From positions 4,712,001 to 4,776,000 of the forward strand of contig NZ_CP102592.1 in NCBI RefSeq assembly GCF_025666195.1: a stretch of 64,000 nucleotides of DNA. The letters are read 5' to 3'. A model generated the notes under the pieces. It was not told where the DNA came from. It worked only from the letters and a program-made list of their open reading frames with translations, and made no database searches. The first letter of the stretch is position 1; each line of letters opens with the position of its first letter. Shown here in pieces: positions 1 to 64,000 of this stretch. This stretch comes from Xanthomonas sp. CFBP 8443. GTDB lineage: Bacteria; Pseudomonadota; Gammaproteobacteria; Xanthomonadales; Xanthomonadaceae. The translations under genes and the position numbers were made by a program.

Positions 1-8
1 CGCGCGGC

Positions 9-236
9 TCAGAATCCGCTGCCCGCCGGCAGCTCGCGCAGCGCGGCGATGGCCTCGGACAGCACATCCACTTCGGGGTTCTCGAAGCCGCTGCGCACTT
101 CGTGCTCGCTGGCGAACAGGCCCTGCTCGATCAGGCTGAGCACGGTCTGGTGCTGGGTCCAGCCACGGGCCACGGCGATGCGGCGGATCCGATCGACCAG
201 GATGGGGTCGATGTCGCGCAACAGCAGATCGGTCAT
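9..236 (-). CDS. Orphan ribbon-helix-helix-like protein
   Basis: Encodes 75 residues starting MTDLLLRDIDPILVDRIRRI. A short N-terminal strand (LLLRDID) followed by two helices resembles ribbon-helix-helix DNA-binding proteins of the Arc/FitA antitoxin type. I chose the ATG at 236 because the family usually starts only a few residues before the strand; a longer reading to 269 adds an unconvincing arginine-rich stretch. No partner toxin is visible within the window: the upstream neighbour is the permease gene 143 bp away, and the window ends 8 bp beyond the stop. If it is an antitoxin, its partner must lie outside. Otherwise it may be a stand-alone regulator. The fold assignment comes from sequence pattern only. 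Confidence 0.6.
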   Translation of the reverse strand: MTDLLLRDIDPILVDRIRRIAVARGWTQHQTVLSLIEQGLFASEHEVRSGFENPEVDVLSEAIAALRELPAGSGF

Positions 237-379
237 GCGGACTCCCCAGCGGACGGCGGCGCACCCCATGCGCCGCGCCCATCATCCGCAACTCGCTGGA
301 GGCTTTCAATCACCGGCGTGCCGATGCCTGCCTCGGGGACGCTGCAGCGTTCCCGGGCAGCGCCGACCATCTGCAAGCG

Positions 380-1753
380 TCAGGAAGGCGCAGCGGCCGC
401 GCGGCGGCGCTGCTGGAATATCAGCACCGTGCACAGGATCACCACGGGAATCGCCATCAGCGCGGTCCCGATGAAGAACAGCGCGTACCCTTCCAGCAGC
501 GTGCGCCCTTGCGCCAGCGTCTGCACCGACCAGCCGGAGAAGCCTTTCAGGGCCTTGCCGGGCATGGCGTAGAACGAGCTGAGCAATGCGTACTGAGTGG
601 CGGTGTAGCCAATGCTGGTCAGGCTGGACATGTAGGCGATCAACGCCGTGCCGGCGAAACCATTGGCGAAATTGTCGATCGCCATCGCCGTCGCGAAGCG
701 GGGCAGGTCCGCCCCGTCGTAGGCCAGCCAGGCAAAGGCCAGGTTCGAACACGGGCCCAGGACGGCACCAGCCAGCAACGCGGCCAGCACGCCCCAGCGG
801 ACCGAGACCAGGCCGGCAGCGGCGATGCCGAAGAACGTCGCCACCAGGCCCACCGAGCCACGCACGGCGCCGACGGTGTCTTCGGACAGGCCGAGGTCGA
901 CGTAGAACGGATTGGCCATAGGGCCCATCACAAAGTCCGCCAGGCGATAAACACTGATCGATAGCAGGATCAGGATAGCGGCGCTGCGGTGTTCCCGGAA
1001 AAAGGCAACAAACGGACCGAGCACCGCGTCGAACAAGCCCCGCGGCGTCCACAGCCGCGCCGTTTGCGCCTGCACGGCGGCAACCTCGCGCGCCGGCTCG
1101 CGCGCCATCAACACGGCGGCCACGCCCACCGCCATCAGCGCCGCCATGACCTCGTAGGACACCTGCCAGCCTACCCGCGCTGCGATCATCAGGATCAGCG
1201 CGTCGGTGACCAGCAGCGCGGTGCGATAGCCCAGCGCCGATGAAGAGGTCAGCAGGCCGAGCTGTTCGCTGTTGTCGGCGATCTCGATACGCCAGGCATC
1301 GATCACGATGTCCTGGGTCGAGGCAGCGAAGGCGACCAGGATCGCCATCACGCCGAACACGACGATGTGCTCCCAGGCAAGCCCCAGGAACAGCAGATTC
1401 CCGCCCTTGGGCTGGATCAGCGCCATGCCGACCAGACCCACCGCCACCACGATCTGCGACAGCAACATCCAGCCGCGCCGGCGACCGAGCCTGCCGAGCA
1501 TGGGCACGTCGGTCTTGTCTACGATCGGTGCCCACAGGAATTTCAGCGAATAGGCCAGCCCGACCCAGGAGAGGAAGCCGATCGTGCTCAGGTCCGCGCC
1601 TTCCTTCCGCATCCAGAAGCCAAGCGTGTTGCCGACCAGGTACAGCGGCAATCCGGAACTGAAGCCCAGCAGCAGCATCGCCAGTACCTTGCGCTGACGA
1701 AGATTGGTCAGCACCTGCTTCCAGGACTGGCGGGGCTTGGCGGCGACGCTCAT
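380..1753 (-). CDS. ampG: AmpG-family muropeptide permease (MFS)
   Basis: Predicted inner-membrane transporter of 457 residues with about 12 hydrophobic segments. The start carries the AmpG-type signature LLLGFSSGLPLYLVGNTLGF followed by STIGFLSWVGLAYSLKFLWA, then an arginine-rich loop (GRLGRRRGW) and the second-half repeat. AmpG imports GlcNAc-anhydroMurNAc peptides released from the wall for recycling, and in many Gram-negatives this feeds beta-lactamase regulation. The ATG at 1753 overlaps the stop of the exonuclease III gene as ATGA (1750-1753), so the two are translationally coupled. Length suits the shorter AmpG proteins. Substrate is inferred from family membership. Confidence 0.85.
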   Translation of the reverse strand: MSVAAKPRQSWKQVLTNLRQRKVLAMLLLGFSSGLPLYLVGNTLGFWMRKEGADLSTIGFLSWVGLAYSLKFLWAPIVDKTDVPMLGRLGRRRGWMLLSQIVVAVGLVGMALIQPKGGNLLFLGLAWEHIVVFGVMAILVAFAASTQDIVIDAWRIEIADNSEQLGLLTSSSALGYRTALLVTDALILMIAARVGWQVSYEVMAALMAVGVAAVLMAREPAREVAAVQAQTARLWTPRGLFDAVLGPFVAFFREHRSAAILILLSISVYRLADFVMGPMANPFYVDLGLSEDTVGAVRGSVGLVATFFGIAAAGLVSVRWGVLAALLAGAVLGPCSNLAFAWLAYDGADLPRFATAMAIDNFANGFAGTALIAYMSSLTSIGYTATQYALLSSFYAMPGKALKGFSGWSVQTLAQGRTLLEGYALFFIGTALMAIPVVILCTVLIFQQRRRAAAAPS

Positions 1754-2550
1754 TCGCGGTAGTCCACCACGAACGGCGCATGGTCGGAGAAGCGCTGCGC
1801 GGTGTAGATCGAGCAGCCCTGCAGGCGCTCGCGCAGCGACGGGGTCACGAACTGGTAGTCGATGCGCCAACCGACGTCGTTGGCGCGCGCGGCGCCGCGG
1901 TTGCTCCACCAGGTGTAGTCCTGGCCGTCCGGGTGCAGCGCGCGGTAGGCGTCGACCCAGCCGCGGCCGCCGGCCGGGTCGGCCTCCTCGGCACGGTCGG
2001 CGCACAGGCCGTTGAGCCAGTCGCGCTCCGGCGGCAGGCAGCCGGAATTCTTCTGGTTGGACTTCCAGTTCTTGATGTCCAGCGCCGAGCGCACGATGTT
2101 CCAGTCGCCGCACAGCACGTAGTCGCGGCCGCTGTTCAGCCACTCCACGAGGATCGGCCGCAGCCAGTCCATGACCTGGAACTTGTAGCCCTGGCGCAGT
2201 TCGCCCGACGAGCCGGAGGGGATGTAGAACGAGACCACGCTCAGGTTGCCGAAGCGCGCCTCCAGGTAGCGACCCTCCTCGTCGAACTCCGGCCAGCCCA
2301 GCGCGGTGCGCACCTCGTCGGGCTCGCGCTTGCTGTAGATGGCCACGCCGCTGTAGCCCTTCTTGGTGCTGGCATCGCGGAACCAGGCCCGGTAACCGTC
2401 CGGCAGGAACGCCGGCCCGGCCAGCTGATGCTCCTGCGCCTTGGTCTCCTGCACGCACAGCACGTCGGCGTGCTGGCCGGAGAACCACTCGAAGAAGCCC
2501 TTGGTGGCGGCCGAGCGCAGGCCGTTGGCGTTGAAGCTGATGATGCGCAT
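1750..2550 (-). CDS. xthA: Exodeoxyribonuclease III
   Basis: Encodes 266 residues of the endonuclease/exonuclease/phosphatase fold. It begins MRIISFNANGLRSAATKGFF, with the metal-ligand Asn, then CVQETKAQ (catalytic Glu), GDWNIV in the middle, and ends with SDHAPFVVDY, which holds the Asp-His pair. Such enzymes cut DNA at abasic sites and have 3'-5' exonuclease and 3'-phosphatase activity in base excision repair. It is the first gene of a two-gene unit with the downstream permease (ATGA overlap) and is divergent from pyrE across an inverted-repeat intergenic region. Length and motifs are canonical for the ExoA/XthA group. Confidence 0.92.
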   Translation of the reverse strand: MRIISFNANGLRSAATKGFFEWFSGQHADVLCVQETKAQEHQLAGPAFLPDGYRAWFRDASTKKGYSGVAIYSKREPDEVRTALGWPEFDEEGRYLEARFGNLSVVSFYIPSGSSGELRQGYKFQVMDWLRPILVEWLNSGRDYVLCGDWNIVRSALDIKNWKSNQKNSGCLPPERDWLNGLCADRAEEADPAGGRGWVDAYRALHPDGQDYTWWSNRGAARANDVGWRIDYQFVTPSLRERLQGCSIYTAQRFSDHAPFVVDYRE

Positions 2551-2562
2551 GGAAGAACCAGG

Positions 2563-2676
2563 ATTCGGGATGGGGGGATTGGGGATTCGTGAAAGCGTAC
2601 CCCATGCGTGGACGCTGCACGGCCGCGACCAGCTATGCTTTCACGAATCCCGTCATCCCCAATCGCGAATCCCTGC
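2563..2676. repeat. G-rich inverted repeat between xthA and pyrE
   Basis: Two degenerate arms of the GGGATTC tandem type face each other: 2563-2596 and 2637-2676. The inner 15 bp are a perfect inverted repeat (GGGATTCGTGAAAGC at 2582-2596; GCTTTCACGAATCCC at 2637-2651) separated by 40 bp. The element fills almost the whole divergent intergenic region, so it could act as a cruciform or carry both promoters. Related tracts occur near 12.2, 33.4, 34.4 and 49.7 kb. Confidence 0.8.
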
Positions 2677-2682
2677 ACTCCA

Positions 2683-3342
2683 ATGACCGACTACCGGCAA
2701 CGCTTCCTGCAACTGGCCCTGGACGCGCAAGCGCTGCGCTTCGGCGAGTTCACGCTGAAGTCCGGGCGCCTGAGCCCCTATTTCTTCAATGCCGGGCGCT
2801 TCGATTCCGGCGCCACGATGGTGCGCCTGACGGCGTGCTACGCCGATGCGGCCGACGCGGCCGGACTCGATTTCGACCTGCTGTTCGGCCCGGCCTACAA
2901 GGGCATCCCGCTGGCGACCGCGCTGGCCTGCGAGTACGCGCAGCGCGACCGCAACCTGCCGCTGGCGTTCAACCGCAAGGAAGCCAAGGCGCATGGCGAG
3001 GGCGGCAGCCTGATCGGCGCGCCGCTGGCCGGGCGCCGGGTGCTGATCGTCGACGACGTGATCACCGCCGGCACCGCGATCCGCGAGGCGCTGGCCATCA
3101 TCCGCGAAGCGGGCGGCATCCCGGCGGGAATTCTGGTCGCGCTGGACCGGCAGGAGATCGCCGGCGAGCACGACCGGCGCTCGGCGGCGCAGGCGGTGGC
3201 GGCCGAGGCCGGCATTCCTGTGGTGTCGGTCGCGCACCTGGGCGACCTGCTTGCATTCATCGATGGAAACGCGGACCTTGTCGGCTTCCGCGAACCGCTG
3301 CTGGCCTACCGGGCACGCTACGGCTGCGATCCGTCAGGCTGA
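2683..3342 (+). CDS. pyrE: Orotate phosphoribosyltransferase
   Basis: Encodes 219 residues. It converts orotate and PRPP to orotidine 5'-phosphate in de novo pyrimidine synthesis. Family hallmarks are FGEFTLKSGRLSPYFFNAG near the N-terminus, the GPAYKGIPLA loop, the RKEAKAHGEGG flexible catalytic loop, and the PRPP-binding motif VLIVDDVITAGTAIRE at about residues 121-136. I chose the ATG at 2683 because it begins MTDYRQRFLQLALDAQALRF as in gammaproteobacterial PyrE; readings further upstream run into the repeat. It is divergent from xthA. Confidence 0.95.
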   Translation: MTDYRQRFLQLALDAQALRFGEFTLKSGRLSPYFFNAGRFDSGATMVRLTACYADAADAAGLDFDLLFGPAYKGIPLATALACEYAQRDRNLPLAFNRKEAKAHGEGGSLIGAPLAGRRVLIVDDVITAGTAIREALAIIREAGGIPAGILVALDRQEIAGEHDRRSAAQAVAAEAGIPVVSVAHLGDLLAFIDGNADLVGFREPLLAYRARYGCDPSG

Positions 3343-3360
3343 CAGCAGGGGGCTGCCACG

Positions 3361-4023
3361 ATGCCGATCCAACAACGCTGGGGCCGCGCCTTGCCGGCCC
3401 TGCTCGTGCTGCTTGCGCTGCCGGCCGCGGCGCAGCCGGCGCCGTCCAAGAAACTGTACTGCTGGAACCAGGGCGGGCAGCGCGTGTGCAGCGATGCGCT
3501 GCCGCCGGAAGCGGTGAACCAGGCGCGCGACGAATTCAACGCCAAGAGCGGGCTGCGCAGCGGCGCGGTCGGTCGCGCGCTGAGCGCCGAGGAACGCGCC
3601 GCGGCCGCCGCCGATGCCGCGCAGCAGCGCGCCGACCAGGCGGCGCTGGAGACGCGCAAGCGCACCGACCAGGCGATGCTGCTGTCGTTCCAGACCGAGG
3701 AGGAACTGCGCCGGGTGTTCTCCGAGCGCATCGGCATCGTCGACAACAACATCAACACCGCGCGCTACAACGTCAACAGCCTGCGCGAGGGCCTGGTCGG
3801 CGTGCTCGCCAACGCCGGCACGCGCGAGCTGGCCGGGCAGAAAGTGGCCGGCAAGATTGCCGAGGACGTGCAGCAGCGGCATCGTGCGCTGCTGTGGCAG
3901 CTGCGCATGCAGAAGAACTTCGAGCAGCAGCGGCTCGGCCTGGACCAGGAAATCGACGACACGCTGCAACGCTATCGCGCGGCAAAGCGGCCGGGCACGG
4001 CCGCGACGACGACCGGCGGCTGA
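3361..4023 (+). CDS. Exported DUF4124-like coiled-coil protein
   Basis: Encodes 220 residues of unknown role. An N-terminal signal peptide (RALPALLVLLALPAAAQPA) is followed by KLYCWNQGGQRVCSDALPPE, which resembles the short DUF4124 module of proteobacterial envelope proteins and carries two cysteines that could form a disulphide. The rest is alanine-, glutamate- and arginine-rich and predicted helical or coiled-coil (residues about 75-200). The protein is probably periplasmic. It starts 18 bp after pyrE and may be cotranscribed with it. No enzyme motif is visible. Confidence 0.75.
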   Translation: MPIQQRWGRALPALLVLLALPAAAQPAPSKKLYCWNQGGQRVCSDALPPEAVNQARDEFNAKSGLRSGAVGRALSAEERAAAAADAAQQRADQAALETRKRTDQAMLLSFQTEEELRRVFSERIGIVDNNINTARYNVNSLREGLVGVLANAGTRELAGQKVAGKIAEDVQQRHRALLWQLRMQKNFEQQRLGLDQEIDDTLQRYRAAKRPGTAATTTGG

Positions 4024-4127
4024 GCGCAGCGCCCGGCCGGAGGCAGCCGGGCGACTACGCATTGCCGCGGCGGCAGGAATGTCGGGCGCTGAAGCCCCAA
4101 GTGCAACTGGCCCGCTGCTCACGCGTC

Positions 4128-4553
4128 TTGTGGGAGCGACTTCAGTCGCGACGAACGAAGCCCACAGGCTTGGGCAGCCCACAGGATGCAGTCGGGGCTA
4201 AAGCCCCTCCCACATGCACCCAGCCCGCTGCTCACGCGTCTTGTGGGAGCGACTTCGGTCGCGACGAATGAATCCAGCAAACTTGGAGCGACGCCCAGAT
4301 GCAGTCGGAGCTGAAGCCCCTCCCACAGTGCACCAGCGGCTGCTCACGCGCCTGTGGGAGCGACTTCAGTCGCGACGAAATGAAGCCAGGAGGCTTGGGG
4401 CGGCCCCCGGGATGCAGTCGGGGCTGAAGCCCCTTTCACAGTCCACCCAGCCGGCTGCTCACGCGTCTTGTGGGAGCGACTTCAGTCGCGACGAATGAAG
4501 CCCGCCGGCCCCGGCGGCTCTGAATGCAGTCGGGGCCGAAAGCCCCTTCTACA
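4128..4553. repeat. Tandem array of four REP-like units
   Basis: Four copies begin at about 4128, 4241, 4353 and 4468, a period of roughly 113 bp. Each unit is about 87 bp: a left arm of the type TGTGGGAGCGACTTCAGTCG, about 45 bp of variable sequence, and a right arm of the type GGGGCTGAAGCCCCTCCCACA. A linker of about 25 bp (CTGCTCACGCGTC core) separates units. The outer ends TGTGGGAG and CTCCCACA are complementary, so each unit can fold into a hairpin. The array fills the gap between the DUF4124-like gene and the phosphomannomutase, which are convergent. No transposase is nearby. Confidence 0.85.
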
Positions 4554-4619
4554 GGAACTACGCGTGGCTGCCGTCACTCGTCGCCGCCGCGGGCGGCGGC
4601 ACGCCGGGCCGGACGCGCC

Positions 4620-6959
4620 TCAGAATCCCGGCGCCAGCGACGGCAGCAGCGCCTGCAGTTGGCTGCGGAACAGGTCCTTGATCCGCTCCAGCGCGGCGCT
4701 GCTGTCGGCCTCGAACCGCAGCACCAGCACCGGGGTGGTGTTGGACGCGCGCACCAGGCCCCAGCCGTCGGGGAAGTCCGCACGCAGGCCGTCGATGGTG
4801 AGCAGCCGCGCGCCCGCGAACGGCGAGTCGTCCTGCTGCGCCGCGACGACCAGCTGCGCGACCAGCGCATGCGCGTCGTGCCCGTCCAGCGGCAGCTTGA
4901 TCTCCGGCGTGGACACGCTGTCGGGCAGCTCGGCCAGCACCTCGGACGGGCTCTCCTCGCGCTGCGCCAGGATCTCCAGCAGCCGCGCCGCCGCGTACAG
5001 GCCGTCGTCGAAACCGTACCAGCGCTCCTTGAAGAAGAAGTGCCCGCTCATCTCGCCGGCCAGCTCGGCATCGGTCTCGCGCATCTTCGCCTTGATCAGC
5101 GAATGCCCGGTCTTCCACACCATCGGGCTGCCGCCGTTGCGCAGCACGTAGTCCGACAGCTTGCCGGTGCACTTGACGTCGTAGATCACCAGCGCGCCGG
5201 GGTTGCGCTGCAGCACGTCGGCGGCGAACAGCATCAGCAGGCGGTCGGGATAGATCACCGTGCCTTCCTTGGTGACCACGCCGAGCCGGTCGGCATCGCC
5301 GTCGAAGGCGATGCCCAGGTCGGCGTCGAAGCGCTTCACCGTCTGGATCAGGTCTTCCAGGTTGTGCGGCTCGCTGGGATCGGGGTGGTGGTTGGGGAAG
5401 GTGCCGTCGACATCGCAATACAGCGGGATCACTTCCGCGCCGATCGCCTCCAGCAGCCGCGGCGCCAGTTCGCCGCCCACGCCGTTGCCGGCATCGGCCA
5501 CCACCTTGAGCGGGCGGTCCAGTTGCACATCGTCGGCGATGCGCTGGATGTAGTCGTCGCCGACGTCGCGCTGCTCCAGCCGCCCCGGTTCGGCGGCGGT
5601 CGGCAGGCGGCCTTCGCTGATCCGCGCGTACAGGTCGGTGATCGCCGCGCCGGACAGGGTCTCGCCGCCGACCACGATCTTGAAGCCGTTGTAGTCCGGC
5701 GGGTTGTGGCTGCCGGTCACCGCCACGCAGCTGCCGGCGCGCAGATGGAAGCTGGCGAAGTACACCACCGGGGTCGGCGCCAGGCCGATGTCGGTGACGT
5801 GGCAGCCGGCGCGGCGCAGGCCTTCGATCAGCGCCGCCGACAGTTCCGGGCCGGACAGGCGGCCGTCGCGGCCGACCACCACCTCGTTCAGCCCCTGCTC
5901 CTGCATCACTGCGCCGATCGCCTGGCCGATCAGCGCGGCGACCTGCGGGCTGAGATCGCGGCCGACCACGCCGCGGATGTCGTAGGCGCGGAAGATGGCG
6001 GCCGGCACCGTCTGCGCCGGGGCCAGCCTCGCCGGCGCGGCCTCGCCCTCGGGCAACGGCGGTGCCGGCGGCGGCTCCTGCTGCTGCAGGCTCTGGCGCA
6101 GGGTGGGCTCCTGCGCGGCGCCCGCGGCGTCGGCCTTGGCGCGGCTGGGCCGCGGCAGGCGGCCGCGCGCGGCCAGCAGCACCGCCAGGGTCAGAAAGCC
6201 GAGCAGGCCGGCGACGATCAAGCATGGCAGCGCGTCCAGGCCGAGCGGGCCGGCCTCGGCGTCGGGCAATGCCGCGACCACCCGCAGCCCGGTCTTGCCG
6301 ATCGGGCGCGACAACGCGTCGCCGTGGTCGGCCAGGCCGCTATCGCCGGCGCCGATCACGTCGTAGCTGCCCTGGCGCAACGCCAGGTAGCCGCTGGCCG
6401 GGACCGTGGCCTGCGCCACCGGCGCGGTCAGCACGTGCAGCGGCAGGCGCAGGTAGGCCACGCCTGGGCCCGTGTCCAGGGTCACCGGCGCCGCCAGTCC
6501 CAACCGCGCCCCGCCGCCGTCGCGCACCACCGCGCTGGCGACCGCGTCGGTCAGCAGCGCCTTCTCCAGCAGCGCCAGGCGGCCGTAGCCGAAGCGTTCC
6601 ACGTCGGCGTAGCCGGCGCTCAGGTCGCCGGCCAGCACCTGCGCGTCTTCCGCTTCCTTCCAGCCTTCGCGCAGCGCTTGCGCCGCCGCGGCCGCGTCGC
6701 CGCGCGCCAGGGCGGCCTGCGCCGCGGGCTGCCGCAGTTGCTCAGAGAAGCGCTTGCCGGCCGCCGCCAGCGCCTGCGACGTCTGCGCCAGCACCGCGTC
6801 GCGCGCCTGCTCCAGCGCTGTGGCGCTATGCGCTTGGCGCCATTGCTGGGCGCCGCTCCAGCCGAACCACGCGGCCAGGATGGCCAGCAGCAGCGCCAGC
6901 AGCGGTGCCGCCTTGCGCAAACCGTCCGGCGCCGGCCGCCGTTGTGTTGCCTCGCTCAT
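4620..6959 (-). CDS. algC: Membrane-anchored phosphomannomutase/phosphoglucomutase
   Basis: Encodes 779 residues. The C-terminal part, from about residue 320 (FRAYDIRGVVGRDLSPQ), is a complete alpha-D-phosphohexomutase: phosphoserine loop VTGSHNPPDYNGFK, metal loop FDGDADRLGV, sugar loop GEMSGHFFF and phosphate loop RASNTTPVLVL. It interconverts hexose 6- and 1-phosphates for LPS, exopolysaccharide and nucleotide-sugar supply. The N-terminal third is extra. It has a membrane segment at about 19-37, a probable periplasmic domain and a second membrane segment at about 245-265, so the enzyme is tethered. This matches the long algC form placed after dfp and dut in pseudomonads and xanthomonads. 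It lies 15 bp after dut. The catalytic assignment is firm; the role of the N-terminal domain is unknown. Confidence 0.9.
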   Translation of the reverse strand: MSEATQRRPAPDGLRKAAPLLALLLAILAAWFGWSGAQQWRQAHSATALEQARDAVLAQTSQALAAAGKRFSEQLRQPAAQAALARGDAAAAAQALREGWKEAEDAQVLAGDLSAGYADVERFGYGRLALLEKALLTDAVASAVVRDGGGARLGLAAPVTLDTGPGVAYLRLPLHVLTAPVAQATVPASGYLALRQGSYDVIGAGDSGLADHGDALSRPIGKTGLRVVAALPDAEAGPLGLDALPCLIVAGLLGFLTLAVLLAARGRLPRPSRAKADAAGAAQEPTLRQSLQQQEPPPAPPLPEGEAAPARLAPAQTVPAAIFRAYDIRGVVGRDLSPQVAALIGQAIGAVMQEQGLNEVVVGRDGRLSGPELSAALIEGLRRAGCHVTDIGLAPTPVVYFASFHLRAGSCVAVTGSHNPPDYNGFKIVVGGETLSGAAITDLYARISEGRLPTAAEPGRLEQRDVGDDYIQRIADDVQLDRPLKVVADAGNGVGGELAPRLLEAIGAEVIPLYCDVDGTFPNHHPDPSEPHNLEDLIQTVKRFDADLGIAFDGDADRLGVVTKEGTVIYPDRLLMLFAADVLQRNPGALVIYDVKCTGKLSDYVLRNGGSPMVWKTGHSLIKAKMRETDAELAGEMSGHFFFKERWYGFDDGLYAAARLLEILAQREESPSEVLAELPDSVSTPEIKLPLDGHDAHALVAQLVVAAQQDDSPFAGARLLTIDGLRADFPDGWGLVRASNTTPVLVLRFEADSSAALERIKDLFRSQLQALLPSLAPGF

Positions 6960-6974
6960 GCAGACGATCCCCTG

Positions 6975-7445
6975 TCAGCGCACTCCGGTATGGCCGAATC
7001 CACCCGTTCCCCTGGCGCTGTCGGCGAAAGTATCCACCACCTGCAGGGCTACGCGCACGACCGGCATCACCACCAGCTGTGCGATGCGGTCGCCGGGGGC
7101 GATGGTGAACGGCTCGCGGCCGCGGTTCCAGACGCTGATCAGCAGCGGTCCCTGGTAGTCGGCGTCGATCAGGCCGGTGCCGTTGCCGAGCACGATGCCG
7201 TGGCGATGGCCCAGCCCGGACCGCGGCAGGACCACCGCGCACAGCTGCGGATCGGCGATGTAGATGGACAGTCCGCTGGGGATCAGCGCGGTATCGCCCG
7301 GCGCCAGGGTCAGCGGCGCCTCGGTGGCCGCGCGCAGGTCGAGCCCGGCGCTGGCTTCGGTGGCGTAGTCCGGCAGCGGCCAGCTGTCGCCGAAGCGCGG
7401 GTCGAGCAGTTTGACCTGCAGCGGGTGCGGCGTCGGGGTGGTCAT
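6975..7445 (-). CDS. dut: Deoxyuridine 5'-triphosphate nucleotidohydrolase
   Basis: Encodes 156 residues. It hydrolyses dUTP to dUMP and pyrophosphate, keeping uracil out of DNA and supplying thymidylate synthesis. The trimeric dUTPase motifs appear in order: [36 protein letters not shown], the RIAQLVV strand, and the C-terminal GTGGFGHTG arm. The ATG at 7445 overlaps the coaBC stop (ATGA, 7442-7445), so translation is coupled. A longer reading to 7535 lies wholly inside coaBC. Confidence 0.96.
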
Positions 7446-8701
7446 GCGTGCAGTCGCTCCGCGATCAGGGCCAGCAATTGTTCGGCCAGTTGCGCCTTGG
7501 ACACGGCCGGGAAGCTCCGTGCGCCCTCCTGCCAATAGGCGGTGGCGGCATTCTGGTCGCTCTCGAAGCCGTTGCCGGCCACGCCCACCTGGTTGGCGAT
7601 GATCAGGTCCAGGTGCTTGTCAGTGAGTTTGCCACGCGCGTAGCGCTCGATGTCGTGGGTCTCGGCGGCGAAGCCGACCACCAGTTTCAGCGCCTGGGTC
7701 TGCGCGGCGACCTCGGCCAGGATGTCCGGGGTGCGCACCAGTTCCAGGGTCAGCATCTCGCCGCTCTTCTTGATCTTCTGCGCGGCGACCTGCTTGGGCG
7801 TGTAGTCGGCGACCGCGGCGGTGCCGATGTAGATGTCGGCCGGCAGCGCGCCCAGCACCGCTTCGCGCATCTGCGCGGCCGAGCGCACGTCGACGCGCTG
7901 CACGCCGTCGGGCGTGGGCAGGTGCACCGGGCCGCTGACCAGGACCACCGTGGCGCCCTGACGCGCGGCGGCGGCGGCCAGGGCATAGCCCATCTTGCCG
8001 CTGCTGCGATTGCCGAGGTAACGCACCGGGTCCAGGTCCTCGTAGGTGGGGCCGGCGCTGATCAGCAGGCGCAGGCCGTGCAGCGCGCCGGAAGCGGCCG
8101 TCGCGGGCACCGCAGCGGCCGCGGGGGCATGCGCGGGCGCGGCGCGGCCGCCGGCCAGCGCGGCGACGATCTGCTCCGGCTCGGCCAGGCGCCCAGGACC
8201 GGACTCGCCTTCGGCCAGCGGGCCGTCGTTCGGTCCGATCACGCCGGCGCCGCGCTGGCGCAGCGTGGCGACATTGGCCTGGGTGGCCGGATGCAGCCAC
8301 ATGCGGTGGTTCATCGCCGGGCACACGGTCAGCGGCGCGGCGCTGGCCAGGCACAGCGTGGTCACCAGATCGTCGGCCAGGCCGTGGGCGAGCCGCGCCA
8401 GCAGGTCGGCGGTGGCCGGCGCCACCAGCACGTGGTCGGCCCAGCGCGCCAGCTCCAGGTGGCCCATCGCCTGCTCGGCGGCGCTGTCCCACAGGCTGGT
8501 GCGGGTCGGCTGCGCGGACAGTGCCTGGAAGCTCAGCGGCGTCACGAACTGCTGCGCGCCGGCGGTCATCGCCACCTGCACCTCGGCACCCGCCTCGCGC
8601 AGCCGCCGCACCAGTTCCAGCGCCTTGTAGGCGGCGATGCCGCCGCCCACGCACAACAGCACACGCCGCCCCTGCAGGGGCCCCTCGAAAGTACCGGTCA
8701 C
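7442..8701 (-). CDS. coaBC: Bifunctional phosphopantothenoylcysteine decarboxylase/synthetase
   Basis: Encodes 419 residues and catalyses two consecutive steps of coenzyme A synthesis. The N-terminal FMN-dependent CoaC domain shows [38 protein letters not shown] and the PAMNHRMW loop. The C-terminal CoaB domain starts at about residue 195 with [20 protein letters not shown] and includes GKMGYALA and the dimerisation/CTP-binding lysine region (KIKKSG). A hydrophobic alanine/proline linker joins the halves. It leads the coaBC-dut-algC-like set and is divergent from radC. Confidence 0.95.
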
Positions 8702-8775
8702 GTCGGGAATGTCCTACCCATGCAAGAACGATTAGCTTACCCGATGGCCCTTTGCGGCCCTGATACCGTTGCGCC

Positions 8776-8800
8776 ATATCGCCCGCCAATCTGGCGATAT
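8776..8800. promoter_or_regulatory. Palindrome overlapping the radC start
   Basis: ATATCGCC (8776-8783) and GGCGATAT (8793-8800) are a perfect inverted repeat with a 9-nt spacer. The right arm overlaps the ATG of radC (8799-8801). No Shine-Dalgarno sequence is evident. This could be an operator, an mRNA hairpin that hides the start, or chance; the sequence alone does not decide. Confidence 0.4.
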
Positions 8801-9473
8801 GCACATATCCGACTGGCCCTGCGACGAACGCCCCCGGGAGAAGCTGCTGGCACGCGGCACCCGGGCCCTCTCCGACGCCGAACTGCTGGCGATCTTCCTC
8901 GGCTCCGGCCTGGCCGGCAGCGACGCGGTCCGCACCTCGCGCGACCTGCTGCAGCGGCACGGCCCGCTGCGCGCGCTGCTCGATCGTCCGCCCGGCGAAC
9001 TGGTCAGGCTGCCGGGACTGGGCCCGGCGCGGGCCTGCCAGCTGGCGGCCGCGCTGGAACTCGGCCAGCGCCACCTGGCCGCCGAACTGGAACGCGGCAC
9101 CACCCTGACCGACCCGGCCACGGCCGGCCGCTACTTCGCGCAGCGGTTGCGTGCGTGGCCGCACGAGGTGTTCGCGGTGCTGTTCCTGGACACGCAGCAC
9201 CGCTCGCTGGCGTTCGAGGAGCTGTTCCACGGCACCCTGGACGGCGCCGAGGTGCATCCGCGCGAAGTGGTGCGGCGCGCGCTGACGCACAACGCGGCAG
9301 CGGTGATCATCGGCCACAACCATCCCTCCGGGAACCGGGAACCCTCGCCCGCCGACTACGCCGTCACCCAGCGCCTGAAGCAGGCGCTGGGGCTGGTGGA
9401 CATCCGCCTGCTGGACCACTTCATCGTCGGCGACGGCGCGCCGGTGTCGATGGCGGCGCGCGGCTGGGCCTGA
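8799..9473 (+). CDS. radC: RadC/JAB-domain protein
   Basis: Encodes 224 residues. An N-terminal helix-hairpin-helix-like region ([21 protein letters not shown]) precedes a JAMM metalloprotease-like domain with the zinc motif [17 protein letters not shown] and upstream VLFLDTQHR. Despite the name, a repair role has not held up for the family, and its biochemical function is unsettled. The start at [20 protein letters not shown] matches the usual beginning. A TTG 30 bp upstream is in frame but less likely. It is divergent from coaBC. Confidence 0.9.
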
Positions 9474-9643
9474 GCCGGGCCTGGAAGTCGCCAAAGCGCT
9501 GCGGCCGTCGGGCTCCAGGGCCCGAACACCCGGTCCCGAATCCCGCCGTCGCCGGACGGCCTGAGGTCGGGCTGAACCCGGCGCGGCCCGGGAGGCGGCG
9601 GGTCGGGTAAAATCGCCGGTTCCGCGCTTCAAGCAGAGATCAC

Positions 9644-11332
9644 GTGAAATCCCAACTCCGCGCCCTGATCGGTCAAGGCATCGAAGCCTTGCGCGCCAAT
9701 GGCACCCTGCCGGCCGACACCTTGCCGCCGGACTTCGTGGTCGAGCGGCCCAAGACCCGCGAGCACGGCGACTTCGCCACCAACGTCGCGATGCTGCTGG
9801 CCAAGGCCGCGCGCGGCAATCCGCGCGCGCTGGCCCAGCAGCTGGTCGCCGCGTTGCCGGCCAACGACGACGTGACCCGGGTCGAGATCGCCGGCCCTGG
9901 CTTCATCAATTTCCACCTCGGGCCCGGCGCCTACCAGCGCGAAGTGCTGGCGGTGATCAAGCAGGGCGAGGACTACGGCCGCAGCCTGGTCGGCAACGGC
10001 CGCACCGTGGGCGTGGAATACGTCTCGGCCAACCCGACCGGCCCGCTGCACGTGGGCCACGGCCGCGCCGCGGCGATCGGCGACTGCCTGGCGCGGCTGC
10101 TCGACGCCAACGGCTGGAACGCCAAGCGCGAGTTCTACTACAACGACGGCGGCGGCCAGATCGAGAACCTGGCGCGCTCGGTGCAGGCGCGCGCGCAGGG
10201 CAAGACCCCCGACAGCCCCGACTGGCCGGAAGAAGGCTACCGCGGCGACTACATCCAGGACGTGGCCAACGCCTACCTGGCCGGCGATTCGGTGGACCTG
10301 GAAGGCCATCTGGTCACCGGTGCCAAGGACCCGGACGATCTGGAGGCGATCCGCCGCTTCGCCGTGGCCTATCTGCGCAACGAGCAGAACCACGACCTGG
10401 CCGCGTTCGGCGTCGATTTCGACATCTACTTCCTGGAAAGCTCGCTGTACCGCGACGGCAAGGTCGAGGAGGCGGTGCAGAAGCTGATCGCCTCCGGCCA
10501 CACCTACGAGGAAGGCGGCGCGCTGTGGCTGAAATCGACCGATTTCGGCGACGACAAGGACCGGGTGATGCGCAAGTCCGACGGCAGCTACACCTACTTC
10601 GTGCCGGACGTGGCCTATCACCTGACCAAGTGGCAGCGCGGCTACGTGCGCGCGATCACCGAGCTGGGCGCCGACCACCACGGCTCGCTGGCGCGGGTGC
10701 GCGCCGGCCTGCAGGCGATGGACCTGGGCATCCCCAAGGGTTGGCCGGAATACGTGCTGCACCAGATGGTCACGGTGATGCGCGGCGGCGAGGAAGTGAA
10801 GCTGTCCAAGCGCGCCGGCAGCTACCTGACCCTGCGCGACCTGATCGAGGAAGCCGGCCGCGACGCCACGCGCTGGTTCCTGATCGCGCGCAAGCCCGAT
10901 TCGCAGCTGACCTTCGACATCGACCTGGCGCGCCAGCAGAGCAACGACAATCCGGTGTTCTACGTGCAGTACGCGCATGCCCGCGTGTGCAGCCTGCTGC
11001 GCCAGGCGCAGGAGAAGAAGCTGGACTACGACCAGGCCGACGGCCTGGGCCAGCTGAACCGGCTGAACGATGCGACCTCGCTGGAATTGATGCTGGAACT
11101 CTCGCGCTACCCGGAAGTGGTGGAGAATGCGGGGCATGTGCTGGAGCCGCACCTGATCGCGCAATACCTGCGCGAACTGGCGACCGCGTTCCACACCTGG
11201 TACCACGGCACCCCGGTGCTGGTGGACGATGCGAGCGAGCGCAACGCCAAGTTGACCCTGGCGGTGGCGGCGCAGCAAGTACTGGCGAATGGCCTGAACC
11301 TCCTGGGCGTGTCGGCCCCGGAAAAAATGTGA
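9644..11332 (+). CDS. argS: Arginyl-tRNA synthetase
   Basis: Encodes 562 residues. It charges tRNA-Arg, including the CCG isoacceptor encoded at 24.2 kb. Seen in order are the N-terminal Add-1 domain, the class I HIGH-type motif [13 protein letters not shown], the [12 protein letters not shown] sequence in place of a canonical KMSKS, and the C-terminal anticodon-binding domain ending in YHGTPVLV. The start codon is GTG, with [20 protein letters not shown] as expected for the family. A TAAAAT hexamer at 9608-9613 is a possible -10 element. Confidence 0.96.
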
Positions 11333-11347
11333 GTGGAGAAGCGGTAG

Positions 11348-12175
11348 ATGGCAGCACGACGCGGTAAGACGCAGGCGCGACGCAACAGCGGCAACGGCAC
11401 GCCTGGATGGGTGTGGCTGATCGCCGGCGTGGCGATCGCGGCAGTGGTGTTCCTGGCCGCGCCCGGCCTGTTCAAGAAGGACGGCGACGGCTTCCTGCGC
11501 GTGGGCGGCCCGCGCGCCAACCCGGACGCGCAGCCGGCGCCGGTGGCCGATGCCGACGTCGACGCGGCACCGGAACTGCCCAAGCCGGCGGCGACGGCGG
11601 CCGGCAGCACCAAGCCCGACGCCAAGAAGGACGCGCAGACCCAGTACGACTTCTACACCCTGTTGCCCGGCAAGGAAGTGCAGATGTCCGACGCCGAACT
11701 GGCGGCCAGCGCACGCGCCGAAGCCAACCGCAAGGCCCGCGCGCCGCAGGCGGCCGCCACGCCGGCGACGGCAACCGCGGCGACCGCCACGGCACCGGCG
11801 AGCACGGCAGCACTGGCCAATCCGACCCCGCTGCCGGAAACCGCAGCGGCGAGCGCGCCGGCCAGCACCGCCGCCACGTCGGCCAAGCCGTCCGCGGCCG
11901 CCACGGCGCCCGCCGCAACCGCTGTCGCCGCGGCGCCGGACAACACCCGCTACATCCTGCAGGCCGGCTCGTTCGGCGCCTCCGGCGATGCCGAATCGAC
12001 CAAGGCCAAGCTGGCGATGCTGGGCCTGTCGGCGCGCGTGGAGTCGGCGCAGATCAGCGGCAAGACCGTCTACCGCGTGCGCATGGGCCCGTACGGCACC
12101 GCCAGCGAACTGGCCGAGGCCAAGCAGAAGCTGACCGGCAGCGGCCTGCCGGCGATCGCGATCAAGGCGCAGTAA
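11348..12175 (+). CDS. SPOR-domain membrane protein (FtsN-like)
   Basis: Encodes 275 residues. A short basic cytoplasmic head (AARRGKTQARRNS), one membrane segment at about residues 20-40 (WVWLIAGVAIAAVVFLAA), a long alanine/proline/threonine-rich periplasmic linker, and a C-terminal SPOR domain from about residue 197 (YILQAGSFGASGDAESTKAK) to the end. SPOR domains bind denuded septal peptidoglycan, so the protein is expected at the division site. Its place 15 bp after argS matches FtsN-like genes in related bacteria. The short conserved division peptide of E. coli FtsN cannot be recognised, so I do not give the symbol. Confidence 0.82.
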   Translation: MAARRGKTQARRNSGNGTPGWVWLIAGVAIAAVVFLAAPGLFKKDGDGFLRVGGPRANPDAQPAPVADADVDAAPELPKPAATAAGSTKPDAKKDAQTQYDFYTLLPGKEVQMSDAELAASARAEANRKARAPQAAATPATATAATATAPASTAALANPTPLPETAAASAPASTAATSAKPSAAATAPAATAVAAAPDNTRYILQAGSFGASGDAESTKAKLAMLGLSARVESAQISGKTVYRVRMGPYGTASELAEAKQKLTGSGLPAIAIKAQ

Positions 12176-12179
12176 AGCC

Positions 12180-12381
12180 GGGATTGGGGATTCGGGATTC
12201 GGGAGAAGCAACGTCTCCCACATTCCTTGCGACTCGTTGGCTTACGACATCCGTGAATTGCCTCGCCTGTCGCGAGCGCAACTGACGGCCGCCTGGCTGC
12301 GACGGCCGTCGGCAGGCGCACGCATCGGCGCCGCTTTCGCTTTTTCTAATCCCTAATCCCTAATCCCTAATCCCTAATCCC
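12180..12381. repeat. Facing G-rich tandem tracts
   Basis: A tract of GGGATTC-like repeats (12180-12204) faces a tract of five near-perfect CTAATCC units (12347-12381). On the opposite strand the second tract is again G-rich (GGATTAG). They lie between the convergent SPOR and SDR genes, so they may help terminate both. The second tract contains the stop codon of the SDR gene (12374-12376). Confidence 0.8.
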
Positions 12382-13129
12382 GGCTCCTAGCCACCTGGTA
12401 GCCGGCGAAGGACTGCGTCACCGGCATGATTTCCAGCCGATTGATGTTCAGGTGCGGCGGCAGCGTGGCGACCCAGAAGATCTGCTCGGCGATGTCCTCG
12501 GCGGTCATCGGCTGCGCGCCGTGGTACAGCTTGTCCGACGCGCCCTGGTCGCCATGGGTGCGGACCAGGGTGAACTCGGTCTCGGCCATGCCCGGCTCGA
12601 TCGCGGTCACGCGCACGCCGGTGCCGTGCAGGTCCGAGCGCAGGCCCAGCGAGAACTGGCTGACGAAGGCCTTGGTGCCGCCATAGGCATTGCCGCCCGG
12701 ATACGGGTACAGCGCGGCCACCGAACTGATGTTGATGATCGCGCCGCGGCGCTGGATCAGCGTCGGCAGCAGGCGATGGGTCAGGGTCACCAGCGCGGTG
12801 ATGTTGGTGTCGATCATCGTGCGCCAGTCGTCCAGCAGCGCCGCCTGCGCCGGCGCGGTGCCCTGCGCCAGGCCTGCGTTGTTGACCAGCAGGTCGATGC
12901 CGCGAAACGCGTCCGGCAACTCGGCGAGCATCGCGTCGAGCGCGGCTTCGTCGCGGATGTCGAACGCCGCCACGTGCACGCGCTCGGCGCCGAACTCGGC
13001 GAGCAGCGGCTGCAGGCGCTCGGCGCGGCGGCCGGTGGCGATCACGCGCCAGCCGGCGGCGACGAAGCGGCGCACGGCGGCGGCGCCGAAACCGGAGGTG
13101 GCACCGGTGATCAGGGCGGTCTGGGTCAT
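12374..13129 (-). CDS. Short-chain dehydrogenase (YdfG-like)
   Basis: Encodes 251 residues of a classical SDR. Motifs are the NADP-binding TGATSGFGAAAVRR, the LLVNNAGLAQ strand, the catalytic serine in IINISSVAAL and the active-site tyrosine and lysine in NAYGGTKAFV. It most resembles the NADP-dependent 3-hydroxy acid dehydrogenases of the YdfG type (L-serine or malonic semialdehyde metabolism), but the substrate cannot be fixed from sequence. The ATG at 13129 begins MTQTALITG. The last two codons and the stop fall in a heptamer tandem repeat, so the C-terminus may vary between strains. Confidence 0.88.
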   Translation of the reverse strand: MTQTALITGATSGFGAAAVRRFVAAGWRVIATGRRAERLQPLLAEFGAERVHVAAFDIRDEAALDAMLAELPDAFRGIDLLVNNAGLAQGTAPAQAALLDDWRTMIDTNITALVTLTHRLLPTLIQRRGAIINISSVAALYPYPGGNAYGGTKAFVSQFSLGLRSDLHGTGVRVTAIEPGMAETEFTLVRTHGDQGASDKLYHGAQPMTAEDIAEQIFWVATLPPHLNINRLEIMPVTQSFAGYQVARSRD

Positions 13130-13202
13130 TGGGGGCCGGGAATGGGAAGTGGGGGGAATCGGGAATGGTAAAAGCAAACAGGCAAAGCGGGGTGCTGTTA
13201 GC

Positions 13203-13772
13203 TCAATCGCCGCTTGCCGGCATGGACACGTGGCCCACGGCATAGGCTTGACCGACGTCCGGCGACGGCGGCGGCAGATCGCGCCAAAGCCGCAGGCGCA
13301 GCAGGTTCCAGCCGTGCGGCTCGTAGGCGCTCACCGTGGCCAGCGCGCCTGCGGCAAGATCGCCCCTCGCCCGCTCTGACTCGCGTTCGCCCAGCGTTTC
13401 GAGCGCGTCGGCCTCGGAGATCGCGGCGATCTCGCGCCGGGCGTAGCGGGCGCCGCGCAGGTCTGCGTGCAGATGCGCAGCGCACACCGTCCACAGTTGT
13501 ACCGCAGGCCGTCCGAACGACGCGGTCAGCGCGCGGAACGCGGCGCCGGCGAGGAAATCGCGCATCGCCTCGGCATCGCGCCACAGATAGAACGGCGCAT
13601 ACAGGTTGCTGTAGCTGGACAGCGCGCGATCGCCGCGATCGGCACTGAGGTAGGCCTTGAACGCCAGTCCCGGCAGGCCGTCCAGCAGCGGTCCCTTGTC
13701 GGCGATGCGGCGCTGGATGATGGCCATGTCGTAGTCGGCCGGCAACGCGATGCTGTACTGCATGGCGATCAT
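13203..13772 (-). CDS. DUF4865 family protein
   Basis: Encodes 189 residues beginning MIAMQYSIALPADYDMAIIQ. It matches the uncharacterised DUF4865 family, which looks like a ferredoxin-like monooxygenase-type fold (YSNLYAPFYLWRDAEAMRDF). The chosen start overlaps the tautomerase stop as ATGA (13769-13772); a second ATG at 13763 is also possible. In other proteobacteria DUF4865 genes sit beside tautomerase genes and LysR regulators, as here. The function is unknown; a role in handling small aromatic or keto compounds is inferred only from neighbours. Confidence 0.8.
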   Translation of the reverse strand: MIAMQYSIALPADYDMAIIQRRIADKGPLLDGLPGLAFKAYLSADRGDRALSSYSNLYAPFYLWRDAEAMRDFLAGAAFRALTASFGRPAVQLWTVCAAHLHADLRGARYARREIAAISEADALETLGERESERARGDLAAGALATVSAYEPHGWNLLRLRLWRDLPPPSPDVGQAYAVGHVSMPASGD

Positions 13773-14167
13773 GCGTCGTTCTCCGCTGCCACGATCCCGG
13801 CACGGCCGCCGCCGAAGGACCAGTCCTGCGCTTCGGTGGTGACGATGTTCACCATCACGTCTTCCGCTGCGATGCCCGGCGCGATCGCCAGCAGCTCCAC
13901 CAGGCGCCGGTAGAACGCGCGCTTGCAGGCGTCGCTGCGCGGCCGCCCTGCGGTGATCGCGATCAGCACGAAGGCATCCGAGCGCGGTCCGCCCAGGTAA
14001 TGGCGGTCGAACACAAGTTCCCCCGGATCGTGCTGGTGGATGACCTGGAAGCAATCGCCGGCGGGCACGTCGAACGCCTCGTGCATGGCCTGGTAGACGC
14101 TGGCGGAGAGGGCGCGCAGATAGTCGGGCGAAGTTCCGCGATGCAGCGAGATGCGGGCGTAGGGCAT
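13769..14167 (-). CDS. Tautomerase-family protein (4-OT superfamily)
   Basis: Encodes 132 residues beginning MPYARISLHRGTSPDYLRAL. After removal of the initiator Met, Pro would be residue 1, the catalytic base of 4-oxalocrotonate tautomerase relatives. The length fits the fused-repeat tautomerases near 130 residues. The region VFDRHYLGGPRSDAFVLIAI and the conserved RSDACKRAFYRRLVELLA follow. The start at 14167 was chosen over an upstream reading because it alone gives Met-Pro. It is the middle gene of a three-gene minus-strand unit; the substrate is unknown. Confidence 0.85.
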   Translation of the reverse strand: MPYARISLHRGTSPDYLRALSASVYQAMHEAFDVPAGDCFQVIHQHDPGELVFDRHYLGGPRSDAFVLIAITAGRPRSDACKRAFYRRLVELLAIAPGIAAEDVMVNIVTTEAQDWSFGGGRAGIVAAENDA

Positions 14168-14189
14168 GGGATGTCTCCTGTTTGGGGAA

Positions 14190-14522
14190 TCAGGCGGCCG
14201 GCGCTGCCGACGCGGTCGCGGCACGCAGCAGCGGCAGCGCCGCGGCGGCGCACGGCCAGCCGGCGTAGAACGCCAGATGGGTGATCGCTTCGGCCAGTTC
14301 GTCGCGGCGCAGGCCGTTGTCCAGCGCGCGGCTCAAGTGGAACGGCAACTGCTGCGGCCGGTACAGCGCGACCAGCGCCGCCACCGTGACCAGGCTGCGT
14401 TCGCGCGGCGACAGCGCGGGGCGCTGCCACAGGTCGGCGAACAGCACCTCGTCGGTCAGCTGCGCGAACTTCGGCGCGATGTCGCCGAACAGGGCCTGGC
14501 TGGAGGTAGGAAGATCGGACAT
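14190..14522 (-). CDS. Carboxymuconolactone decarboxylase-like protein
   Basis: Encodes 110 residues of the all-helical CMD fold. Typical pieces are FADLWQRPALSPRERSLVTV, then FHLSRALDNGLRRDELAEAI and THLAFYAGWPCAAAALPLL. No AhpD-type CxxC is present, so it belongs to the decarboxylase-like rather than the peroxiredoxin-like branch. It is the first gene of the tautomerase/DUF4865 unit and is divergent from the LysR gene. Substrate unknown. Confidence 0.88.
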   Translation of the reverse strand: MSDLPTSSQALFGDIAPKFAQLTDEVLFADLWQRPALSPRERSLVTVAALVALYRPQQLPFHLSRALDNGLRRDELAEAITHLAFYAGWPCAAAALPLLRAATASAAPAA

Positions 14523-14575
14523 GGGCGCCTCGCGCTCGGATTGACTGCGGACAGGCTAGCGGCCGAAGATGGTCC

Positions 14576-14593
14576 TGAAAATCGGGAAATTCA
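14576..14593. promoter_or_regulatory. Possible LysR-type operator
   Basis: TGAAAATCGGGAAATTCA contains the dyad TGAA-N10-TTCA in the 104-bp divergent region between the CMD-like gene and the LysR gene. Position and symmetry suit a LysR-family recognition site, but there is no known consensus to compare with. Confidence 0.35.
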
Positions 14594-14626
14594 GCAGTAA
14601 CAATTCGATAAAACAGGATCGACACC

Positions 14627-15535
14627 ATGCGCCGCATCACCTTCGATCTCGATGCGCTGCGCAGCTTCGTCGCCGGCATCGAACTGGGCAGCTTCGCCAA
14701 GGCGGCGGATCGGCAAGGGCGCTCCACGTCCGCGATCAGCGCGCAGTTGAAGAAGCTGGAAGAACAGGCCGGCCAGGCGCTGCTGCGCCGCAGTGGCCGC
14801 GGGCTGGCGCTGACCGACGCCGGCGAGATCCTGCTGGGCTATGCACGGCGCCTGCTGGATCTCAACGACGAGGCCGCCGCTGCGCTGCACGGCTCCGTCC
14901 TGCAGGGCTGGGTCCGGCTCGGACTGCAGGAGGATTTCGGCGAACGCATGTTGCCCGACGTGCTGGGCCGTTTCGCCCGCGCCCACCCCAAGGTGCGCAT
15001 CGAAGCGCGCATCGCGCGCCATCAGGAACTGCTGGCCCGGATCGAATCCGGCCAGTTGGACCTCGCATTGGTCTGGGACGCGGGAACGGCGTCGGCGCAT
15101 CGCCAGCCGCAGGCCGCCTGGCCGATGCGCTGGATCGCGGCGGCGGATGCCCCGCCCCCGGATGCGGCCGGCTGGAACAGCGACACGCCGTTGCCGCTGG
15201 TGATGCTGGACGCGCCGTGCCTGCTGCGCACGGCCGCGACCACGGCGCTGGACCGGGCCGGCATCCCGTGGCGCATCGCCTTCACCAGCGCGAGTCTGGG
15301 CGGCGTGTGGGCCGCGGTCCGCGCCGGGCTGGGACTGACCTTGCGCACGCCGGCCGGCCTGCCCGAATCGCTGACGCTACTGCCGCCGGGGGCAGGCGGC
15401 CTGCCGCTGATGCCGGTGCTGGGCCTGAACCTGCATCGCGCCGACGCAGAGCCGGCACCGGCGGTGGCGCGCCTGGCGGAGATCCTGCAGCAGCGCCTGC
15501 ACGAGGCGCGCGTGGCGCACGCCGATCCGGGGTGA
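14627..15535 (+). CDS. LysR-family transcriptional regulator
   Basis: Encodes 302 residues. The winged helix-turn-helix occupies about residues 5-65 (DLDALRSFVAGIELGSFAKA, then RSTSAISAQLKKLEEQAG and RSGRGLALTDAGE). The C-terminal periplasmic-binding-protein-like effector domain fills the rest. It is transcribed away from the CMD/tautomerase/DUF4865 genes, the usual LysR arrangement, so it probably controls them in response to an unknown small molecule. Confidence 0.92.
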   Translation: MRRITFDLDALRSFVAGIELGSFAKAADRQGRSTSAISAQLKKLEEQAGQALLRRSGRGLALTDAGEILLGYARRLLDLNDEAAAALHGSVLQGWVRLGLQEDFGERMLPDVLGRFARAHPKVRIEARIARHQELLARIESGQLDLALVWDAGTASAHRQPQAAWPMRWIAAADAPPPDAAGWNSDTPLPLVMLDAPCLLRTAATTALDRAGIPWRIAFTSASLGGVWAAVRAGLGLTLRTPAGLPESLTLLPPGAGGLPLMPVLGLNLHRADAEPAPAVARLAEILQQRLHEARVAHADPG

Positions 15536-15599
15536 GCCCGTACCGCAGTACGGCGCACGAGCGGCCAGCACCGCGCCTGCGCGCAAACGACAATGCGGC

Positions 15600-16718
15600 C
15601 TAAGCAGCCACCGGCACCTCGGCAGGCCTGCGCTGCAGGCGTTCGCGCAGGCGCAGGAACGGCTGCTCCACCGCGTAGTGCAGCAGCGCGGCGGCCAGCA
15701 GCGCCATGCCCGCATACGTTGCGAACGCGAGCAACCCGCGCCCGTCGAGCACGGCGCCGAACCAGACCTGGGTGAGATGGAACACGGCCTTGTGGGTCAG
15801 GTACAGGCTGTAGGAGATCGCCGCCAGCCAGGCCGCGCCCGGCACCGCGCGGCGGCCGAGCACGCCGTGCAGCGAGGCGCCGGCGCAGACCAGCAGCGCC
15901 AGCCCCAGCGACAGCAGCGGCCAGCCGATCGCGTTGCCGAGCAGGCCGGTGCGTTCGCGGAACAGCCACATCGCCGACGCGCAGACCACCAACCCGGCCA
16001 GCGCCACCGCGTTCGCGTGGCGCTGCAGCCGCTGCCAGTGCTGCGGCCGGAACACCTTGAGCACGGCCAGCACCACACCGGCCAGCAGGCCGTCGAGCCG
16101 GTTCCAGGTCGGGTAGTAGAGGTCCTCGATGAACCAGTTGCGTTGCAGCCCGTCGCCGACGCGGTCCAGCGCGCTGTCGTGCAGCCAGGTCGCCGTGCGC
16201 AGCGCGATGCCGGCCAGCACCACGGCGCTGCACAGCGCGACGAAGCGCGGCGCCGACGGCCGCCGCATCGACAGCGCCGCCAGCAGCGGGAACACCAGGT
16301 AGAAATGCTCCTCCACGCACAGCGACCAGGCGTGCGAGAACGCCTGCTGGTTGCCGTAGTCGATGCCGAGATTCAAGGTGAAACTGGCGAACATCCACCA
16401 CGGCGCGATGCCCGGCGCTTCGCGGAACCCGGGCCAGGCCAGGTACAGCGCCAGCACCACGGCGAAGGCCGGCAGGATGCGGAACGCGCGGCGCAGGTAG
16501 AAATCGCCGTAGCGCAGCGGCGCGCCACGCGCCAGCGGCGCCAGCACCTGGCCGCCGATCAGGAAGCCGCTGAGCACGAAGAACAGGTCCACGCCCATCC
16601 AGCCGTAACGCGACAACCAGGCCCAGTCCGGCCCCAGGCCGCCGACCACGAACGAGTGGAACAGCATCACCCACACGATCGCCAGCGCGCGCAACAGATC
16701 CAGTCCGGGATAGCGCAT
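15600..16718 (-). CDS. Acyltransferase 3 family membrane protein
   Basis: Encodes 372 residues with about ten hydrophobic segments. It begins MRYPGLDLLRALAIVWVMLF, immediately followed by the HSF that carries the family's conserved histidine; the GVDLFFVLSGFLIGGQ segment and the WSLCVEEHFYLVFPLLA segment are diagnostic of OafA/YrhL-type O-acyltransferases. These move acetyl or other acyl groups onto sugars of LPS, exopolysaccharide or peptidoglycan, but the acceptor is not predictable. It stands alone, convergent with the LysR gene. Confidence 0.9.
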   Translation of the reverse strand: MRYPGLDLLRALAIVWVMLFHSFVVGGLGPDWAWLSRYGWMGVDLFFVLSGFLIGGQVLAPLARGAPLRYGDFYLRRAFRILPAFAVVLALYLAWPGFREAPGIAPWWMFASFTLNLGIDYGNQQAFSHAWSLCVEEHFYLVFPLLAALSMRRPSAPRFVALCSAVVLAGIALRTATWLHDSALDRVGDGLQRNWFIEDLYYPTWNRLDGLLAGVVLAVLKVFRPQHWQRLQRHANAVALAGLVVCASAMWLFRERTGLLGNAIGWPLLSLGLALLVCAGASLHGVLGRRAVPGAAWLAAISYSLYLTHKAVFHLTQVWFGAVLDGRGLLAFATYAGMALLAAALLHYAVEQPFLRLRERLQRRPAEVPVAA

Positions 16719-17029
16719 CGCGTCGCGGGGTGATGAAAGGGGCGCTCAGCTTACGGGCGCGTGCCGACCCCCGTCCATCGGCGGCGCGTCGTCGGCCGGC
16801 ATCGGTCGGGAGCATGGCGACGGGTCAGGCGGCTGCGGCAACGGTTCGCAGCCACGAGAGGCCGAAACGGGCGGCGACTGCAATGAAGATCGGGAGCGTC
16901 GCGCCCGCGCGCTGCACTCCGGCCACATGGTTGTGCCCGATGCGTTCGTGCGTGCGTTCGGATAACGCGGCGAGCGCGCCACCGCATCGCGCTCGCCTCG
17001 CCCATGGGCGAGGGAGCGCGTGCCGGGGC
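16719..17029. other. 311-bp gap, no gene seen
   Basis: This lies between the acyltransferase and speA, both on the minus strand. Open frames here are short, arginine- or proline-rich and look like chance. No terminator with a T-tract and no repeat of the families seen elsewhere was recognised. It presumably carries the acyltransferase promoter. Confidence 0.6.
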
Positions 17030-18919
17030 TCAGCCCAGCGGCTCGTCCGACAGGTAGGTGTAGCCGGTCAGTCCCGCTTCCAGCGCCGCCGACAAGGCCT
17101 GCGCCTGCTCCGCCGGCAACTGCGCGGCAGCCACGCGCTCGGCGTAGGTGGCGCGCAGGTCGTCCAGGCCATAGCCGACGTAGTCCAGCATCACGTCGGT
17201 GGTGTCGCCGCGGCGCTGCTGGGCGATGCGGTAGCCGTCGCCGTCGGCGCTGACTTCGATCGCGTCGGTGTCGCCGAACAGGTTGTGGATGTCGCCGAGG
17301 ATCTCCTGGTAGGCGCCGACCAGGAAGAAGCCGAGCCGGTAGCTCTCGCCCGCGCGCAGTTCGTGCAGCGGAAGCGAGCTGTCCAGGCTCTCGTTTTCGA
17401 CGTAGGTCTTGACCATGCCGTCCGAATCGCAGGTCATGTCGCAGATCACGCCGCGCCGCGCCGGCGCCTCGTTCAGCCGCTCGATCGGCAGGATCGGGAA
17501 CACCTGGTCGATCGCCCACACGTCGGGGATCGATTCGAACACGCTGAAATTGACGAAGTACTTGTCCACCAGCCGCTCGTTGAGTTCGTCCAGCACCGGA
17601 CGGTGGCTCTTTTCCTCGCTGCTCAGGCGCTGCCGCACCGCGTGGGCGATCGCATAAAACAGATCATCGATGCGCGCGCGCTGCGGCAGGTCGATCTGGC
17701 CCAGCGCGTAGCTGGACAGGCCTTCGGCATGGAAGTGCTGCGCTTCCTGGAACAGCTCCACCGCCGGGCGCACGTCCAGTTCGTCGTGGATCTCGCGCAG
17801 GTGGCGGATCGCCGCCGGCTCGTCGGCGTGCGCGTCGGGCACGCGCCCTTCCGGCGCCTGCTCCACTTCCGAGACGTTGGCGATCAGCACCGCATGGTGC
17901 GCGGTCATCGCGCGGCCGCATTCGGTGACGATGCGCGGCGGCGCAAGGCCGTACTGCTCGCAGGCCTCGGCCAGCGGCTGCACGATGTTGCTGGCGTACG
18001 AATGCAGGCCGTAGTTGATCGAGCAGTAGCTGCGCGAACGGGTGCCCTCGTAGTCGATGCCCAGGCCGCCGCCGACGTCGACGTGGCTGATCTTCGCGCC
18101 CAGCTTGGACAGCTCGACGAAATAGCGCGTGGCCTCGCGCATGCCGTTGGCGATGTCGCGCACGTTGGAGATCTGCGAGCCCATGTGGAAGTGCAGCAGG
18201 TTCAGCGCATCGGCGTACTCGCTGTCGCGCAGCTGCTTCCACAGATCCAGCACCTGCCGTGGCGAGAGCCCGAACTTGGCCTTGTCGCCGCCGCTGTTCT
18301 GCCACTTGCCGGCGCCCAGCGAGGCCAGGCGCATGCGCACGCCCAGGCCTGGCTTGACCCCCAGCGCCTTGGCCTCCTCGATCACCAGGCCCAGCTCGGA
18401 CGGCTTCTCGATGACGATGAAGGTCTGCAGCCCGAGCTTGCGCCCGATCAGCGCCAGGCGGATGTATTCGCGGTCCTTGTAGCCGTTGCAGACGATCAGC
18501 CCGCCGGGCCGCGACAACGCCAGCACCGCCATCAGTTCCGGCTTGCTGCCCGCTTCCAGGCCGAACCCCTCGCCCTTGTGGCTGGCCAGGGTGCCGGCCA
18601 CGCCGCGGTGCTGGTTGACCTTGATCGGGTACACCGCGGTGTAGCCGCCGGCGTAGTCCCAGTCGGCCTGGGCCTGGGCGAAGGCGGCCTGCAGCTTGCC
18701 CAGGCGCTCGCCGAGGATGTCCGGGAAGCGCACCAGCATCGGCAGCTTGGCGCCGGCCGCGCGCGCGGCGTCCACCACCTCGGGCAGCGCGATCGCCACG
18801 CCGTCGGCGCCTTGCGGGCGCACGATCACCCGCCCGGCCGGATCCACGTCGAAATACCCATCGGCCCAGTGCGGGATCGAATAGGTCTTGCGGGCTTGGT
18901 CGAGGGACCAATCGCTCAT
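17030..18919 (-). CDS. speA: Biosynthetic arginine decarboxylase
   Basis: Encodes 629 residues, the usual SpeA size. It is a PLP enzyme that decarboxylates arginine to agmatine, a route to putrescine and spermidine. Motifs are the Schiff-base region YPIKVNQHRGVAGTLASHKG, EAGSKPELMAVLAL, HFHMGSQISNVRDI, the glycine-rich DVGGGLGIDYEGT and the CDSDGMV region for the substrate Cys-Asp. The ATG at 18919 begins MSDWSLDQARKTYSIPHWAD; earlier in-frame codons precede the promoter palindrome and are unlikely. It is divergent from speE, the next-but-one enzyme of the pathway. Confidence 0.95.
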   Translation of the reverse strand: MSDWSLDQARKTYSIPHWADGYFDVDPAGRVIVRPQGADGVAIALPEVVDAARAAGAKLPMLVRFPDILGERLGKLQAAFAQAQADWDYAGGYTAVYPIKVNQHRGVAGTLASHKGEGFGLEAGSKPELMAVLALSRPGGLIVCNGYKDREYIRLALIGRKLGLQTFIVIEKPSELGLVIEEAKALGVKPGLGVRMRLASLGAGKWQNSGGDKAKFGLSPRQVLDLWKQLRDSEYADALNLLHFHMGSQISNVRDIANGMREATRYFVELSKLGAKISHVDVGGGLGIDYEGTRSRSYCSINYGLHSYASNIVQPLAEACEQYGLAPPRIVTECGRAMTAHHAVLIANVSEVEQAPEGRVPDAHADEPAAIRHLREIHDELDVRPAVELFQEAQHFHAEGLSSYALGQIDLPQRARIDDLFYAIAHAVRQRLSSEEKSHRPVLDELNERLVDKYFVNFSVFESIPDVWAIDQVFPILPIERLNEAPARRGVICDMTCDSDGMVKTYVENESLDSSLPLHELRAGESYRLGFFLVGAYQEILGDIHNLFGDTDAIEVSADGDGYRIAQQRRGDTTDVMLDYVGYGLDDLRATYAERVAAAQLPAEQAQALSAALEAGLTGYTYLSDEPLG

Positions 18920-18947
18920 CGTGGCGGCTCGGCGGGGAAAAGGGCGT

Positions 18948-18987
18948 GGATTGTAACGCCTGCTACGCGTGGGCTCCGTTACAATCC
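18948..18987. promoter_or_regulatory. Symmetric divergent promoter element of speA/speE
   Basis: GGATTGTAACG (18948-18958) and CGTTACAATCC (18977-18987) are a perfect 11-bp inverted repeat with an 18-bp spacer. Each arm reads TACAAT towards its gene, one mismatch from the -10 consensus, so the element looks like two back-to-back -10 regions or an operator covering them. It is 28 bp from the speA start. Confidence 0.5.
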
Positions 18988-19140
18988 GCGCCGACCTGAC
19001 GCGCCTCTCCCCGGCGGAGCAGGGTTGGATGGGGGTTTGGGCGCCGTGCCGCGCGGTTCGGGCGCGCGAGGCTCGCCTACCCTCATTCCGCGAAGGATTT
19101 GGGTCTGGCAACGTGCGGTCTGACTGCACGAGGCTGCGCC

Positions 19141-19190
19141 CCACCCTCATCCGGCGCTTCGCGCCACCTTCTCCCGGTGGGAGAAGGATG
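19141..19190. repeat. CCTTCTCCC hairpin repeat
   Basis: CCTTCTCCC (19167-19175) and GGGAGAAGG (19179-19187) form a perfect 9-bp stem with a 3-nt loop, preceded by a small GCGC-TTC-GCGC hairpin (19154-19164). The block CACCCTCATCCGGCGCTTCG plus this hairpin is a widespread intergenic repeat of proteobacterial genomes. It lies in the speE leader, about 40 bp before the start codon. Confidence 0.6.
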
Positions 19191-19228
19191 AGTCCGTCTT
19201 CTTTCTTGATTTCCTAGGAATCTCCTGC

Positions 19229-20080
19229 ATGAGCGCCAACGACAACTGGTACATCGAACACTTCCAGCCCACCGGCTCGGCCATCGGCTACCGCATCACC
19301 GGCAAGCTGGACGAGGTGCAGTCGCCGTTCCAGAAGATCGAGATCTACGACACCACCGACTGGGGCAAGTTGATGGTGATCGACGGCGCCGTGATGTTGA
19401 CCACGCGCGACAACTTCTTCTATCACGAGATGATCAGCCACCCGGCGCTGTTCACCCACGCCGCGCCCAAGCGCGTGGTGATCATCGGTGGCGGCGACTG
19501 CGGCACGCTGCGCGAGGTGCTCAAGCACCCGGGCGTGGAAAGCGCCACCCAGTGCGACATCGACGAGCAGGTCACGCGCATGGCCGAGAAGTACTTCCCG
19601 GAACTGTGCGAATCCAACGCCGACCCGCGCGCCGAGCTGCTGTTCGACGACGGCATCGCCTACATGGCCAATTGCCCGGCCGGCAGCGTGGACATCGTCA
19701 TCGTCGACTCCACCGATCCGGTCGGCCCAGCTGAAGGCCTGTTCAACAAGGCGTTCTACGCCAGCTGCTTCAAGGCGCTGAAGGACGACGGCATCCTGGT
19801 GCAGCAGTCCGAATCGCCGTTGGCGCTGCTGGACCTGATCAAGGAAATGCGCGCGGAGATGGGCAAGGCCGGCTTCGCCAGCTTCCACACCGTGCCGTTC
19901 CCGCAGCCGTGCTACCCGACCGGCTGGTGGAGCGTGACCCTGGCGCGCAAGCACGGCGGCTTCGAGTTCCGCGAAGCCGACGCGGCGGCCAAGCCGTTCG
20001 CCACCCGCTACTACAGCGCGCACCTGCACACCGGCACCCAGGTGCTGCCGCCGTTCGTGGCCGAAGCGCTGGGCGGATGA
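19229..20080 (+). CDS. speE: Spermidine synthase
   Basis: Encodes 283 residues. It transfers aminopropyl from decarboxylated S-adenosylmethionine to putrescine. The N-terminal GKLDEVQSPFQKIEIYDT, the nucleotide loop VVIIGGGDCGTLREVLKH and the catalytic IVDSTDPVGPAEGLF are typical. C-terminal PCYPTGWWSVTLA is also conserved. It is divergent from speA, so the two polyamine enzymes probably share a control region. The leader is unusually long and carries a repeated hairpin. Confidence 0.96.
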   Translation: MSANDNWYIEHFQPTGSAIGYRITGKLDEVQSPFQKIEIYDTTDWGKLMVIDGAVMLTTRDNFFYHEMISHPALFTHAAPKRVVIIGGGDCGTLREVLKHPGVESATQCDIDEQVTRMAEKYFPELCESNADPRAELLFDDGIAYMANCPAGSVDIVIVDSTDPVGPAEGLFNKAFYASCFKALKDDGILVQQSESPLALLDLIKEMRAEMGKAGFASFHTVPFPQPCYPTGWWSVTLARKHGGFEFREADAAAKPFATRYYSAHLHTGTQVLPPFVAEALGG

Positions 20081-20086
20081 GTCCCT

Positions 20087-20111
20087 GGCGGGAGCGCAGC
20101 GCGCTCCCGCC
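20087..20111 (+). terminator. Hairpin after speE
   Basis: GGCGGGAGCGC (20087-20097) pairs perfectly with GCGCTCCCGCC (20101-20111) around a 3-nt loop, 6 bp after the speE stop. There is no T-tract, so it is an atypical terminator or an mRNA-stabilising end. Confidence 0.5.
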
Positions 20112-20310
20112 GACCGGAGTCGGTGTGGGCAACGCCTCGCCCCGGGCGTGCGGTGCCGGCATGGGCGATGCGCTTCAGGCGGAGTGCGGCATCGATCCGC
20201 GCTAAAGGCAACGTGTCTCCGCCGGCGTCGCAGGCCGCGCCGAAACCGCAGTGGCGCCATTCGCGATGCAGGCAGCTTCGCGGATGGCGGGCTGCGGCAC
20301 CCAGCCCGCG

Positions 20311-20712
<402 letters not shown>

Positions 20713-20825
20713 TCAAATGGCCGTGCGCCCCATCGCCGGAATTTTCCGACAGCGCGCCGCGCCGGACACCGATGGCCCCGAACCGCAGGGTGCCGCAGTC
20801 TGGCGCTACCTGCCGGAGCACAGCC

Positions 20826-21095
20826 ATGATCGACCTCAACCACCTCGACGACCTCGCCCGCCGCCTCAGCGATCTGGTGCCGCCGGGCCTGCGCGAATCC
20901 CGCGACGAACTGCAGAGCACCTTCAAGAGCGCGCTGCAGGCCGGGCTGGGCAAGCTCGACCTGGTCACCCGCGAAGAATTCGAAGTCCAGCGCGCGGTGC
21001 TGTTGCGCACCCGCGAGAAGCTGGAAACGCTGGAACGCAGCGTCGCCGTGCTGGAAGCCGCGCGCAGCGGCGACGCGCCCTCCACGCAAGCCTGA
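20826..21095 (+). CDS. ubiK: Ubiquinone biosynthesis accessory factor UbiK
   Basis: Encodes 89 residues, the YqiC/UbiK size. It begins MIDLNHLDDLARRLSDLVPP and ends with a coiled coil (REEFEVQRAVLLRTREKLET). UbiK binds the lipid-binding protein UbiJ and helps the Ubi complex make ubiquinone under oxic conditions. It starts 13 bp before comM and is probably cotranscribed with it. The window also holds ubiA at 24.7 kb. Confidence 0.88.
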   Translation: MIDLNHLDDLARRLSDLVPPGLRESRDELQSTFKSALQAGLGKLDLVTREEFEVQRAVLLRTREKLETLERSVAVLEAARSGDAPSTQA

Positions 21096-21108
21096 ACCAC
21101 CCGCCACC

Positions 21109-22635
21109 ATGAGCCTGGCGCTGGTGCACAGCCGTGCCCGCGCGGGGGTGCTTGCGCCTCCGGTTCGGGTCGAGGTCCATCTATCCGGCGGGCTGCCGGC
21201 GACGCAGATCGTCGGCCTGCCCGAGGCTGCGGTGCGCGAATCGCGCGACCGCGTACGCGCCGCCATCCTGTGCGCGCAGTACGAGTTCCCGGCACGGCGC
21301 ATCACCGTCAACCTGGCCCCTGCCGACCTGCCCAAGGAAGGCGGCCGCTTCGACCTGCCGATCGCCCTGGGCATCCTTGCCGCCGCCGGGCAACTGGACC
21401 CGCAGGTGCTGGGCACCTACGAGTTTCTGGGCGAACTGGCGCTGACCGGCGAACTGCGCCCGGTCGACGGCGTGCTGCCGGCGGCGCTGGCCGCCGCGCA
21501 GGCCGGGCGCATCCTGATCGTGCCGGCCGGCAATGGCCCCGAGGCGGCGCTGGCGCAGCACGTGCAGGCGTTCACCGCGCGTACCCTGCTTGAAGTGTGC
21601 GCCCTGTTGAACGGCACCAAGACATTGCCGGCGGCCGAAGCCCTGCCGGCCGCGGCCACGCCGTTCCCCGACCTGAGCGACGTGCGCGGGCAAGCGCAGG
21701 CGCGGCGGGCGCTGGAGATCGCCGCCGCCGGCCATCACCACCTGCTGCTGATCGGCAGCCCGGGCTGCGGCAAGACCCTGCTGGCCTCGCGCCTGCCCGG
21801 GATCCTGCCCGAAACCAGCGAGGCCGAGGCGCTGGAAGCGGCGGCGATCGCCTCGGTCAGCGGCCGCGGCCTGGATCCGGCGCGCTGGCGGCAACGTCCA
21901 TACCGGTCTCCGCACCACACCGCCAGCGCGGTGTCGCTGGTCGGCGGCGGCACGCATCCGCGCCCGGGCGAGATTTCACTGGCGCACCATGGCGTGCTGT
22001 TCCTGGACGAGCTGCCCGAATGGAACCGGCACGCGCTGGAGGTGCTGCGCGAGCCGCTGGAATCGGGAACGGTCACGGTGTCGCGCGCCGCACGCAGCGC
22101 CGAATTCCCAGCGCGCTTCCAGCTGGTCGCGGCGATGAACCCCTGCCCCTGCGGCTGGGCCGGCGATGCCAGCGGCCGTTGCCGCTGCAGCGACGACGGC
22201 ATCCGCCGCTACCGCGCGCGCATCTCCGGCCCCTTGCTAGACCGCATCGACCTGCACGTGGACGTGCCGCGGCTACCGCCGCAGGCGCTGCGGGCCGATG
22301 CCGCACCAGGCGAAAGCAGCGCCGCCGTGCGTGCGCGGGTGGAGCAGGCACGACAACGCCAGCTGGCGCGCGCTGGCCGCGCCAACGGCCATCTCGGCCA
22401 CAGCGAGACCTTGCGCGACTGCCGCCTGCAACCGCGCGATGAAGCGCTGCTGGAACACGCCATCGACCGCCTGCGGCTGTCGGCACGCTCGCTGCACCGC
22501 ATCCTGCGCGTGGCGCGCACCATCGCCGACCTGGACGGAAGCGACACCATCGTCACCGCGCACCTGACCGAAGCGATCAGCTATCGGCAACTGGATCGGG
22601 GTGCAAATGCCCAAGCTGCCGTTGCAGCAGGCTAG
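21109..22635 (+). CDS. comM: ComM/YifB-family AAA ATPase
   Basis: Encodes 508 residues. An N-terminal Lon-like domain (SLALVHSRARAGVLAPPVRV) precedes an Mg-chelatase-type AAA module with Walker A IGSPGCGKTLLASRLPG, Walker B GVLFLDELPEW, and the AMNPCPCGW cysteine stretch. The C-terminus is YifB-like. In naturally transformable bacteria ComM is a hexameric helicase that extends branch migration during integration of donor DNA. comF, another competence-linked gene, is 4 kb away. Length and motifs are canonical. Confidence 0.94.
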   Translation: MSLALVHSRARAGVLAPPVRVEVHLSGGLPATQIVGLPEAAVRESRDRVRAAILCAQYEFPARRITVNLAPADLPKEGGRFDLPIALGILAAAGQLDPQVLGTYEFLGELALTGELRPVDGVLPAALAAAQAGRILIVPAGNGPEAALAQHVQAFTARTLLEVCALLNGTKTLPAAEALPAAATPFPDLSDVRGQAQARRALEIAAAGHHHLLLIGSPGCGKTLLASRLPGILPETSEAEALEAAAIASVSGRGLDPARWRQRPYRSPHHTASAVSLVGGGTHPRPGEISLAHHGVLFLDELPEWNRHALEVLREPLESGTVTVSRAARSAEFPARFQLVAAMNPCPCGWAGDASGRCRCSDDGIRRYRARISGPLLDRIDLHVDVPRLPPQALRADAAPGESSAAVRARVEQARQRQLARAGRANGHLGHSETLRDCRLQPRDEALLEHAIDRLRLSARSLHRILRVARTIADLDGSDTIVTAHLTEAISYRQLDRGANAQAAVAAG

Positions 22636-22872
22636 AGCCTCGTGACGCGTTATCGCTTGCAGGGTGCTGTCGCCGAAGACGCGCGCTTCACCTGACGGGC
22701 CACGCGCGCGCTCGGCTTCAATTTCAAGCCACGAAAATGCTGCATTTCCATTTGCTGCAACTCCGTGATCAATTCCACTTAGATGGCTTCGATCGCTCTT
22801 CTTATCCAAACTTGCTGCCAGAAAGACCGCCGTGCGATGGGAGAAATCGCCTGGGTCTTCCATCGATACGAC

Positions 22873-23700
22873 TCAGCCCAACGCCGACTCCACGAACTCG
22901 GCCAGCAACGCGTTGCAACGTCGTGCGTGGGTGAAGGTCATGCCGTGCGAGGCGCCGGCGAGTACGTGGTGGCGCGCGTCGGGCAGCCATCCGGCCAGCG
23001 CCGCAGCATTGTCGCGGTATTGGGCGGGACTCAGTTCGCCTGCGACCAGCAGTACCGGCATCGACAGGCGCGCGGCCTGCTCCGCCTGGTAGGCCGGCAG
23101 CGCGTCGCCGATCTGCGGCACCAGGGTCTGCGCGTTGTCGCGCACCATCTGCCGGAACGACGCGCTGCTGCGTGCCCAGGCGCCCGGCTGGCTGACCGAA
23201 TCGACGAAGCATTCCAGTCCCGCGTCGACCTGCCCGTCGCGCAGCAGCGCGATCGCCCGCGCGCGGATCGCCACCACGTCTTCGGGCAGGCCCTGCGGCT
23301 GCGGGCCGCCCGGGTCGAACAGGCTCAGGCTGGCAACCGCGGCCGGCTGCTGCAGTGCGGCCTGCCAGGCCACCGCAGCACCGCGCGAGTGACCGACCAG
23401 ATGCACCGGCCGGCCGTAGCCGGCGATGAACGCGGCGACCTGTTGCGCATGCCAACGCCAGCCGAAGCGATGCCGCAGCGACGATGGCAACTGCGGGAAA
23501 TACTGGCCCAGGCTCAGCGCGGCGAGCTCGAAGCGCTCGGACAAGCCGCGTAGCTGCGGCACCCAGTAGCGGTAGTCGCACAGCGCGCCGTGCACCAGCA
23601 CCACCGGAGCACCGTCGCCGAGCCGCAGGTAGGCCAGCGCATCGTCGTCGCCCAGCAAGTGGACCGCAGGCTTGCCGAGCGGGGTGCGCGGATCGATCAC
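22873..23700 (-). CDS. Alpha/beta hydrolase
   Basis: Encodes 275 residues. The fold shows VVLVHGALCDYRYWVPQLRG (oxyanion region), the nucleophile elbow VGHSRGAAVAW (Ser) and the catalytic histidine in LAGASHGMTFTHARR; the acid is probably the Glu in LLVAGELSPA. I chose the GTG at 23700 because it follows a GGAGG with good spacing; a longer ATG reading to 23790 has no such signal. It stands alone. The substrate is unknown; it could be an ester hydrolase, C-C hydrolase or haloperoxidase-type enzyme. Confidence 0.85.
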   Translation of the reverse strand: MIDPRTPLGKPAVHLLGDDDALAYLRLGDGAPVVLVHGALCDYRYWVPQLRGLSERFELAALSLGQYFPQLPSSLRHRFGWRWHAQQVAAFIAGYGRPVHLVGHSRGAAVAWQAALQQPAAVASLSLFDPGGPQPQGLPEDVVAIRARAIALLRDGQVDAGLECFVDSVSQPGAWARSSASFRQMVRDNAQTLVPQIGDALPAYQAEQAARLSMPVLLVAGELSPAQYRDNAAALAGWLPDARHHVLAGASHGMTFTHARRCNALLAEFVESALG

Positions 23701-24230
23701 CGGCGGCCTCCGGCAAGGCGCCGCCGTAACGAAGCCCGCACCACGCCATTCATCGCGACCTCGATGACACGGCACCGGAGAGGATGCCAAAGTTGCCCGT
23801 CACTGGAGCGCCGCGAGCGCAGAAACCACGGCCGCCAGTCCCAGCGGTGGCGCCGGCATGAAGGAGGCCGCCTTGCTGCGCGCGCCGCATGCTCTGGCGA
23901 TGCAGCCCAGCGAATCCAGCCCGCCATCCCAGGGGAGCGGCGGCGGCACGCGCCCCACCCACCGCCGGTCGTCGCCGCAACGCCAAAGGCGATGCAGGCC
24001 AGCGGCGGGAAGGAATTCTAGGCACGACGGACGATGATGCGGTGCGCGCGGAGAGACGCGCGGTACGCGCCAGCCTTTCAACGCAGAGGGTGCCAGTTCG
24101 GCATCCCGAGCAGTACGAGTACGGGCAGCGGCGTCATACGCCACAGGCCGTCGATCGCCGCAACGCCGAAGGCGGTGTCCACCAGCGGCAGGATTCGCGG
24201 TCGAAGAGGCCATGCAGGCTGGGGAGGATG
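23701..24230. other. 530-bp gap, no gene seen
   Basis: This lies between the hydrolase start and the tRNA-Arg 3' end. It contains two imperfect direct repeats around GCCGCAACGCCAAAGGCG (about 23970-24010 and 24150-24195) but no open frame with convincing composition. Part of it presumably holds the hydrolase promoter. No second copy of the tRNA 3' end was found in the gap, so there is no sign of an att-site duplication. Confidence 0.55.
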
Positions 24231-24307
24231 TGGTGCGCCCGGAGGGATTCGAACCCCCGACCAATGGCTTCGGAAGCCACTACTCTATCCGGCTGAGCTA
24301 CGGGCGC
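24231..24307 (-). tRNA. tRNA-Arg (anticodon CCG)
   Basis: This is a 77-nt gene including an encoded CCA. The acceptor stem GCGCCCG pairs with CGGGCGC and the discriminator is A. The D-arm TAGCTCAGCCGGATAGAGTA, the anticodon arm GTGGC-TTCCGAA-GCCAT with CCG at positions 34-36, and the T-arm GGGGGTTCGAATCCCTC are all recognisable. It decodes CGG, a common Arg codon in this GC-rich DNA. Confidence 0.97.
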
Positions 24308-24424
24308 AACGGACGCGCATTCTAACGGCAAACCGCGCGCCGCGTCTCCCCCATGCCGATCGCATGCCGCCGCGGTCGGTCCGGCATTCGTATACCGCCT
24401 GCGCTGCTGCCACTGCGGCGACCG

Positions 24425-24515
24425 GCCTCGGCTTCGGCTTCGGCTTCGGCGTGGCGGTGGCGGTGGCGGTGGCGGTGGCGATGCGGTGGCGGTGGCGATG
24501 CGGTGCGGTGGCGGG
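24425..24515. repeat. Hexanucleotide tracts upstream of ubiA
   Basis: A short run of GGCTTC units (about 24429-24449) is followed by about seven GGTGGC units with interruptions (24451-24497) and then GCGATGCGGT repeats. The tract lies 160-250 bp before ubiA, where slippage could alter spacing but not a reading frame. Confidence 0.8.
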
Positions 24516-24677
24516 AGGGCGGGGGATCGGCAGTCGGCGTCGGACTCCACTCTACAAGTCCGCTTAACCGGCCCCTGCGCCCGAATCCGTCCGTCACAAC
24601 GCAAATACGCAGGCCCTCACGGCCGTCGCGGGCGGCGCCTGCTGCCGCCGAGCAAGCCCGGCTGCTACCCTTGTGCG

Positions 24678-25580
24678 ATGGGTTACGAACGCTACGAAAC
24701 GCCCGCCGCGCTGCCGCCGCGCGCGCGCCTGGGCCAGTACTGGAAACTGCTGCGCGGCGACCGTCCGATCGGCGCGCTGCTGCTGCTGTGGCCGACCTGG
24801 TGGGCGCTGTGGCTGGCCGCCGACGGGATGCCGCCGCTGTGGACGCTGTTCGTATTCACCGCCGGGGTCTGGCTGACCCGCTCGGCCGGCTGCGTGATCA
24901 ACGACTACGCCGACCGCTGGCTGGATCCGCAGGTCGAACGGACCCGCATGCGCCCGCTGGCCACCGGTGCGGTCAGCGGACGCGAGGCGCTGGCGGTGTT
25001 CGCGCTGCTGATGCTCGCCGCCTTCGCGCTGGTGCTGACGATGAACGCGCTGACCATCGGCCTGAGCGTGGTCGGGCTGTTCCTGGCCGCCAGCTATCCC
25101 TACCTGAAGCGCTATACCTACCTGCCGCAGGTCTATCTTGGCATGGCTTTCGGCTGGGGCATCCCGATGGCGTTCGCGGCGATCCGCGGCGAGGTGCCGG
25201 CGCTGGGCTGGCTGCTGTACGCGGCCAACATCCTGTGGGCCACCGCCTACGACACCTGGTACGCGATGGTCGACCGCGAGGACGACCTGCGCGCCGGTTC
25301 CAAGTCCACCGCGATCCTGTTCGGCGATCTGGACCTGGTCGCGCAGGGCATCCTGTATGCGCTGATGTTCGTCGCGCTGGCCTTCGTCGGCACCCGCGGC
25401 GCGCTGGGGATCTGGTACTGGGCCGGCCTGGGCGTGGCCGCGCTGTTGGTCGCCGACGAATTCCGCATCGCGCGAACCCGCGAACGCGCGCCCTGCTTCC
25501 GCGCCTTCATGCACAACAACTGGGTCGGCCTGGCGATCTTCGCCGGCATCGTCGCGGCGTTGGCGCTGCGCGCGCCGTAG
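24678..25580 (+). CDS. ubiA: 4-hydroxybenzoate octaprenyltransferase
   Basis: Encodes 300 residues with about eight membrane segments. It prenylates 4-hydroxybenzoate at the inner membrane, the first committed step of ubiquinone synthesis. Both aspartate-rich Mg-diphosphate motifs are present: [18 protein letters not shown] and [19 protein letters not shown]. The N-terminus [20 protein letters not shown] is typical. The ATG at 24678 begins [20 protein letters not shown]; an upstream extension is low-complexity and unlikely. Confidence 0.95.
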
Positions 25581-25660
25581 CGCCGAGGCGAGACGCGCGC
25601 CCAGCGCCGACCTCAAGGCCGTCGTCGCGCCGCAGCCGATCCCGGTCGCGCGGGCAAGCC

Positions 25661-26179
25661 CTAGGGCTTGCCGCTGCCGGCGGGCGTTTCCGCCGCCGGC
25701 GCATGCGTCAACAGCGCGAACACCCGCTGCTGCTCCTGCACGTTTTCCAGCCCGCTGATCCGCAGGCTGTCGCCAGGAAGCGGCGACATCACCGTCGCCA
25801 CCGTGAGCACCTGACCATCGGCGAGCAGCGCGATCGGCTTGCCGATGTTCTGCTCGGTCGCCTGGGTCAGGCGCCCGTCGTGCCCGGGGAACTTCAGATC
25901 GAGCGCAGGCCGGCCATCGTCGCCGTCCACGCGCGCGACAGTGGCGGCGCCATCGACCGCCAGCAATGCCTGCGGCGCCAGATACACCGGCCGCCCCTGA
26001 TACGCGGCCTCGGCATAGCCGGCCTGCGGCGCATGGCTGGCCAGGCGCCATTCGATCTTCGCCTTCACCGCACTCGCGCTCGCATTCGCGTCGGCGCTAT
26101 CGGGCGAAGGCGCGTAGCTGCACCCGCTCGCGCCGAACACGCACAACGCCAACGACAGTCCCAAAGTTCTCAAGCGCAT
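25661..26179 (-). CDS. Lipoprotein with SecD P1-head-like domain
   Basis: Encodes 172 residues. The N-terminus MRLRTLGLSLALCVFGASGC is a lipoprotein signal with the lipobox ending in Cys20. The segment LLAVDGAATVARVDGDDGRP and following KPIALLADGQVLTVATVMSP resembles the P1 head subdomain of SecD, including the phrase pattern GKPIAILLDGKV. It lacks membrane segments, so it is not a translocase subunit. I chose the ATG at 26179 because it follows GGGAG at suitable spacing. The role is unknown; envelope location is likely. Confidence 0.75.
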   Translation of the reverse strand: MRLRTLGLSLALCVFGASGCSYAPSPDSADANASASAVKAKIEWRLASHAPQAGYAEAAYQGRPVYLAPQALLAVDGAATVARVDGDDGRPALDLKFPGHDGRLTQATEQNIGKPIALLADGQVLTVATVMSPLPGDSLRISGLENVQEQQRVFALLTHAPAAETPAGSGKP

Positions 26180-26564
26180 CGCCATCTCCCGCAGTTCGTT
26201 TGGCGACATCATAGAAGAACAAGCCGTTGTGGCCTGGCGCAGACCGCTGCCCCAGCCGCGTCACGCAGAAGAACGTGCCATGTATCGCGCTGCGGAACCC
26301 GTGCGCCAGCGGCCGATTGCGTCGGGTCGTGGCATCTGCGCGGCACGGCCAGGCGCAAAGTCCGCTGGACACCCGATCAGCCATGTCCTCGCTGCCGCTG
26401 CCTGATCCGGGCAACCACAACAGCAACTGCCCCTGCATGCGTTACAGATCGCGCGACCACGGCCAGCGCCAGACACGCATGTCCATACGCATGCCCAGAT
26501 GAGCTACCACGCCGTTGCCGTCGCAGTGCCCATCGCCGCCGCGGCACGCAAGCCACCAGCGCGC
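26180..26564. other. 385-bp gap, no gene seen
   Basis: This lies between the comF stop and the lipoprotein start, both genes being on the minus strand. The frames present are short and lack a start signal or familiar sequence. The part next to the lipoprotein presumably carries its promoter. Confidence 0.55.
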
Positions 26565-27290
26565 TCACGGCACCCGCGCCACCACCCACGCATCGACCCT
26601 GGTCACGCCAGCCCGGCGCAGCGCCTGCGCCGCGGCGTGCAGGGTCGCGCCGGTGGTCATCACGTCGTCGATCAGCGCCACGTGCGCCGGCAATGGCGCC
26701 CGCACCGCAAACGCATGGCGCAGGTTGCGGCGGCGCGCGCGGGCATCGAGCTCGGACTGCGGCGCCGTCGCGCGCACGCGCTGCAGGCCGTCGCACAGCG
26801 GCAGGCCCAGCGCGCGCGCCAGTGGCCGTGCCAGTTCCAGGGCCTGGTCGTAGCCGCGCTGGCGCAGCCGCGCCGCATGCAGCGGCACCGGCAACAGCGC
26901 CTGCGGGCGCGGCAACCCGGCACAGCGCGCCTGCAGCAGCGCCGCCAGCAGGCGCCCGGCGGCCAGGTCCTGGTGGAACTTGAAGCGGCGCAGCAGGCCA
27001 TCGACCGGTGCGGCGTAGACGCAGGCGCTGGCGACCAGGGCCAGCGGCGACGGCTTGCGTTGGCAGGCGCCGCAGCGCTGGGCGGCGTCCAGCGCCGGCA
27101 GCGGCAGCGCGCAGGCTTGGCAGGCGCTGGCGTTCCAGGGCAGCGCGTCGCGGCAGGCCGGGCACAGGTCCAGGCCGGCGATGCCGGGCTCGGCACAGAT
27201 CAGGCAACGCTCCGGCAGCATGCAGCGCTGCAATCGCCGCCACCATCCGTCAACCTTGTCAGAGCCATGAAAGTTGACAGCAATGTCCAT
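26565..27290 (-). CDS. comF: ComF-family phosphoribosyltransferase-like protein
   Basis: Encodes 241 residues. An N-terminal double zinc-finger region ([20 protein letters not shown] and CQACALPLP...RCGACQR) is followed by a type I phosphoribosyltransferase fold with [20 protein letters not shown] as PRPP loop. ComF proteins are linked to DNA uptake in competence, and in some bacteria to replication fork processing through PriA. The start at 27290 keeps [14 protein letters not shown], as in relatives, but places the bioB operator inside its first codons; ATG 27221 is the alternative but has no visible ribosome site. Confidence 0.88.
27247..27280. promoter_or_regulatory. BirA-type biotin operator before bioB
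   Basis: CCGTCAACC and AGTTGACAG are near-complementary half-sites separated by exactly 16 bp (27256-27271). This matches the architecture of the BirA operator of E. coli (TTGTAAACC-N16-GGTTTACAA), with the central A and T replaced by C and G. It lies 60-93 bp upstream of the bioB start, so biotinyl-BirA repression of the cluster is the natural reading. Confidence 0.6.
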
Positions 27291-27339
27291 GCTTACCAGA
27301 CTGCCCGCTTTCCCAGCCGCTTACCGTCAGGAAACTCCC

Positions 27340-28389
27340 ATGTCCGCTGTCGTCCGACACGACTGGCAACGCCAGGAATTGCTCGCCCTGTTCGATCTGC
27401 CGTTCCCGGAGCTGCTGCACCGTGCCGCGGCGGTCCATCGCGAGCATTTCGACCCGGCGCAGGTGCAGGTCTCCACGCTGCTGTCGGTGAAGACCGGCGG
27501 CTGCCCGGAGGACTGCGCCTATTGCCCGCAGGCGCAGCGCTACGACACCGGCGTGGACGCGCAGAAACTGATGAGCACCGAGGCAGTGCTGGCCAAGGCA
27601 CGCCAGGCCAAGGCCGCCGGCGCGTCGCGCTTCTGCATGGGCGCGGCGTGGCGCTCGCCGAAGGACCGCGACATCCCCAAGGTCGCGGCGATGATCCGCG
27701 AAGTGAAGGCGCTGGGCCTGGAGACCTGCGCCACCCTGGGCATGCTCGACGGCAAGCAGGCGCAGGCGCTGAAGTCGGCCGGGCTGGACTACTACAACCA
27801 CAATCTGGACACCGCGCCGGACTTCTACGACACGATCATCCACACCCGCCAGTACCAGGACCGCCTGGACACGCTCGCCCACGTGCGCGATGCCGGCATG
27901 AAGACCTGCTGCGGCGGCATCGTCGGCATGGGCGAATCGCGCGAGCAGCGTGCCGGCCTGCTGCAGGCGCTGGCCAACCTGCCGGTGCACCCGGACTCGG
28001 TGCCGATCAACCGCCTGGTCCAGGTCGCCGGTACCCCGCTGCACGGCACCGTCGAACTGGATCCGTTCGAGTTCGTGCGCACCATCGCCGTGGCACGCAT
28101 CGCCATGCCGCAGGCGATGGTGCGGCTGTCGGCCGGCCGCGAGAGCATGAGCGACGAACTGCAGGCGCTGTGCTTCTGCGCCGGCGCCAACTCGATCTTC
28201 TACGGCGAAAAACTGCTGACCACCGGCAACCCTGACACCGCGCGCGACCAGGCCTTGTTCGCGCGGCTCGGGCTGTCGCCGATGCAGGTGACGGTGGACG
28301 CCAACGCGCACGACCATCCCGGCACCGTGCATGCGGACATCACCGCACCGGCGCCGGGCAGGCCGGCGATCGCCGCGGCGCTGGTCTGA
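27340..28389 (+). CDS. bioB: Biotin synthase
   Basis: Encodes 349 residues. This radical-SAM enzyme inserts sulphur into dethiobiotin. The [4Fe-4S] cluster motif is [31 protein letters not shown] and the second-cluster ligands in [11 protein letters not shown] and the C-terminal [20 protein letters not shown] are present. The ATG at 27340 begins [20 protein letters not shown]. It heads the biotin cluster behind a probable BirA operator. Confidence 0.97.
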
Positions 28390-28528
28390 GCTCGGCCCGA
28401 CCTGCAGCGTCTCGCGCCGCGCCGACCCGCGCGTCCATCCGCCGATCCGGCCGTCCATCGCCCGCACCCCCGGCGCGGCCGGGGACGCGCTACGCTAGCC
28501 GGCCAGACCCCCCATGCCCTCGCCGCCC

Positions 28529-29734
28529 ATGGCCCGTCCCGATCTGCACGACCGCATCCAGTCCTTGCGCAAGCTGCGCGAGGCGCAGGGCCGCATCCGC
28601 GTGCGCCGCAGCGTCGGCCGCCGCGACGGCGTCCGCGTGGAACTCGACGGACGCTGGCTGACCGGCTTCTGCAGCAACGACTACCTGGGCCTGGCGCAGC
28701 AGTTCGAAGTGCTGGCCGCGCTGCAGGACGCGGCCGCGCGCGAGGGCGTCGGCGCCACCGCCTCGCATCTGGTCTGCGGCCACCATGCGCTGCACGACAG
28801 CCTGGAGCGCGAGGTCGCCGACTGGCTCGGCTACCCGCGCGCGCTGCTGTTCGGCAGCGGCTTCCTCGCCAACCTGGCGGTGCAGCAGGCGCTGCTGAGC
28901 GAAGAGGACGACGTGTGCGTGCAGGACCGGCTCAACCACGCCAGCCTGCTCGACGCCACCCGCCTGGCCGGCTGCCGCCTGCGCCGCTATCCGCACCTGG
29001 ATGCGGAGGGCGCGATGCGCCAGCTCAAGCACGCCGCCGAAGGCGCGGCGATGCTGGCCACCGACGGCGTGTTCAGCATGGACGGCGACATCGCCCCGCT
29101 GCGCTCGCTGACCCTGGTCGCACGCATGCAGCAGGCGCTGATGTACGTGGACGATGCGCACGGCGTCGGCGTGGTCGGCCCGCATGGCCGCGGTTGCGTG
29201 GCCGAGGCCGGCCTCGGCGTGGCCGACGTGCCGCTGCAGCTGGTGACCCTGGGCAAGGCGCTGGGCGGCTACGGCGCGCTGGTGGTGGGCGACGAGGCGT
29301 TGATCCGGCATCTCGCCGAAACCGCGCGGCCGTATCTGTACACCACCGCGCTGCCGCCGGCGCAGGCCGCCGCCTCGCTGGCCGCGGTGAAGCTGGCGCG
29401 GCGCGACCAGTGGCGGCGCGAGCGCCTGGCCGAGACCATCGCAGTGTTCCGCGGCGGCGCGCGCCGCCACGGATTGGAACTGATGGCTTCGGACACGCCG
29501 ATCCAGCCGCTGCTGTGCGGCGACGAGGCCAGCGCCCTGGCGCTGTCGGCGGCATTGGAGCAGGCCGGTTTCCTGGTCTCGGCGATCCGTCCGCCGACCG
29601 TCCCGGAAGGCAAGTCGCGGCTGCGGGTGACGCTGTCGGCGCTGCACACGCCGGCACAGGTGCAGGCATTGCTGGACGCGCTGGCGCTGGCCCGCGACCG
29701 CCTGGCCGTGCATCCGGTCGGCCTGCCGGCGTGA
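28529..29734 (+). CDS. bioF: 8-amino-7-oxononanoate synthase
   Basis: Encodes 401 residues. This PLP enzyme condenses pimeloyl-ACP or -CoA with alanine. Visible features are [28 protein letters not shown], the cofactor-binding [12 protein letters not shown] and the Schiff-base lysine in [18 protein letters not shown] prefer ATG 28529 ([20 protein letters not shown]) over one 15 bp earlier. bioA and bioD are not in the window. Confidence 0.95.
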
Positions 29735-29744
29735 GCGGCCCGGC

Positions 29745-30098
29745 GTGAGCGACGGCGACCTTGCGGCACGCCGCGAGGTGCGGGACGCACTGTCGGAGCT
29801 GTATCTGGACGACGACGTCGCCGCGCGGCACGCGCATATCGCCGCCGTGCTTGCCGCCTCGCCCTTTCCGCCGGACACGTTGCAACGGATGCTGCTGCAC
29901 GACGTGCATCCGCGCCTGGCGCCGAACCTGCTGAGCGTGGCCGGTGTCTGGCAGGGGTTCGACAGCGACGGATTGAGCACGGCGATCCAGCGGCGCGAAG
30001 GTGTGCAGCGCTGGCCAGCCTGGCGCACGCGCGGGTATCCGCGGCAGCAGTGGCGGTTGCTGCTGCCGCAGCTGCTGGCGCTGCGCGCGGCACGCTGA
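29745..30098 (+). CDS. Small conserved protein in the biotin cluster (DUF7079-like)
   Basis: Encodes 117 residues starting at a GTG (MSDGDLAARREVRDALSELY). The pattern REVRDALSELYLDDDVAARH, then LQRMLLHDVHPRLAPNLLSV and WPAWRTRGYPRQQWR, resembles small uncharacterised proteins that I recall as DUF7079; I am not certain of the number. No catalytic motif or membrane segment is visible. It lies 10 bp after bioF and 43 bp before bioH, so it is almost certainly cotranscribed with them; a role in biotin synthesis is possible but unproven. Confidence 0.7.
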   Translation: MSDGDLAARREVRDALSELYLDDDVAARHAHIAAVLAASPFPPDTLQRMLLHDVHPRLAPNLLSVAGVWQGFDSDGLSTAIQRREGVQRWPAWRTRGYPRQQWRLLLPQLLALRAAR

Positions 30099-30141
30099 CC
30101 GCGGCAGCGCGATTTTCTTTCCTTTCGGCACACGATCGACG

Positions 30142-30903
30142 ATGCATATCGAGACGCTGGGGCACGGCCCCGATCTGGTTCTGATCCACGGCTGGGCGCT
30201 GCATGGCGGCATCTTCGCGCCGCTGGTCGAACGCCTGTCGGCGCAGTTCCGCATGCACCTGGTGGACCTGCCGGGCCACGGCCACAGCCGCGGCGACGAC
30301 ACCCCGCTGGCGCTGCCGCACGTGGTCAACGCGATCGCCGCGGCGACGCCGCCGGCGGCATGGCTGGGCTGGTCGCTGGGCGGGCTGTTCGCGCTGCACG
30401 CCGCAGCCACCCAGCCGCAGGTGCGCGGCCTGGCGATGCTCGCGGCGACGCCGCGTTTCGTGCGCGGCAGCGACTGGCCGCATGCGGTGGAACCGCAGGT
30501 GTTCGCGCAGTTCGGCCGCGACCTGGCCGAAGACTACCGCGGCACGTTGGACCGCTTCCTGGCGCTGGACACACTGGGCTCGGCGCACGCGCGCGCCGAA
30601 CTGCGCACGCTGCGCGAGACGCTCGCCGCACGCGGCGAACCCGATGCGCAGGCATTGCAGGCCGGGCTGACGCTGCTCGAGCGCACCGACCTGCGCCGCG
30701 CGCTGCCGGGCCTGCGCGTGCCCAGCCTGTGGATCAGCGGCCAGCGCGACCGGCTGGTCTCGCCCGCCGGCATGGACGACGCCGCGGCGCTGGCGCCGCA
30801 TGCGCAGACGTTGCACATCGCCGGCGGCGGCCACGCGCCGTTCCTGGGCCATGCCGACGAAGTCGCCACCGCGTTGCGCGAGTTCCTCGCCGCGCTGCCT
30901 TAG
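30142..30903 (+). CDS. bioH: Pimeloyl-ACP methyl ester carboxylesterase
   Basis: Encodes 253 residues. It demethylates pimeloyl-ACP methyl ester to end the fatty-acid-like phase of pimelate synthesis. Alpha/beta hydrolase features: LVLIHGWALHGGIFAPLVER, nucleophile WLGWSLGGLFAL, acid in ISGQRDRLVSP and histidine in HIAGGGHAPFLGHADE. Its context between bioF and bioC supports BioH over other esterases. Confidence 0.94.
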   Translation: MHIETLGHGPDLVLIHGWALHGGIFAPLVERLSAQFRMHLVDLPGHGHSRGDDTPLALPHVVNAIAAATPPAAWLGWSLGGLFALHAAATQPQVRGLAMLAATPRFVRGSDWPHAVEPQVFAQFGRDLAEDYRGTLDRFLALDTLGSAHARAELRTLRETLAARGEPDAQALQAGLTLLERTDLRRALPGLRVPSLWISGQRDRLVSPAGMDDAAALAPHAQTLHIAGGGHAPFLGHADEVATALREFLAALP

Positions 30904-31454
30904 GCAGTACGCATCCAACTTGGCTTCAGCGGATGACTGCGGAGCCACGCGATGCACCCCGACCGGCGAGTGCTACTCCATCCGGAGCGCAGGCCATCAG
31001 GAGCCGCGCGACCGACCGGGCGGCTCGATAACGATCGAAGTCGCCGCGCCGGGATCCGGTTCATCGCGAGAAGCCCCATCGCCGCCACTGCGTGGCCGCA
31101 CGCGATCGATCTGAGCGCTGCCATTCGCCGCGCCCAAGCAGAGTCCGCATTCGAATGTATGGGCTGCCACGTCTCGCGCTTGGTCGACGACGCTTGTACG
31201 CCTGAGCGCTTGCAGACGGCAGGCAGTTTTGGAACACCGCGCGTATCGCGATCGAAGCGAAGGTTATAAACTTGTACGCACGCGTGCATGGAAGGCCCAG
31301 TTGCACTGGCGTCACAACAAAGCAAAGGACGTTGCAAGCACTAACCGATCAACGCCGACATGTCCATGACCGGCGATCCACATCAGCGCGGAAGGCTGTG
31401 GCCGATACGTTCGCTAGCGCGTGCGGCCGTTATTTTTCACACAAGGAGAGCCGC
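30904..31454. other. 551-bp gap of atypical composition
   Basis: No convincing gene was found after bioH. The stretch is visibly less GC-rich and less codon-structured than its neighbours, like the gene that follows. It could carry that gene's promoter or be remnant DNA brought in with it. No inverted or direct terminal repeats were recognised. Confidence 0.55.
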
Positions 31455-32381
31455 ATGGACCCTCGAGACCCACGATTCAGCGGGCTCAGCATTGCTACTG
31501 GCGTCGTTCGCTATTCGGACCTCAGCTATTTGATCACCACGAACGACCTCTCCATCAGCGAGGGTTACACAGGGTCGATACTGTTCGGCCTGGATCGTGG
31601 CACTTGGGGCGCCGGTACGGTGCCATGGCTTGCCTGTTCCGGAACCGTGTGCCATGTGCCGGCCGAACGTTACCTGACGCTGGGCACCCATGGGTCCGTA
31701 CGAGCCGTTGGCGGCGGCGTCATAAAGGAAGAAGCGCCCATCGCAAGCTGCGGCGTCGACCCGAAGAAACGCGGGCCGCTTCGCGAAATCCGTGGCATCG
31801 CCAAAGGCCGGGCCTACGCCGTAGGAACCTGCCGGCAAGCCTACGTTCGCGATGGCGAAGACCAGTGGCGATGCATCGACCACAGCGCCCAGGTCGGCAA
31901 CACACCGATCACCGACACGAGTTTCGAGTCGATCGACGGGTTCAGCGAGCACGAAATCTATACCGTCGGCTGGGAGGGCGAGATCTGGAAGTACGACGGC
32001 TCGGTCTTCACCCAGCAGAAGAGCCCGACCGAGCTGGCGCTGTACAAGGTCCGCTGCGCACCGGACGGTTTCGCCTATGCATGCGGCCAACTCGGCAGGT
32101 TGCTCCGGGGGCACGATGACCAGTGGGAAGCGATCGACCACGGAAGCACCAAAGAAGACCTCTGGGGCATGGAAGTGTTCGATGGGCAGCTGTATGTGTC
32201 TTCCAGCCACCTCGTCTATCGACTCGAGGACGGCAAGCTCATCCCCGTCGATTTCGGCGACGACGCGCCGCGGACCTGCTATCACCTGAGCGCGGCCGAC
32301 GGGATCATGTGGTCCATCGGGCCCAAGGACGTCATGGAGTTCGACGGCGCCAGCTGGACGCGGCGCTTGCGAATCGACTGA
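31455..32381 (+). CDS. Beta-propeller-like protein of unknown function
   Basis: Encodes 308 residues. No signal peptide or enzyme motif is seen. Repeated short blade-like segments of about 40 residues occur, such as GKGRAYAVGTCRQAYVRDGE-type units: YAVGTCRQAYVRDGEDQW, YTVGWEGEIWKYDGSVF, YACGQLGRLLRGHDDQWEAI, LYVSSSHLVYRLEDGKLI and MWSIGPKDVMEFDGASW. Each has a glycine turn then an aromatic, as in WD40/Kelch-like propellers. The start follows AAGGAGAG by 7 bp. Codon use is less GC-biased than in neighbours and the gene splits bioH from bioC, so it was probably acquired. Protein-protein binding is the likely general role. Confidence 0.75.
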   Translation: MDPRDPRFSGLSIATGVVRYSDLSYLITTNDLSISEGYTGSILFGLDRGTWGAGTVPWLACSGTVCHVPAERYLTLGTHGSVRAVGGGVIKEEAPIASCGVDPKKRGPLREIRGIAKGRAYAVGTCRQAYVRDGEDQWRCIDHSAQVGNTPITDTSFESIDGFSEHEIYTVGWEGEIWKYDGSVFTQQKSPTELALYKVRCAPDGFAYACGQLGRLLRGHDDQWEAIDHGSTKEDLWGMEVFDGQLYVSSSHLVYRLEDGKLIPVDFGDDAPRTCYHLSAADGIMWSIGPKDVMEFDGASWTRRLRID

Positions 32382-32589
32382 TCCACTGCCTGGCGGCGCA
32401 TCAGGATCGACGACTGACGACACGGCGGCCGCAGCCCCTGCTTCGGGCCGCGGTCGTCGTGCAATCCGCTATAGGCCAAGCACTTACGCGCCGCGTGCAA
32501 CAGCGGGCCTAGTCTTCGGCACACCACCGCGCTGGCCGCCGCCACGCCGATGCCCGATCATCGTGGTTTCCTTCGATTGGAGCGTCTGC

Positions 32590-33372
32590 ATGGACCTCGG
32601 CATCGCCGGCAAATGGGCGCTGGTCTGCGCCGCGAGCAAGGGCCTGGGCCTGGGGTGCGCGCGGGCGCTGGCTGGCGAAGGCGTCAACGTGGTCATCGTG
32701 GCGCGTGGGCAGGCCGCGCTGGATGCGGCGGCAGCCGGCCTGCGCGCGCTGCCCGGCGCTGGCGAGGTGATCGCGGTGGCCGCGGATATCGCCACCGAGC
32801 GCGGCCGCGCCGCCGCACTGGCGGCGTGCCCGCAGGTCGACATCCTGGTCAACAATGCCGGCGGCCCGCCGCCCGGCGACTTCCGCGACTGGGAACGCGA
32901 GGACTGGCTGCGTGCGCTGGACGCCAACATGCTGGCGCCGATCGCGCTGATCCGCGCCACCGTCGATGCGATGCAGGCGCGCGGCTTCGGCCGCATCGTC
33001 AACATCACGTCTTCGGCGGTGAAGGCGCCGATCGACAGCCTGGGCCTGTCCAACGGCGCGCGCGCCGGGCTCACCGGCTTCGTCGCCGGCTTGGCGCGGC
33101 GCACCGTCTCGCACAACGTCACCATCAACAACCTGTTGCCGGGGCAGTTCGACACCGACCGGCTGCGCGGCAACTTCGCCCATGCCGCGCAACAGAGCGG
33201 CACCGACGTGGACACGCTGGCCGCGCAGAAACGCCAGCAGATCCCGGCCGGGCGCTTCGGCACCGCGGACGAGTTCGGCGCGGCCTGCGCGTTCCTGTGC
33301 AGCGCGCAGGCCGGCTACCTCAGCGGGCAGAACCTGTTGCTCGACGGCGGCGCCTATCCGGGGACGTTCTGA
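32590..33372 (+). CDS. Divergent SDR-like protein lacking the YxxxK pair
   Basis: Encodes 260 residues of Rossmann SDR type. The cofactor region is altered (LVCAASKGLGLGCARALAGE, with AASKG rather than TGxxxG) and the usual active-site Tyr-x-x-x-Lys is replaced by LSNGARAGLTGF after IVNITSSAVKAP. This fits the group of putative ketoacyl-ACP-reductase-like SDRs known to lack a perfect tetrad (CDD cd05344, as I recall). ILVNNAGGPPPGDF and the C-terminal YLSGQNLLLDGGAYPG are otherwise normal. Whether it is an enzyme is open. I used the ATG at 32590 (MDLGIAGKWALVCAASKG). Confidence 0.85.
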   Translation: MDLGIAGKWALVCAASKGLGLGCARALAGEGVNVVIVARGQAALDAAAAGLRALPGAGEVIAVAADIATERGRAAALAACPQVDILVNNAGGPPPGDFRDWEREDWLRALDANMLAPIALIRATVDAMQARGFGRIVNITSSAVKAPIDSLGLSNGARAGLTGFVAGLARRTVSHNVTINNLLPGQFDTDRLRGNFAHAAQQSGTDVDTLAAQKRQQIPAGRFGTADEFGAACAFLCSAQAGYLSGQNLLLDGGAYPGTF

Positions 33373-33378
33373 GGGCCA

Positions 33379-33406
33379 GGACTCGGGACTTGGGACTCGG
33401 GACTTA
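33379..33406. repeat. GGGACTC tandem tract before bioC
   Basis: Four imperfect units of GGGACTC/GGGACTT follow the SDR stop. The same unit recurs in the same orientation after bioC (34423-34462), so bioC is flanked by short direct repeats. Confidence 0.8.
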
Positions 33407-33515
33407 GTCGTTCGCGATCGGCGGATTGGTCGCAATGCCGGCATGGAGCCGATGACTGCGCAGGGTGCGGCAATGCGACTGGCCGCTGCGCGCTGCGGCC
33501 GGCGATAATGCGCCG

Positions 33516-34406
33516 ATGGATTCCTCTTCGTTCGACGCCCACCACATCCGCCGCGCGTTCTCGCGCGCCGCCGCCAGCTACGACGCCGCCGCGGCCCTGC
33601 AGCACGAGGTCGAGAAGCGCCTGCTGGAATCGCTGGACTACCTCGGCGATCGCGTCCCGCAGGTGGTGCTGGACGTGGGCAGCGGTCCGGCGCATGCCTC
33701 CGCGACGATGAAGAAGCGCTGGCCGCGCGCGCAGGTGATCGCGCTCGACCAGGCGCTGCCGATGCTGCACCAGGCCAAGCGCCAGGCCGGCTGGTGGAAG
33801 CCGTTCGGCAGGATCTGCGCCGATGCGCGCGCGCTGCCGCTGGCCGAGCACAGCGTCGACGTGATCTTCAGCAACCTGTGTCTGCAGTGGGTCGAGGACC
33901 TGCCGGCGGTGTTCGCCGGGTTCCGCCGCGTGCTCAAGCCCGGCGGCCTGCTGCTGTGCTCCAGCTTCGGCCCGGACACGCTGATCGAACTGCGCGAGGC
34001 GTTCGCCCAGGCCGACCGCGAAGCGCCGCACGTGAGCCGCTTCGCGCCGATCGCGCAGTTCGGCGATGCGCTGATGCTGTCCGGCTTCCGCGATCCGGTG
34101 CTGGACCGCGACCTGTTCACCCTCACCTATCCCGACCTCGGCGCGCTGATGCGCGAACTGCGCGCGATCGGGGCGACCAACGCCCTGCACGCGCGCCGCC
34201 ACACGCTGACCGGCCGCGGCCGCTTCGCCGCTGCCAGCGCCGCCTACGAGGCGCTGCGCAACGCCGACGGCAAGCTGCCGAGCAGTTGGGAAGTGATCTA
34301 TGCCCACGCCTGGGCGCCGCCGCCGGGCGCGCCGATCCGCGAGGGCGGCAGCGAGATCGCCGCGGTGCCGGTGTCGGCGATCCCGATCCGCCGCCGCGGC
34401 GATTGA
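33516..34406 (+). CDS. bioC: Malonyl-ACP O-methyltransferase
   Basis: Encodes 296 residues. This SAM-dependent methyltransferase methylates malonyl-ACP to prime pimelate synthesis; BioH later removes the methyl group. It begins DSSSFDAHHIRRAFSRAAAS with YDAAAALQHEVEKRLLE, then SAM motif I VVLDVGSGPAHASATMK, motif II-like DVIFSNLCLQWVEDLPA and RVLKPGGLLLCSSFGPDT, all typical of BioC. It is separated from bioH by two unrelated genes, but completes the bioH/bioC pair. Confidence 0.94.
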   Translation: MDSSSFDAHHIRRAFSRAAASYDAAAALQHEVEKRLLESLDYLGDRVPQVVLDVGSGPAHASATMKKRWPRAQVIALDQALPMLHQAKRQAGWWKPFGRICADARALPLAEHSVDVIFSNLCLQWVEDLPAVFAGFRRVLKPGGLLLCSSFGPDTLIELREAFAQADREAPHVSRFAPIAQFGDALMLSGFRDPVLDRDLFTLTYPDLGALMRELRAIGATNALHARRHTLTGRGRFAAASAAYEALRNADGKLPSSWEVIYAHAWAPPPGAPIREGGSEIAAVPVSAIPIRRRGD

Positions 34407-34422
34407 GGCGACGTATCGCTGC

Positions 34423-34462
34423 GGGACTCGGGACTCGGGACTGGGGACTCGGGACTCGGAAG
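34423..34462. repeat. GGGACTC tandem tract after bioC
   Basis: Five near-identical units of GGGACTC, one altered to GGGGACTC, lie directly after bioC and before the REP-like dimer. Confidence 0.85.
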
Positions 34463-34484
34463 AGCCGAGAACCGGATGCGCTAC

Positions 34485-34556
34485 CTGTAGTAGCGGCTTT
34501 AGCCGCGACGGGCGTTACCAGTAATGCCTGTCGCGGCTGAAGCCGCTCCTACAACA
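34485..34556. repeat. REP-like palindromic dimer
   Basis: CTGTAGTAGCGGCTTTAGCC (from 34485) and GGCTGAAGCCGCTCCTACAA (to 34556) are inverted copies around a 15-20 bp centre. This is the compact form of the element that also builds the arrays at 4.1 and 40.6 kb. It lies between the convergent bioC and NTF2-like genes. Confidence 0.85.
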
Positions 34557-34605
34557 GCCAGGCGGCCGTAGCTTGGCTGCAGCATGCGCTCGCGCGTGCG
34601 ACCGC

Positions 34606-35034
34606 TTAGGCCGAAACCTGCTCGATCCAGTCCTGCAGGTTGTAGTAGTTGCTGACCCGGGCGATCTTGCCGTCGCGGATGTCGAAGAACGCGCCGCCCG
34701 GCAGCACGTAGGTCTGCCCGCGCGCCGGCGGCAGGCCTTCGTCGGTGTGGTGGTATTCGCCGTGCACCACGTACTCGGCGGCGGCGCGGCGGCCGTCCTG
34801 CCCGCCCAGCACCACGATGTCGCGCAGCTGTTCACGGTAGCTGGCGTTCATCCGCTGCAGGAACGCGGCGAAGGTGTCCTTACCGATCTCGCGTGCACCC
34901 TGGTTGAGGTCGTGCGCGACGTCGTCAGTCAGCTTGTCGAGCATGGCCGCCCAGTCGCCGCGGTTGAACGCATCGTAGTAGGACAGCACCAGTTCGATGG
35001 CGCGGTCTTGTTCACGGGTCCCGTCGATCTTCAT
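34606..35034 (-). CDS. NTF2/SnoaL-like protein (ketosteroid isomerase-related)
   Basis: Encodes 142 residues of the cone-shaped NTF2-like fold: VLSYYDAFNRGDWAAMLDKL, TDDVAHDLNQGAREIGKDTF and the C-terminal FFDIRDGKIARVSNYYNL. The family includes isomerases, dehydratases and binding proteins; this subgroup is annotated ketosteroid isomerase-related without proven activity. I used the ATG at 35034 rather than a GTG 9 bp upstream. Confidence 0.82.
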   Translation of the reverse strand: MKIDGTREQDRAIELVLSYYDAFNRGDWAAMLDKLTDDVAHDLNQGAREIGKDTFAAFLQRMNASYREQLRDIVVLGGQDGRRAAAEYVVHGEYHHTDEGLPPARGQTYVLPGGAFFDIRDGKIARVSNYYNLQDWIEQVSA

Positions 35035-35086
35035 CGCCACCACCTTCTGCCATGCGGAAGGCCCATGATACGGCGGCCGGGCGTGC

Positions 35087-35704
35087 TCAGGCGCCCGGTG
35101 CCACCAGGTCGCGGTGGAAGAAGTAGACCTCCTGCACCAGGAAACGCCAGCGGGTCTGGAAGCTGCGGAAGCGGGTGCTCGGCGTCGAGGACGCCAGCGC
35201 GTCGATCTGCAGCTCCCGGCACAGGCGCAGCGCGCGCGCCATGTGCAGCGGGTCGCTGACCACGATCGCCCGGTGCAGGCCGTGGGCGCGCATCAGTTCG
35301 CGCGCCTGGATCAGGTTCTGGCGGGTGGTGCGCGAGACGGTCTCGATCAGGATCGCGTCGTCCGGCACGTCGTGGCGCAGCGCGTAGCGGCGCGCCACCT
35401 GTGATTCGGCGAAGCGCGCGCCGTTGCCGCCGAAGCCGCCGGTGAAGATCAGGGTCGGCGCGTAGCCGCGCTGGTACAGGTCCAGGCCGTGGCGGATGCG
35501 CTCTTCGAACACCGGCGAGGGCTTGGCGTCGTAGGCGGCCGCGCCGAGCACGATGATCGCGTCGGCCGGCGCCGCCTGGTCGCGGTCGCCGACCCACACG
35601 ATGTAGATCGCCACACCCAGCAGCCACAGGCTCAGCACGGCGCCGAGCCGTCCGATCCAGCCCAGCCAGCCGCGCCGTCGCCGCGGCTTCAAGCCGTCCC
35701 CCAC
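35087..35704 (-). CDS. DUF218/YdcF-family membrane protein
   Basis: Encodes about 205 residues. A basic start (KPRRRRGWLGW) and one membrane segment (LGAVLSLWLLGVAIYIVWVG) precede a DUF218 domain: AIIVLGAAAYDAKPSPVFEE, LDLYQRGYAPTLIFTGGFGG and RTTRQNLIQARELM. Relatives SanA/ElyC affect envelope integrity and lipid-carrier metabolism. The start is ambiguous: GTG 35704 or TTG 35692, the latter overlapping the upstream stop as TTGA. Either way it is coupled to the PLP enzyme upstream. Confidence 0.85.
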   Translation of the reverse strand: MGDGLKPRRRRGWLGWIGRLGAVLSLWLLGVAIYIVWVGDRDQAAPADAIIVLGAAAYDAKPSPVFEERIRHGLDLYQRGYAPTLIFTGGFGGNGARFAESQVARRYALRHDVPDDAILIETVSRTTRQNLIQARELMRAHGLHRAIVVSDPLHMARALRLCRELQIDALASSTPSTRFRSFQTRWRFLVQEVYFFHRDLVAPGA

Positions 35705-36648
35705 GGCAAGGCGTCCAGGTCGACGTTGCCGCCGGACAGGATCACCCCGACCCGGCGCCCGGCGAAGCGCTCCGGCTGCGCCAGCACCGCCGCCAGCGCG
35801 ATCGCCGAGGAAGGCTCCACCACCTGCTTGAGCACCTGCCACAGCAACCGCATCGCCGCCACCGTCGCGGCGTCCTCGACCACGATCGCCTCGGCGTGGC
35901 CGTGCAGCAGCGCGAAGTTGGGCGCGCCCAGGGTGCCGCGCAGGCCGTCGCAGAGAGTGTCGGGGACGAAATCCACGTGACGTTCGCCGGCCGCCAGCGA
36001 ACGCGCGGTGTCGGCGGCGCCGGCCGGCTCGGCCAACAGCAGCTGCGCCTGCGGCGCCAGTGCCGACAGCGCCAGGCGGCTGCCGGCGGCCAGGCCGCCG
36101 CCACCGACCGGCACCACCAGCAGGTCCAGCGGGCCGCTGGCACCGAGCAGTTCCAGCGCCGCCGTGCCCTGGCCGGCGATCACCGCGGGGTCGGTATAGG
36201 GATGCACCAGGGTCGCGCCGGTCTGCTGCTGCACCTGCGCGCACAGTGCCTCGCGCGCGGCGATCGTGGCCTCGCACTGCCACAGGGTGGCGCCGTGCCG
36301 GGCGATATTGGCCAGCTTGGTCGCGACCGCGCCCTCCGGCACCACCACATGGCAGCCGATGCCGCGGGTGCGCGCGGCCTGCGCCAGCGCCGCGCCGTGA
36401 TTGCCGGAGGAATGGGTGACTACGCCGCGCGCGGCCTGCGCCTCGCTCAATGCCCATACCGCGTTGCAGGCGCCGCGGAACTTGAACGCGCCGCCGCGCT
36501 GCAGGTGCTCGGCCTTGAAGTGCAGGGTCGCGCCGGTCAGGGCGTCCAGCGCTTGCGAACGCAGGACCGGGGTCACCCGGGCATGCGGCGCCAGACGCGC
36601 GGCCGCGGCCGTCACATCGGCGAAAACGGGCAGTGAAGATGAGAACAT
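35689..36648 (-). CDS. Threonine/serine dehydratase-like PLP enzyme
   Basis: Encodes 319 residues of fold-type II PLP enzyme. The Schiff-base lysine is in GGAFKFRGACNAVWAL, the substrate loop is THSSGNHGAALAQAA, and the cofactor phosphate loop is VPVGGGGLAAGSRLA. It lacks the C-terminal ACT-like regulatory domain of biosynthetic IlvA, so it looks catabolic threonine ammonia-lyase or serine racemase. The two cannot be told apart here. I used the ATG at 36648 (MFSSSLPVFADVTAAAARLA). Confidence 0.87.
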   Translation of the reverse strand: MFSSSLPVFADVTAAAARLAPHARVTPVLRSQALDALTGATLHFKAEHLQRGGAFKFRGACNAVWALSEAQAARGVVTHSSGNHGAALAQAARTRGIGCHVVVPEGAVATKLANIARHGATLWQCEATIAAREALCAQVQQQTGATLVHPYTDPAVIAGQGTAALELLGASGPLDLLVVPVGGGGLAAGSRLALSALAPQAQLLLAEPAGAADTARSLAAGERHVDFVPDTLCDGLRGTLGAPNFALLHGHAEAIVVEDAATVAAMRLLWQVLKQVVEPSSAIALAAVLAQPERFAGRRVGVILSGGNVDLDALPWGTA

Positions 36649-36812
36649 GCGTGAAAGGTTAACGTATCGGCATAGGCTCGCGCCGCCACATCTACCGGCG
36701 CAGCGCAGCCGTTGCGCGCGACTTAAGCGTTCAATCAACGACGAAGCGGGTTAAGGGGGCATTCAATGCAACGCGCAGAACCTGTCAGTCAGCCTCTGGG
36801 AGAGGAATCGCC

Positions 36813-37352
36813 ATGAACATGCGCCTGATCTGGGCCGCTGGACTGCTGGCCACGCTGGGCGGCTGCGCCACCTACGACTACGCCGGCAGCGACCAGGGCG
36901 GCTATTACCGCGGCTCGCCTTCGGTCGAGTACCGGTATCCGGCCGGCTATTCCAACGGTTACTACCCCTACGGCGCCGTGCCCTACGGCTACGGTGCCGG
37001 CTACTACGGCTATGGCTACTACGGCTATGGCGGCCCGTACTACTACCGCGACCGCGACTACTACGGCCCGCCGCGCCACCGTCCGCCGCCGCGCCCGCGG
37101 CCCGACGACAATGGCCGCCCGCCGGACCGTCCGCCGCCGCCCGTCATCGGCGGGCGCGACCGGGGCAAGGCGCCGTGGCGCGACATGGACCGGCTGCGCC
37201 GTCCGGACGCGGCCAGTGCCGCTCCGCGCCCGCAGTCGATGCAGCCCCGCCCGGCGGCCGCGCCGCGCCCGGCCGCGGCACCACGTCCGGCTGCGCCGCG
37301 ACCCGGCAATCTGGGTCGCAGCAATGGGACGCGGCGCACATTAGAGCCCTAA
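36813..37352 (+). CDS. Tyr/Gly-rich, Pro-rich lipoprotein
   Basis: Encodes 179 residues. The lipobox LLATLGGC places lipidation at Cys18. Residues about 28-75 are repeats of YGY/YYG units (PYGYGAGYYGYGYYGYGGPY), then a run of prolines and arginines, then alanine-proline-arginine repeats (RPAAAPRPAAAPRPAAPRP). No fold is predicted. It may coat or tether at the envelope by low-complexity contacts. GGGAGAGGAA precedes the start with good spacing. Confidence 0.8.
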   Translation: MNMRLIWAAGLLATLGGCATYDYAGSDQGGYYRGSPSVEYRYPAGYSNGYYPYGAVPYGYGAGYYGYGYYGYGGPYYYRDRDYYGPPRHRPPPRPRPDDNGRPPDRPPPPVIGGRDRGKAPWRDMDRLRRPDAASAAPRPQSMQPRPAAAPRPAAAPRPAAPRPGNLGRSNGTRRTLEP

Positions 37353-37394
37353 GAAAGTGCTTGATTTCACGCAGGCACAAGACGCACTCTACGT

Positions 37395-37549
37395 CGTACG
37401 GGGTGACCGCCTGCGTCGCTTTATGACCCGCTAGGGATCGCCCCACCGTCTATGTCGATGTCCGACAGGGAAATCTGGATCCCCCCTGTTCCGGCCCTGT
37501 CGGGCGTCGGCGCCTAAAACGAAAAGCCCCGGTTCGCCGGGGCTTTTCG
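37395..37549 (+). ncRNA. Candidate structured RNA or 3' UTR, C-rich loops
   Basis: The stretch after the lipoprotein gene folds strongly on the plus strand: CCGACAGGG (37462-37470) pairs with CCCTGTCGG (37495-37503), enclosing a C-rich segment (GGATCCCCCC), and it ends in a 13-bp terminator stem with a TTCG loop. No coding frame is convincing. No clear -10/-35 pair was found, so it could be the processed 3' end of the lipoprotein mRNA rather than an independent sRNA. Confidence 0.4.
37520..37549 (+). terminator. Intrinsic terminator, probably bidirectional
   Basis: CGAAAAGCCCCGG (37520-37532), TTCG loop, CCGGGGCTTTTCG (37537-37549): a perfect 13-bp stem whose base carries an A-tract on one side and a T-tract on the other. 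It ends plus-strand transcription from the lipoprotein or RNA upstream, and could also end minus-strand transcription. Confidence 0.9.
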
Positions 37550-37595
37550 CGTTCGGGCCTTGCGGTTGCTGGCTTCGGGGCCGAATCGCGGACAT

Positions 37596-37629
37596 AAAAA
37601 AGGGCCGGCAGTCCCCCGACTACCGGCCC
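37596..37629 (-). terminator. Terminator of the minus-strand RNA
   Basis: On the minus strand GGGCCGG and CCGGCCC (37629-37623 and 37608-37602) with AGTC/GACT continue to an 11-pair stem with one mismatch and a GGGG loop, followed directly by six T (37601-37596). This is a textbook intrinsic terminator. Confidence 0.85.
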
Positions 37630-37712
37630 CCAGCTCCCCCAACGTGCGCGTGACTGGCCCCTGTTCCAATTCCAGTCGTACGCCCCTGACGCAATGCCAC
37701 GTTGGGTGCAGT
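37596..37712 (-). ncRNA. Candidate sigma-54-dependent small RNA
   Basis: A minus-strand transcript of about 117 nt is predicted from the promoter at 37722-37738 to the T-tract at 37596. It folds well: CCCAACGTG pairs with CACGTTGGG (37698-37706 with 37638-37646, 9 bp), enclosing GACTGG/CCAGTC (37672-37677 with 37652-37657) around the loop AATTGGAACAGGGG, and then the terminator hairpin. The unpaired parts are G-rich, with several GGA motifs. There is no open reading frame with a start signal. I do not recognise it as a named RNA. Confidence 0.6.
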
Positions 37713-37721
37713 AGGGTTATC

Positions 37722-37738
37722 TGCAGATGCCGTGCCAA
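37722..37738 (-). promoter_or_regulatory. Sigma-54 (RpoN) promoter
   Basis: The minus strand reads TTGGCACGGCATCTGCA. The consensus is TTGGCACG-N4-TTGCW; only one of the thirteen defined positions differs. The diagnostic GG (37736-37735) and GC (37724-37723) are separated by exactly 10 bp. It points away from mnmG, into the candidate small RNA. An enhancer-binding-protein site was not identified. Confidence 0.7.
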
Positions 37739-37853
37739 CTTTAGGGCCGAATCCGCAAACTGTGATGCAACCGCTAAAATTCCCGCTTTCCGGCGTTCGC
37801 GATCCTGCGAGCGCCCCCATTCCGGCCACCGCGGCCCGGCTGACGAGTTCCCG

Positions 37854-39743
37854 ATGAGCGATTCCTTCTACCGCTACGACGTCATCGTGATCGGCGGCGG
37901 CCACGCCGGCACCGAGGCGGCGCTGGCAGCCGCGCGCGCCGGCGCGCGCACCCTGTTGCTGACCCATAACGTGGAAACGGTGGGCGCGATGAGCTGCAAC
38001 CCGGCCATCGGCGGCATCGGCAAGGGCCATCTGGTCAAGGAGATCGACGCGCTCGGCGGGGCGATGGCGCATGCCGCCGATCTGGCCGGCATCCAGTGGC
38101 GCACGCTCAATGCATCCAAGGGTCCGGCGGTGCGCGCCACCCGCTGCCAGGCCGACCGCAACCTGTACCGCGGCGCGATCCGGCGCCTGGTCGAGGCGCA
38201 GCCGAACCTGACCCTGTTCCAGGCCGCCGTGGACGAGCTGATCGTGGCCGGCGAGCGCGTGCGCGGCGTGGTCACCCAGACCGGCCTGCGCTTCGAGGCG
38301 GCGGCGGTGGTGCTGACCGCCGGCACCTTCCTGGCCGGCAAGATCCACATCGGCCAGACCCAGTACGCCGGCGGCCGCGCCGGCGACCCGCCGGCCACCG
38401 CGCTGGCGCAGGCGCTGCGCGACGGCCGCTTCGGCGTGGACCGGCTCAAGACCGGCACCCCGCCGCGCATCGACGGGCGCAGCCTGGACTACGCGGCGAT
38501 GGAGGAGCAGCCCGGCGACGATCCGCTGCCGGTGATGTCCTTCGTCGGCGACGTCGCCCAGCATCCGCGCCAGGTCTCGTGCTGGATCACCCACACCACC
38601 GAGCGCACCCACGCCATCATCCGCGGCGCGCTGGACCGCTCGCCGCTGTACACCGGCCAGATCGAGGGCATCGGCCCGCGCTACTGCCCGTCGATCGAGG
38701 ACAAGGTGGTGCGCTTCGCCGAGAAGGCCAGCCACCAGATCTTCGTCGAGCCCGAAGGCCTGGACGTGGCCGAGATCTATCCCAACGGCATCTCCACCTC
38801 GCTGCCGTTCGACGTGCAGCTGGAACTGGTGCGCTCGATCCGCGGCTTCGAGCGTGCGCACATCACTCGCCCCGGCTATGCGATCGAATACGACTTCTTC
38901 GACCCGCGCGGGCTGAAGGCCTCGCTGGAGACCAAGGCGATGCCCGGGCTGTTCTTCGCCGGCCAGATCAACGGCACCACCGGCTACGAGGAAGCCGCCG
39001 CGCAGGGACTGATCGCCGGGCTCAACGCCGCACGCCAGGTGCGCGGGCTGGAGCCGTGGTCGCCGCGCCGCGACCAGGCCTACATCGGCGTGCTGATCGA
39101 CGACCTGATCACCCACGGCACCACCGAGCCGTACCGCATGTTCACCAGCCGCGCCGAGTACCGGCTGCAGCTGCGCGAGGACAACGCCGATGCGCGCCTG
39201 ACCGGCATCGGCCGCGAGCTGGGCCTGGTCGGAGAGACGCGCTGGGTGCGCTTCCAGGCCAAGCAGGAGGCAGTGGCGCGCGAGAATGAACGGCTGCGCG
39301 CGCTGTGGGCCACGCCGGGCAACGCGCTGGGCCGCGAGGTCGCGGCGACGCTGGGGGTGGCGGTCAGCCGCGAGACCACCGTGCTGGACCTGATCAAGCG
39401 CCCGGAATTGGACTATGCCGCGCTGATGCGGGTGCCGTCGCTGGGCCCGGGCGTGGACGACGCGCAGGTCGCCGAACAGGTCGAGATCGGCATCAAGTAC
39501 GCCGGCTACCTGGACCGCCAGCGCGATGAGATCGCGCGCCAGCAACGCCACGAGGACACGCCGATCCCCGAGACCTTCGACTACGCGCAGGTGCGCGGGC
39601 TGTCGGCCGAGGTGCAGCAGAAGCTCGAGCGCGTGCGCCCGCAGAGCGTGGGCCAGGCGCAGCGCATCCCCGGCATGACCCCGGCGGCGATCTCGCTGCT
39701 GCTGGTGCACCTGGAGCGCGCGCGGCGCAGCCGAGTGGCGTAA
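37854..39743 (+). CDS. mnmG: tRNA U34 carboxymethylaminomethyl synthesis protein MnmG
   Basis: Encodes 629 residues, the standard size. With MnmE this FAD/NADH protein modifies the wobble uridine of several tRNAs. FAD site: [20 protein letters not shown]. Family signatures [37 protein letters not shown] and [20 protein letters not shown], and the C-terminal [18 protein letters not shown] domain. Start chosen at [15 protein letters not shown]. No mnmE or rsmG gene is adjacent. Confidence 0.97.
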
Positions 39744-39791
39744 GCGGCGGCTGCGCGGCATCCTGTCCCGCCCCTACAAGGACGACAGGCC

Positions 39792-40610
39792 ATGGAGATC
39801 CACCCGCTCGCGCCGGACAAGCGCGCCGCCGTGCTGGACGCCCTCGACGGCATTGAGCGAATTCACGATGTACGCATCCTGCTGGCCTGCGAGTCCGGCA
39901 GCCGCAGCTGGGGGTTTTCCTCGCCCGACAGCGACTACGACGCGCGCTTCGTCTATGTGCATCGGCCGAAGTGGTATCTGACCGTCAACGAACGCACCGG
40001 ACCGGGCGAGCCGCAGCGCGACGTGATCGAACTGCCGATCGACGCCGACCTGGACGTCAGCGGCTGGGACCTGCGCAAGGCGCTGCGGCTGGTGTCCAAG
40101 TCCAATCCGACGCTGCTGGAATGGCTGCAGTCGCCGCTGGTCTACCGTCAGGATCCCGTCGCCGTCGCCGGGCTGTTGCAGATGGCGCACGCGTTCTATT
40201 CGCCGCTGGGTACCTGGTGGCACTACTTCAACATGGCCAAGAGCAACTACCGCGGCTATCTGCGCGGCGAACGCATCCGCACCAAGAAATATCTGTACGT
40301 GCTGCGCCCGGTGCTGGCCTGCCAATGGATCGAACGCGGGCACGGAATGCCGCCGATGGCCTTCGAGCTGCTGCTGGAGGCGCTGCTGCCGTCGGGGTCG
40401 CTGCGCGAAGCGATCGATGCCTTGCTGGAGAAGAAACGCGCCGCCGCGGAGATCGAGGACGGTCCGCGGGTCCCGGCGATCAGCGACTTTCTGGACGCCG
40501 AGCTGGCGCGCATGGGCGGCGCCGCGCCGCGCCTGGCGGCTGGCAGCGGCGATCCGCGGGCGCTGGATGCGCTGTTCCGCCAACTGATCCGCGCCGATGC
40601 CTCCGCTTAG
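39792..40610 (+). CDS. Predicted nucleotidyltransferase (COG3541-like)
   Basis: Encodes 272 residues. The nucleotidyltransferase core is LLACESGSRSWGFSSPDSDY followed by DARFVYVH, giving the GSRSWG and DxD-like signature, and ESGSRSWG is typical of YcgL-type predicted nucleotidyltransferases. It continues with WYLTVNERTG and NPTLLEWLQSPLVYR. The molecular target is unknown; related proteins occur with mobile or stress genes, but no partner toxin or antitoxin is beside it here. It lies 48 bp after mnmG. Confidence 0.85.
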   Translation: MEIHPLAPDKRAAVLDALDGIERIHDVRILLACESGSRSWGFSSPDSDYDARFVYVHRPKWYLTVNERTGPGEPQRDVIELPIDADLDVSGWDLRKALRLVSKSNPTLLEWLQSPLVYRQDPVAVAGLLQMAHAFYSPLGTWWHYFNMAKSNYRGYLRGERIRTKKYLYVLRPVLACQWIERGHGMPPMAFELLLEALLPSGSLREAIDALLEKKRAAAEIEDGPRVPAISDFLDAELARMGGAAPRLAAGSGDPRALDALFRQLIRADASA

Positions 40611-41144
40611 CGTCGGGTACATCGCATGCCCCTGTAGGAGCGGCTTCAGCCGCGACGGGCGAAGTGGTGGGTTTGCGGCAACTGGAACGTGTCGGGACTG
40701 AAACCCCTCCCACAGTGCACGCGGTTAATTGACCGCAAGCTCCTGTAGGAGCGGCTTCAGCCGCGACGAGCGAAGTGGTGGATTTGCGGCAACGAAGCGC
40801 GTCGGGGCTGAAACCCCTCCCGCATTACACCGAACGCGTTGCCGCAAGCCCTTGTGGAAACGACTTCAGCTACGACCAACGAAGCGGAGGAGCTGCCGCA
40901 CTTGAAAGCGCCAAGGCCGAAGTCTCTCCTGTCGATCACGATCAGCAACATGAGGCGAAAAGTGCGCCACCAACCGCACCGCTTGCACGCCGGCCGTGCC
41001 ATCCAGCTGCCGGAGATGGCATACATGTGATGACCATCGTCATCGGCCACCGCTGCGCCAGGCAGCGCACGGTGGCGAGCGGCGCGCTTTGGCGAGAACA
41101 CGTTCTCTGCAGCGCGCCCTGTCATGGCGCACCGCCGCGTGCGC
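40611..41144. repeat. Intergenic REP-like array of three units
   Basis: Units begin at about 40631, 40742 and 40851, a period of about 110 bp. The first two are well preserved (TGTAGGAGCGGCTTCAGCCG to GGGGCTGAAACCCCTCCC-type ends), the third is decayed (TTGTGGAAACGACTTCAGCT to about 40931). The remaining 213 bp up to the kinase stop hold nothing recognisable. The repeats lie between convergent genes. Confidence 0.82.
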
Positions 41145-42002
41145 TCAGTCCTCGTCCGCCGCGGCCTCGCGGCCCTGCTGGCGGATGATCGCTTCCTGGC
41201 GCGCGTCCTCGATCGAATCGCGCACCGCACGCACGTCGGCGCGGCGGGTGTCGAACACGAAGCGGCCGGTGAGCGCGCTGTCCGGACGTAGCTCGCCCTT
41301 CTCGTACAGCGCCCACATCTCCTCGCCGTAATGGGTTTCGTTGAGCTCGGGGGCGAAGCGGCCCAGGCAGTCGCGCAGGTTGTGCACGTCGCGCAGCAGC
41401 ATGTCGCGCGCGGCGTTGTTGCCGGCGGCGCTGACCACCTGCGGGAAATCGATCACGATCGGGCCGTCGGCGGCGACCAGCACGTTGTATTCGGACAGGT
41501 CGCCGTGCACCAGGCCCAGGCACAGCATCTTCACCACGTCGCCGATCAGCTGCGCATGGAACGCGCGCGCCTGCTCCGGCTCCAGCTCCACCTCGCCCAG
41601 CCGCGGCGCGCTCTGCCCGTCGGCATCGGTGACCAGGTCCATCAGCAGCACGCCGTGGAAATACCCGCGCGGTTGCGGCACGTGCACGCCGGCGTCCACC
41701 AGCTGGTACAGGGTGTTGGCCTCGGTGTCCTTCCACGCCGCCTCCTGCTCGCGGCGGCCGAACTTGGTCGCCTTGCCCATCGCCCGCGCCTGGCGGCTGC
41801 CGCGCACCTTGCGGCCCTCCTGGTACTGCACGCGCGCCTGGAAGCTGCGCTGCGCCATGTCCTTGTAGACCTTGGCGCACAGCACCTCGTCGCCGGCCTG
41901 GACCACGTACACGGCGGCCTCCTTGCCACTCTTGAGCGGACGCAGCACGCTGTCGATGACGCCATCCTCGATCAGCGGCTGCAGGCCCTGGGGGGTTTTC
42001 AT
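41145..42002 (-). CDS. RIO-type serine/threonine protein kinase
   Basis: Encodes 285 residues. RIO kinase motifs: SGKEAAVYVVQAGDEVLCAK with the ATP-binding lysine, catalytic LGLVHGDLSEYNVLVAADG and metal-binding IVIDFPQVV. The activation segment is short, as in RIO kinases, and the substrate lobe is truncated. Archaeal and eukaryotic RIO proteins act in ribosome assembly; the bacterial ones are little studied. It is divergent from a 31-residue lysine-rich gene. Confidence 0.9.
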   Translation of the reverse strand: MKTPQGLQPLIEDGVIDSVLRPLKSGKEAAVYVVQAGDEVLCAKVYKDMAQRSFQARVQYQEGRKVRGSRQARAMGKATKFGRREQEAAWKDTEANTLYQLVDAGVHVPQPRGYFHGVLLMDLVTDADGQSAPRLGEVELEPEQARAFHAQLIGDVVKMLCLGLVHGDLSEYNVLVAADGPIVIDFPQVVSAAGNNAARDMLLRDVHNLRDCLGRFAPELNETHYGEEMWALYEKGELRPDSALTGRFVFDTRRADVRAVRDSIEDARQEAIIRQQGREAAADED

Positions 42003-42170
42003 CGGACGCGGGGCACCTTGGGGGGAAAACCGGATTATGGCGCAACCGCGCCTCGGCGCCCGGCCGCCGCCGCGCCGCTGTCTACGCTGGCGGAGTAAAG
42101 TAGCGGCGCCGCACCCGCCGATGGCGGCCGTCGCGGCCGTATTCCACGTATCAACACGGCAGAGGGTGTC

Positions 42171-42266
42171 ATGAGCAAGGGCCTGGACCAGAAAAAGAGC
42201 GACAAGAAGCAGCCGACCAAGACGCTGAAGGAAAAGCGGGCGGCCAAGAAGGAAAAGAAGAAGTAG
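42171..42266 (+). CDS. 31-residue lysine-rich protein
   Basis: Encodes 31 residues: it starts MSKGLDQKKSDKKQPTKTLK and ends in AKKEKKK, with 14 lysines. A ribosome site (GAGGG) precedes the ATG by 5-6 bp. Small proteins of this build, KxxKKxPxKTLKEKRAAKK, recur in Proteobacteria and may bind nucleic acid or ribosomes, but none has a proven function. It is followed by the gamma carbonic anhydrase gene 109 bp on. Confidence 0.7.
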   Translation: MSKGLDQKKSDKKQPTKTLKEKRAAKKEKKK

Positions 42267-42375
42267 CCACGGCCGCCTGCGGGCGGTCGCGCAGCACCCG
42301 GGGCGGCGGCGAGGCCGCGCACGCTATCATCGGCGCGCGCGACATCGCCGTCGCTTTTTCCGTCTGGAGGCCCTC

Positions 42376-42918
42376 GTGAATCCCTTGCGTCCGTTCCTGG
42401 ACAAGACGCCGCAGCTCGGCGCCCGCGTCTACGTGGACCCGGCCTGCACCATCATCGGCGACGTGGTCCTGGACGAGGACGTGTCGGTGTGGCCGGGCAC
42501 GGTGATCCGCGGCGACGTCAACCACGTGCGCATCGGCGCGCGCAGCAACATCCAGGACGGCACCATCATCCACGTCAGCCACCACAGCCCGTTCAACAAG
42601 GCCGGCCATCCGACCCTGATCGGCGCCGACGTGACCGTGGGCCACGGCACCATCATCCATGCCTGCACCATCGAGGACCTGTGCCTGATCGGCATGGGCG
42701 CGTGCATCCTCGACGGCGCCACGGTGAAGAAATACGGCTTCGTCGGCGCCGGCGCGGTGGTCGGGCCGGGCAAGACCGTCGGCGAGCGCGAACTGTGGCT
42801 GGGCAACCCGGCGCGGCTGGCGCGCACGCTCAGCGACAAGGAGGTCGAGAGCCTGCACTACTCCGCCCAGCACTACGTGCGGCTGAAGGACCGCTACCTG
42901 GGCAGCGCCGCCGGCTAG
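42376..42918 (+). CDS. Gamma carbonic anhydrase family protein
   Basis: Encodes 180 residues of left-handed beta-helix (hexapeptide repeats). Metal ligands are in IIHVSHHSPFN and VTVGHGTIIHACTI (three histidines); the YrdA-type layout with VWPGTVIRGDVNHVRIGARS is clear. Carbonic anhydrase activity is variable in this branch. The start codon is GTG after GGAGG (MNPLRPFLDKTPQLG). Confidence 0.9.
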   Translation: MNPLRPFLDKTPQLGARVYVDPACTIIGDVVLDEDVSVWPGTVIRGDVNHVRIGARSNIQDGTIIHVSHHSPFNKAGHPTLIGADVTVGHGTIIHACTIEDLCLIGMGACILDGATVKKYGFVGAGAVVGPGKTVGERELWLGNPARLARTLSDKEVESLHYSAQHYVRLKDRYLGSAAG

Positions 42919-42995
42919 AGGGCGATTGTCGGACGCGGCGCTTTGCGCGACACTGCGCGCCTGGGGCGTGGGGACGCCACCGAACGGATTCGACG

Positions 42996-43910
42996 ATGAC
43001 CAAGACGCTTTCGCTGCGCGGCCTGCTGGCCGCTTTCCTGCTTGCGCTCGGCGCCGGCGCCGGGCCGGCCATGGCCGAGGACGGCGAGGACGGCATGACC
43101 GCCGAGCAGTTCGTCGCCTCGCTGCAGTTCCAGGACGGCCACATCGAAGTGCCGCAGGCCAAGGTCCATTTCGACCTGAACCACGACTTCCGCTATCTCG
43201 GCAAGGACGACGCGCGCCGGGTGCTGGAGACGTACTGGGGCAATCCGCCCGACGACACCGTGCTGGGCCTGATCGTGCCGCGCCAGCCCGCGCTCGACGA
43301 GCAGGGCAGCTGGGCGGTGGCGGTCACCTATGCCGACGACGGCTACGTGTCCGACGAGGACGCCAGCAAGATCGACTACAAGGACATGCTCGCGGACATG
43401 CAGAAGGAAACCCGCGAGGAGAACACGCAGCGCAAGGAAGCCGGCTACGAGACCGTGGACCTGGTGGGCTGGGCGGTGCCGCCGCGCTACGACGCGGCCA
43501 ACAAGAAGCTGTACTGGGCGCGCGAACTGGCGTTCCAGGGCAACGAGGGTCACACCCTCAACTACGACATCCGCGTGCTCGGCCGCCACGGCTACCTGAG
43601 CCTCAACGCGATCGCCGGCATGGACGAACTGGCGCAGGTGCGCGAGGGCATGCAGCAGCTGCTGCCGATGGCCGAGTTCGACAGCGGCGCGCGCTACGCC
43701 GACCACAATCCGTCCACCGACAAGATCGCCAGCTACGGCCTGGCCACGCTGATCGGCGGCGGCCTGGCGGCCAAGGCCGGCCTGTTCGCCAAGCTCGGTC
43801 TGGTGCTGGCCAAGGCCTGGAAGCTGGTGGCGCTGGCGCTGATCGCGCTGGCCGGCGGGATCGGCAAGCTGTTCTCCGGGCGCAAGCGCGACGGCGGCAC
43901 GGTGCGCTGA
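42996..43910 (+). CDS. DUF2167 membrane protein
   Basis: Encodes 304 residues. A cleavable-looking signal (LRGLLAAFLLALGAGAGPAMA) is followed by the DUF2167 body: GHIEVPQAKVHFDLNHDFRY, VLETYWGNPPDDTVLGLIVP, GYVSDEDASKIDYKDMLADM, KLYWARELAFQGNEGHTLNY. Two C-terminal hydrophobic segments (LGLVLAKAWKLVALALIALA) anchor it. Function unknown; the family is common in proteobacteria and sometimes lies near envelope-stress genes. Confidence 0.87.
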   Translation: MTKTLSLRGLLAAFLLALGAGAGPAMAEDGEDGMTAEQFVASLQFQDGHIEVPQAKVHFDLNHDFRYLGKDDARRVLETYWGNPPDDTVLGLIVPRQPALDEQGSWAVAVTYADDGYVSDEDASKIDYKDMLADMQKETREENTQRKEAGYETVDLVGWAVPPRYDAANKKLYWARELAFQGNEGHTLNYDIRVLGRHGYLSLNAIAGMDELAQVREGMQQLLPMAEFDSGARYADHNPSTDKIASYGLATLIGGGLAAKAGLFAKLGLVLAKAWKLVALALIALAGGIGKLFSGRKRDGGTVR

Positions 43911-44150
43911 GCCGGCCGCGCAGCGCCGATCGCCCGACCAGTGCCGCGTCCTGCGCCAGCGCCACGCCGTCGCGCCGGCAGCAGCGCGACAACGGCGCGC
44001 CGGCTGGGCAATTGGCGCCGCGCCGGCTAAAGTCTCGGTTCGGAGCAGGACGCAGTCGAGATCACGCATGCCGCCACAGGCAGCCGGCCGGACGGAAGAA
44101 CGGCCACCCTACATCGCAGGCGCGCACACGCGCCGCGCCGCGACCCGGCG

Positions 44151-44837
44151 ATGAGCGGCATGCTCGACACCTACCGTGAAGTGATCACGCCCGAAGGCGT
44201 GCCGCTGCACCTGCCGGCCGCCGGCGCGGTGCCGCGCGCGCTGGCCTGGCTGATCGACCTGGCGGTGCGGTTCGGCGTGCTGACCCTGATGGGCATGCTG
44301 CTCGGCGCGCTCGGCGGCTTCGGCCAGGGCCTGTACCTGGTGGCGATGTTCCTGGTGTTCTGGGCCTACCCGATCGTGCTCGAAGGCTGGCTGGGGCAGA
44401 CCCTGGGCAAGAAGGCGCTCGGCCTGCGCGTGGTCTCGCGCGACGGCGCGCCGGCCGGATGGATGGCGGCGATCACCCGCAACCTGCTGCGCACCGTGGA
44501 CATGCTGCCGTTCGGCTACGCCATCGGCCTGATCGCCTGCCTGTTCGACGTGCATGCGCGGCGCCTGGGCGACATGGTCGCCGGCACCCTGGTGATCCAC
44601 CAGCCGCCGCGCCACGAAGCGGCCTTGCCGCCGATCGCCAGCGCGGTCGCGCCGCCGCGCAGCCTGCTGCCGGCCGAGCAGGCGGCGTTGATCGCCTTCG
44701 CCGAACGCGCGCCGCGGCTGGCGCCGGCGCGGCAGCTGGAACTGGCGACGCTGGCGCTGCCGCTGACCGAGACCCCCGGCCAGGCCGGCGTGCTGCGCCT
44801 GTACGCGATGGCCAACTGGTTGCTGGGGCGGCGATGA
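44151..44837 (+). CDS. RDD-family membrane protein
   Basis: Encodes 228 residues. RDD motif is near the start of the first helix (RALAWLIDLAVRFGVLTLMG), followed by WLGQTLGKKALGLRVVSRDG and FDVHARRLGDMVAGTLVIHQ. At least three membrane segments occur. RDD proteins are small membrane proteins, some acting in ion transport. It starts the MoxR-type operon and its stop overlaps the next start (ATGA, 44834-44837). Confidence 0.86.
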   Translation: MSGMLDTYREVITPEGVPLHLPAAGAVPRALAWLIDLAVRFGVLTLMGMLLGALGGFGQGLYLVAMFLVFWAYPIVLEGWLGQTLGKKALGLRVVSRDGAPAGWMAAITRNLLRTVDMLPFGYAIGLIACLFDVHARRLGDMVAGTLVIHQPPRHEAALPPIASAVAPPRSLLPAEQAALIAFAERAPRLAPARQLELATLALPLTETPGQAGVLRLYAMANWLLGRR

Positions 44838-45847
44838 GGCAGGAGCAGTTCATCGCCCGCCACCAGCACGAGTGGGAGGCCTTCGAGACCTGGCTGCAGA
44901 CGCATGGGCGCAAGCGCGCCGCGGATGCGCCCGACCACGCCGCGGACGCGGCGCGGCTCGCCGACGAGGACGTGCCGGCGCGCTACCGTCGGCTGTGCCA
45001 GCAGCTGGCGCTGGCCCGCAAGCGCGGCTACAGCCCGCTGGTCACCGCGCGCCTGCAGCAGCTGATGCAGCAGGGCCACACCGAACTGTACCGGCCGCCG
45101 CGGCCGCGCTGGCGGCGCGCGGCCGAGTTCCTGTTCGCCGATTTCCCGCAGCTGGTGCGCAGCCAGGCCGGCTACATGGCCGCGGCCACCGCGCTGTTCG
45201 TGGTGCCGCTGGTCACCATCTTCGTGCTGCTGCAGTACCGGCCGGAACTGATCCACGGGCTGATGGATCCGATGCAGGTCGCGCAGATGGAGCGGATGTA
45301 CGACCCGGCCGCGGCCGCGCACAAGCTCGGCCGTGACAGCGGCGACGACTGGCAGATGTTCGGCCACTACATCATGAACAACATCAGCATCGGCCTGCGC
45401 ACCTTCGCCAGCGGCCTGCTGGCCGGGCTGGGCACGGTACTGGTGCTGCTGTTCAACGGCATCACCATCGGCGCGGTGGCCGGGCACCTGCACCAGATCG
45501 GCTATGGGGTCACGTTCTGGCGCTTCGTCGCCGGGCATGCGCCGTTCGAGCTGACCGCGATCGTGATCGCCGGCGGCGCCGGCCTGCAGTTGGGCCTGAA
45601 ACTGCTGGCGCCGGGCCGGCGCCGGCGCATCGACGCGCTGGTCGAAGGTGGCGTGATCGGCGCCAGGCTATGCCTGGGCGTGGCGTTCATGCTGCTGGTC
45701 GCCGCCTTCATCGAAGCGTTCTGGTCCTCGATCGGGTCGTTGCCGGCGGCGGTGAAATACAGCGTATCCGGCGCATTGTGGACGCTGGTGCTGGTGTGGC
45801 TGTGGCGCGGCGGACGCGGCATCGCGGAGGCCGGCGATGCGGATTGA
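44834..45847 (+). CDS. SpoIIM-like membrane protein
   Basis: Encodes 337 residues. Several membrane segments carry the SpoIIM-type core: MNNISIGLRTFASGLLAGLG, VLLFNGITIGAVAGHLHQIG and FELTAIVIAGGAGLQLG. The long cytoplasmic N-terminus (MRQEQFIARHQHEWEAFETW) is charged. In non-sporulating bacteria such proteins occur with RDD and MoxR genes, as here. The 11-bp overlap with the next gene suggests coupled translation. Confidence 0.88.
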   Translation: MRQEQFIARHQHEWEAFETWLQTHGRKRAADAPDHAADAARLADEDVPARYRRLCQQLALARKRGYSPLVTARLQQLMQQGHTELYRPPRPRWRRAAEFLFADFPQLVRSQAGYMAAATALFVVPLVTIFVLLQYRPELIHGLMDPMQVAQMERMYDPAAAAHKLGRDSGDDWQMFGHYIMNNISIGLRTFASGLLAGLGTVLVLLFNGITIGAVAGHLHQIGYGVTFWRFVAGHAPFELTAIVIAGGAGLQLGLKLLAPGRRRRIDALVEGGVIGARLCLGVAFMLLVAAFIEAFWSSIGSLPAAVKYSVSGALWTLVLVWLWRGGRGIAEAGDAD

Positions 45848-47531
45848 GCGCCTGGACGTGGTGCTGCGCGCGCGCTCGGCCTGGGAGGCGATGGAGCTGG
45901 GCAGCGCGCTGGTGCGCCGCCATGCCGGCGCGATCTGGAAGCCGTGGCTGCTGTTCACCCTGCCGTTGTTCGCGCTGCTCAATCTCGGCGCCTGGGCGAT
46001 CGACCAGATCTGGCTGGCCGGGCTGCTGCTGTGGTGGCTGAAACCGGTGCTGGACCGGATCCCGCTGTTCGTGATCTCGCGCGGCGTGTTCGGCGACGTG
46101 CCGCGCGTGCGCGACACGCTGCGCGCGCAATGGCGTTGGGGCTGGGGTCCGATGTTCGGCTACCTGACCTGGCGCCGGCTGAGTCCGGCGCGCACCGTGT
46201 TCCTGCCGCTGGAACTGCTCGAAGGAGCCAGTCCCGAACAGCAGCGGCAGCGGCGCCGCACCCTGGGCGGCGCGGTCTACGGGCATGCGCTGCTGCTGGC
46301 CAGCGTGTGCTGGCATTTCGAACTGATGCTGTGCCTGGCCTGCATCGCCGCGATCCTGATGTTCGTGCCGGTGGACCTGCTGCCGGAAACGCTGCGCGCG
46401 GCCTGGGCGCTGATCGGCGAAGAGAACCCGGCCTGGGCCGACATCGGCCTGAACCTGTTCGGCTGGCTGGCGATGACGCTGATCGAGCCGTTCTTCGTCG
46501 GCGCCGGCTTCGGCCTGTACCTCAACCGCCGCACCGAGCTGGAGGCCTGGGACGTGGAGATGGCGCTGCGCCGGCTGCGCGAGCGGCTCAGCGGCGCCGC
46601 GCCGCTGCTCCTGCTGGCCGTGGTCCTGCTCGCTGCGCCGGGTGCCGCGCTGCGCGCGCAAACCGCAGCGCCGGGCAGCGACGCTCCGGTCGCGGCCGAC
46701 CCGCATGCGCCGTCCTCCGACCCTGCGACGGAAGCCCCGCACGACGCCGCCGACGCCGCGGACGACGGCACCGCGATGGGCGATCCGGCCAAGACCCAGG
46801 ACGATAGCGATGACGAAGACGAAGACGCCGCCGAGCCGGTGGCGCTCGACGACATCTTCGACACCGTCCCCGCCGCCGACGCGCGCTTCGATCGCGCCGC
46901 CGACCGCGCCTACGAGGATGCGCTGCTGTCCGGCAAGCGCAGCATCGGTTACTGGAAGAAGCGCGACCGCGACGAGGAACAGAAGGAAAAGAAGCCCGAC
47001 GCCAAGGCCAACCCCGGCGCGATCGCGGCCTTGGCCGCCAGCGTGGGCCGGGTGTTCGCGTTCATCGGCGAATGGGGCATGTGGCTGCTGGCCGGCGTCC
47101 TGGTGCTGGTGCTGCTGCTGACCGTCAAGCACTGGCTGCCGTGGATGCGCGGCGGCGTGCGCCGGCGTGCGCCGGCCGAGGCGCCGGTAGCGCATGCGCC
47201 GGTGCTGGCGCCGGAGCCGCTGCCCGACGACGTGCCGACCCGCGCGCGCCGCCTGTGGCGCGAAGGCCAGCAACGCAACGCGCTGGCGCTGCTGTACCGG
47301 GCCAGCGTGCAGACCGTGTGCGAACGCGCCAACCTGGTGTTGCCGCCGGGCGCCACCGAGGCGCAGTGCCTGCGCGCATCCAGGCGCCTGCCCGAGGAAG
47401 CGGACCGCGGCCTGTTCGCGCGCATGGTCCGCACCTGGCAGTACGCCGCCTACGCCGGCCGCCTGCCCGACGATGCCGCCTTCGACGCGCTGCTCGACGA
47501 ACTGCAGCAGCAATACCGGTGGCGCGCATGA
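45837..47531 (+). CDS. DUF4129-containing multi-pass protein
   Basis: Encodes 564 residues. The N-terminal half has about five membrane segments (WKPWLLFTLPLFALLNLGAW onwards). A low-complexity acidic linker (DDSDDEDEDAAE) leads to a further membrane segment (WGMWLLAGVLVLVLLLTV) and a C-terminal DUF4129-type domain (NALALLYRASVQTVCERANL, ending YAGRLPDDAAFDALLDELQQ). DUF4129 proteins accompany MoxR ATPases and DUF58 proteins. Function unknown. Confidence 0.85.
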   Translation: MRIERLDVVLRARSAWEAMELGSALVRRHAGAIWKPWLLFTLPLFALLNLGAWAIDQIWLAGLLLWWLKPVLDRIPLFVISRGVFGDVPRVRDTLRAQWRWGWGPMFGYLTWRRLSPARTVFLPLELLEGASPEQQRQRRRTLGGAVYGHALLLASVCWHFELMLCLACIAAILMFVPVDLLPETLRAAWALIGEENPAWADIGLNLFGWLAMTLIEPFFVGAGFGLYLNRRTELEAWDVEMALRRLRERLSGAAPLLLLAVVLLAAPGAALRAQTAAPGSDAPVAADPHAPSSDPATEAPHDAADAADDGTAMGDPAKTQDDSDDEDEDAAEPVALDDIFDTVPAADARFDRAADRAYEDALLSGKRSIGYWKKRDRDEEQKEKKPDAKANPGAIAALAASVGRVFAFIGEWGMWLLAGVLVLVLLLTVKHWLPWMRGGVRRRAPAEAPVAHAPVLAPEPLPDDVPTRARRLWREGQQRNALALLYRASVQTVCERANLVLPPGATEAQCLRASRRLPEEADRGLFARMVRTWQYAAYAGRLPDDAAFDALLDELQQQYRWRA

Positions 47532-48709
47532 ACAGCGGCACGCGCAATGCGCTGATCTTCCTGCTCGGCCTGATCGTGGTCGGGGTGCTCAGCGCCTGGT
47601 TCCTGGGCCGCTACGAACGCGCCGAGCGCCAGCTCGTGCTGCCGCCGCGCGGCGAGGCCGCGTACAACCCGCTGTACGCGTTGCGCCAGACCTTGCGCGC
47701 CGACGGCGTGCGCGCCGAGTCGCGGCAGCGCCTGGACCTGGCGGCGATGCAACTGCAGCCGCACGACAGCGTGCTGCTGCTCGGCGACCCGCGCACCTTG
47801 AGCAAGGCCGACAGCGATGCGCTGCTGGCCTGGGTCGAGCGCGGCGGGCACCTGATCCTGCGCACGCCGTCGGCCGATGACGAAGCGAGCAAGCCGCCGA
47901 TCCTCGACGCGCTGGGCGTCGAGCTCGAAGAGGGCGAGCCGGGCGGCTGCCTGCATCTGGCCATCCCCGGCCAGCCGCAGCACGACGAGTTCTGCAACGG
48001 CCGGCGCTTCCAGATCGATGAGGATGCGGCGATCAACTGGTGGGGCGGCAGCGAGGACTATGCCTACGCGCGCCTGCCGCACGGCGACGGCAGCGTCGAC
48101 GTGCTGGCGGAAATGGATTTCCTGCAGAACGGCAGCAATGGCGACAACCGCCTGGACGACGACGCAGCGGACGCGGCGCCGACCCCGCCGCGCGGCGGCC
48201 TGCGCGACGTGCCGCATCGCCTGCTGGCCCGGCAGATCCTGGCGCCGAACTATGGCCTGGGCACCGTGCACCTGGTCTACGCGGCGGAACTGCCGTCGCT
48301 GTGGGCCACCTTGTTCACCCGCGGCTGGCCGGCCTGGCTGCCGGCGCTGCTGATGCTGCTGGCCTGGCTGTGGTCGCGCACGCAACGCTTCGGCCCGCTG
48401 CGGGCAGCGCCCGCCGGCGACCGCCGCTCGCTGCTGGAACACGTCCGCGCCAGCGGCGAGCACCTGTTCCGCTACGGCAAGGCATCGCTGCTGTACGCGG
48501 CGATGCGCCAGGCGTTCCTGGCGCGGCTGCGCCGGCGCGCGCCGCTCGCCGCCGCGCTGGAGGGCCCGGCCCAGGCCGCCGCCATCGCCGAGCGCCTGCA
48601 GCTGTCGCCGGCCCAGGTCGAACAGGCGTTGCAGCCGCCCGCGCCCAAACAACACGCCGCCTTCCGCGATCGCATTCGCCTCCTCGTCCAGATGAGAAAC
48701 CAGTTATGA
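47528..48709 (+). CDS. DUF4350-type membrane protein
   Basis: Encodes 393 residues. N-terminal anchor ALIFLLGLIVVGVLSAWFLG, then a domain with NPLYALRQTLRADGVRAESR and LLGDPRTLSKADSDALLAWV, HLILRTPSADDE, typical of DUF4350 (a GATase-like/flavodoxin-like fold). A second membrane segment (WPAWLPALLMLLAWLWS) leads to a helical tail. It overlaps both neighbours by ATGA. Role unknown. Confidence 0.85.
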   Translation: MNSGTRNALIFLLGLIVVGVLSAWFLGRYERAERQLVLPPRGEAAYNPLYALRQTLRADGVRAESRQRLDLAAMQLQPHDSVLLLGDPRTLSKADSDALLAWVERGGHLILRTPSADDEASKPPILDALGVELEEGEPGGCLHLAIPGQPQHDEFCNGRRFQIDEDAAINWWGGSEDYAYARLPHGDGSVDVLAEMDFLQNGSNGDNRLDDDAADAAPTPPRGGLRDVPHRLLARQILAPNYGLGTVHLVYAAELPSLWATLFTRGWPAWLPALLMLLAWLWSRTQRFGPLRAAPAGDRRSLLEHVRASGEHLFRYGKASLLYAAMRQAFLARLRRRAPLAAALEGPAQAAAIAERLQLSPAQVEQALQPPAPKQHAAFRDRIRLLVQMRNQL

Positions 48710-49698
48710 CCACCGCCCCCGCCGAATCCGTCGCCCCCCTCACCGGCCCCGCCCTGATCGAACGCGTCGAGGCGATCCGCGACGCGGTCGGCCAGGCCTT
48801 CATCGGCCAGCCGGAGGTGCTCGAGCAGATCCTGATCGCGCTGCTGGCCGGCGGCCACGTGCTGATCGAAGGCGTGCCCGGGCTGGGCAAGACCCTGCTG
48901 GTGCGCGCGCTGGCGCAGGCGCTGGAACTGAACTACGCGCGCGTGCAGTTCACCCCCGACCTGATGCCCAGCGACGTCAGCGGCCATGCCGTGTACGACC
49001 CCAAGACCGAGAGCTTCAAGATCCGCCGCGGCCCGGTGTTCACTCACCTGCTGCTCGCCGACGAGATCAACCGCGCCCCGGCCAAGACCCAGTCGGCGCT
49101 GCTGGAAGTGATGCAGGAAGGCCAGGTCACCATCGAGGGCAAGGCCTTCCCGCTGGCGCCGCCGTTCCTGGCCCTGGCCACGCAGAACCCGGTCGAGCAG
49201 GAAGGCACCTATCCGCTGCCGGAAGCGCAGCTGGACCGCTTCCTGCTGAAGATCCTGATCGACTATCCGCAACTGGAGGACGAGAAGCGGATGGTGGAAG
49301 CGGTCACCACCGGGCGCAGCGCCGGCGACTTCGACCTGTCGCAGGTGCCGCGCGTGCTCAGCGCCGACGACGTGGTGGCGATGCAGCTGGGCACCGCGGC
49401 GATCGCGGTGGACCCGCAGGTGATCGACTACGCGGTGCGCATCGTTGCCGCCACCCGCAGCTGGCCGGGCATCGCGCTCGGCGCCGGCCCGCGCGGCAGC
49501 ATCGCCCTGATCCGCGCCGCGCGCGCACAGGCGGTGCTGTCCGGCCGCGACTTCGTCACCCCCGACGACATCCGCGACATCGCCAAGCCGGCGCTGCGCC
49601 ACCGCATCGCCCTGGCCCCGGAACTGCAGATCGAAGGCCAGAGCGCCGACGACGCGCTGGGCGCGTTGCTGGCGAAGGTGGAGGCGCCGCGGAAATGA
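48706..49698 (+). CDS. MoxR-family AAA ATPase
   Basis: Encodes 330 residues. Walker A IEGVPGLGKTLLVRALAQAL, Walker B LLLADEINRAPAKTQSALLE, sensor region ALATQNPVEQEGTYPLPEAQ with LDRFLLKI, then the AAA lid. MoxR proteins act as chaperones for membrane complexes or VWA proteins. The gene set (DUF58 next, DUF4129/DUF4350 before) is the classical MoxR partner set. It overlaps the DUF4350 gene by ATGA (48706-48709). Confidence 0.93.
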   Translation: MTTAPAESVAPLTGPALIERVEAIRDAVGQAFIGQPEVLEQILIALLAGGHVLIEGVPGLGKTLLVRALAQALELNYARVQFTPDLMPSDVSGHAVYDPKTESFKIRRGPVFTHLLLADEINRAPAKTQSALLEVMQEGQVTIEGKAFPLAPPFLALATQNPVEQEGTYPLPEAQLDRFLLKILIDYPQLEDEKRMVEAVTTGRSAGDFDLSQVPRVLSADDVVAMQLGTAAIAVDPQVIDYAVRIVAATRSWPGIALGAGPRGSIALIRAARAQAVLSGRDFVTPDDIRDIAKPALRHRIALAPELQIEGQSADDALGALLAKVEAPRK

Positions 49699-49712
49699 GG
49701 CTGCTTGGGAAG

Positions 49713-49856
49713 CGGGACCGGGGACCGGGGACCGGGGACCCGGACAAGCGCGGCATCGGCGCTGCGGATACCTGGATCCTGGCTTGCAGCCACCGCAGCC
49801 CGACCCCGCGTCCGCCCCATGACCACCGGGTCCCCGGTCCCCGGTCCCTGGTCCCG
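49713..49856. repeat. 31-bp inverted repeat inside the MoxR operon
   Basis: Three GGGACCG-type tandem units at 49713-49743 are the reverse complement, in 30 of 31 positions, of 49826-49856. The arms frame 82 bp of unrelated sequence. The element is the only sizeable gap in an otherwise overlapping operon (166 bp between moxR-like and DUF58). A hairpin here could lower readthrough into the DUF58 gene. Confidence 0.85.
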
Positions 49857-49864
49857 ACGTCCCC

Positions 49865-51163
49865 ATGAGACCCGCCCCGCCCCTGCTGGTCCTGCTCGGC
49901 CTGTGGGCGCTGTGCGGCCTGGCCGCGGCGCTGCAGTTCCTGCCGCTGTGGCCGTGGCAGGCGCTGGGCGCGGCGATCGGCGTGATCGCGGCGATCGATG
50001 CGTGGCGGCTGTGGCGCCGGCCGACCCCGCAGCTGCGCCGCACGCTGCCCGAGGCCTTGCCGCTGGGCGTGGAGCGCAAGGCCGGGCTGCGCATCGACAG
50101 CGCGCAGCGGCAGACGCTGGACGTGTTCGACCTGGTGCCCGGCGGCTGGTGGATGCAGGGCATGCCGCGGCGGGTGCGCGTGCCCGCCGCCAGCGAAACC
50201 CACCTCACCTACCGGCTGCGCCCCACCGCGCGCGGCCGCTTCGAGTTCCCCGGCACGCACCTGCGCCTGCACTCGGCCTGGCGCCTGTGGCGGCAGCGGC
50301 GCGTCGCCGGCGCGGTGCAGACGGTGCGCGTGTACCCGAACTTCGCGCCGCTGACCCGTTTCGCCCTGTTCAGCGCCGAACAGGCGTCGCGGCTGGTCGG
50401 CGCGCACCTGAAACGGCGCCGCGGCGAAGGCACCGACTTCCACCAGATGCGCGAATACCGCGTCGGCGACAGCCTGCGCCAGATCGACTGGAAGGCCACC
50501 TCGCGCGCGCGCAAGCTGATCTCGCGCGAATACCAGGACGAGAAGAACCAGCAGCTGCTGATGCTGATCGACACCGGGCGGCGGATGATGGCCAGCGAAA
50601 GCGGCCTGTCGCATTTCGACCACGTGCTCAACGCCGCGCTGGTGGTGTCGTACCTGGCGCTGCGCCAGGGCGATGCGGTGGGGCTGATGGCCAGCGGCGG
50701 CGACGCGCGCTGGGTCGCGCCGCAGCGCGGCATGGGCACCGTCGATGCGCTGCTGCGCGCCAGCTACGACCTGCAGCCGCAGGCGGTGGCCACCGACTAC
50801 CTGGCCGCGGCCACCGAACTGTCGCTGCGCCAGCGCCGGCGTTCGCTGGTGATGCTGGTCAGCAACGTGCGCGACGAGGACATCGAAGACCTGCTCGCCG
50901 CGGTGCGGCTGCTGCAGCGCCGCCACCTGGTGTGCGTGGCCAGCCTGCGCGAGCGCGAGCTGGACCAGGCGCTGGCGCAGGAGGTCGGCGACCTGCAGCA
51001 GGCGGTGCAGGCCGGCGCGGTGGCGCGCTACCTGCAGCAACGCGGCGACGCCCACGAGGCGCTGCGCAGCCACGGCGTGATGGTGCTCGACGTCACCGGC
51101 GAGGAACTGCCGGGCGCGCTGGTGGAGCGCTATCTCGCGGTCAAGCGCGACGGATTGCTGTAG
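49865..51163 (+). CDS. DUF58 protein
   Basis: Encodes 432 residues. Two N-terminal membrane segments (PPLLVLLGLWALCGLAAALQ) precede a DUF58 domain with the hallmark EGTDFHQMREYRVGDSLRQI and DWKATSRARKLISREYQDEK. The von Willebrand-like MIDAS is degenerate: LMLIDTGRRMM in place of DxSxS. DUF58 proteins are usual substrates or partners of MoxR ATPases. It is the last gene of the operon. Confidence 0.9.
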   Translation: MRPAPPLLVLLGLWALCGLAAALQFLPLWPWQALGAAIGVIAAIDAWRLWRRPTPQLRRTLPEALPLGVERKAGLRIDSAQRQTLDVFDLVPGGWWMQGMPRRVRVPAASETHLTYRLRPTARGRFEFPGTHLRLHSAWRLWRQRRVAGAVQTVRVYPNFAPLTRFALFSAEQASRLVGAHLKRRRGEGTDFHQMREYRVGDSLRQIDWKATSRARKLISREYQDEKNQQLLMLIDTGRRMMASESGLSHFDHVLNAALVVSYLALRQGDAVGLMASGGDARWVAPQRGMGTVDALLRASYDLQPQAVATDYLAAATELSLRQRRRSLVMLVSNVRDEDIEDLLAAVRLLQRRHLVCVASLRERELDQALAQEVGDLQQAVQAGAVARYLQQRGDAHEALRSHGVMVLDVTGEELPGALVERYLAVKRDGLL

Positions 51164-51487
51164 TCCCGCGCTCGCCGCGCGGACGATCCCGTAGACAAGT
51201 CTGCGCGGCGCCGCAACAGCGCTGCGCTGCCGGCTGAGGCGTTTATGACCGGATGAAACAGGCGCTCGGCCATGCCGCGCTTCGCGCTGCGTGGTCCGCG
51301 CGTTGATGCACTGCGCATTTATATTTCACGCGTCGCCATTTTCTTGGCAGTTGTGGCAGAAACTTTACAGCCGCCGTCATAAAAGCGTTCGCGGATAGTC
51401 ATTTATCGCTCCTAAGGTCCTCGCCGCATTGCAGCGGTCTTCATAAGCGGCAGCACGCCGCGCGCCGAAGTCAGGGGATATTTTCAG
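51164..51487. promoter_or_regulatory. Leader and probable promoter of the TPS locus
   Basis: A 324-bp gap with a clearly AT-richer second half (51309-51450, ATTTATATTTCACG) that contrasts with its surroundings. It contains GTGGCAG and TTTACAG-like repeats at 51344-51370 but no site that meets a known consensus. No terminator with a T-tract was recognised after the DUF58 gene. The TPS operon presumably starts here. Confidence 0.5.
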
Positions 51488-53098
51488 ATGGAGTTGCGAA
51501 TCTTCGCAGCGCTCGGCTTGGCCGTGTGCGGCGCGCCGTGCGCCTTCGCCGCGGACGTGCCGGCGGCGCGTTTCGACGTGATGGCCTACCAGGTCGTCGG
51601 CAATACCGAACTGAGCGCGGCGGACATCGAGCGCGTGGTGTATCCGTTCCTCGGCCCGCAGCGCAGCGAGGCCGACGTGGAGGCGGCGCGCGCCGCGTTG
51701 CAGACGCTGTACGCCAACAAGGGGCTGGCCACGGTCGCGGTGAGCGTGCCCGAACAGGATGCGGGCAACGGCCTGGTCACCCTGCAGGTGAGCGAGCAGC
51801 GCATCGGCCGGCTGCGCGTGAACGGCGCCAGCTATTTTTCTCCGGATGCGGTCGAGCGTGGCGCGCCGTCGTTGAAGGAAGGCACGGTGCCCAACTTCAA
51901 GGACGTGCAACGCGACATCGTCGCGCTGAACCAGTTGCCCGATCGGCGGGTGACGCCGGACATCAAGCCCGGCGTCGGGCCGAACACGGTGGACGTCGAT
52001 CTGAAGGTGGACGACAACCTGCCCCTGCATGGCTCGGTGGAACTGAACAATCGCAGCAGCGCCAACACCAGCGACCTGCGCCTGAACGCCACGCTGCGCT
52101 ACGACAACCTGTGGCAGCGCGGCCACAGCGTCAGCCTCTCGGCGCAGACGGCGCCGGAGCGCACCTCCGACGCCAAGGTGCTGTCGCTGTCCTACCTGGC
52201 GCGCCTCACCGATTCGCCGTGGTCGCTGCTCGCCTATGCGGTGCGCAGCGACAGCGACATCGCGGTGATCAGCGATTTCAACGTGATCGGCAACGGCACC
52301 CTGGCCGGCCTGCGCGCGATCCGGGCACTGCCGGCGCAAGCCGGGTTCTTCCACTCGCTGAGCCTGGGCATCGACTACAAGGACTTCAAGGAAGAGTCCA
52401 ATTTCGGCGCGAGCGTGGACTCCTCGCCGATCAAGTACTACCCGCTCAATCTCGCCTACAACGCCGACTGGGCGGGCGAGCGCACGCACAGCAGTTTCGG
52501 CGCCACCTTGACCGCCAATCCCGGCGGTCTCGGCGCCGGTGCCGACCGCTGCGGCAACGACCATTGCAATCCTTCCGCGCCGGGCAGCTTCGACTACAAG
52601 CGCTACAACGCGCGCCCGAACTTCTTCCACGTGCGCCTGGAAGGCTCGCATACGCGCACGTTGGGCAAGGACGTCCAGCTGTTCGGCCGCGCGCAGACGC
52701 AGCTGGCCGCCGAACCGTTGATCAGCAACGAGGAAATGAGCATCGGCGGCATGGACACGGTGCGCGGCTATAAGGAAAGCGAAGCGCTGGGCGACTACGG
52801 CGTGACCGCACAGCTGGAACTGCGCAGCCCCTCGTTCGCCAGCTGGTTTGGTGCCGCCGCGCAGGAGGCGCGCGCGCGCGCCTTCGTCGACGGCGGATAC
52901 GTGCGCATCCACAAGCCGCTGCCCGAGCAGACCCCGAGCGAGACGCTGGTGAGCGTCGGCATCGGCGCGACCGCGCAATTCTTCGATCACTTCAACGGCT
53001 CGGTCGATCTCGCCGCGCCGCTGTCGCGGCCTGGCGGCGACAACGCGCCGAAACAGGACGATCTGAACGTGCTGTTCCGGGTGTGGGGCGAGTTCTGA
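51488..53098 (+). CDS. Two-partner secretion outer-membrane transporter (FhaC/ShlB type)
   Basis: Encodes 536 residues. A signal peptide (MELRIFAALGLAVCGAPCAFAA) is followed by POTRA regions (FDVMAYQVVGNTELSAADIE, ... VPEQDAGNGLVTLQVSEQRI) and a beta-barrel of alternating strands. The conserved L6-loop signature GGMDTVRGYKESEALGDYGV lies near residue 420, and the chain ends in an aromatic-rich strand finishing VLFRVWGEF, with a terminal Phe as in outer-membrane proteins. It should export the giant exoprotein encoded at the end of the window. Length is normal for TpsB proteins. Confidence 0.93.
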   Translation: MELRIFAALGLAVCGAPCAFAADVPAARFDVMAYQVVGNTELSAADIERVVYPFLGPQRSEADVEAARAALQTLYANKGLATVAVSVPEQDAGNGLVTLQVSEQRIGRLRVNGASYFSPDAVERGAPSLKEGTVPNFKDVQRDIVALNQLPDRRVTPDIKPGVGPNTVDVDLKVDDNLPLHGSVELNNRSSANTSDLRLNATLRYDNLWQRGHSVSLSAQTAPERTSDAKVLSLSYLARLTDSPWSLLAYAVRSDSDIAVISDFNVIGNGTLAGLRAIRALPAQAGFFHSLSLGIDYKDFKEESNFGASVDSSPIKYYPLNLAYNADWAGERTHSSFGATLTANPGGLGAGADRCGNDHCNPSAPGSFDYKRYNARPNFFHVRLEGSHTRTLGKDVQLFGRAQTQLAAEPLISNEEMSIGGMDTVRGYKESEALGDYGVTAQLELRSPSFASWFGAAAQEARARAFVDGGYVRIHKPLPEQTPSETLVSVGIGATAQFFDHFNGSVDLAAPLSRPGGDNAPKQDDLNVLFRVWGEF

Positions 53099-53128
53099 AT
53101 CCGGCTTCTCTGCCAAGGAAATTTAGTT

Positions 53129-53320
53129 ATGAAGACCTCCGCAATTTCCCGCTCGATCGTCGGCAACGCGCGCTACGGCGCCACGCTCGGCAGCCGGTTC
53201 GGTGTCGTCATGGGCAGGCCGCACGCGGGCACCGCCATCGACGTCAAGCACCACGGTCCGGGACGCGCGCCGATCGGGACGCAGTACGCCGGCGTGGCCG
53301 GATCCACCGGTTCCAACTAA
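53129..53320 (+). CDS. 63-residue protein of unknown function in the TPS locus
   Basis: Encodes 63 residues: MKTSAISRSIVGNARYGATL at the start, HHGPGRAPIGTQYAGVAGST before the terminal GSN. The ribosome site AAGGAA is 11-15 bp before the ATG. It is rich in glycine and alanine with no clear signal peptide, membrane segment or cysteine. It is 30 bp after the transporter gene and 57 bp before the next gene, so it is surely cotranscribed. It could be a pilot peptide, a regulatory or secreted peptide, or a leader; I recognise no family. Confidence 0.6.
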   Translation: MKTSAISRSIVGNARYGATLGSRFGVVMGRPHAGTAIDVKHHGPGRAPIGTQYAGVAGSTGSN

Positions 53321-53377
53321 TCCACCACTCATGACGGATGCAGCGATGCATTCGGGTCGACGCTCGGAGAACGAAAG

Positions 53378-55159
53378 ATGGCGGTATATGGATTGCGCTT
53401 CATGCTGGCGGCCGCGTTGCTGCTGTCGGCGCTCCCGGCTTCGGCCGCGACCTGGTGGGACGGCAAGTGGAACTACCGGGCCAAGCTGACCCTGGACACC
53501 ACCTCCACCGGCGCGGCGCTGAGCCAGCCGTCCGGGCGCGCGCAGGTGCTGGTGCGCCTGCATTCGGGCAACTTCAACTTCGCCGACGCCAAGGCCGACG
53601 GCAGCGACGTGCGCTTCGTCGCCGGCGACGACCGCACGCCGCTGAAGTACCACTTCGAGAAGTACGACGGGCTGGTCGACCAGGTGGCGCTGGCCTGGGT
53701 CGACCTGCCCGAGTTGCCGGCCAACGCCAGCACGCCGCTGTACGTCTACTTCGGCAATCCCGAGGCCAGCGGCGGCGGCGATGCGAAGGGCAGCTACGAC
53801 GCCGATACGGTCGCGGTCTACCACTTCGCCAACGCGCAGGCGGCCGCCGCCGACAGCACCGCCTACGCCAACAACGCCGCGCCGCCGCTGGACCTGGCCG
53901 ACGCCGCGCTGATCGGCGCCGGCCTGCGCCTGGACGGACGCGCGCCGGTGACGGTGCCGGCCTCGGCATCGCTGAACTGGCCGGCGGCGCAGCCGACCAC
54001 CGTGTCGCTGTGGGCCAAGCCGGCCAGCGCCAACGCCTCCGGCGTGCTGCTGACGCTGCCCGGCGCGCTGACCCTGCGCCTGCAGGAAGGCCGCGTGCTG
54101 GCCGAGTTCGGCGCGGCGGCGCCGGCCGCGCAGATCGCCGCCACCACCGCGCTGCCGGCCGACGCCTGGGCGCATGTGGCGCTGCGCAGCGACGGCAAGA
54201 CCGCCACCCTGTTCGTCAACGGCCAGCCCGCCGGCGAGACCGCGGTGGCGTTGCCGGCCAGCAACGGCGGCCTGCTGCTCGGCGGCGAGCCGGGCGCGGC
54301 GCGGCCGAACTTCATCGGCCTGCTGGACGAAGTCGAAGTGGCCAAGAACGCGCGCCCGGTCGGCGCGATCGAAGCGGCGGCGCGCAGCCAGGGCGTGGAT
54401 GCGCGGTTGGCGCGCTTCGATCCGGTCGAACAGCAGTCGGGCGATGGCGGCCACAACTACTTCGGCATCCTGATCGCCGCGCTGACCCCGGATGCATGGG
54501 CGGTAATCGGGATCCTGGCGGTGATGGCGCTGATCAGCTGGTGGGTGATGGTGCGCAAGGGCCTGTACCTCAACGCCACTGCCGGTGCCAATGCGCGCTT
54601 CCTCCACGCCTACCGCCAGCAGGTGGCCGCGCATCCGCTGCACGCGCCGCACTGGCAGCAGCTCGGCACGTCGGCCGGCGTGCGTTCCAACCTGGCGCGG
54701 CTGCTGCAGGTCGGCCAGCAGGAACTGCGCGAGCGTCTGCAGGCCAGCGGGACCAACGTGGTGCGCACGCAATCGATCGCGGCGATCCGCTCGGCGCTGG
54801 ATGCGGCCGCGGTGCGCGAAGGCCAGCGCATCCACAAGGGCATGGTGCTGCTGACCATCGCCATCTCCGGCGGCCCGTTCCTGGGCCTGCTCGGCACCGT
54901 GGTCGGGGTCATGATCACCTTCGCCGCGGTGGCCGCCGCCGGCGACGTCAACATCAACGCGATCGCCCCCGGCATCGCCGCCGCGCTGCTGGCCACGGTG
55001 GCCGGCCTGGCCGTCGCGATCCCGGCGCTGTTCGGCTACAACTACCTGCTCAGCCAGGCCGAAGCGGTCTCGGCGGACATGCAGGTGTTCGTCGACGAAC
55101 TGGAAAAACGCATCGCCGAAGACTATGCCGGCGACGCGCCGGCGCGCGCGGGAGGCTGA
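53378..55159 (+). CDS. DUF2341-LamG-ExbB fusion protein
   Basis: Encodes 593 residues. After a signal peptide (FMLAAALLLSALPASAATWW), residues about 25-140 form a DUF2341 domain (WWDGKWNYRAKLTLDT, PLKYHFEKYDGLVDQVALAW, LYVYFGNPEASGGGDAKGSY). Next, at about 145-320, comes a LamG/concanavalin-like domain (VAVYHFANAQ, WAHVALRSDGKTATLFVNGQ). The final 230 residues are an ExbB/TolQ/MotA channel (KGMVLLTIAISGGPFLGLLG, TVVGVMITFAAVAAAGDVNI, APGIAAALLATVAGLAVAIP) preceded by an extra membrane segment (VIGILAVMALISWWVMV). So a putative carbohydrate- or ligand-binding periplasmic head is fused to a proton channel. ExbD and TonB genes follow. Confidence 0.9.
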   Translation: MAVYGLRFMLAAALLLSALPASAATWWDGKWNYRAKLTLDTTSTGAALSQPSGRAQVLVRLHSGNFNFADAKADGSDVRFVAGDDRTPLKYHFEKYDGLVDQVALAWVDLPELPANASTPLYVYFGNPEASGGGDAKGSYDADTVAVYHFANAQAAAADSTAYANNAAPPLDLADAALIGAGLRLDGRAPVTVPASASLNWPAAQPTTVSLWAKPASANASGVLLTLPGALTLRLQEGRVLAEFGAAAPAAQIAATTALPADAWAHVALRSDGKTATLFVNGQPAGETAVALPASNGGLLLGGEPGAARPNFIGLLDEVEVAKNARPVGAIEAAARSQGVDARLARFDPVEQQSGDGGHNYFGILIAALTPDAWAVIGILAVMALISWWVMVRKGLYLNATAGANARFLHAYRQQVAAHPLHAPHWQQLGTSAGVRSNLARLLQVGQQELRERLQASGTNVVRTQSIAAIRSALDAAAVREGQRIHKGMVLLTIAISGGPFLGLLGTVVGVMITFAAVAAAGDVNINAIAPGIAAALLATVAGLAVAIPALFGYNYLLSQAEAVSADMQVFVDELEKRIAEDYAGDAPARAGG

Positions 55160-55163
55160 GCCG

Positions 55164-55568
55164 ATGAAGGTCCAAGGCAAGAAGCCCTACGACGACATCA
55201 ACATCACGCCGATGCTGGACCTGGCGTACGTGCTGCTGGTGATCTTCATCATCATGACCACCGCCGCGGTGCAGGGCATCAAGGTGGAACTGCCCAAGGC
55301 CAGCGCGGCCAAGCCGTTGTCCGAGCCCAAGACCAAGGTCATCGCGATCGACAACAACGGCCAGGTCAGCCTGGACGCGGTGCCGGTGAGCATGAGCGAA
55401 CTGGAACAGCAGCTGCGCAACGCGCTGGCCAGCGACGCCGAGTTGCCGGTGATGCTGCGCGGCGATCGCACCGTGCAGTACGAGAAGGTGATGGCGGTGC
55501 TGGACCTGTGCAGCCGGCTCGGCATCGCCTCGATCGGCCTGGCCACACAACGCCAGGCGGCCGGCTGA
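55164..55568 (+). CDS. ExbD-type biopolymer transport protein
   Basis: Encodes 134 residues. N-terminal membrane segment LAYVLLVIFIIMTTAAVQGI carries the key aspartate just before it (INITPMLDLAYV). A periplasmic domain follows (VELPKASAAKPLSEPKTKVI). With the fused ExbB above it should form the proton-motive stator for TonB. It starts 4 bp after the ExbB-fusion stop and ends against the TonB start. Confidence 0.92.
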   Translation: MKVQGKKPYDDINITPMLDLAYVLLVIFIIMTTAAVQGIKVELPKASAAKPLSEPKTKVIAIDNNGQVSLDAVPVSMSELEQQLRNALASDAELPVMLRGDRTVQYEKVMAVLDLCSRLGIASIGLATQRQAAG

Positions 55569-56249
55569 GTGGACGCGATGGATCCCCTGCAATACGCCGA
55601 ACCGCCGCGACGCTGGCTGAAAGCCGGCGCCGCGGTGCTGGCGCTGCTGGTGCTCGGCTGGCTGGCCACGCTGCTGCTGCGCCCGCAGCAGGCGACGCCG
55701 GCGCGCGCGCAGCCGCCGCGCATCACCCAGGTGATGCTGCCGCCGCCACCGCCTCCGCCGCCGCCCAAGCCCGATCCGCAGCCGCCCAAGCCGCAGGAAC
55801 AGCCGCAGCCGATGCAGGCGGCCGAGCCGACCCCGCAACCGAAGCCGGACGCCGAAGCGACGCCGCCGGGCGATCCGCTGACCGCGCCGGCCGGCCCCGG
55901 CGACAACGCCTTCGGCCTGCAGGCCGGCGATGGCGGCGGCACCCGCATCGGCGGCAAGGGCGGTGGCGGCAGCCCGTTCGGCGGCTATGCGGCCAGCGTG
56001 CAGCGCGCGGTGCAGCAGCTGTTGCAGCGCGACGAGCGCACCCGCAAGGGCCGCTACAGCGCGACCGTGGCGCTGTGGCTGAACCCGGACGGCAGCATCG
56101 GCCGCCTGCAGATCCTGAGCTCGGCCGGCAAGCCGGAACTGGACGCGGCGATCGTGCGCGCGCTGCAGGACCAACCGCTGCCGCAACCGCCGCCCGCCTC
56201 CCTTCCCCAACCCATCCAGTTGCGCATCGGCGCCCTGGCGCCGGGCTGA
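55569..56249 (+). CDS. TonB-family energy transducer
   Basis: Encodes 226 residues (GTG 55569; ATG 55578 is possible). One membrane anchor (AGAAVLALLVLGWLATLLL), a proline-rich linker ([20 protein letters not shown]), a glycine-rich stretch and a TonB C-terminal domain with RKGRYSATVALWLNPDGSIG and LQILSSAGKPELDAAIVRAL. It spans the periplasm to couple the inner-membrane motor to an outer-membrane protein. The gene follows exbD without a gap. Confidence 0.9.
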   Translation: MDAMDPLQYAEPPRRWLKAGAAVLALLVLGWLATLLLRPQQATPARAQPPRITQVMLPPPPPPPPPKPDPQPPKPQEQPQPMQAAEPTPQPKPDAEATPPGDPLTAPAGPGDNAFGLQAGDGGGTRIGGKGGGGSPFGGYAASVQRAVQQLLQRDERTRKGRYSATVALWLNPDGSIGRLQILSSAGKPELDAAIVRALQDQPLPQPPPASLPQPIQLRIGALAPG

Positions 56250-56277
56250 CGCCGCGTTTCGTACCAAGGACCCCAGC

Positions 56278-57993
56278 ATGACCACTCCGTTTCCTCTCCA
56301 CCGTCCGTCCCGGTTGCGCCTGGCCCTGCTGGCGCTGCTGCTGGCGCCGGGCGCGGCCATGGCCCAGTCCGCCGCGACCGCGATCGATCCGGCGCAGATC
56401 AACCCGCAGGTGACGCTGCGGCTGATCGACCTGCTGGTCGCCAAGGGCGTGATGACCCGCGCCCAGGCCGACGACCTGATCCGCGAAGCCTCCGCCACGG
56501 CCGCTGCTGCGCCGGCCCCGGCGGCGGCCGGCGCGGCGCCGTACCAGACCCAGCCCGGCGCGGTGGTGGTGCAGTACGTGCCCGAACCGGTGCGCCAGCA
56601 GATCAAGGACGAACTGCGCGCCGAAGTCACCGCGCAGGCCAAGTCCGAAGGCTGGGCCACGCCCGGCGCGCTGCCGGAATGGACCCAGCGCGTGCGCGTG
56701 TACGGCGATCTGCGCGTGCGCGGCGAAGGCGTGTTCAACGCCGACGACAACTACGCGTTCTTCCCCGACTTCGGCGACATCAACGCCGGCTCCGGCTTCG
56801 ACGTGGTCGGCGCCAACAACGCGCCGTTCGTCAACACCACGCGCAACCGCAGCCGCATGCGCGTGCGTGCGCGGCTCGGGGTGAGCGCGCAGATCGCCGA
56901 CTGGGTGCAGGCCGACTTGCGCCTAGCCACCGGCAGCGACCGCAGCCCGGTGTCCACCAACCAGACCCTGGGCGGCGGCGGCAACCTGTCCAAGTACTCG
57001 CTGTGGCTGGACCGCGCCGCGCTGCAGCTGACCCCGATCGACGCGTTGACCCTGACCTTCGGCCGCTTCGCCAATCCGTTCTGGAGCAGCGAACTGGTGT
57101 TCGACAACGACCTGAACTTCGACGGCGTGGCCGCGCGCTACGACTTGGCCGCCGACGACGACGATGCCGACTTCGCGCCGTGGATCAGCGCCGGCCTGTT
57201 CCCGGTCTACAACACCGAGTTCGATTTCGGCTCCACCAGCACCAGCAAGACCCGCAGCCGCGACAAGTGGATGTACGGCGCGCAGCTGGGCGCGCGCTGG
57301 CGCTTCGCCGACGACATGGCGCTGCGCGTGGGCCTGGGCTACTTCCAGTACGACCAGTTCGAGGGCAAGCGCTCGTCGCCGTGCCTGGCGCCGACCTCGG
57401 CCGACAGCTGCGACACCGATGGTTCGCGGCCGCAGTTCCAGCAGTTCGGCAATACCTTGTTCGCGCTGCGCGACATCGTCGCCGATCCGGCCAATCCCAA
57501 TGGCCCGCAGCTGCAGTACTACGGCTACGCCAGCAAGTTCGGCGTCGCCGACCTGCACGCGCAGCTGCAGCTGGACCAGTTCGCGCCGGTGACACTGCTG
57601 CTCGAGGCCGACGTGGTCAAGAACACCCGCTACAACGCCACACGCGTGCGCTCGCTGGGCCCGGTCAACAACCTCGGCGACCAGGGCGTGTTCGACGGCG
57701 GCGACATGGGCTACTACCTCAATTTCACCGTCGGCCAGCCCAAGCCGGTGCAGCCGGGCGACTGGAACGTCAGCGTCGGCTACAAGTACCTGGAATCGGA
57801 TGCGGTGCCGGACGGCTTCACCGATTCGGATTTCCATCTCGGCGGCACCAATGCGCGCGGCTTCATCGTCGGCGGCAACTACGCGCTGGCGCGCAACACC
57901 TGGGTCGGCCTGCGCTGGCTCAGCGCCAACGAGATCTCCGGCGCGCCGTTCGCGGTGGACCTGCTGCAGCTCGACCTCGGCACGGAGTTCTGA
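56278..57993 (+). CDS. Putative porin with N-terminal coiled coil
   Basis: Encodes 571 residues. A signal peptide (LALLALLLAPGAAMA) is followed by a short helical segment (VTLRLIDLLVAKGVMTRAQA) and alanine-proline linker, then a beta-barrel (RVRVYGDLRVRGEGVFNADD, RMRVRARLGVSAQIADWVQA, ... ending VDLLQLDLGTEF with terminal Phe). It matches the putative-porin family (Pfam Porin_5, as I recall). No TonB-box or plug is evident, so it is not a TonB-dependent receptor in the classical sense. It probably serves the TonB unit upstream. Confidence 0.85.
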   Translation: MTTPFPLHRPSRLRLALLALLLAPGAAMAQSAATAIDPAQINPQVTLRLIDLLVAKGVMTRAQADDLIREASATAAAAPAPAAAGAAPYQTQPGAVVVQYVPEPVRQQIKDELRAEVTAQAKSEGWATPGALPEWTQRVRVYGDLRVRGEGVFNADDNYAFFPDFGDINAGSGFDVVGANNAPFVNTTRNRSRMRVRARLGVSAQIADWVQADLRLATGSDRSPVSTNQTLGGGGNLSKYSLWLDRAALQLTPIDALTLTFGRFANPFWSSELVFDNDLNFDGVAARYDLAADDDDADFAPWISAGLFPVYNTEFDFGSTSTSKTRSRDKWMYGAQLGARWRFADDMALRVGLGYFQYDQFEGKRSSPCLAPTSADSCDTDGSRPQFQQFGNTLFALRDIVADPANPNGPQLQYYGYASKFGVADLHAQLQLDQFAPVTLLLEADVVKNTRYNATRVRSLGPVNNLGDQGVFDGGDMGYYLNFTVGQPKPVQPGDWNVSVGYKYLESDAVPDGFTDSDFHLGGTNARGFIVGGNYALARNTWVGLRWLSANEISGAPFAVDLLQLDLGTEF

Positions 57994-57995
57994 GC

Positions 57996-58661
57996 ATGCG
58001 CCGCCTTCCCTCCCGCCTGGCCTGCGGCATGCTCGCCGCGACGCTGCTCGCCATCGCCCCGCTGCACGCGCAGGACAGCACCGAGACGCGGCTGCGCGAA
58101 GCGCTGCGCGACACCGGCGCGCGGCTGCGACAGGCCGAGGCCGCGCTGGTCCAGCAGCAGCTGGCGACCGCCGCCGCCGAACGCGAGCGCGACGCGCTGC
58201 GTGCCGCGCCAGCGCCGCGTGCCGCAACTGCCGACCCCGGCCGCGAGGCCGCGTTGCAGCGGCAGCTGCTGCAGGCGCAGCGCGAACGCGATGCCGCGCT
58301 CGCGCAGCGACGCGAACAGCAGCAGGCGCAGGTCAACGCCGCGCAGGCCGCAACCCAGCAGGCGCAGGCACGGGCGACGCTGGACGCGGAACTGCAGCGC
58401 CAGCGCGCGCGGATGGCGCAATGCGCCACCGGCAGCGACGCGTTGTACGCCACCGCGCGCGAACTGGCCGCGCTGTACCGCGATCCGGCCTTCGTGCGCT
58501 TCGTGCGCAGCCACGGCCGCGAGCTGTTCGGCATGGCCAGGGTGACGCGCGAGAACCGCGTGCGTGCGCTGGAAGACCGCCTGGCCGAGCAGCACGCGCA
58601 GACCCAGGCCTGCTCCACCACCGCGGCTGTGGCCACCACGCCGCAGGACGCTGCGCAATGA
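57996..58661 (+). CDS. Exported coiled-coil protein
   Basis: Encodes 221 residues. After a signal peptide (MLAATLLAIAPLHAQDS), residues about 28-140 are a long alanine/glutamine/arginine-rich helix predicted to coil. A compact C-terminal part has LYATARELAALYRDPAFVRF and FVRSHGRELFGMARVTRENR. Two cysteines (QCATG, QACST) could form a disulphide. Lies 2 bp after the porin stop and overlaps the next gene by ATGA. Function unknown, perhaps a periplasmic partner of the secretion system. Confidence 0.8.
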   Translation: MRRLPSRLACGMLAATLLAIAPLHAQDSTETRLREALRDTGARLRQAEAALVQQQLATAAAERERDALRAAPAPRAATADPGREAALQRQLLQAQRERDAALAQRREQQQAQVNAAQAATQQAQARATLDAELQRQRARMAQCATGSDALYATARELAALYRDPAFVRFVRSHGRELFGMARVTRENRVRALEDRLAEQHAQTQACSTTAAVATTPQDAAQ

Positions 58662-59011
58662 GCCGCGCCAGCGTCGCGCTGGCGTGGCTGGCGCTGGCCG
58701 CGCCGACCGTCGGCACTGACACCGCGCTCGCCACGCCGCCGGCGATCGCGCCGTGCGTGCAGGTGCGGGTCGGCGAGGACGTCGCCGGCCACCTGGACTG
58801 CCTCAACCAGGCGTTGCGCGAAGCCGCCGCCAACGCCCGCCCGAGCGCCCCGCCGCTGGCCGCCGCCGCGACCGCGCTGGATCCGCTGCAACGCGGGCAG
58901 CCCACGCCGGCCGCGCTGCGCCAGCGCTACGGCAACGCCTACGGGCGTTCGCTGACCCCGCAGCGGCCGCAGCCGCACTACCTCCCCACTCCGTTCGCTC
59001 CGGCGCGCTGA
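58658..59011 (+). CDS. Small exported protein of the TPS locus
   Basis: Encodes 117 residues. An N-terminal hydrophobic stretch (SVALAWLALAAPTVGTDTAL) could be a signal peptide. A CVQVRVGEDVAGHLDCLNQA motif has two cysteines, and the rest is proline- and alanine-rich (PHYLPTPFAPAR at the end). No known fold. Translationally coupled to the preceding coiled-coil gene and 24 bp before the giant exoprotein gene. Confidence 0.75.
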   Translation: MSRASVALAWLALAAPTVGTDTALATPPAIAPCVQVRVGEDVAGHLDCLNQALREAAANARPSAPPLAAAATALDPLQRGQPTPAALRQRYGNAYGRSLTPQRPQPHYLPTPFAPAR

Positions 59012-59035
59012 CGCGCCGCTACCGAGATCGCCGCC

Positions 59036-62000
59036 ATGCCCCGCAACCGTCGCCGCCGTCGCAACCGCCTCCGCCGTCCCCTTCGCCTGCTGGTGCTGAG
59101 CCTGGCGATCTCGGCCGCCCTGGTCGGCCGCAGCCAGGCGCAGACCAGTCCGTTCGTGCGCCGTGGCGCCGATCCGGGCGCGCAGGCAGCGGCGGCCGCG
59201 CAGCAACAGGGATTGCAGTCGGCGGCGGCCAGCGCCCTGGCGCAGAAATCGCTGCAGGCCTTCCAGCGCGCCGCGCAGGCCCGGCAGAGCCTGGACGCGA
59301 TGCAGGCCGCCGCGCGCGCCGCGGCGCAGGCATCGCAGGCCGGCATGGTGCCGGACGGCCTCGGCAAGGGCGGCCTGCAACTGCCTGACGGCGCGATCAT
59401 CGATCCGGGCGCGGTGCGCAGCGACGACCCGCGCCTTGGCCAGCGCAACGTCTGGCTGGGCGCACGCGCGCCGACCCAGCAGGTGGTCGGCGGCGACACC
59501 CAGGTCACCATCCAGCAGACCCAGAAGAAGGCGATCCTCAACTGGGAAACGTTCAACGTCGGCAGCCGCACCCGCCTGCAGTTCGACCAGTCCGCCGGCG
59601 GCAGCGACGCGGCGCAGTGGATCGCGCTGAACCGGGTCAACGACCCGAGCGCGGCGCCGAGCAAGATCCTGGGTAGCATCCAGGCGCCGGGCCAGGTGTA
59701 TCTGCTCAACCGCAACGGCGTGCTGTTCGGCGGCGCCAGCCAAGTCAACGCGCATTCGCTGCTGGTGTCCTCGCTGGACCTGTTCGACGCCAACCGCGCG
59801 CTCAGCGACCAGACCTTCCTCGCCCGCGGCCTGTTCGGCGTCGCCGGCCAGAGCGGCGTGGTGCTGACCGGACTGGACGGCATGGCCGCCGGGCAACCGC
59901 CTGGCGACATCCAGATCGACAGCGGCGCGCGCATCGCCAGCGGCAGCCAGGGCTACACCCTGATCGCCGCGCCGAACGTCGGCAACGCCGGCACGGTGAC
60001 CGCGCAGGACGGGCAGGTGATGCTGGCGGCGGTGCTGGGGCTGCGGCAGAGCACGGCGTTGCCCAGCGCCGCCGGCAACGTGCTGCCGGTGGGCTTCAGC
60101 GGTTTCTCGCTGCCCGGCGCGGCAATGGGCCAGATCGGCTCACTGGACAACAGCGGCGTGGTCGCCGCAAGCCGCGGCGATGCGACCCTGGTCGGCTACG
60201 ACGTGCGCCAGCGCGGCGTGGTCAGCGCCACCACCAGCATCAGCCGTCCGGGCAACGTATCGCTGCTGGCGATCGACCAGAACGGCAACTACACCGGCAA
60301 CGACGGCGCGATGCCCTATCTGGGCGGGCGCCTGGAGCTGGCGGCCGGCGCGCTCACCGCGGTGCTGCCCGAACGCGACGGCGAGACCACCACCTCCGGC
60401 GCCAGCGCCGACCAGGCCTTCGTCGCGCCATCGCTGACCCTGGCCGGCGCGCAGGTGCGGATCGGCACCGATACGCAGGTGCTGGCGCCGGGCGCGACGA
60501 TGAACGTGACCGGGCTGAGCCGTAACGATGCGCCCGACCGTGGCCGCACGCTGCTCAACGACCGCATCCTGGTGGAAAACGGCGCGCAGTTGAGCGTATC
60601 CGGCCTGGCCGACGTGCAGCGCGACATGTCCAGCAACCTGGTCAAGATCCCGCGCGTGGGCCAGAACGAACTGGCCGACTCGCCGCTGCAGCGCGACGGC
60701 GCATTGGCCCGCCAGGCGCTGCAGTTCGACCGTCGCGCCAGCGGCATCCGCGCCGACGGCGTGGCCTGGGTGGGCAGCCCGCTGCTCAACGCGCAGGGCT
60801 ATGTCGACCAGGTGCCGCGCACCATCGACGACATGCTGCTGGACGGCGGCACGATCAACCTCAGCGGTAGCGACGTGGTGCTCAATCCGGGTGCACGGCT
60901 GGACCTGGACGGCGGCTACCTGCACGTGCGCGGCGGCATGGTGGAGACGCCGCGGCTGCTCGGCAGCAACGGCCGTCTGTACGACCTGGCCAGCGCCGAT
61001 CCGTCGCTGACCTACGTGGGCATCGCCGGCGATCAAACCCACCACCATGCGCGCTGGGGCGTGACCGAGCGCTACAGCAATCCCCTGCTCGGCAGCCGCC
61101 GCTACTACGAGAGCGACTACCTGGAAGGCGGTGACGCGGGCAGCCTGAACATCACGCTGGACCGCCACTACGACAACGTGCAGGGCCGCGAGACGCTGGG
61201 CGCGCTGGTGCTCGGCGGCGCGCTGTCGGCGCAGGCGGTGTCCGGCCGCTACCAGGTGTCGTCCGCCGCGCCGGCGCGTGGCGGCGCGTTGCACCTCGAC
61301 GGCGGCGATGGGCGCAGCTGGCAGATCGTTGCCGATACCCCGGTGACGGCCGGGCCGGACCTGGACACGTCGGTGGAGGAATTGGCCGACGCCGGCCTGG
61401 CGCCGCAGGATCCGCGCCATCCCGGTTACTGGTCGCAGTTGTCCGCGCGCTGGGTGCAGGAGGCCGGCCTGGCCTCGGTCGGCGTAAAGACCGCCAACGG
61501 CGTCATCGAGGTCGCCGCGGACGCGCGCCTGCAGGTCGCCGACGGCGGCAGCATCGCGCTCGATGGCGGACGCGTCGACGTGCAAGGCACGCTGATCGCG
61601 CGCGCTGGCGATATCGCGTTGGACAGCAGGGGAGGCGACCTGCGGATAGCCGCTCCCGGCCAGGACGCGCTGCTGGCGTTCGGTCGCGGCGACCTGCTGG
61701 TCGGCGGCGGCGCGCTGCTGGACGTAAGCGGACGGTGGGTCAACGACGACCGCCGCCTGACCCAGACCCCGCAAGGCCAAGCCTTCATCGACGGCGGCAC
61801 GCTGTCGCTGCGCACGCAGCAACGCGTGGACACCGATGCCGACGGCATCCGCCACGACAACACCGGTTCGATCCTGATCGCAGCGGGTGCGTCGCTGCGC
61901 GCCAACAGCGGCGGCTACGTCGATGCCGACGGCGAACTGGCGATGCGCGACGGGCGCCCGCTGGGCCGCGGTGGCGACATCGGCCTGCAGACCTACCTGC

Positions 62001-64000
62001 GCCCATCCAATGACAGCACCGCCGACCCGACCTACGTAGTGGATCTGACGCCGGCCGAGGGCGCCGGACGCCTTCAGTTCGATCCGGCCAGCCTGCAGGC
62101 CGACAGCTTTGCCGGCGGCGGCACGCTGACGCTGCGCGCGCTGGGCGTGCAGATCGGCGGCGACGCGCCGGCCGATGCGCGCATCCTGCAACTGGACCCG
62201 GCGTTCTTCGCCGCGCACGGATTCGGCAGCTACGACCTGGCCGCCGAACGCGACGCCGGCATCGCCGCCGGCACCCAAGTGCGCGTCAGCCAGCGCAACC
62301 TGCTGCCCGACGTGCAGGCGCTGCGCGCCGCGTCCAGCGGCACCGACGTGCTGGCTGGACTGCGCGATGGCGGCAACGGCTACGTGCGCCTGGGCCAGCT
62401 GGATCCGTTCTATCGACCGGCCACCGACTTCGCCCTGCGCGCCGGCGACTATCTCGGCCGCGTTGCCGGCAATCCCGTCCACAGCGCCGCCTCGGGCACG
62501 CTGGAACTGGCGCAAGGCGCGCAGCTGACGCTGGATCCGGGTGCGGCGGTACGGCTGGGCTCGCGCGGGCAGGTCAACGTCTTCGGCCAGATCAGCGCGC
62601 GCGGCGGCGAGGTCGTGCTGTCCGGCGATACCACCCAGCAGTCGGGGCTGGCCCCGCCACCCGGCGGGGACAACGGCCGCGCCTACGCCGATGCCGGCAA
62701 GTCGGTATGGCTGGGCGCGGACAGCCGCGTGGACGTGTCCGGTATCGTCCTGTCCGATCCAGCGCCCACGCTGCAGCCCAGCGAACGCGGACCGGTGATG
62801 CCGCGCGGCGGGCGCGTGCTCGACGGCGGCACCGTCACCCTCAGCAACGACGGCGGCTACGTGGTCGTGGAGGCCGGCGCGCAACTGGATCTTTCCGGCG
62901 CCTCGGCGGTGTTCGACCTGCCCACCGGCGCCGGCCTGTTCGGCGGCGCCACGCCGAGCCTGCAAGCACAGACCGTGTGGAGCGACGGCGGGCGCCTGAC
63001 CCTGGCGGCCAGCGCCGGGCTGTTCTTCGACGGCCGCATCCAGGCCCACGGCGGTGCCGCGCAGGCGCAGGGCGGCACCCTCGCGCTGCTGCCCCTCAGC
63101 CAGGTCGGCAGTCGCACTCCGAACGGATTCGCCGCCAAGGGCCTGATCTTCACCCAGAGCGACAGCCATCTGCCGGCCGGCGCACAGCCGGGCCAGGCGC
63201 TGGAACCGGCGTTGGCCGCGCCGTCGGGGCTGCTGTACTTCGCCGCCGACCGGCTGGCCGACAGCGGCGTCCAGACCCTCTACGCCGGCGTGCAGAACCC
63301 CAGCGGCAGCGACGCCACCCCGCCGCTGGTCCCGATCGGCTTCAGCGGCGATGTGGACCTGTCGCTGGCGCGTGCGCTGGTGTTCAACGCCCCGTCCTAT
63401 GCGCTGCTGGCGCCGCAGGCCGGCAGCTTCGGCGCGCTCGCCGACAGCGGTCAGGTGACGCTGTCGGCCGCCTATGTCGGCCTCAACGGCTGGCGTCCGG
63501 CCACCGCCGATGCGAGCCTGGTCGAACCGCCGGCGCCCGGCGCCGCCAGGTTGACGGTGCAGGCCCAGCACATCGACCTGGGCGGCCAGTTCGCGCTGAA
63601 TGGCGTGGGCCTGGCGCAATTCCACAGCCAGGGCGACCTGCGCCTGCATACGCCCGCGGCCTACGCCTTCCAAGGCACCACCACGCCACTGCCGCGCGCC
63701 GGCGAACTGCTCACTGCCGGCGACCTGGAATTCCGCGCCGCGCAGTTGTACCCGGCCAGCGGCGAGACCTTCCTGATCCGCGCACTGGGCGCGCTCGATC
63801 CGCAGACCGGGGTGCGTGCCGACACCCGCATCGACATCGCCGACCACGGCGGCGATGCGGCGCTGCCGCTGTCGGCGGGCGGCACGCTGGCGCTGGACGC
63901 CACCGAGATCGAACAGCACGGCACCGTGCGCGCCCCAGGCGGACGCCTGCTGCTCGGCGTCGGCGCCGCCGGCGAGGACGCCACCGCACGCGCGCTGTTC
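59036..64000 (+). CDS. Giant filamentous-haemagglutinin-type exoprotein (TpsA), partial
   Basis: Open for at least 1,655 residues without a stop, running past the window end. It begins with a very arginine-rich N-region (MPRNRRRRRNRLRRPLRLLV), then a hydrophobic signal core (LSLAISAALVGRSQAQ). A glutamine/alanine-rich helical spacer (about residues 50-110) precedes the TPS domain at about 135-260: TQKKAILNWETFNVGSRTRL, WIALNRVNDPSAAPSKILGS, GQVYLLNRNGVLFGG and NAHSLLVSSLDLFD are typical. After it come glycine-rich repeats of beta-helix type (LDLDGGYLHVRGG, GTLELAQGAQLTLDPGAAV, GTVRAPGGRLLLG). It is the secreted partner of the transporter at 51.5 kb; the C-terminus is not visible. Confidence 0.93.
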   Translation, partial: MPRNRRRRRNRLRRPLRLLVLSLAISAALVGRSQAQTSPFVRRGADPGAQAAAAAQQQGLQSAAASALAQKSLQAFQRAAQARQSLDAMQAAARAAAQASQAGMVPDGLGKGGLQLPDGAIIDPGAVRSDDPRLGQRNVWLGARAPTQQVVGGDTQVTIQQTQKKAILNWETFNVGSRTRLQFDQSAGGSDAAQWIALNRVNDPSAAPSKILGSIQAPGQVYLLNRNGVLFGGASQVNAHSLLVSSLDLFDANRALSDQTFLARGLFGVAGQSGVVLTGLDGMAAGQPPGDIQIDSGARIASGSQGYTLIAAPNVGNAGTVTAQDGQVMLAAVLGLRQSTALPSAAGNVLPVGFSGFSLPGAAMGQIGSLDNSGVVAASRGDATLVGYDVRQRGVVSATTSISRPGNVSLLAIDQNGNYTGNDGAMPYLGGRLELAAGALTAVLPERDGETTTSGASADQAFVAPSLTLAGAQVRIGTDTQVLAPGATMNVTGLSRNDAPDRGRTLLNDRILVENGAQLSVSGLADVQRDMSSNLVKIPRVGQNELADSPLQRDGALARQALQFDRRASGIRADGVAWVGSPLLNAQGYVDQVPRTIDDMLLDGGTINLSGSDVVLNPGARLDLDGGYLHVRGGMVETPRLLGSNGRLYDLASADPSLTYVGIAGDQTHHHARWGVTERYSNPLLGSRRYYESDYLEGGDAGSLNITLDRHYDNVQGRETLGALVLGGALSAQAVSGRYQVSSAAPARGGALHLDGGDGRSWQIVADTPVTAGPDLDTSVEELADAGLAPQDPRHPGYWSQLSARWVQEAGLASVGVKTANGVIEVAADARLQVADGGSIALDGGRVDVQGTLIARAGDIALDSRGGDLRIAAPGQDALLAFGRGDLLVGGGALLDVSGRWVNDDRRLTQTPQGQAFIDGGTLSLRTQQRVDTDADGIRHDNTGSILIAAGASLRANSGGYVDADGELAMRDGRPLGRGGDIGLQTYLRPSNDSTADPTYVVDLTPAEGAGRLQFDPASLQADSFAGGGTLTLRALGVQIGGDAPADARILQLDPAFFAAHGFGSYDLAAERDAGIAAGTQVRVSQRNLLPDVQALRAASSGTDVLAGLRDGGNGYVRLGQLDPFYRPATDFALRAGDYLGRVAGNPVHSAASGTLELAQGAQLTLDPGAAVRLGSRGQVNVFGQISARGGEVVLSGDTTQQSGLAPPPGGDNGRAYADAGKSVWLGADSRVDVSGIVLSDPAPTLQPSERGPVMPRGGRVLDGGTVTLSNDGGYVVVEAGAQLDLSGASAVFDLPTGAGLFGGATPSLQAQTVWSDGGRLTLAASAGLFFDGRIQAHGGAAQAQGGTLALLPLSQVGSRTPNGFAAKGLIFTQSDSHLPAGAQPGQALEPALAAPSGLLYFAADRLADSGVQTLYAGVQNPSGSDATPPLVPIGFSGDVDLSLARALVFNAPSYALLAPQAGSFGALADSGQVTLSAAYVGLNGWRPATADASLVEPPAPGAARLTVQAQHIDLGGQFALNGVGLAQFHSQGDLRLHTPAAYAFQGTTTPLPRAGELLTAGDLEFRAAQLYPASGETFLIRALGALDPQTGVRADTRIDIADHGGDAALPLSAGGTLALDATEIEQHGTVRAPGGRLLLGVGAAGEDATARALF

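Follow-up and report, generated by a model that had tools for sequence, protein, structure and literature searches.

A Pdt-type two-partner secretion locus in Xanthomonas sp. CFBP 8443 with its own ExbB-ExbD-TonB genes and an outer-membrane porin

Exoproteins with a DUF3739 C-terminus form a locked set with a TpsB transporter, an ExbB fusion, ExbD, TonB and a Porin_5 outer-membrane protein, as the genome data presented here establish. One such set lies at the end of the window, by which we mean the whole stretch of 64,000 nucleotides of Xanthomonas sp. CFBP 8443 DNA that was analysed (the host genome is a single contig of 5.24 Mb). This locus is almost certainly a Pdt-type two-partner secretion (TPS) locus, the second copy in its genome, without VreAIR-type signalling genes. 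TPS systems are commonly regarded as exporting their passengers without the help of a motor. As to what the motor does here, our tentative first choice, held with somewhat less than even confidence, is that it acts via Porin_5 on the display of a long surface polymer, with nutrient uptake as a close rival.

The features of the locus are listed in Table 1. The genes named in the earlier note (tpsB, exbB fusion, exbD, tonB, porin and tpsA) were all found where it had placed them, on the plus strand and with short gaps, the widest of which, at 279 bp, separates tpsB from the exbB fusion. Its gene list had missed two small ORFs, and tpsA is not complete within the window: the 4003-aa protein ends at the equivalent of position 71047 (L007:3047), about 7 kb beyond the window end. 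ORFs similar to the 221-aa and 117-aa proteins are present in 19 and 16, respectively, of the 64 named loci described below, and by position the 221-aa protein is comparable to PA0697 of P. aeruginosa. An additional 63-aa ORF in the tpsB-exbB gap (53129-53320) had no relative in the 64 named loci; it was dropped as unlikely to be one of the system's genes. Neither a sigma-70-like site for the motor genes nor a plus-strand terminator was detected in 51100-59200, which is weak evidence that these genes lack a promoter of their own. Directly 3' of tpsA is a PBP_like_2 protein with a PstS match below cut-off (L007:3245-4702). The ExbB fusion is 96% identical to that of Xanthomonas sp. AmX2 and 92% identical to that of X. 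theicola.

Table 1. Features of the Pdt-type locus, in positions of the window
Feature	Position	Strand	Evidence
Candidate PhoB-type box upstream of tpsB (GTCAT, GTTCG, GTCAT, 11-bp steps)	51376-51402	+	12/15 matches to three 11-bp-spaced GTCAT
TpsB outer-membrane transporter	51488-53098	+	ShlB 84 bits, POTRA_2 54.6 bits
ExbB-type proton channel subunit; signal peptide, periplasmic DUF2341 + Laminin_G_3 head	53378-55159	+	DUF2341 50 bits, Laminin_G_3 64 bits, MotA_ExbB 95.5 bits
ExbD/TolR-type subunit	55164-55568 (family-supported start 55164; ORF readable from 55125)	+	103 bits
TonB-like protein; TonB_2 C-terminal domain, proline-rich linker	55569-56249 (start may be 55578)	+	TonB_2 48 bits
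Porin_5 outer-membrane protein	56278-57993	+	633 bits
Small protein, 221 aa; signal-peptide-like start, coiled-coil-like	57996-58661	+	ORF; no Pfam family above cut-off
Small protein, 117 aa; 4-bp overlap with preceding gene	58658-59011	+	ORF; no Pfam family
tpsA, 5' part	59036-64000 (window end); whole gene to equivalent of 71047	+	N-terminal TPS domain

The host genome has five TpsB matches but just two DUF3739 exoproteins, and both of the latter are encoded beside a TpsB that is accompanied by an ExbB fusion and Porin_5. We surveyed 397 Pseudomonadota genomes, scoring the best 3 Porin_5, best 5 TpsB and best 11 DUF3739 candidates per genome. ShlB-type TpsB was found in 195 genomes (192 above cut-off) and a DUF3739 exoprotein in 19; full-length Porin_5 (at least 390 bits) was found in the identical 19 genomes, which fall under 11 family labels (Fisher's exact test, p-value 8e-33, phylogeny ignored). 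Weak or partial Porin_5 matches (19-129 bits), not counted as full-length, occurred without DUF3739 in 8 further genomes. In a class panel, DUF3739 was present in 8 of 114 genomes; four genomes were added from this panel to the 19, giving 23 DUF3739 genomes in which linkage was determined.

Within these 23 genomes, an ExbB match lies no more than 3.3 kb from 23 of the 25 Porin_5 copies (21 as a long reading frame, 2 at contig ends). Among the ExbB matches listed, a fusion-type match was located within 30 kb on the contig for 22/24 TpsB of DUF3739/porin loci, compared to 0/28 other TpsB of the same genomes, whether the limit was 30 kb or 100 kb (Fisher's exact test, p-value 1e-12). The 52 TpsB matches counted are 56 less four second pieces of split matches, and the ExbB matches compared with them were those in long frames plus two shorter ones (G336 and G086), with ordinary ExbB near the other TpsB checked by eye. 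The earlier note had described a TPS pair accompanied by a motor and a porin of its own. This is borne out. The link goes further than could have been known from that note, since in the panel it is confined to DUF3739-class exoproteins and does not extend to the remaining TpsB of these genomes. Set against the 25 porins are 30 DUF3739 matches, with three genomes carrying more TpsA than porin; one TpsB-motor-porin set may serve several TpsA. It should also be noted that in G326 a single contig holds porin, TpsB and TpsA while the long ExbB is elsewhere, that the ExbB of G008 is 28 kb off, and that the parts are on different contigs in G086, G234 and G336, the last of which has no TpsB match.

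A contig scan with the ExbB fusion yielded 64 named loci, ranging from Xanthomonas and Lysobacter to Bradyrhizobium, Burkholderiales, Methylomonas and Verrucomicrobiota bins. A comparison of gene order, suggested previously, revealed a constant core: ExbB, ExbD, TonB and Porin_5 follow one another in this order on the same strand in 56/56 testable loci (the 64 minus seven with little sequence 3' of ExbB and minus L076, a non-member). Therefore, the association of the core genes is not due to chance. The core is not always gapless, as several loci have room for another gene between ExbD and TonB. The TPS genes are arranged around it in different ways, with TpsB before ExbB and TpsA at the far end (the window type), TpsA-TpsB before ExbB, or TpsB-TpsA before ExbB. 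This variation around a constant ExbB-ExbD-TonB-Porin_5 indicates that the fixed core consists of motor and porin.

The second locus of the same genome (locus B; L078 and L010, minus strand) encodes, in order, an STN-like protein, an ECF sigma factor, a FecR-like protein, TpsA, TpsB, the ExbB fusion, ExbD, TonB and Porin_5. The STN match of the first protein is below cut-off and accompanied by a partial FecA match; the sigma and FecR domains are present. Locus B has the order of the P. aeruginosa genes pdtA-phdA-pdtB-exbB2-exbD2-tonB4-PA0696, minus phdA. The P. aeruginosa order is also seen in G234 (L085), probably a Pseudomonas by inference, with a DUF2341-LamG ExbB fusion and a 696-bit Porin_5. 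Its TpsB is preceded by an ORF carrying a DUF772 domain of the transposase type, which is how PA0691 was originally described. Since both loci show the P. aeruginosa order with the same parts, the window locus is a rearranged Pdt-type locus. The parallel with P. aeruginosa pdt drawn in the earlier note is thus supported: ExbB-ExbD-TonB-porin adjoins TPS genes, and a DUF3739 exoprotein is present. No sigma-factor or FecR domain was detected in the flanking ORFs scanned (window 45837-51163 and L007:3245-10477), nor do VreAIR-type sensor genes adjoin the window locus among the flanking ORFs tested.

That the role of the motor at pdt is not settled, as had been stated, agrees with PMC7035377, where it is called a 'still uncharacterized putative TonB system' and PA0696 a putative outer membrane porin. 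TPS, ExbBD and PA0696 homologues with PUMA3 have already been noted in several genera; strains reported to have such PUMA3-linked genes include Pseudomonas fluorescens Pf0-1 and P. protegens Pf-5, the latter under the name P. fluorescens Pf5 (PMC2729926, excerpt). Among the matches listed in a search of the open-access literature, we found no study of the role of this motor. The same literature gave no paper joining any of PF12545, PF16930, DUF3739 and Porin_5 with one another, one that joins Porin_5 and TonB, and no DUF3739 among the best matches. New here are the identical genome sets of DUF3739 and Porin_5, the constant core order, the model of an unplugged porin, the window TpsB without space for a plug helix, the replaced glutamate, the conserved box and the core loci in which no TPS gene was detected.

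The candidate PhoB-type box upstream of tpsB is rare in its score. Elsewhere in 171 kb of own DNA, both strands included (341,446 positions), five sites score at least 12/15, all of them in L094, the piece with two pstS genes. The pattern GTCAY-N17-GTCAY occurs upstream of tpsB in 9/9 Xanthomonas, Luteimonas and Lysobacter loci (L014-L022) and not in L025 or L027. A two-half-site Pho score did not single out the window site, its score being reached in 11% of shuffles. For the phosphate dependence of expression that the earlier note wished to see checked, the conserved candidate box provides support at the level of sequence, and the window locus is plausibly under PhoB control. The Pdt locus of P. 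aeruginosa is under phosphate-starvation control with Pho boxes (PMC7035377, PMC4971064 and PMC2729926, excerpts). Common PhoB control could by itself keep together co-regulated neighbours that share no mechanism, but we consider this very improbable, as the identical 19 genomes over 11 family labels and the unbroken core order argue against it.

The box is also relevant to uptake. Both the window genome and G234 encode a PstS-like protein next to tpsA, and L037 and L047 encode one near tpsB. Together, the PhoB-type box and the PstS-like neighbours fit at least as well with an uptake machine as with action on the TpsA fibre. In such a machine, surface TpsA would capture or free a ligand, perhaps one containing phosphorus, and pass it to a Porin_5 energised or gated by the motor, with the PstS-like protein binding it inside. 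Box and neighbours place this possibility close behind fibre display, although on the whole it is doubtful. A porin with TonB is a common uptake layout, and both R. palustris and Janthinobacterium have several tpsA with their own PUMA3-type sensor genes (PMC2729926, excerpt). HxuA/HxuB with the TonB-dependent receptor HxuC would be a parallel and a precedent for TPS-linked uptake (PMC5422565, excerpt). Against uptake, PstS-like ORFs were found in 2/64 named loci, many of which are short.

Ten of the 64 named loci had no TPS genes according to our own TPS profiles. Four of these have fair flanks (L028, L036, L051 and L062), five are short on at least one side (L043, L060, L071, L075 and L077), and the last is the non-member L076; the fair flanks of L036 include just 4.5 kb upstream. 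L028 has a glycosyltransferase together with a chain-length determinant of the XrtA system (306.6 bits, cut-off 278.9), and L036 has a polysaccharide export protein and, barely above cut-off, a Wzz match. The chain-length and polysaccharide matches of L051 are all below Pfam cut-offs, and at L062 none of the TPS and polysaccharide genes looked for was detected. Judged by these matches, two and perhaps three TPS-free cores have an apparent exopolysaccharide setting, clear for L028 and L036 and weak for L051. The cores of L028, L036, L051 and L062 have no detected TPS genes beside them, so the link of the core to TPS is not universal. Since two, perhaps three, of these loci lie among glycosyltransferase, chain-length or polysaccharide-export genes, the core appears to be associated with polymers exported to the surface, which also counts against uptake.

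Neighbouring genes were sampled as 108 of 153 selected ORFs from a subset of loci. The commonest domain was a PpiC-type isomerase (9), followed by FecR (6), and the PpiC-type isomerase in first place fits a role in biogenesis. Among the 25 most frequent of 137 neighbour families, ABC_transp_aux alone, with 2 members, was clearly named for transport, a further point against uptake.

Across 61 aligned sequences the channel region of the ExbB fusion shows strong conservation, and the membrane aspartate of ExbD is kept in 61/61. The canonical ExbB/TolQ pore glutamate (E176 in E. coli ExbB) is replaced in 60/60 ExbB fusions (Ala in 55, Gly in 5). The comparison with channel proteins of the same genome covered L079 and L082, which have Glu, and L083, which has Lys, with L080, L081 and L084 outside it. 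Given that the pore glutamate is Ala or Gly throughout, proton use by this motor is not certain. DUF2341 appendages on such channels have been noted as unexplained (PMC12505986, excerpt).

Porin_5 was modelled with AlphaFold2 (pLDDT 83). The model has two N-terminal helices, a further helix, about 16 strands and no plug, and no Plug domain was matched in Pfam. This suggests an unplugged barrel rather than a TonB-dependent receptor, with the N-terminal helices predicted to be periplasmic. The best fold match in the PDB was the Veillonella attachment porin OmpM1 (8bym, E 5e-14; TM 0.70 by target and 0.42 by query), with weaker matches to other porins and DcaP.

This fold match, and an ExbB/ExbD pair that scores nearer TolQ/TolR than ExbB/ExbD, raise the idea of an envelope brace, in which a Tol-like motor and an OmpM1-like porin would keep outer membrane and wall together at polymer exits without acting directly on TpsA. 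The presence of the core in both TPS and exopolysaccharide-type loci suits such a brace, and the channel score also counts for action on the fibre. OmpM1 tethers via an SLH domain, but none is among the Pfam matches of the window Porin_5, and the locus proteins scanned gave no Pal- or TolB-type Pfam match. We therefore regard a brace as improbable.

Both halves of the TPS pair have the expected domains. In TpsB, PF08479 and PF03865 are above cut-off, showing that POTRA and ShlB barrel domains are present. The N-terminus of TpsA contains the TPS domain (PF05860, 70.5 bits, cut-off 33.5; adhes_NPXG, 67 bits) and its C-terminus DUF3739 (PF12545, 115 bits). With cleavage sites placed by eye, about 7 residues separate signal peptide and POTRA1 in the window TpsB, leaving no room for an H1 plug helix, and about 4 residues precede POTRA1 in L090. 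The other motor-linked TpsB (33 aligned plus 7 more) have longer stretches before POTRA1, mostly Ala/Pro-rich and up to about 65 residues (L023); the TpsB at L001 likewise differs from that of the window in this spacing. With linkers of about 4 to about 65 residues, the H1 plug helix, a feature common in TpsB but not strictly defining, is excluded solely in the short-linker TpsB and is possible in L023.

In the model of the TpsA C-terminus (pLDDT 83), a beta-helix carries a helical insertion and is followed by a loose tail; this fold had no PDB match at E 0.001 or better. The tail ends in a conserved strand (PSVITVQVIGLGD in the TpsA of this locus). The corresponding pattern, derived from the same aligned sequences on which it was scored, is found in the last 75 residues of 31/34 aligned TpsA ends and is absent from the 11,729 preceding residues of those TpsA.

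A TonB-box profile was built from 30 receptors of the same genome, whose known boxes score at least 10.3 in-sample. With this profile, the best score was -2.0 in the TpsB N-terminus and 0.6 in the porin N-terminus; the best score anywhere in the porin was 7.0, at residue 136, where the barrel starts. The window TpsA tail scored 7.1, a value equalled or exceeded by 4.6% of segments. Across TpsA tails, 3/36 were at or above the 95% level of segments; for the median tail, 29% of segments scored as well, and the best tail reached 8.0. While the terminal strand PSVITVQVIGLGD looks like a TonB box, it was rejected as one, since few tails stand out and the best falls short of the known boxes. The strand is then a conserved feature without explanation. 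With a porin modelled without a plug and no convincing TonB box in porin, TpsB or, family-wide, TpsA, simple TonB-dependent uptake is disfavoured.

The short-linker TpsB could be taken to mean that export itself is powered, the motor driving TpsA through TpsB and compensating for a class of very long passengers. The locking of the motor to one TpsA class would agree with this, as would several TpsA sharing one TpsB and motor. However, TPS systems export passengers of comparable length with no motor involved, and absence of H1 need not matter for TPS export. The TonB-box profile found no box in TpsB, and exopolysaccharide-type loci carry the core without detected TpsB. Powered export is thus unlikely.

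Three considerations lead us to favour display or release of the polymer through the porin: exported polymers are what the core accompanies, several TpsA may share one core, and the neighbours point to biogenesis. TpsB would export TpsA as in any TPS. TpsA would form a long beta-helical fibre, capped by DUF3739, with its conserved terminal strand held on a flexible tether. The proton gradient would work TonB through the ExbB-ExbD channel, and TonB would act on its constant neighbour Porin_5. Motor and porin might then hold, position or release the TpsA fibre at the surface, during or after export, with expression following phosphate starvation through PhoB. The working model resembles, by analogy, SiiAB, the motor of a type I-secreted giant adhesin in Salmonella, or Agl-Nfs and its surface glycan in Myxococcus. 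Counting against action on the fibre are the replaced pore glutamate, L062 with neither TPS nor polysaccharide genes detected, the common view that TPS export works without a motor, and intact virulence in zebrafish. When VreI was overexpressed in P. aeruginosa, disruption of tpsA, tpsB or the tonB homologue PA0695 by insertion left virulence in this host at the wild-type level (PMC2729926, excerpt).

More speculatively, ExbB(DUF2341-LamG)-ExbD-TonB-Porin_5 could be a proton-driven module that is portable between loci and handles long polymers exported to the surface, found in DUF3739-class TPS loci and, in a few lineages, exopolysaccharide loci. Through its unplugged porin it would move, position or release the polymer. 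We advance this general form as conceivable rather than probable. TPS is textbook export by two proteins with no energy source. The recurrence of the set across distant bacteria suggests that one class of giant protein is part of a powered machine and not of simple two-protein export. If the machine is indeed portable, a whole class of 'two-partner' secretion is a powered machine of five or more parts. P. aeruginosa PdtA is expressed during infection. If DUF3739 exoproteins hardly ever occur without motor and porin, their biology, that of PdtA included, has been read with half its parts missing. The co-occurrence makes the function of exbB2-exbD2-tonB4 directly testable, and the exopolysaccharide-type loci provide a natural control by which polymer handling can be told apart from export by TPS.

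Compared to known systems, the locus shares with canonical TPS (FhaB/FhaC, ShlA/ShlB, CdiA/CdiB) the TPS domain in TpsA and the POTRA and ShlB domains in TpsB, and differs in the attached motor and porin, the DUF3739 end of TpsA and the lack of room for H1 in the window TpsB. Like TonB-ExbB-ExbD and Tol systems, it has a three-protein motor with the ExbD membrane aspartate. In contrast to both, ExbB carries a DUF2341-LamG head and the pore glutamate is replaced, and, unlike TonB systems, the locus includes no TonB-dependent receptor. HxuABC of Haemophilus influenzae also links a TPS pair to an outer-membrane uptake protein, but HxuC is a TonB-dependent receptor, whereas here the partner is a porin, unplugged in the model, with its own motor. 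A dedicated proton-driven motor for a surface polymer would be the likeness to SiiAB, which serves a type I secretion system (PMC12204202, excerpt), and to AglRQS-Nfs, in which the Agl-Nfs motor moves spore glycan in Myxococcus (PMC3858216, excerpt). The closest comparison is the Pdt locus of P. aeruginosa as described in publications. Both have the TPS pair, ExbB, ExbD, TonB, a putative porin and further small proteins, while the window locus differs in having tpsA at the far end and not upstream of tpsB, a box before tpsB, a PstS-like gene after tpsA and, in the flanks tested, no VreAIR-type genes.

Three genomes with DUF3739 exoproteins (G281, G431 and G336) hold two or three such exoproteins each versus one porin, as if one core were common to several TpsA proteins. 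The ExbB-ExbD-TonB-Porin_5 core is also present at three relatives' loci, L028, L036 and L051, where TPS genes were undetected; exopolysaccharide-type neighbours are clear at the first two and weak at L051.

Weak or partial Porin_5 matches without DUF3739 were found in eight genomes of the Pseudomonadota panel, seven of them labelled as family f117, and in seven of the eight the profile was matched in two pieces. These Porin_5-like proteins are a separate porin group, related to the Porin_5 protein of the window locus (56278-57993). Verrucomicrobiota metagenome bins (Spartobacteria, Chthoniobacteraceae and Opitutaceae; loci L029, L031, L042 and L074) also hold the cassette, which suggests inter-phylum transfer or else mixed bins.

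At the second Pdt-type locus of the genome, a TonB-dependent receptor (798 aa) lies upstream, adjoining a Y_phosphatase3 protein (390 aa) that is a possible link to phosphate.

Neighbouring genes of the two Pdt-type loci (L007, own-genome DNA beyond the window)
Feature	Position	Genes
Upstream neighbours of window locus	window 45837-51163	MoxR-type ATPase, DUF4350 protein, DUF58 protein
Past TpsA and PstS-like genes	L007:5256-10477	glutathionylspermidine-synthase-type gene, dihydroxy-acid dehydratase (ilvD type), Phage_integrase-family ORF
Second Pdt-type locus	L078:6080-13166 and L010, genome 4.48-4.51 Mb	STN-like protein, ECF sigma, FecR-like regulator

The upstream neighbours of the window locus are apparently an operon unrelated to the secretion locus. 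On the other flank, the Phage_integrase-family ORF is in opposing orientation; chromosomal integrons adjoining ilvD are known in Xanthomonas.
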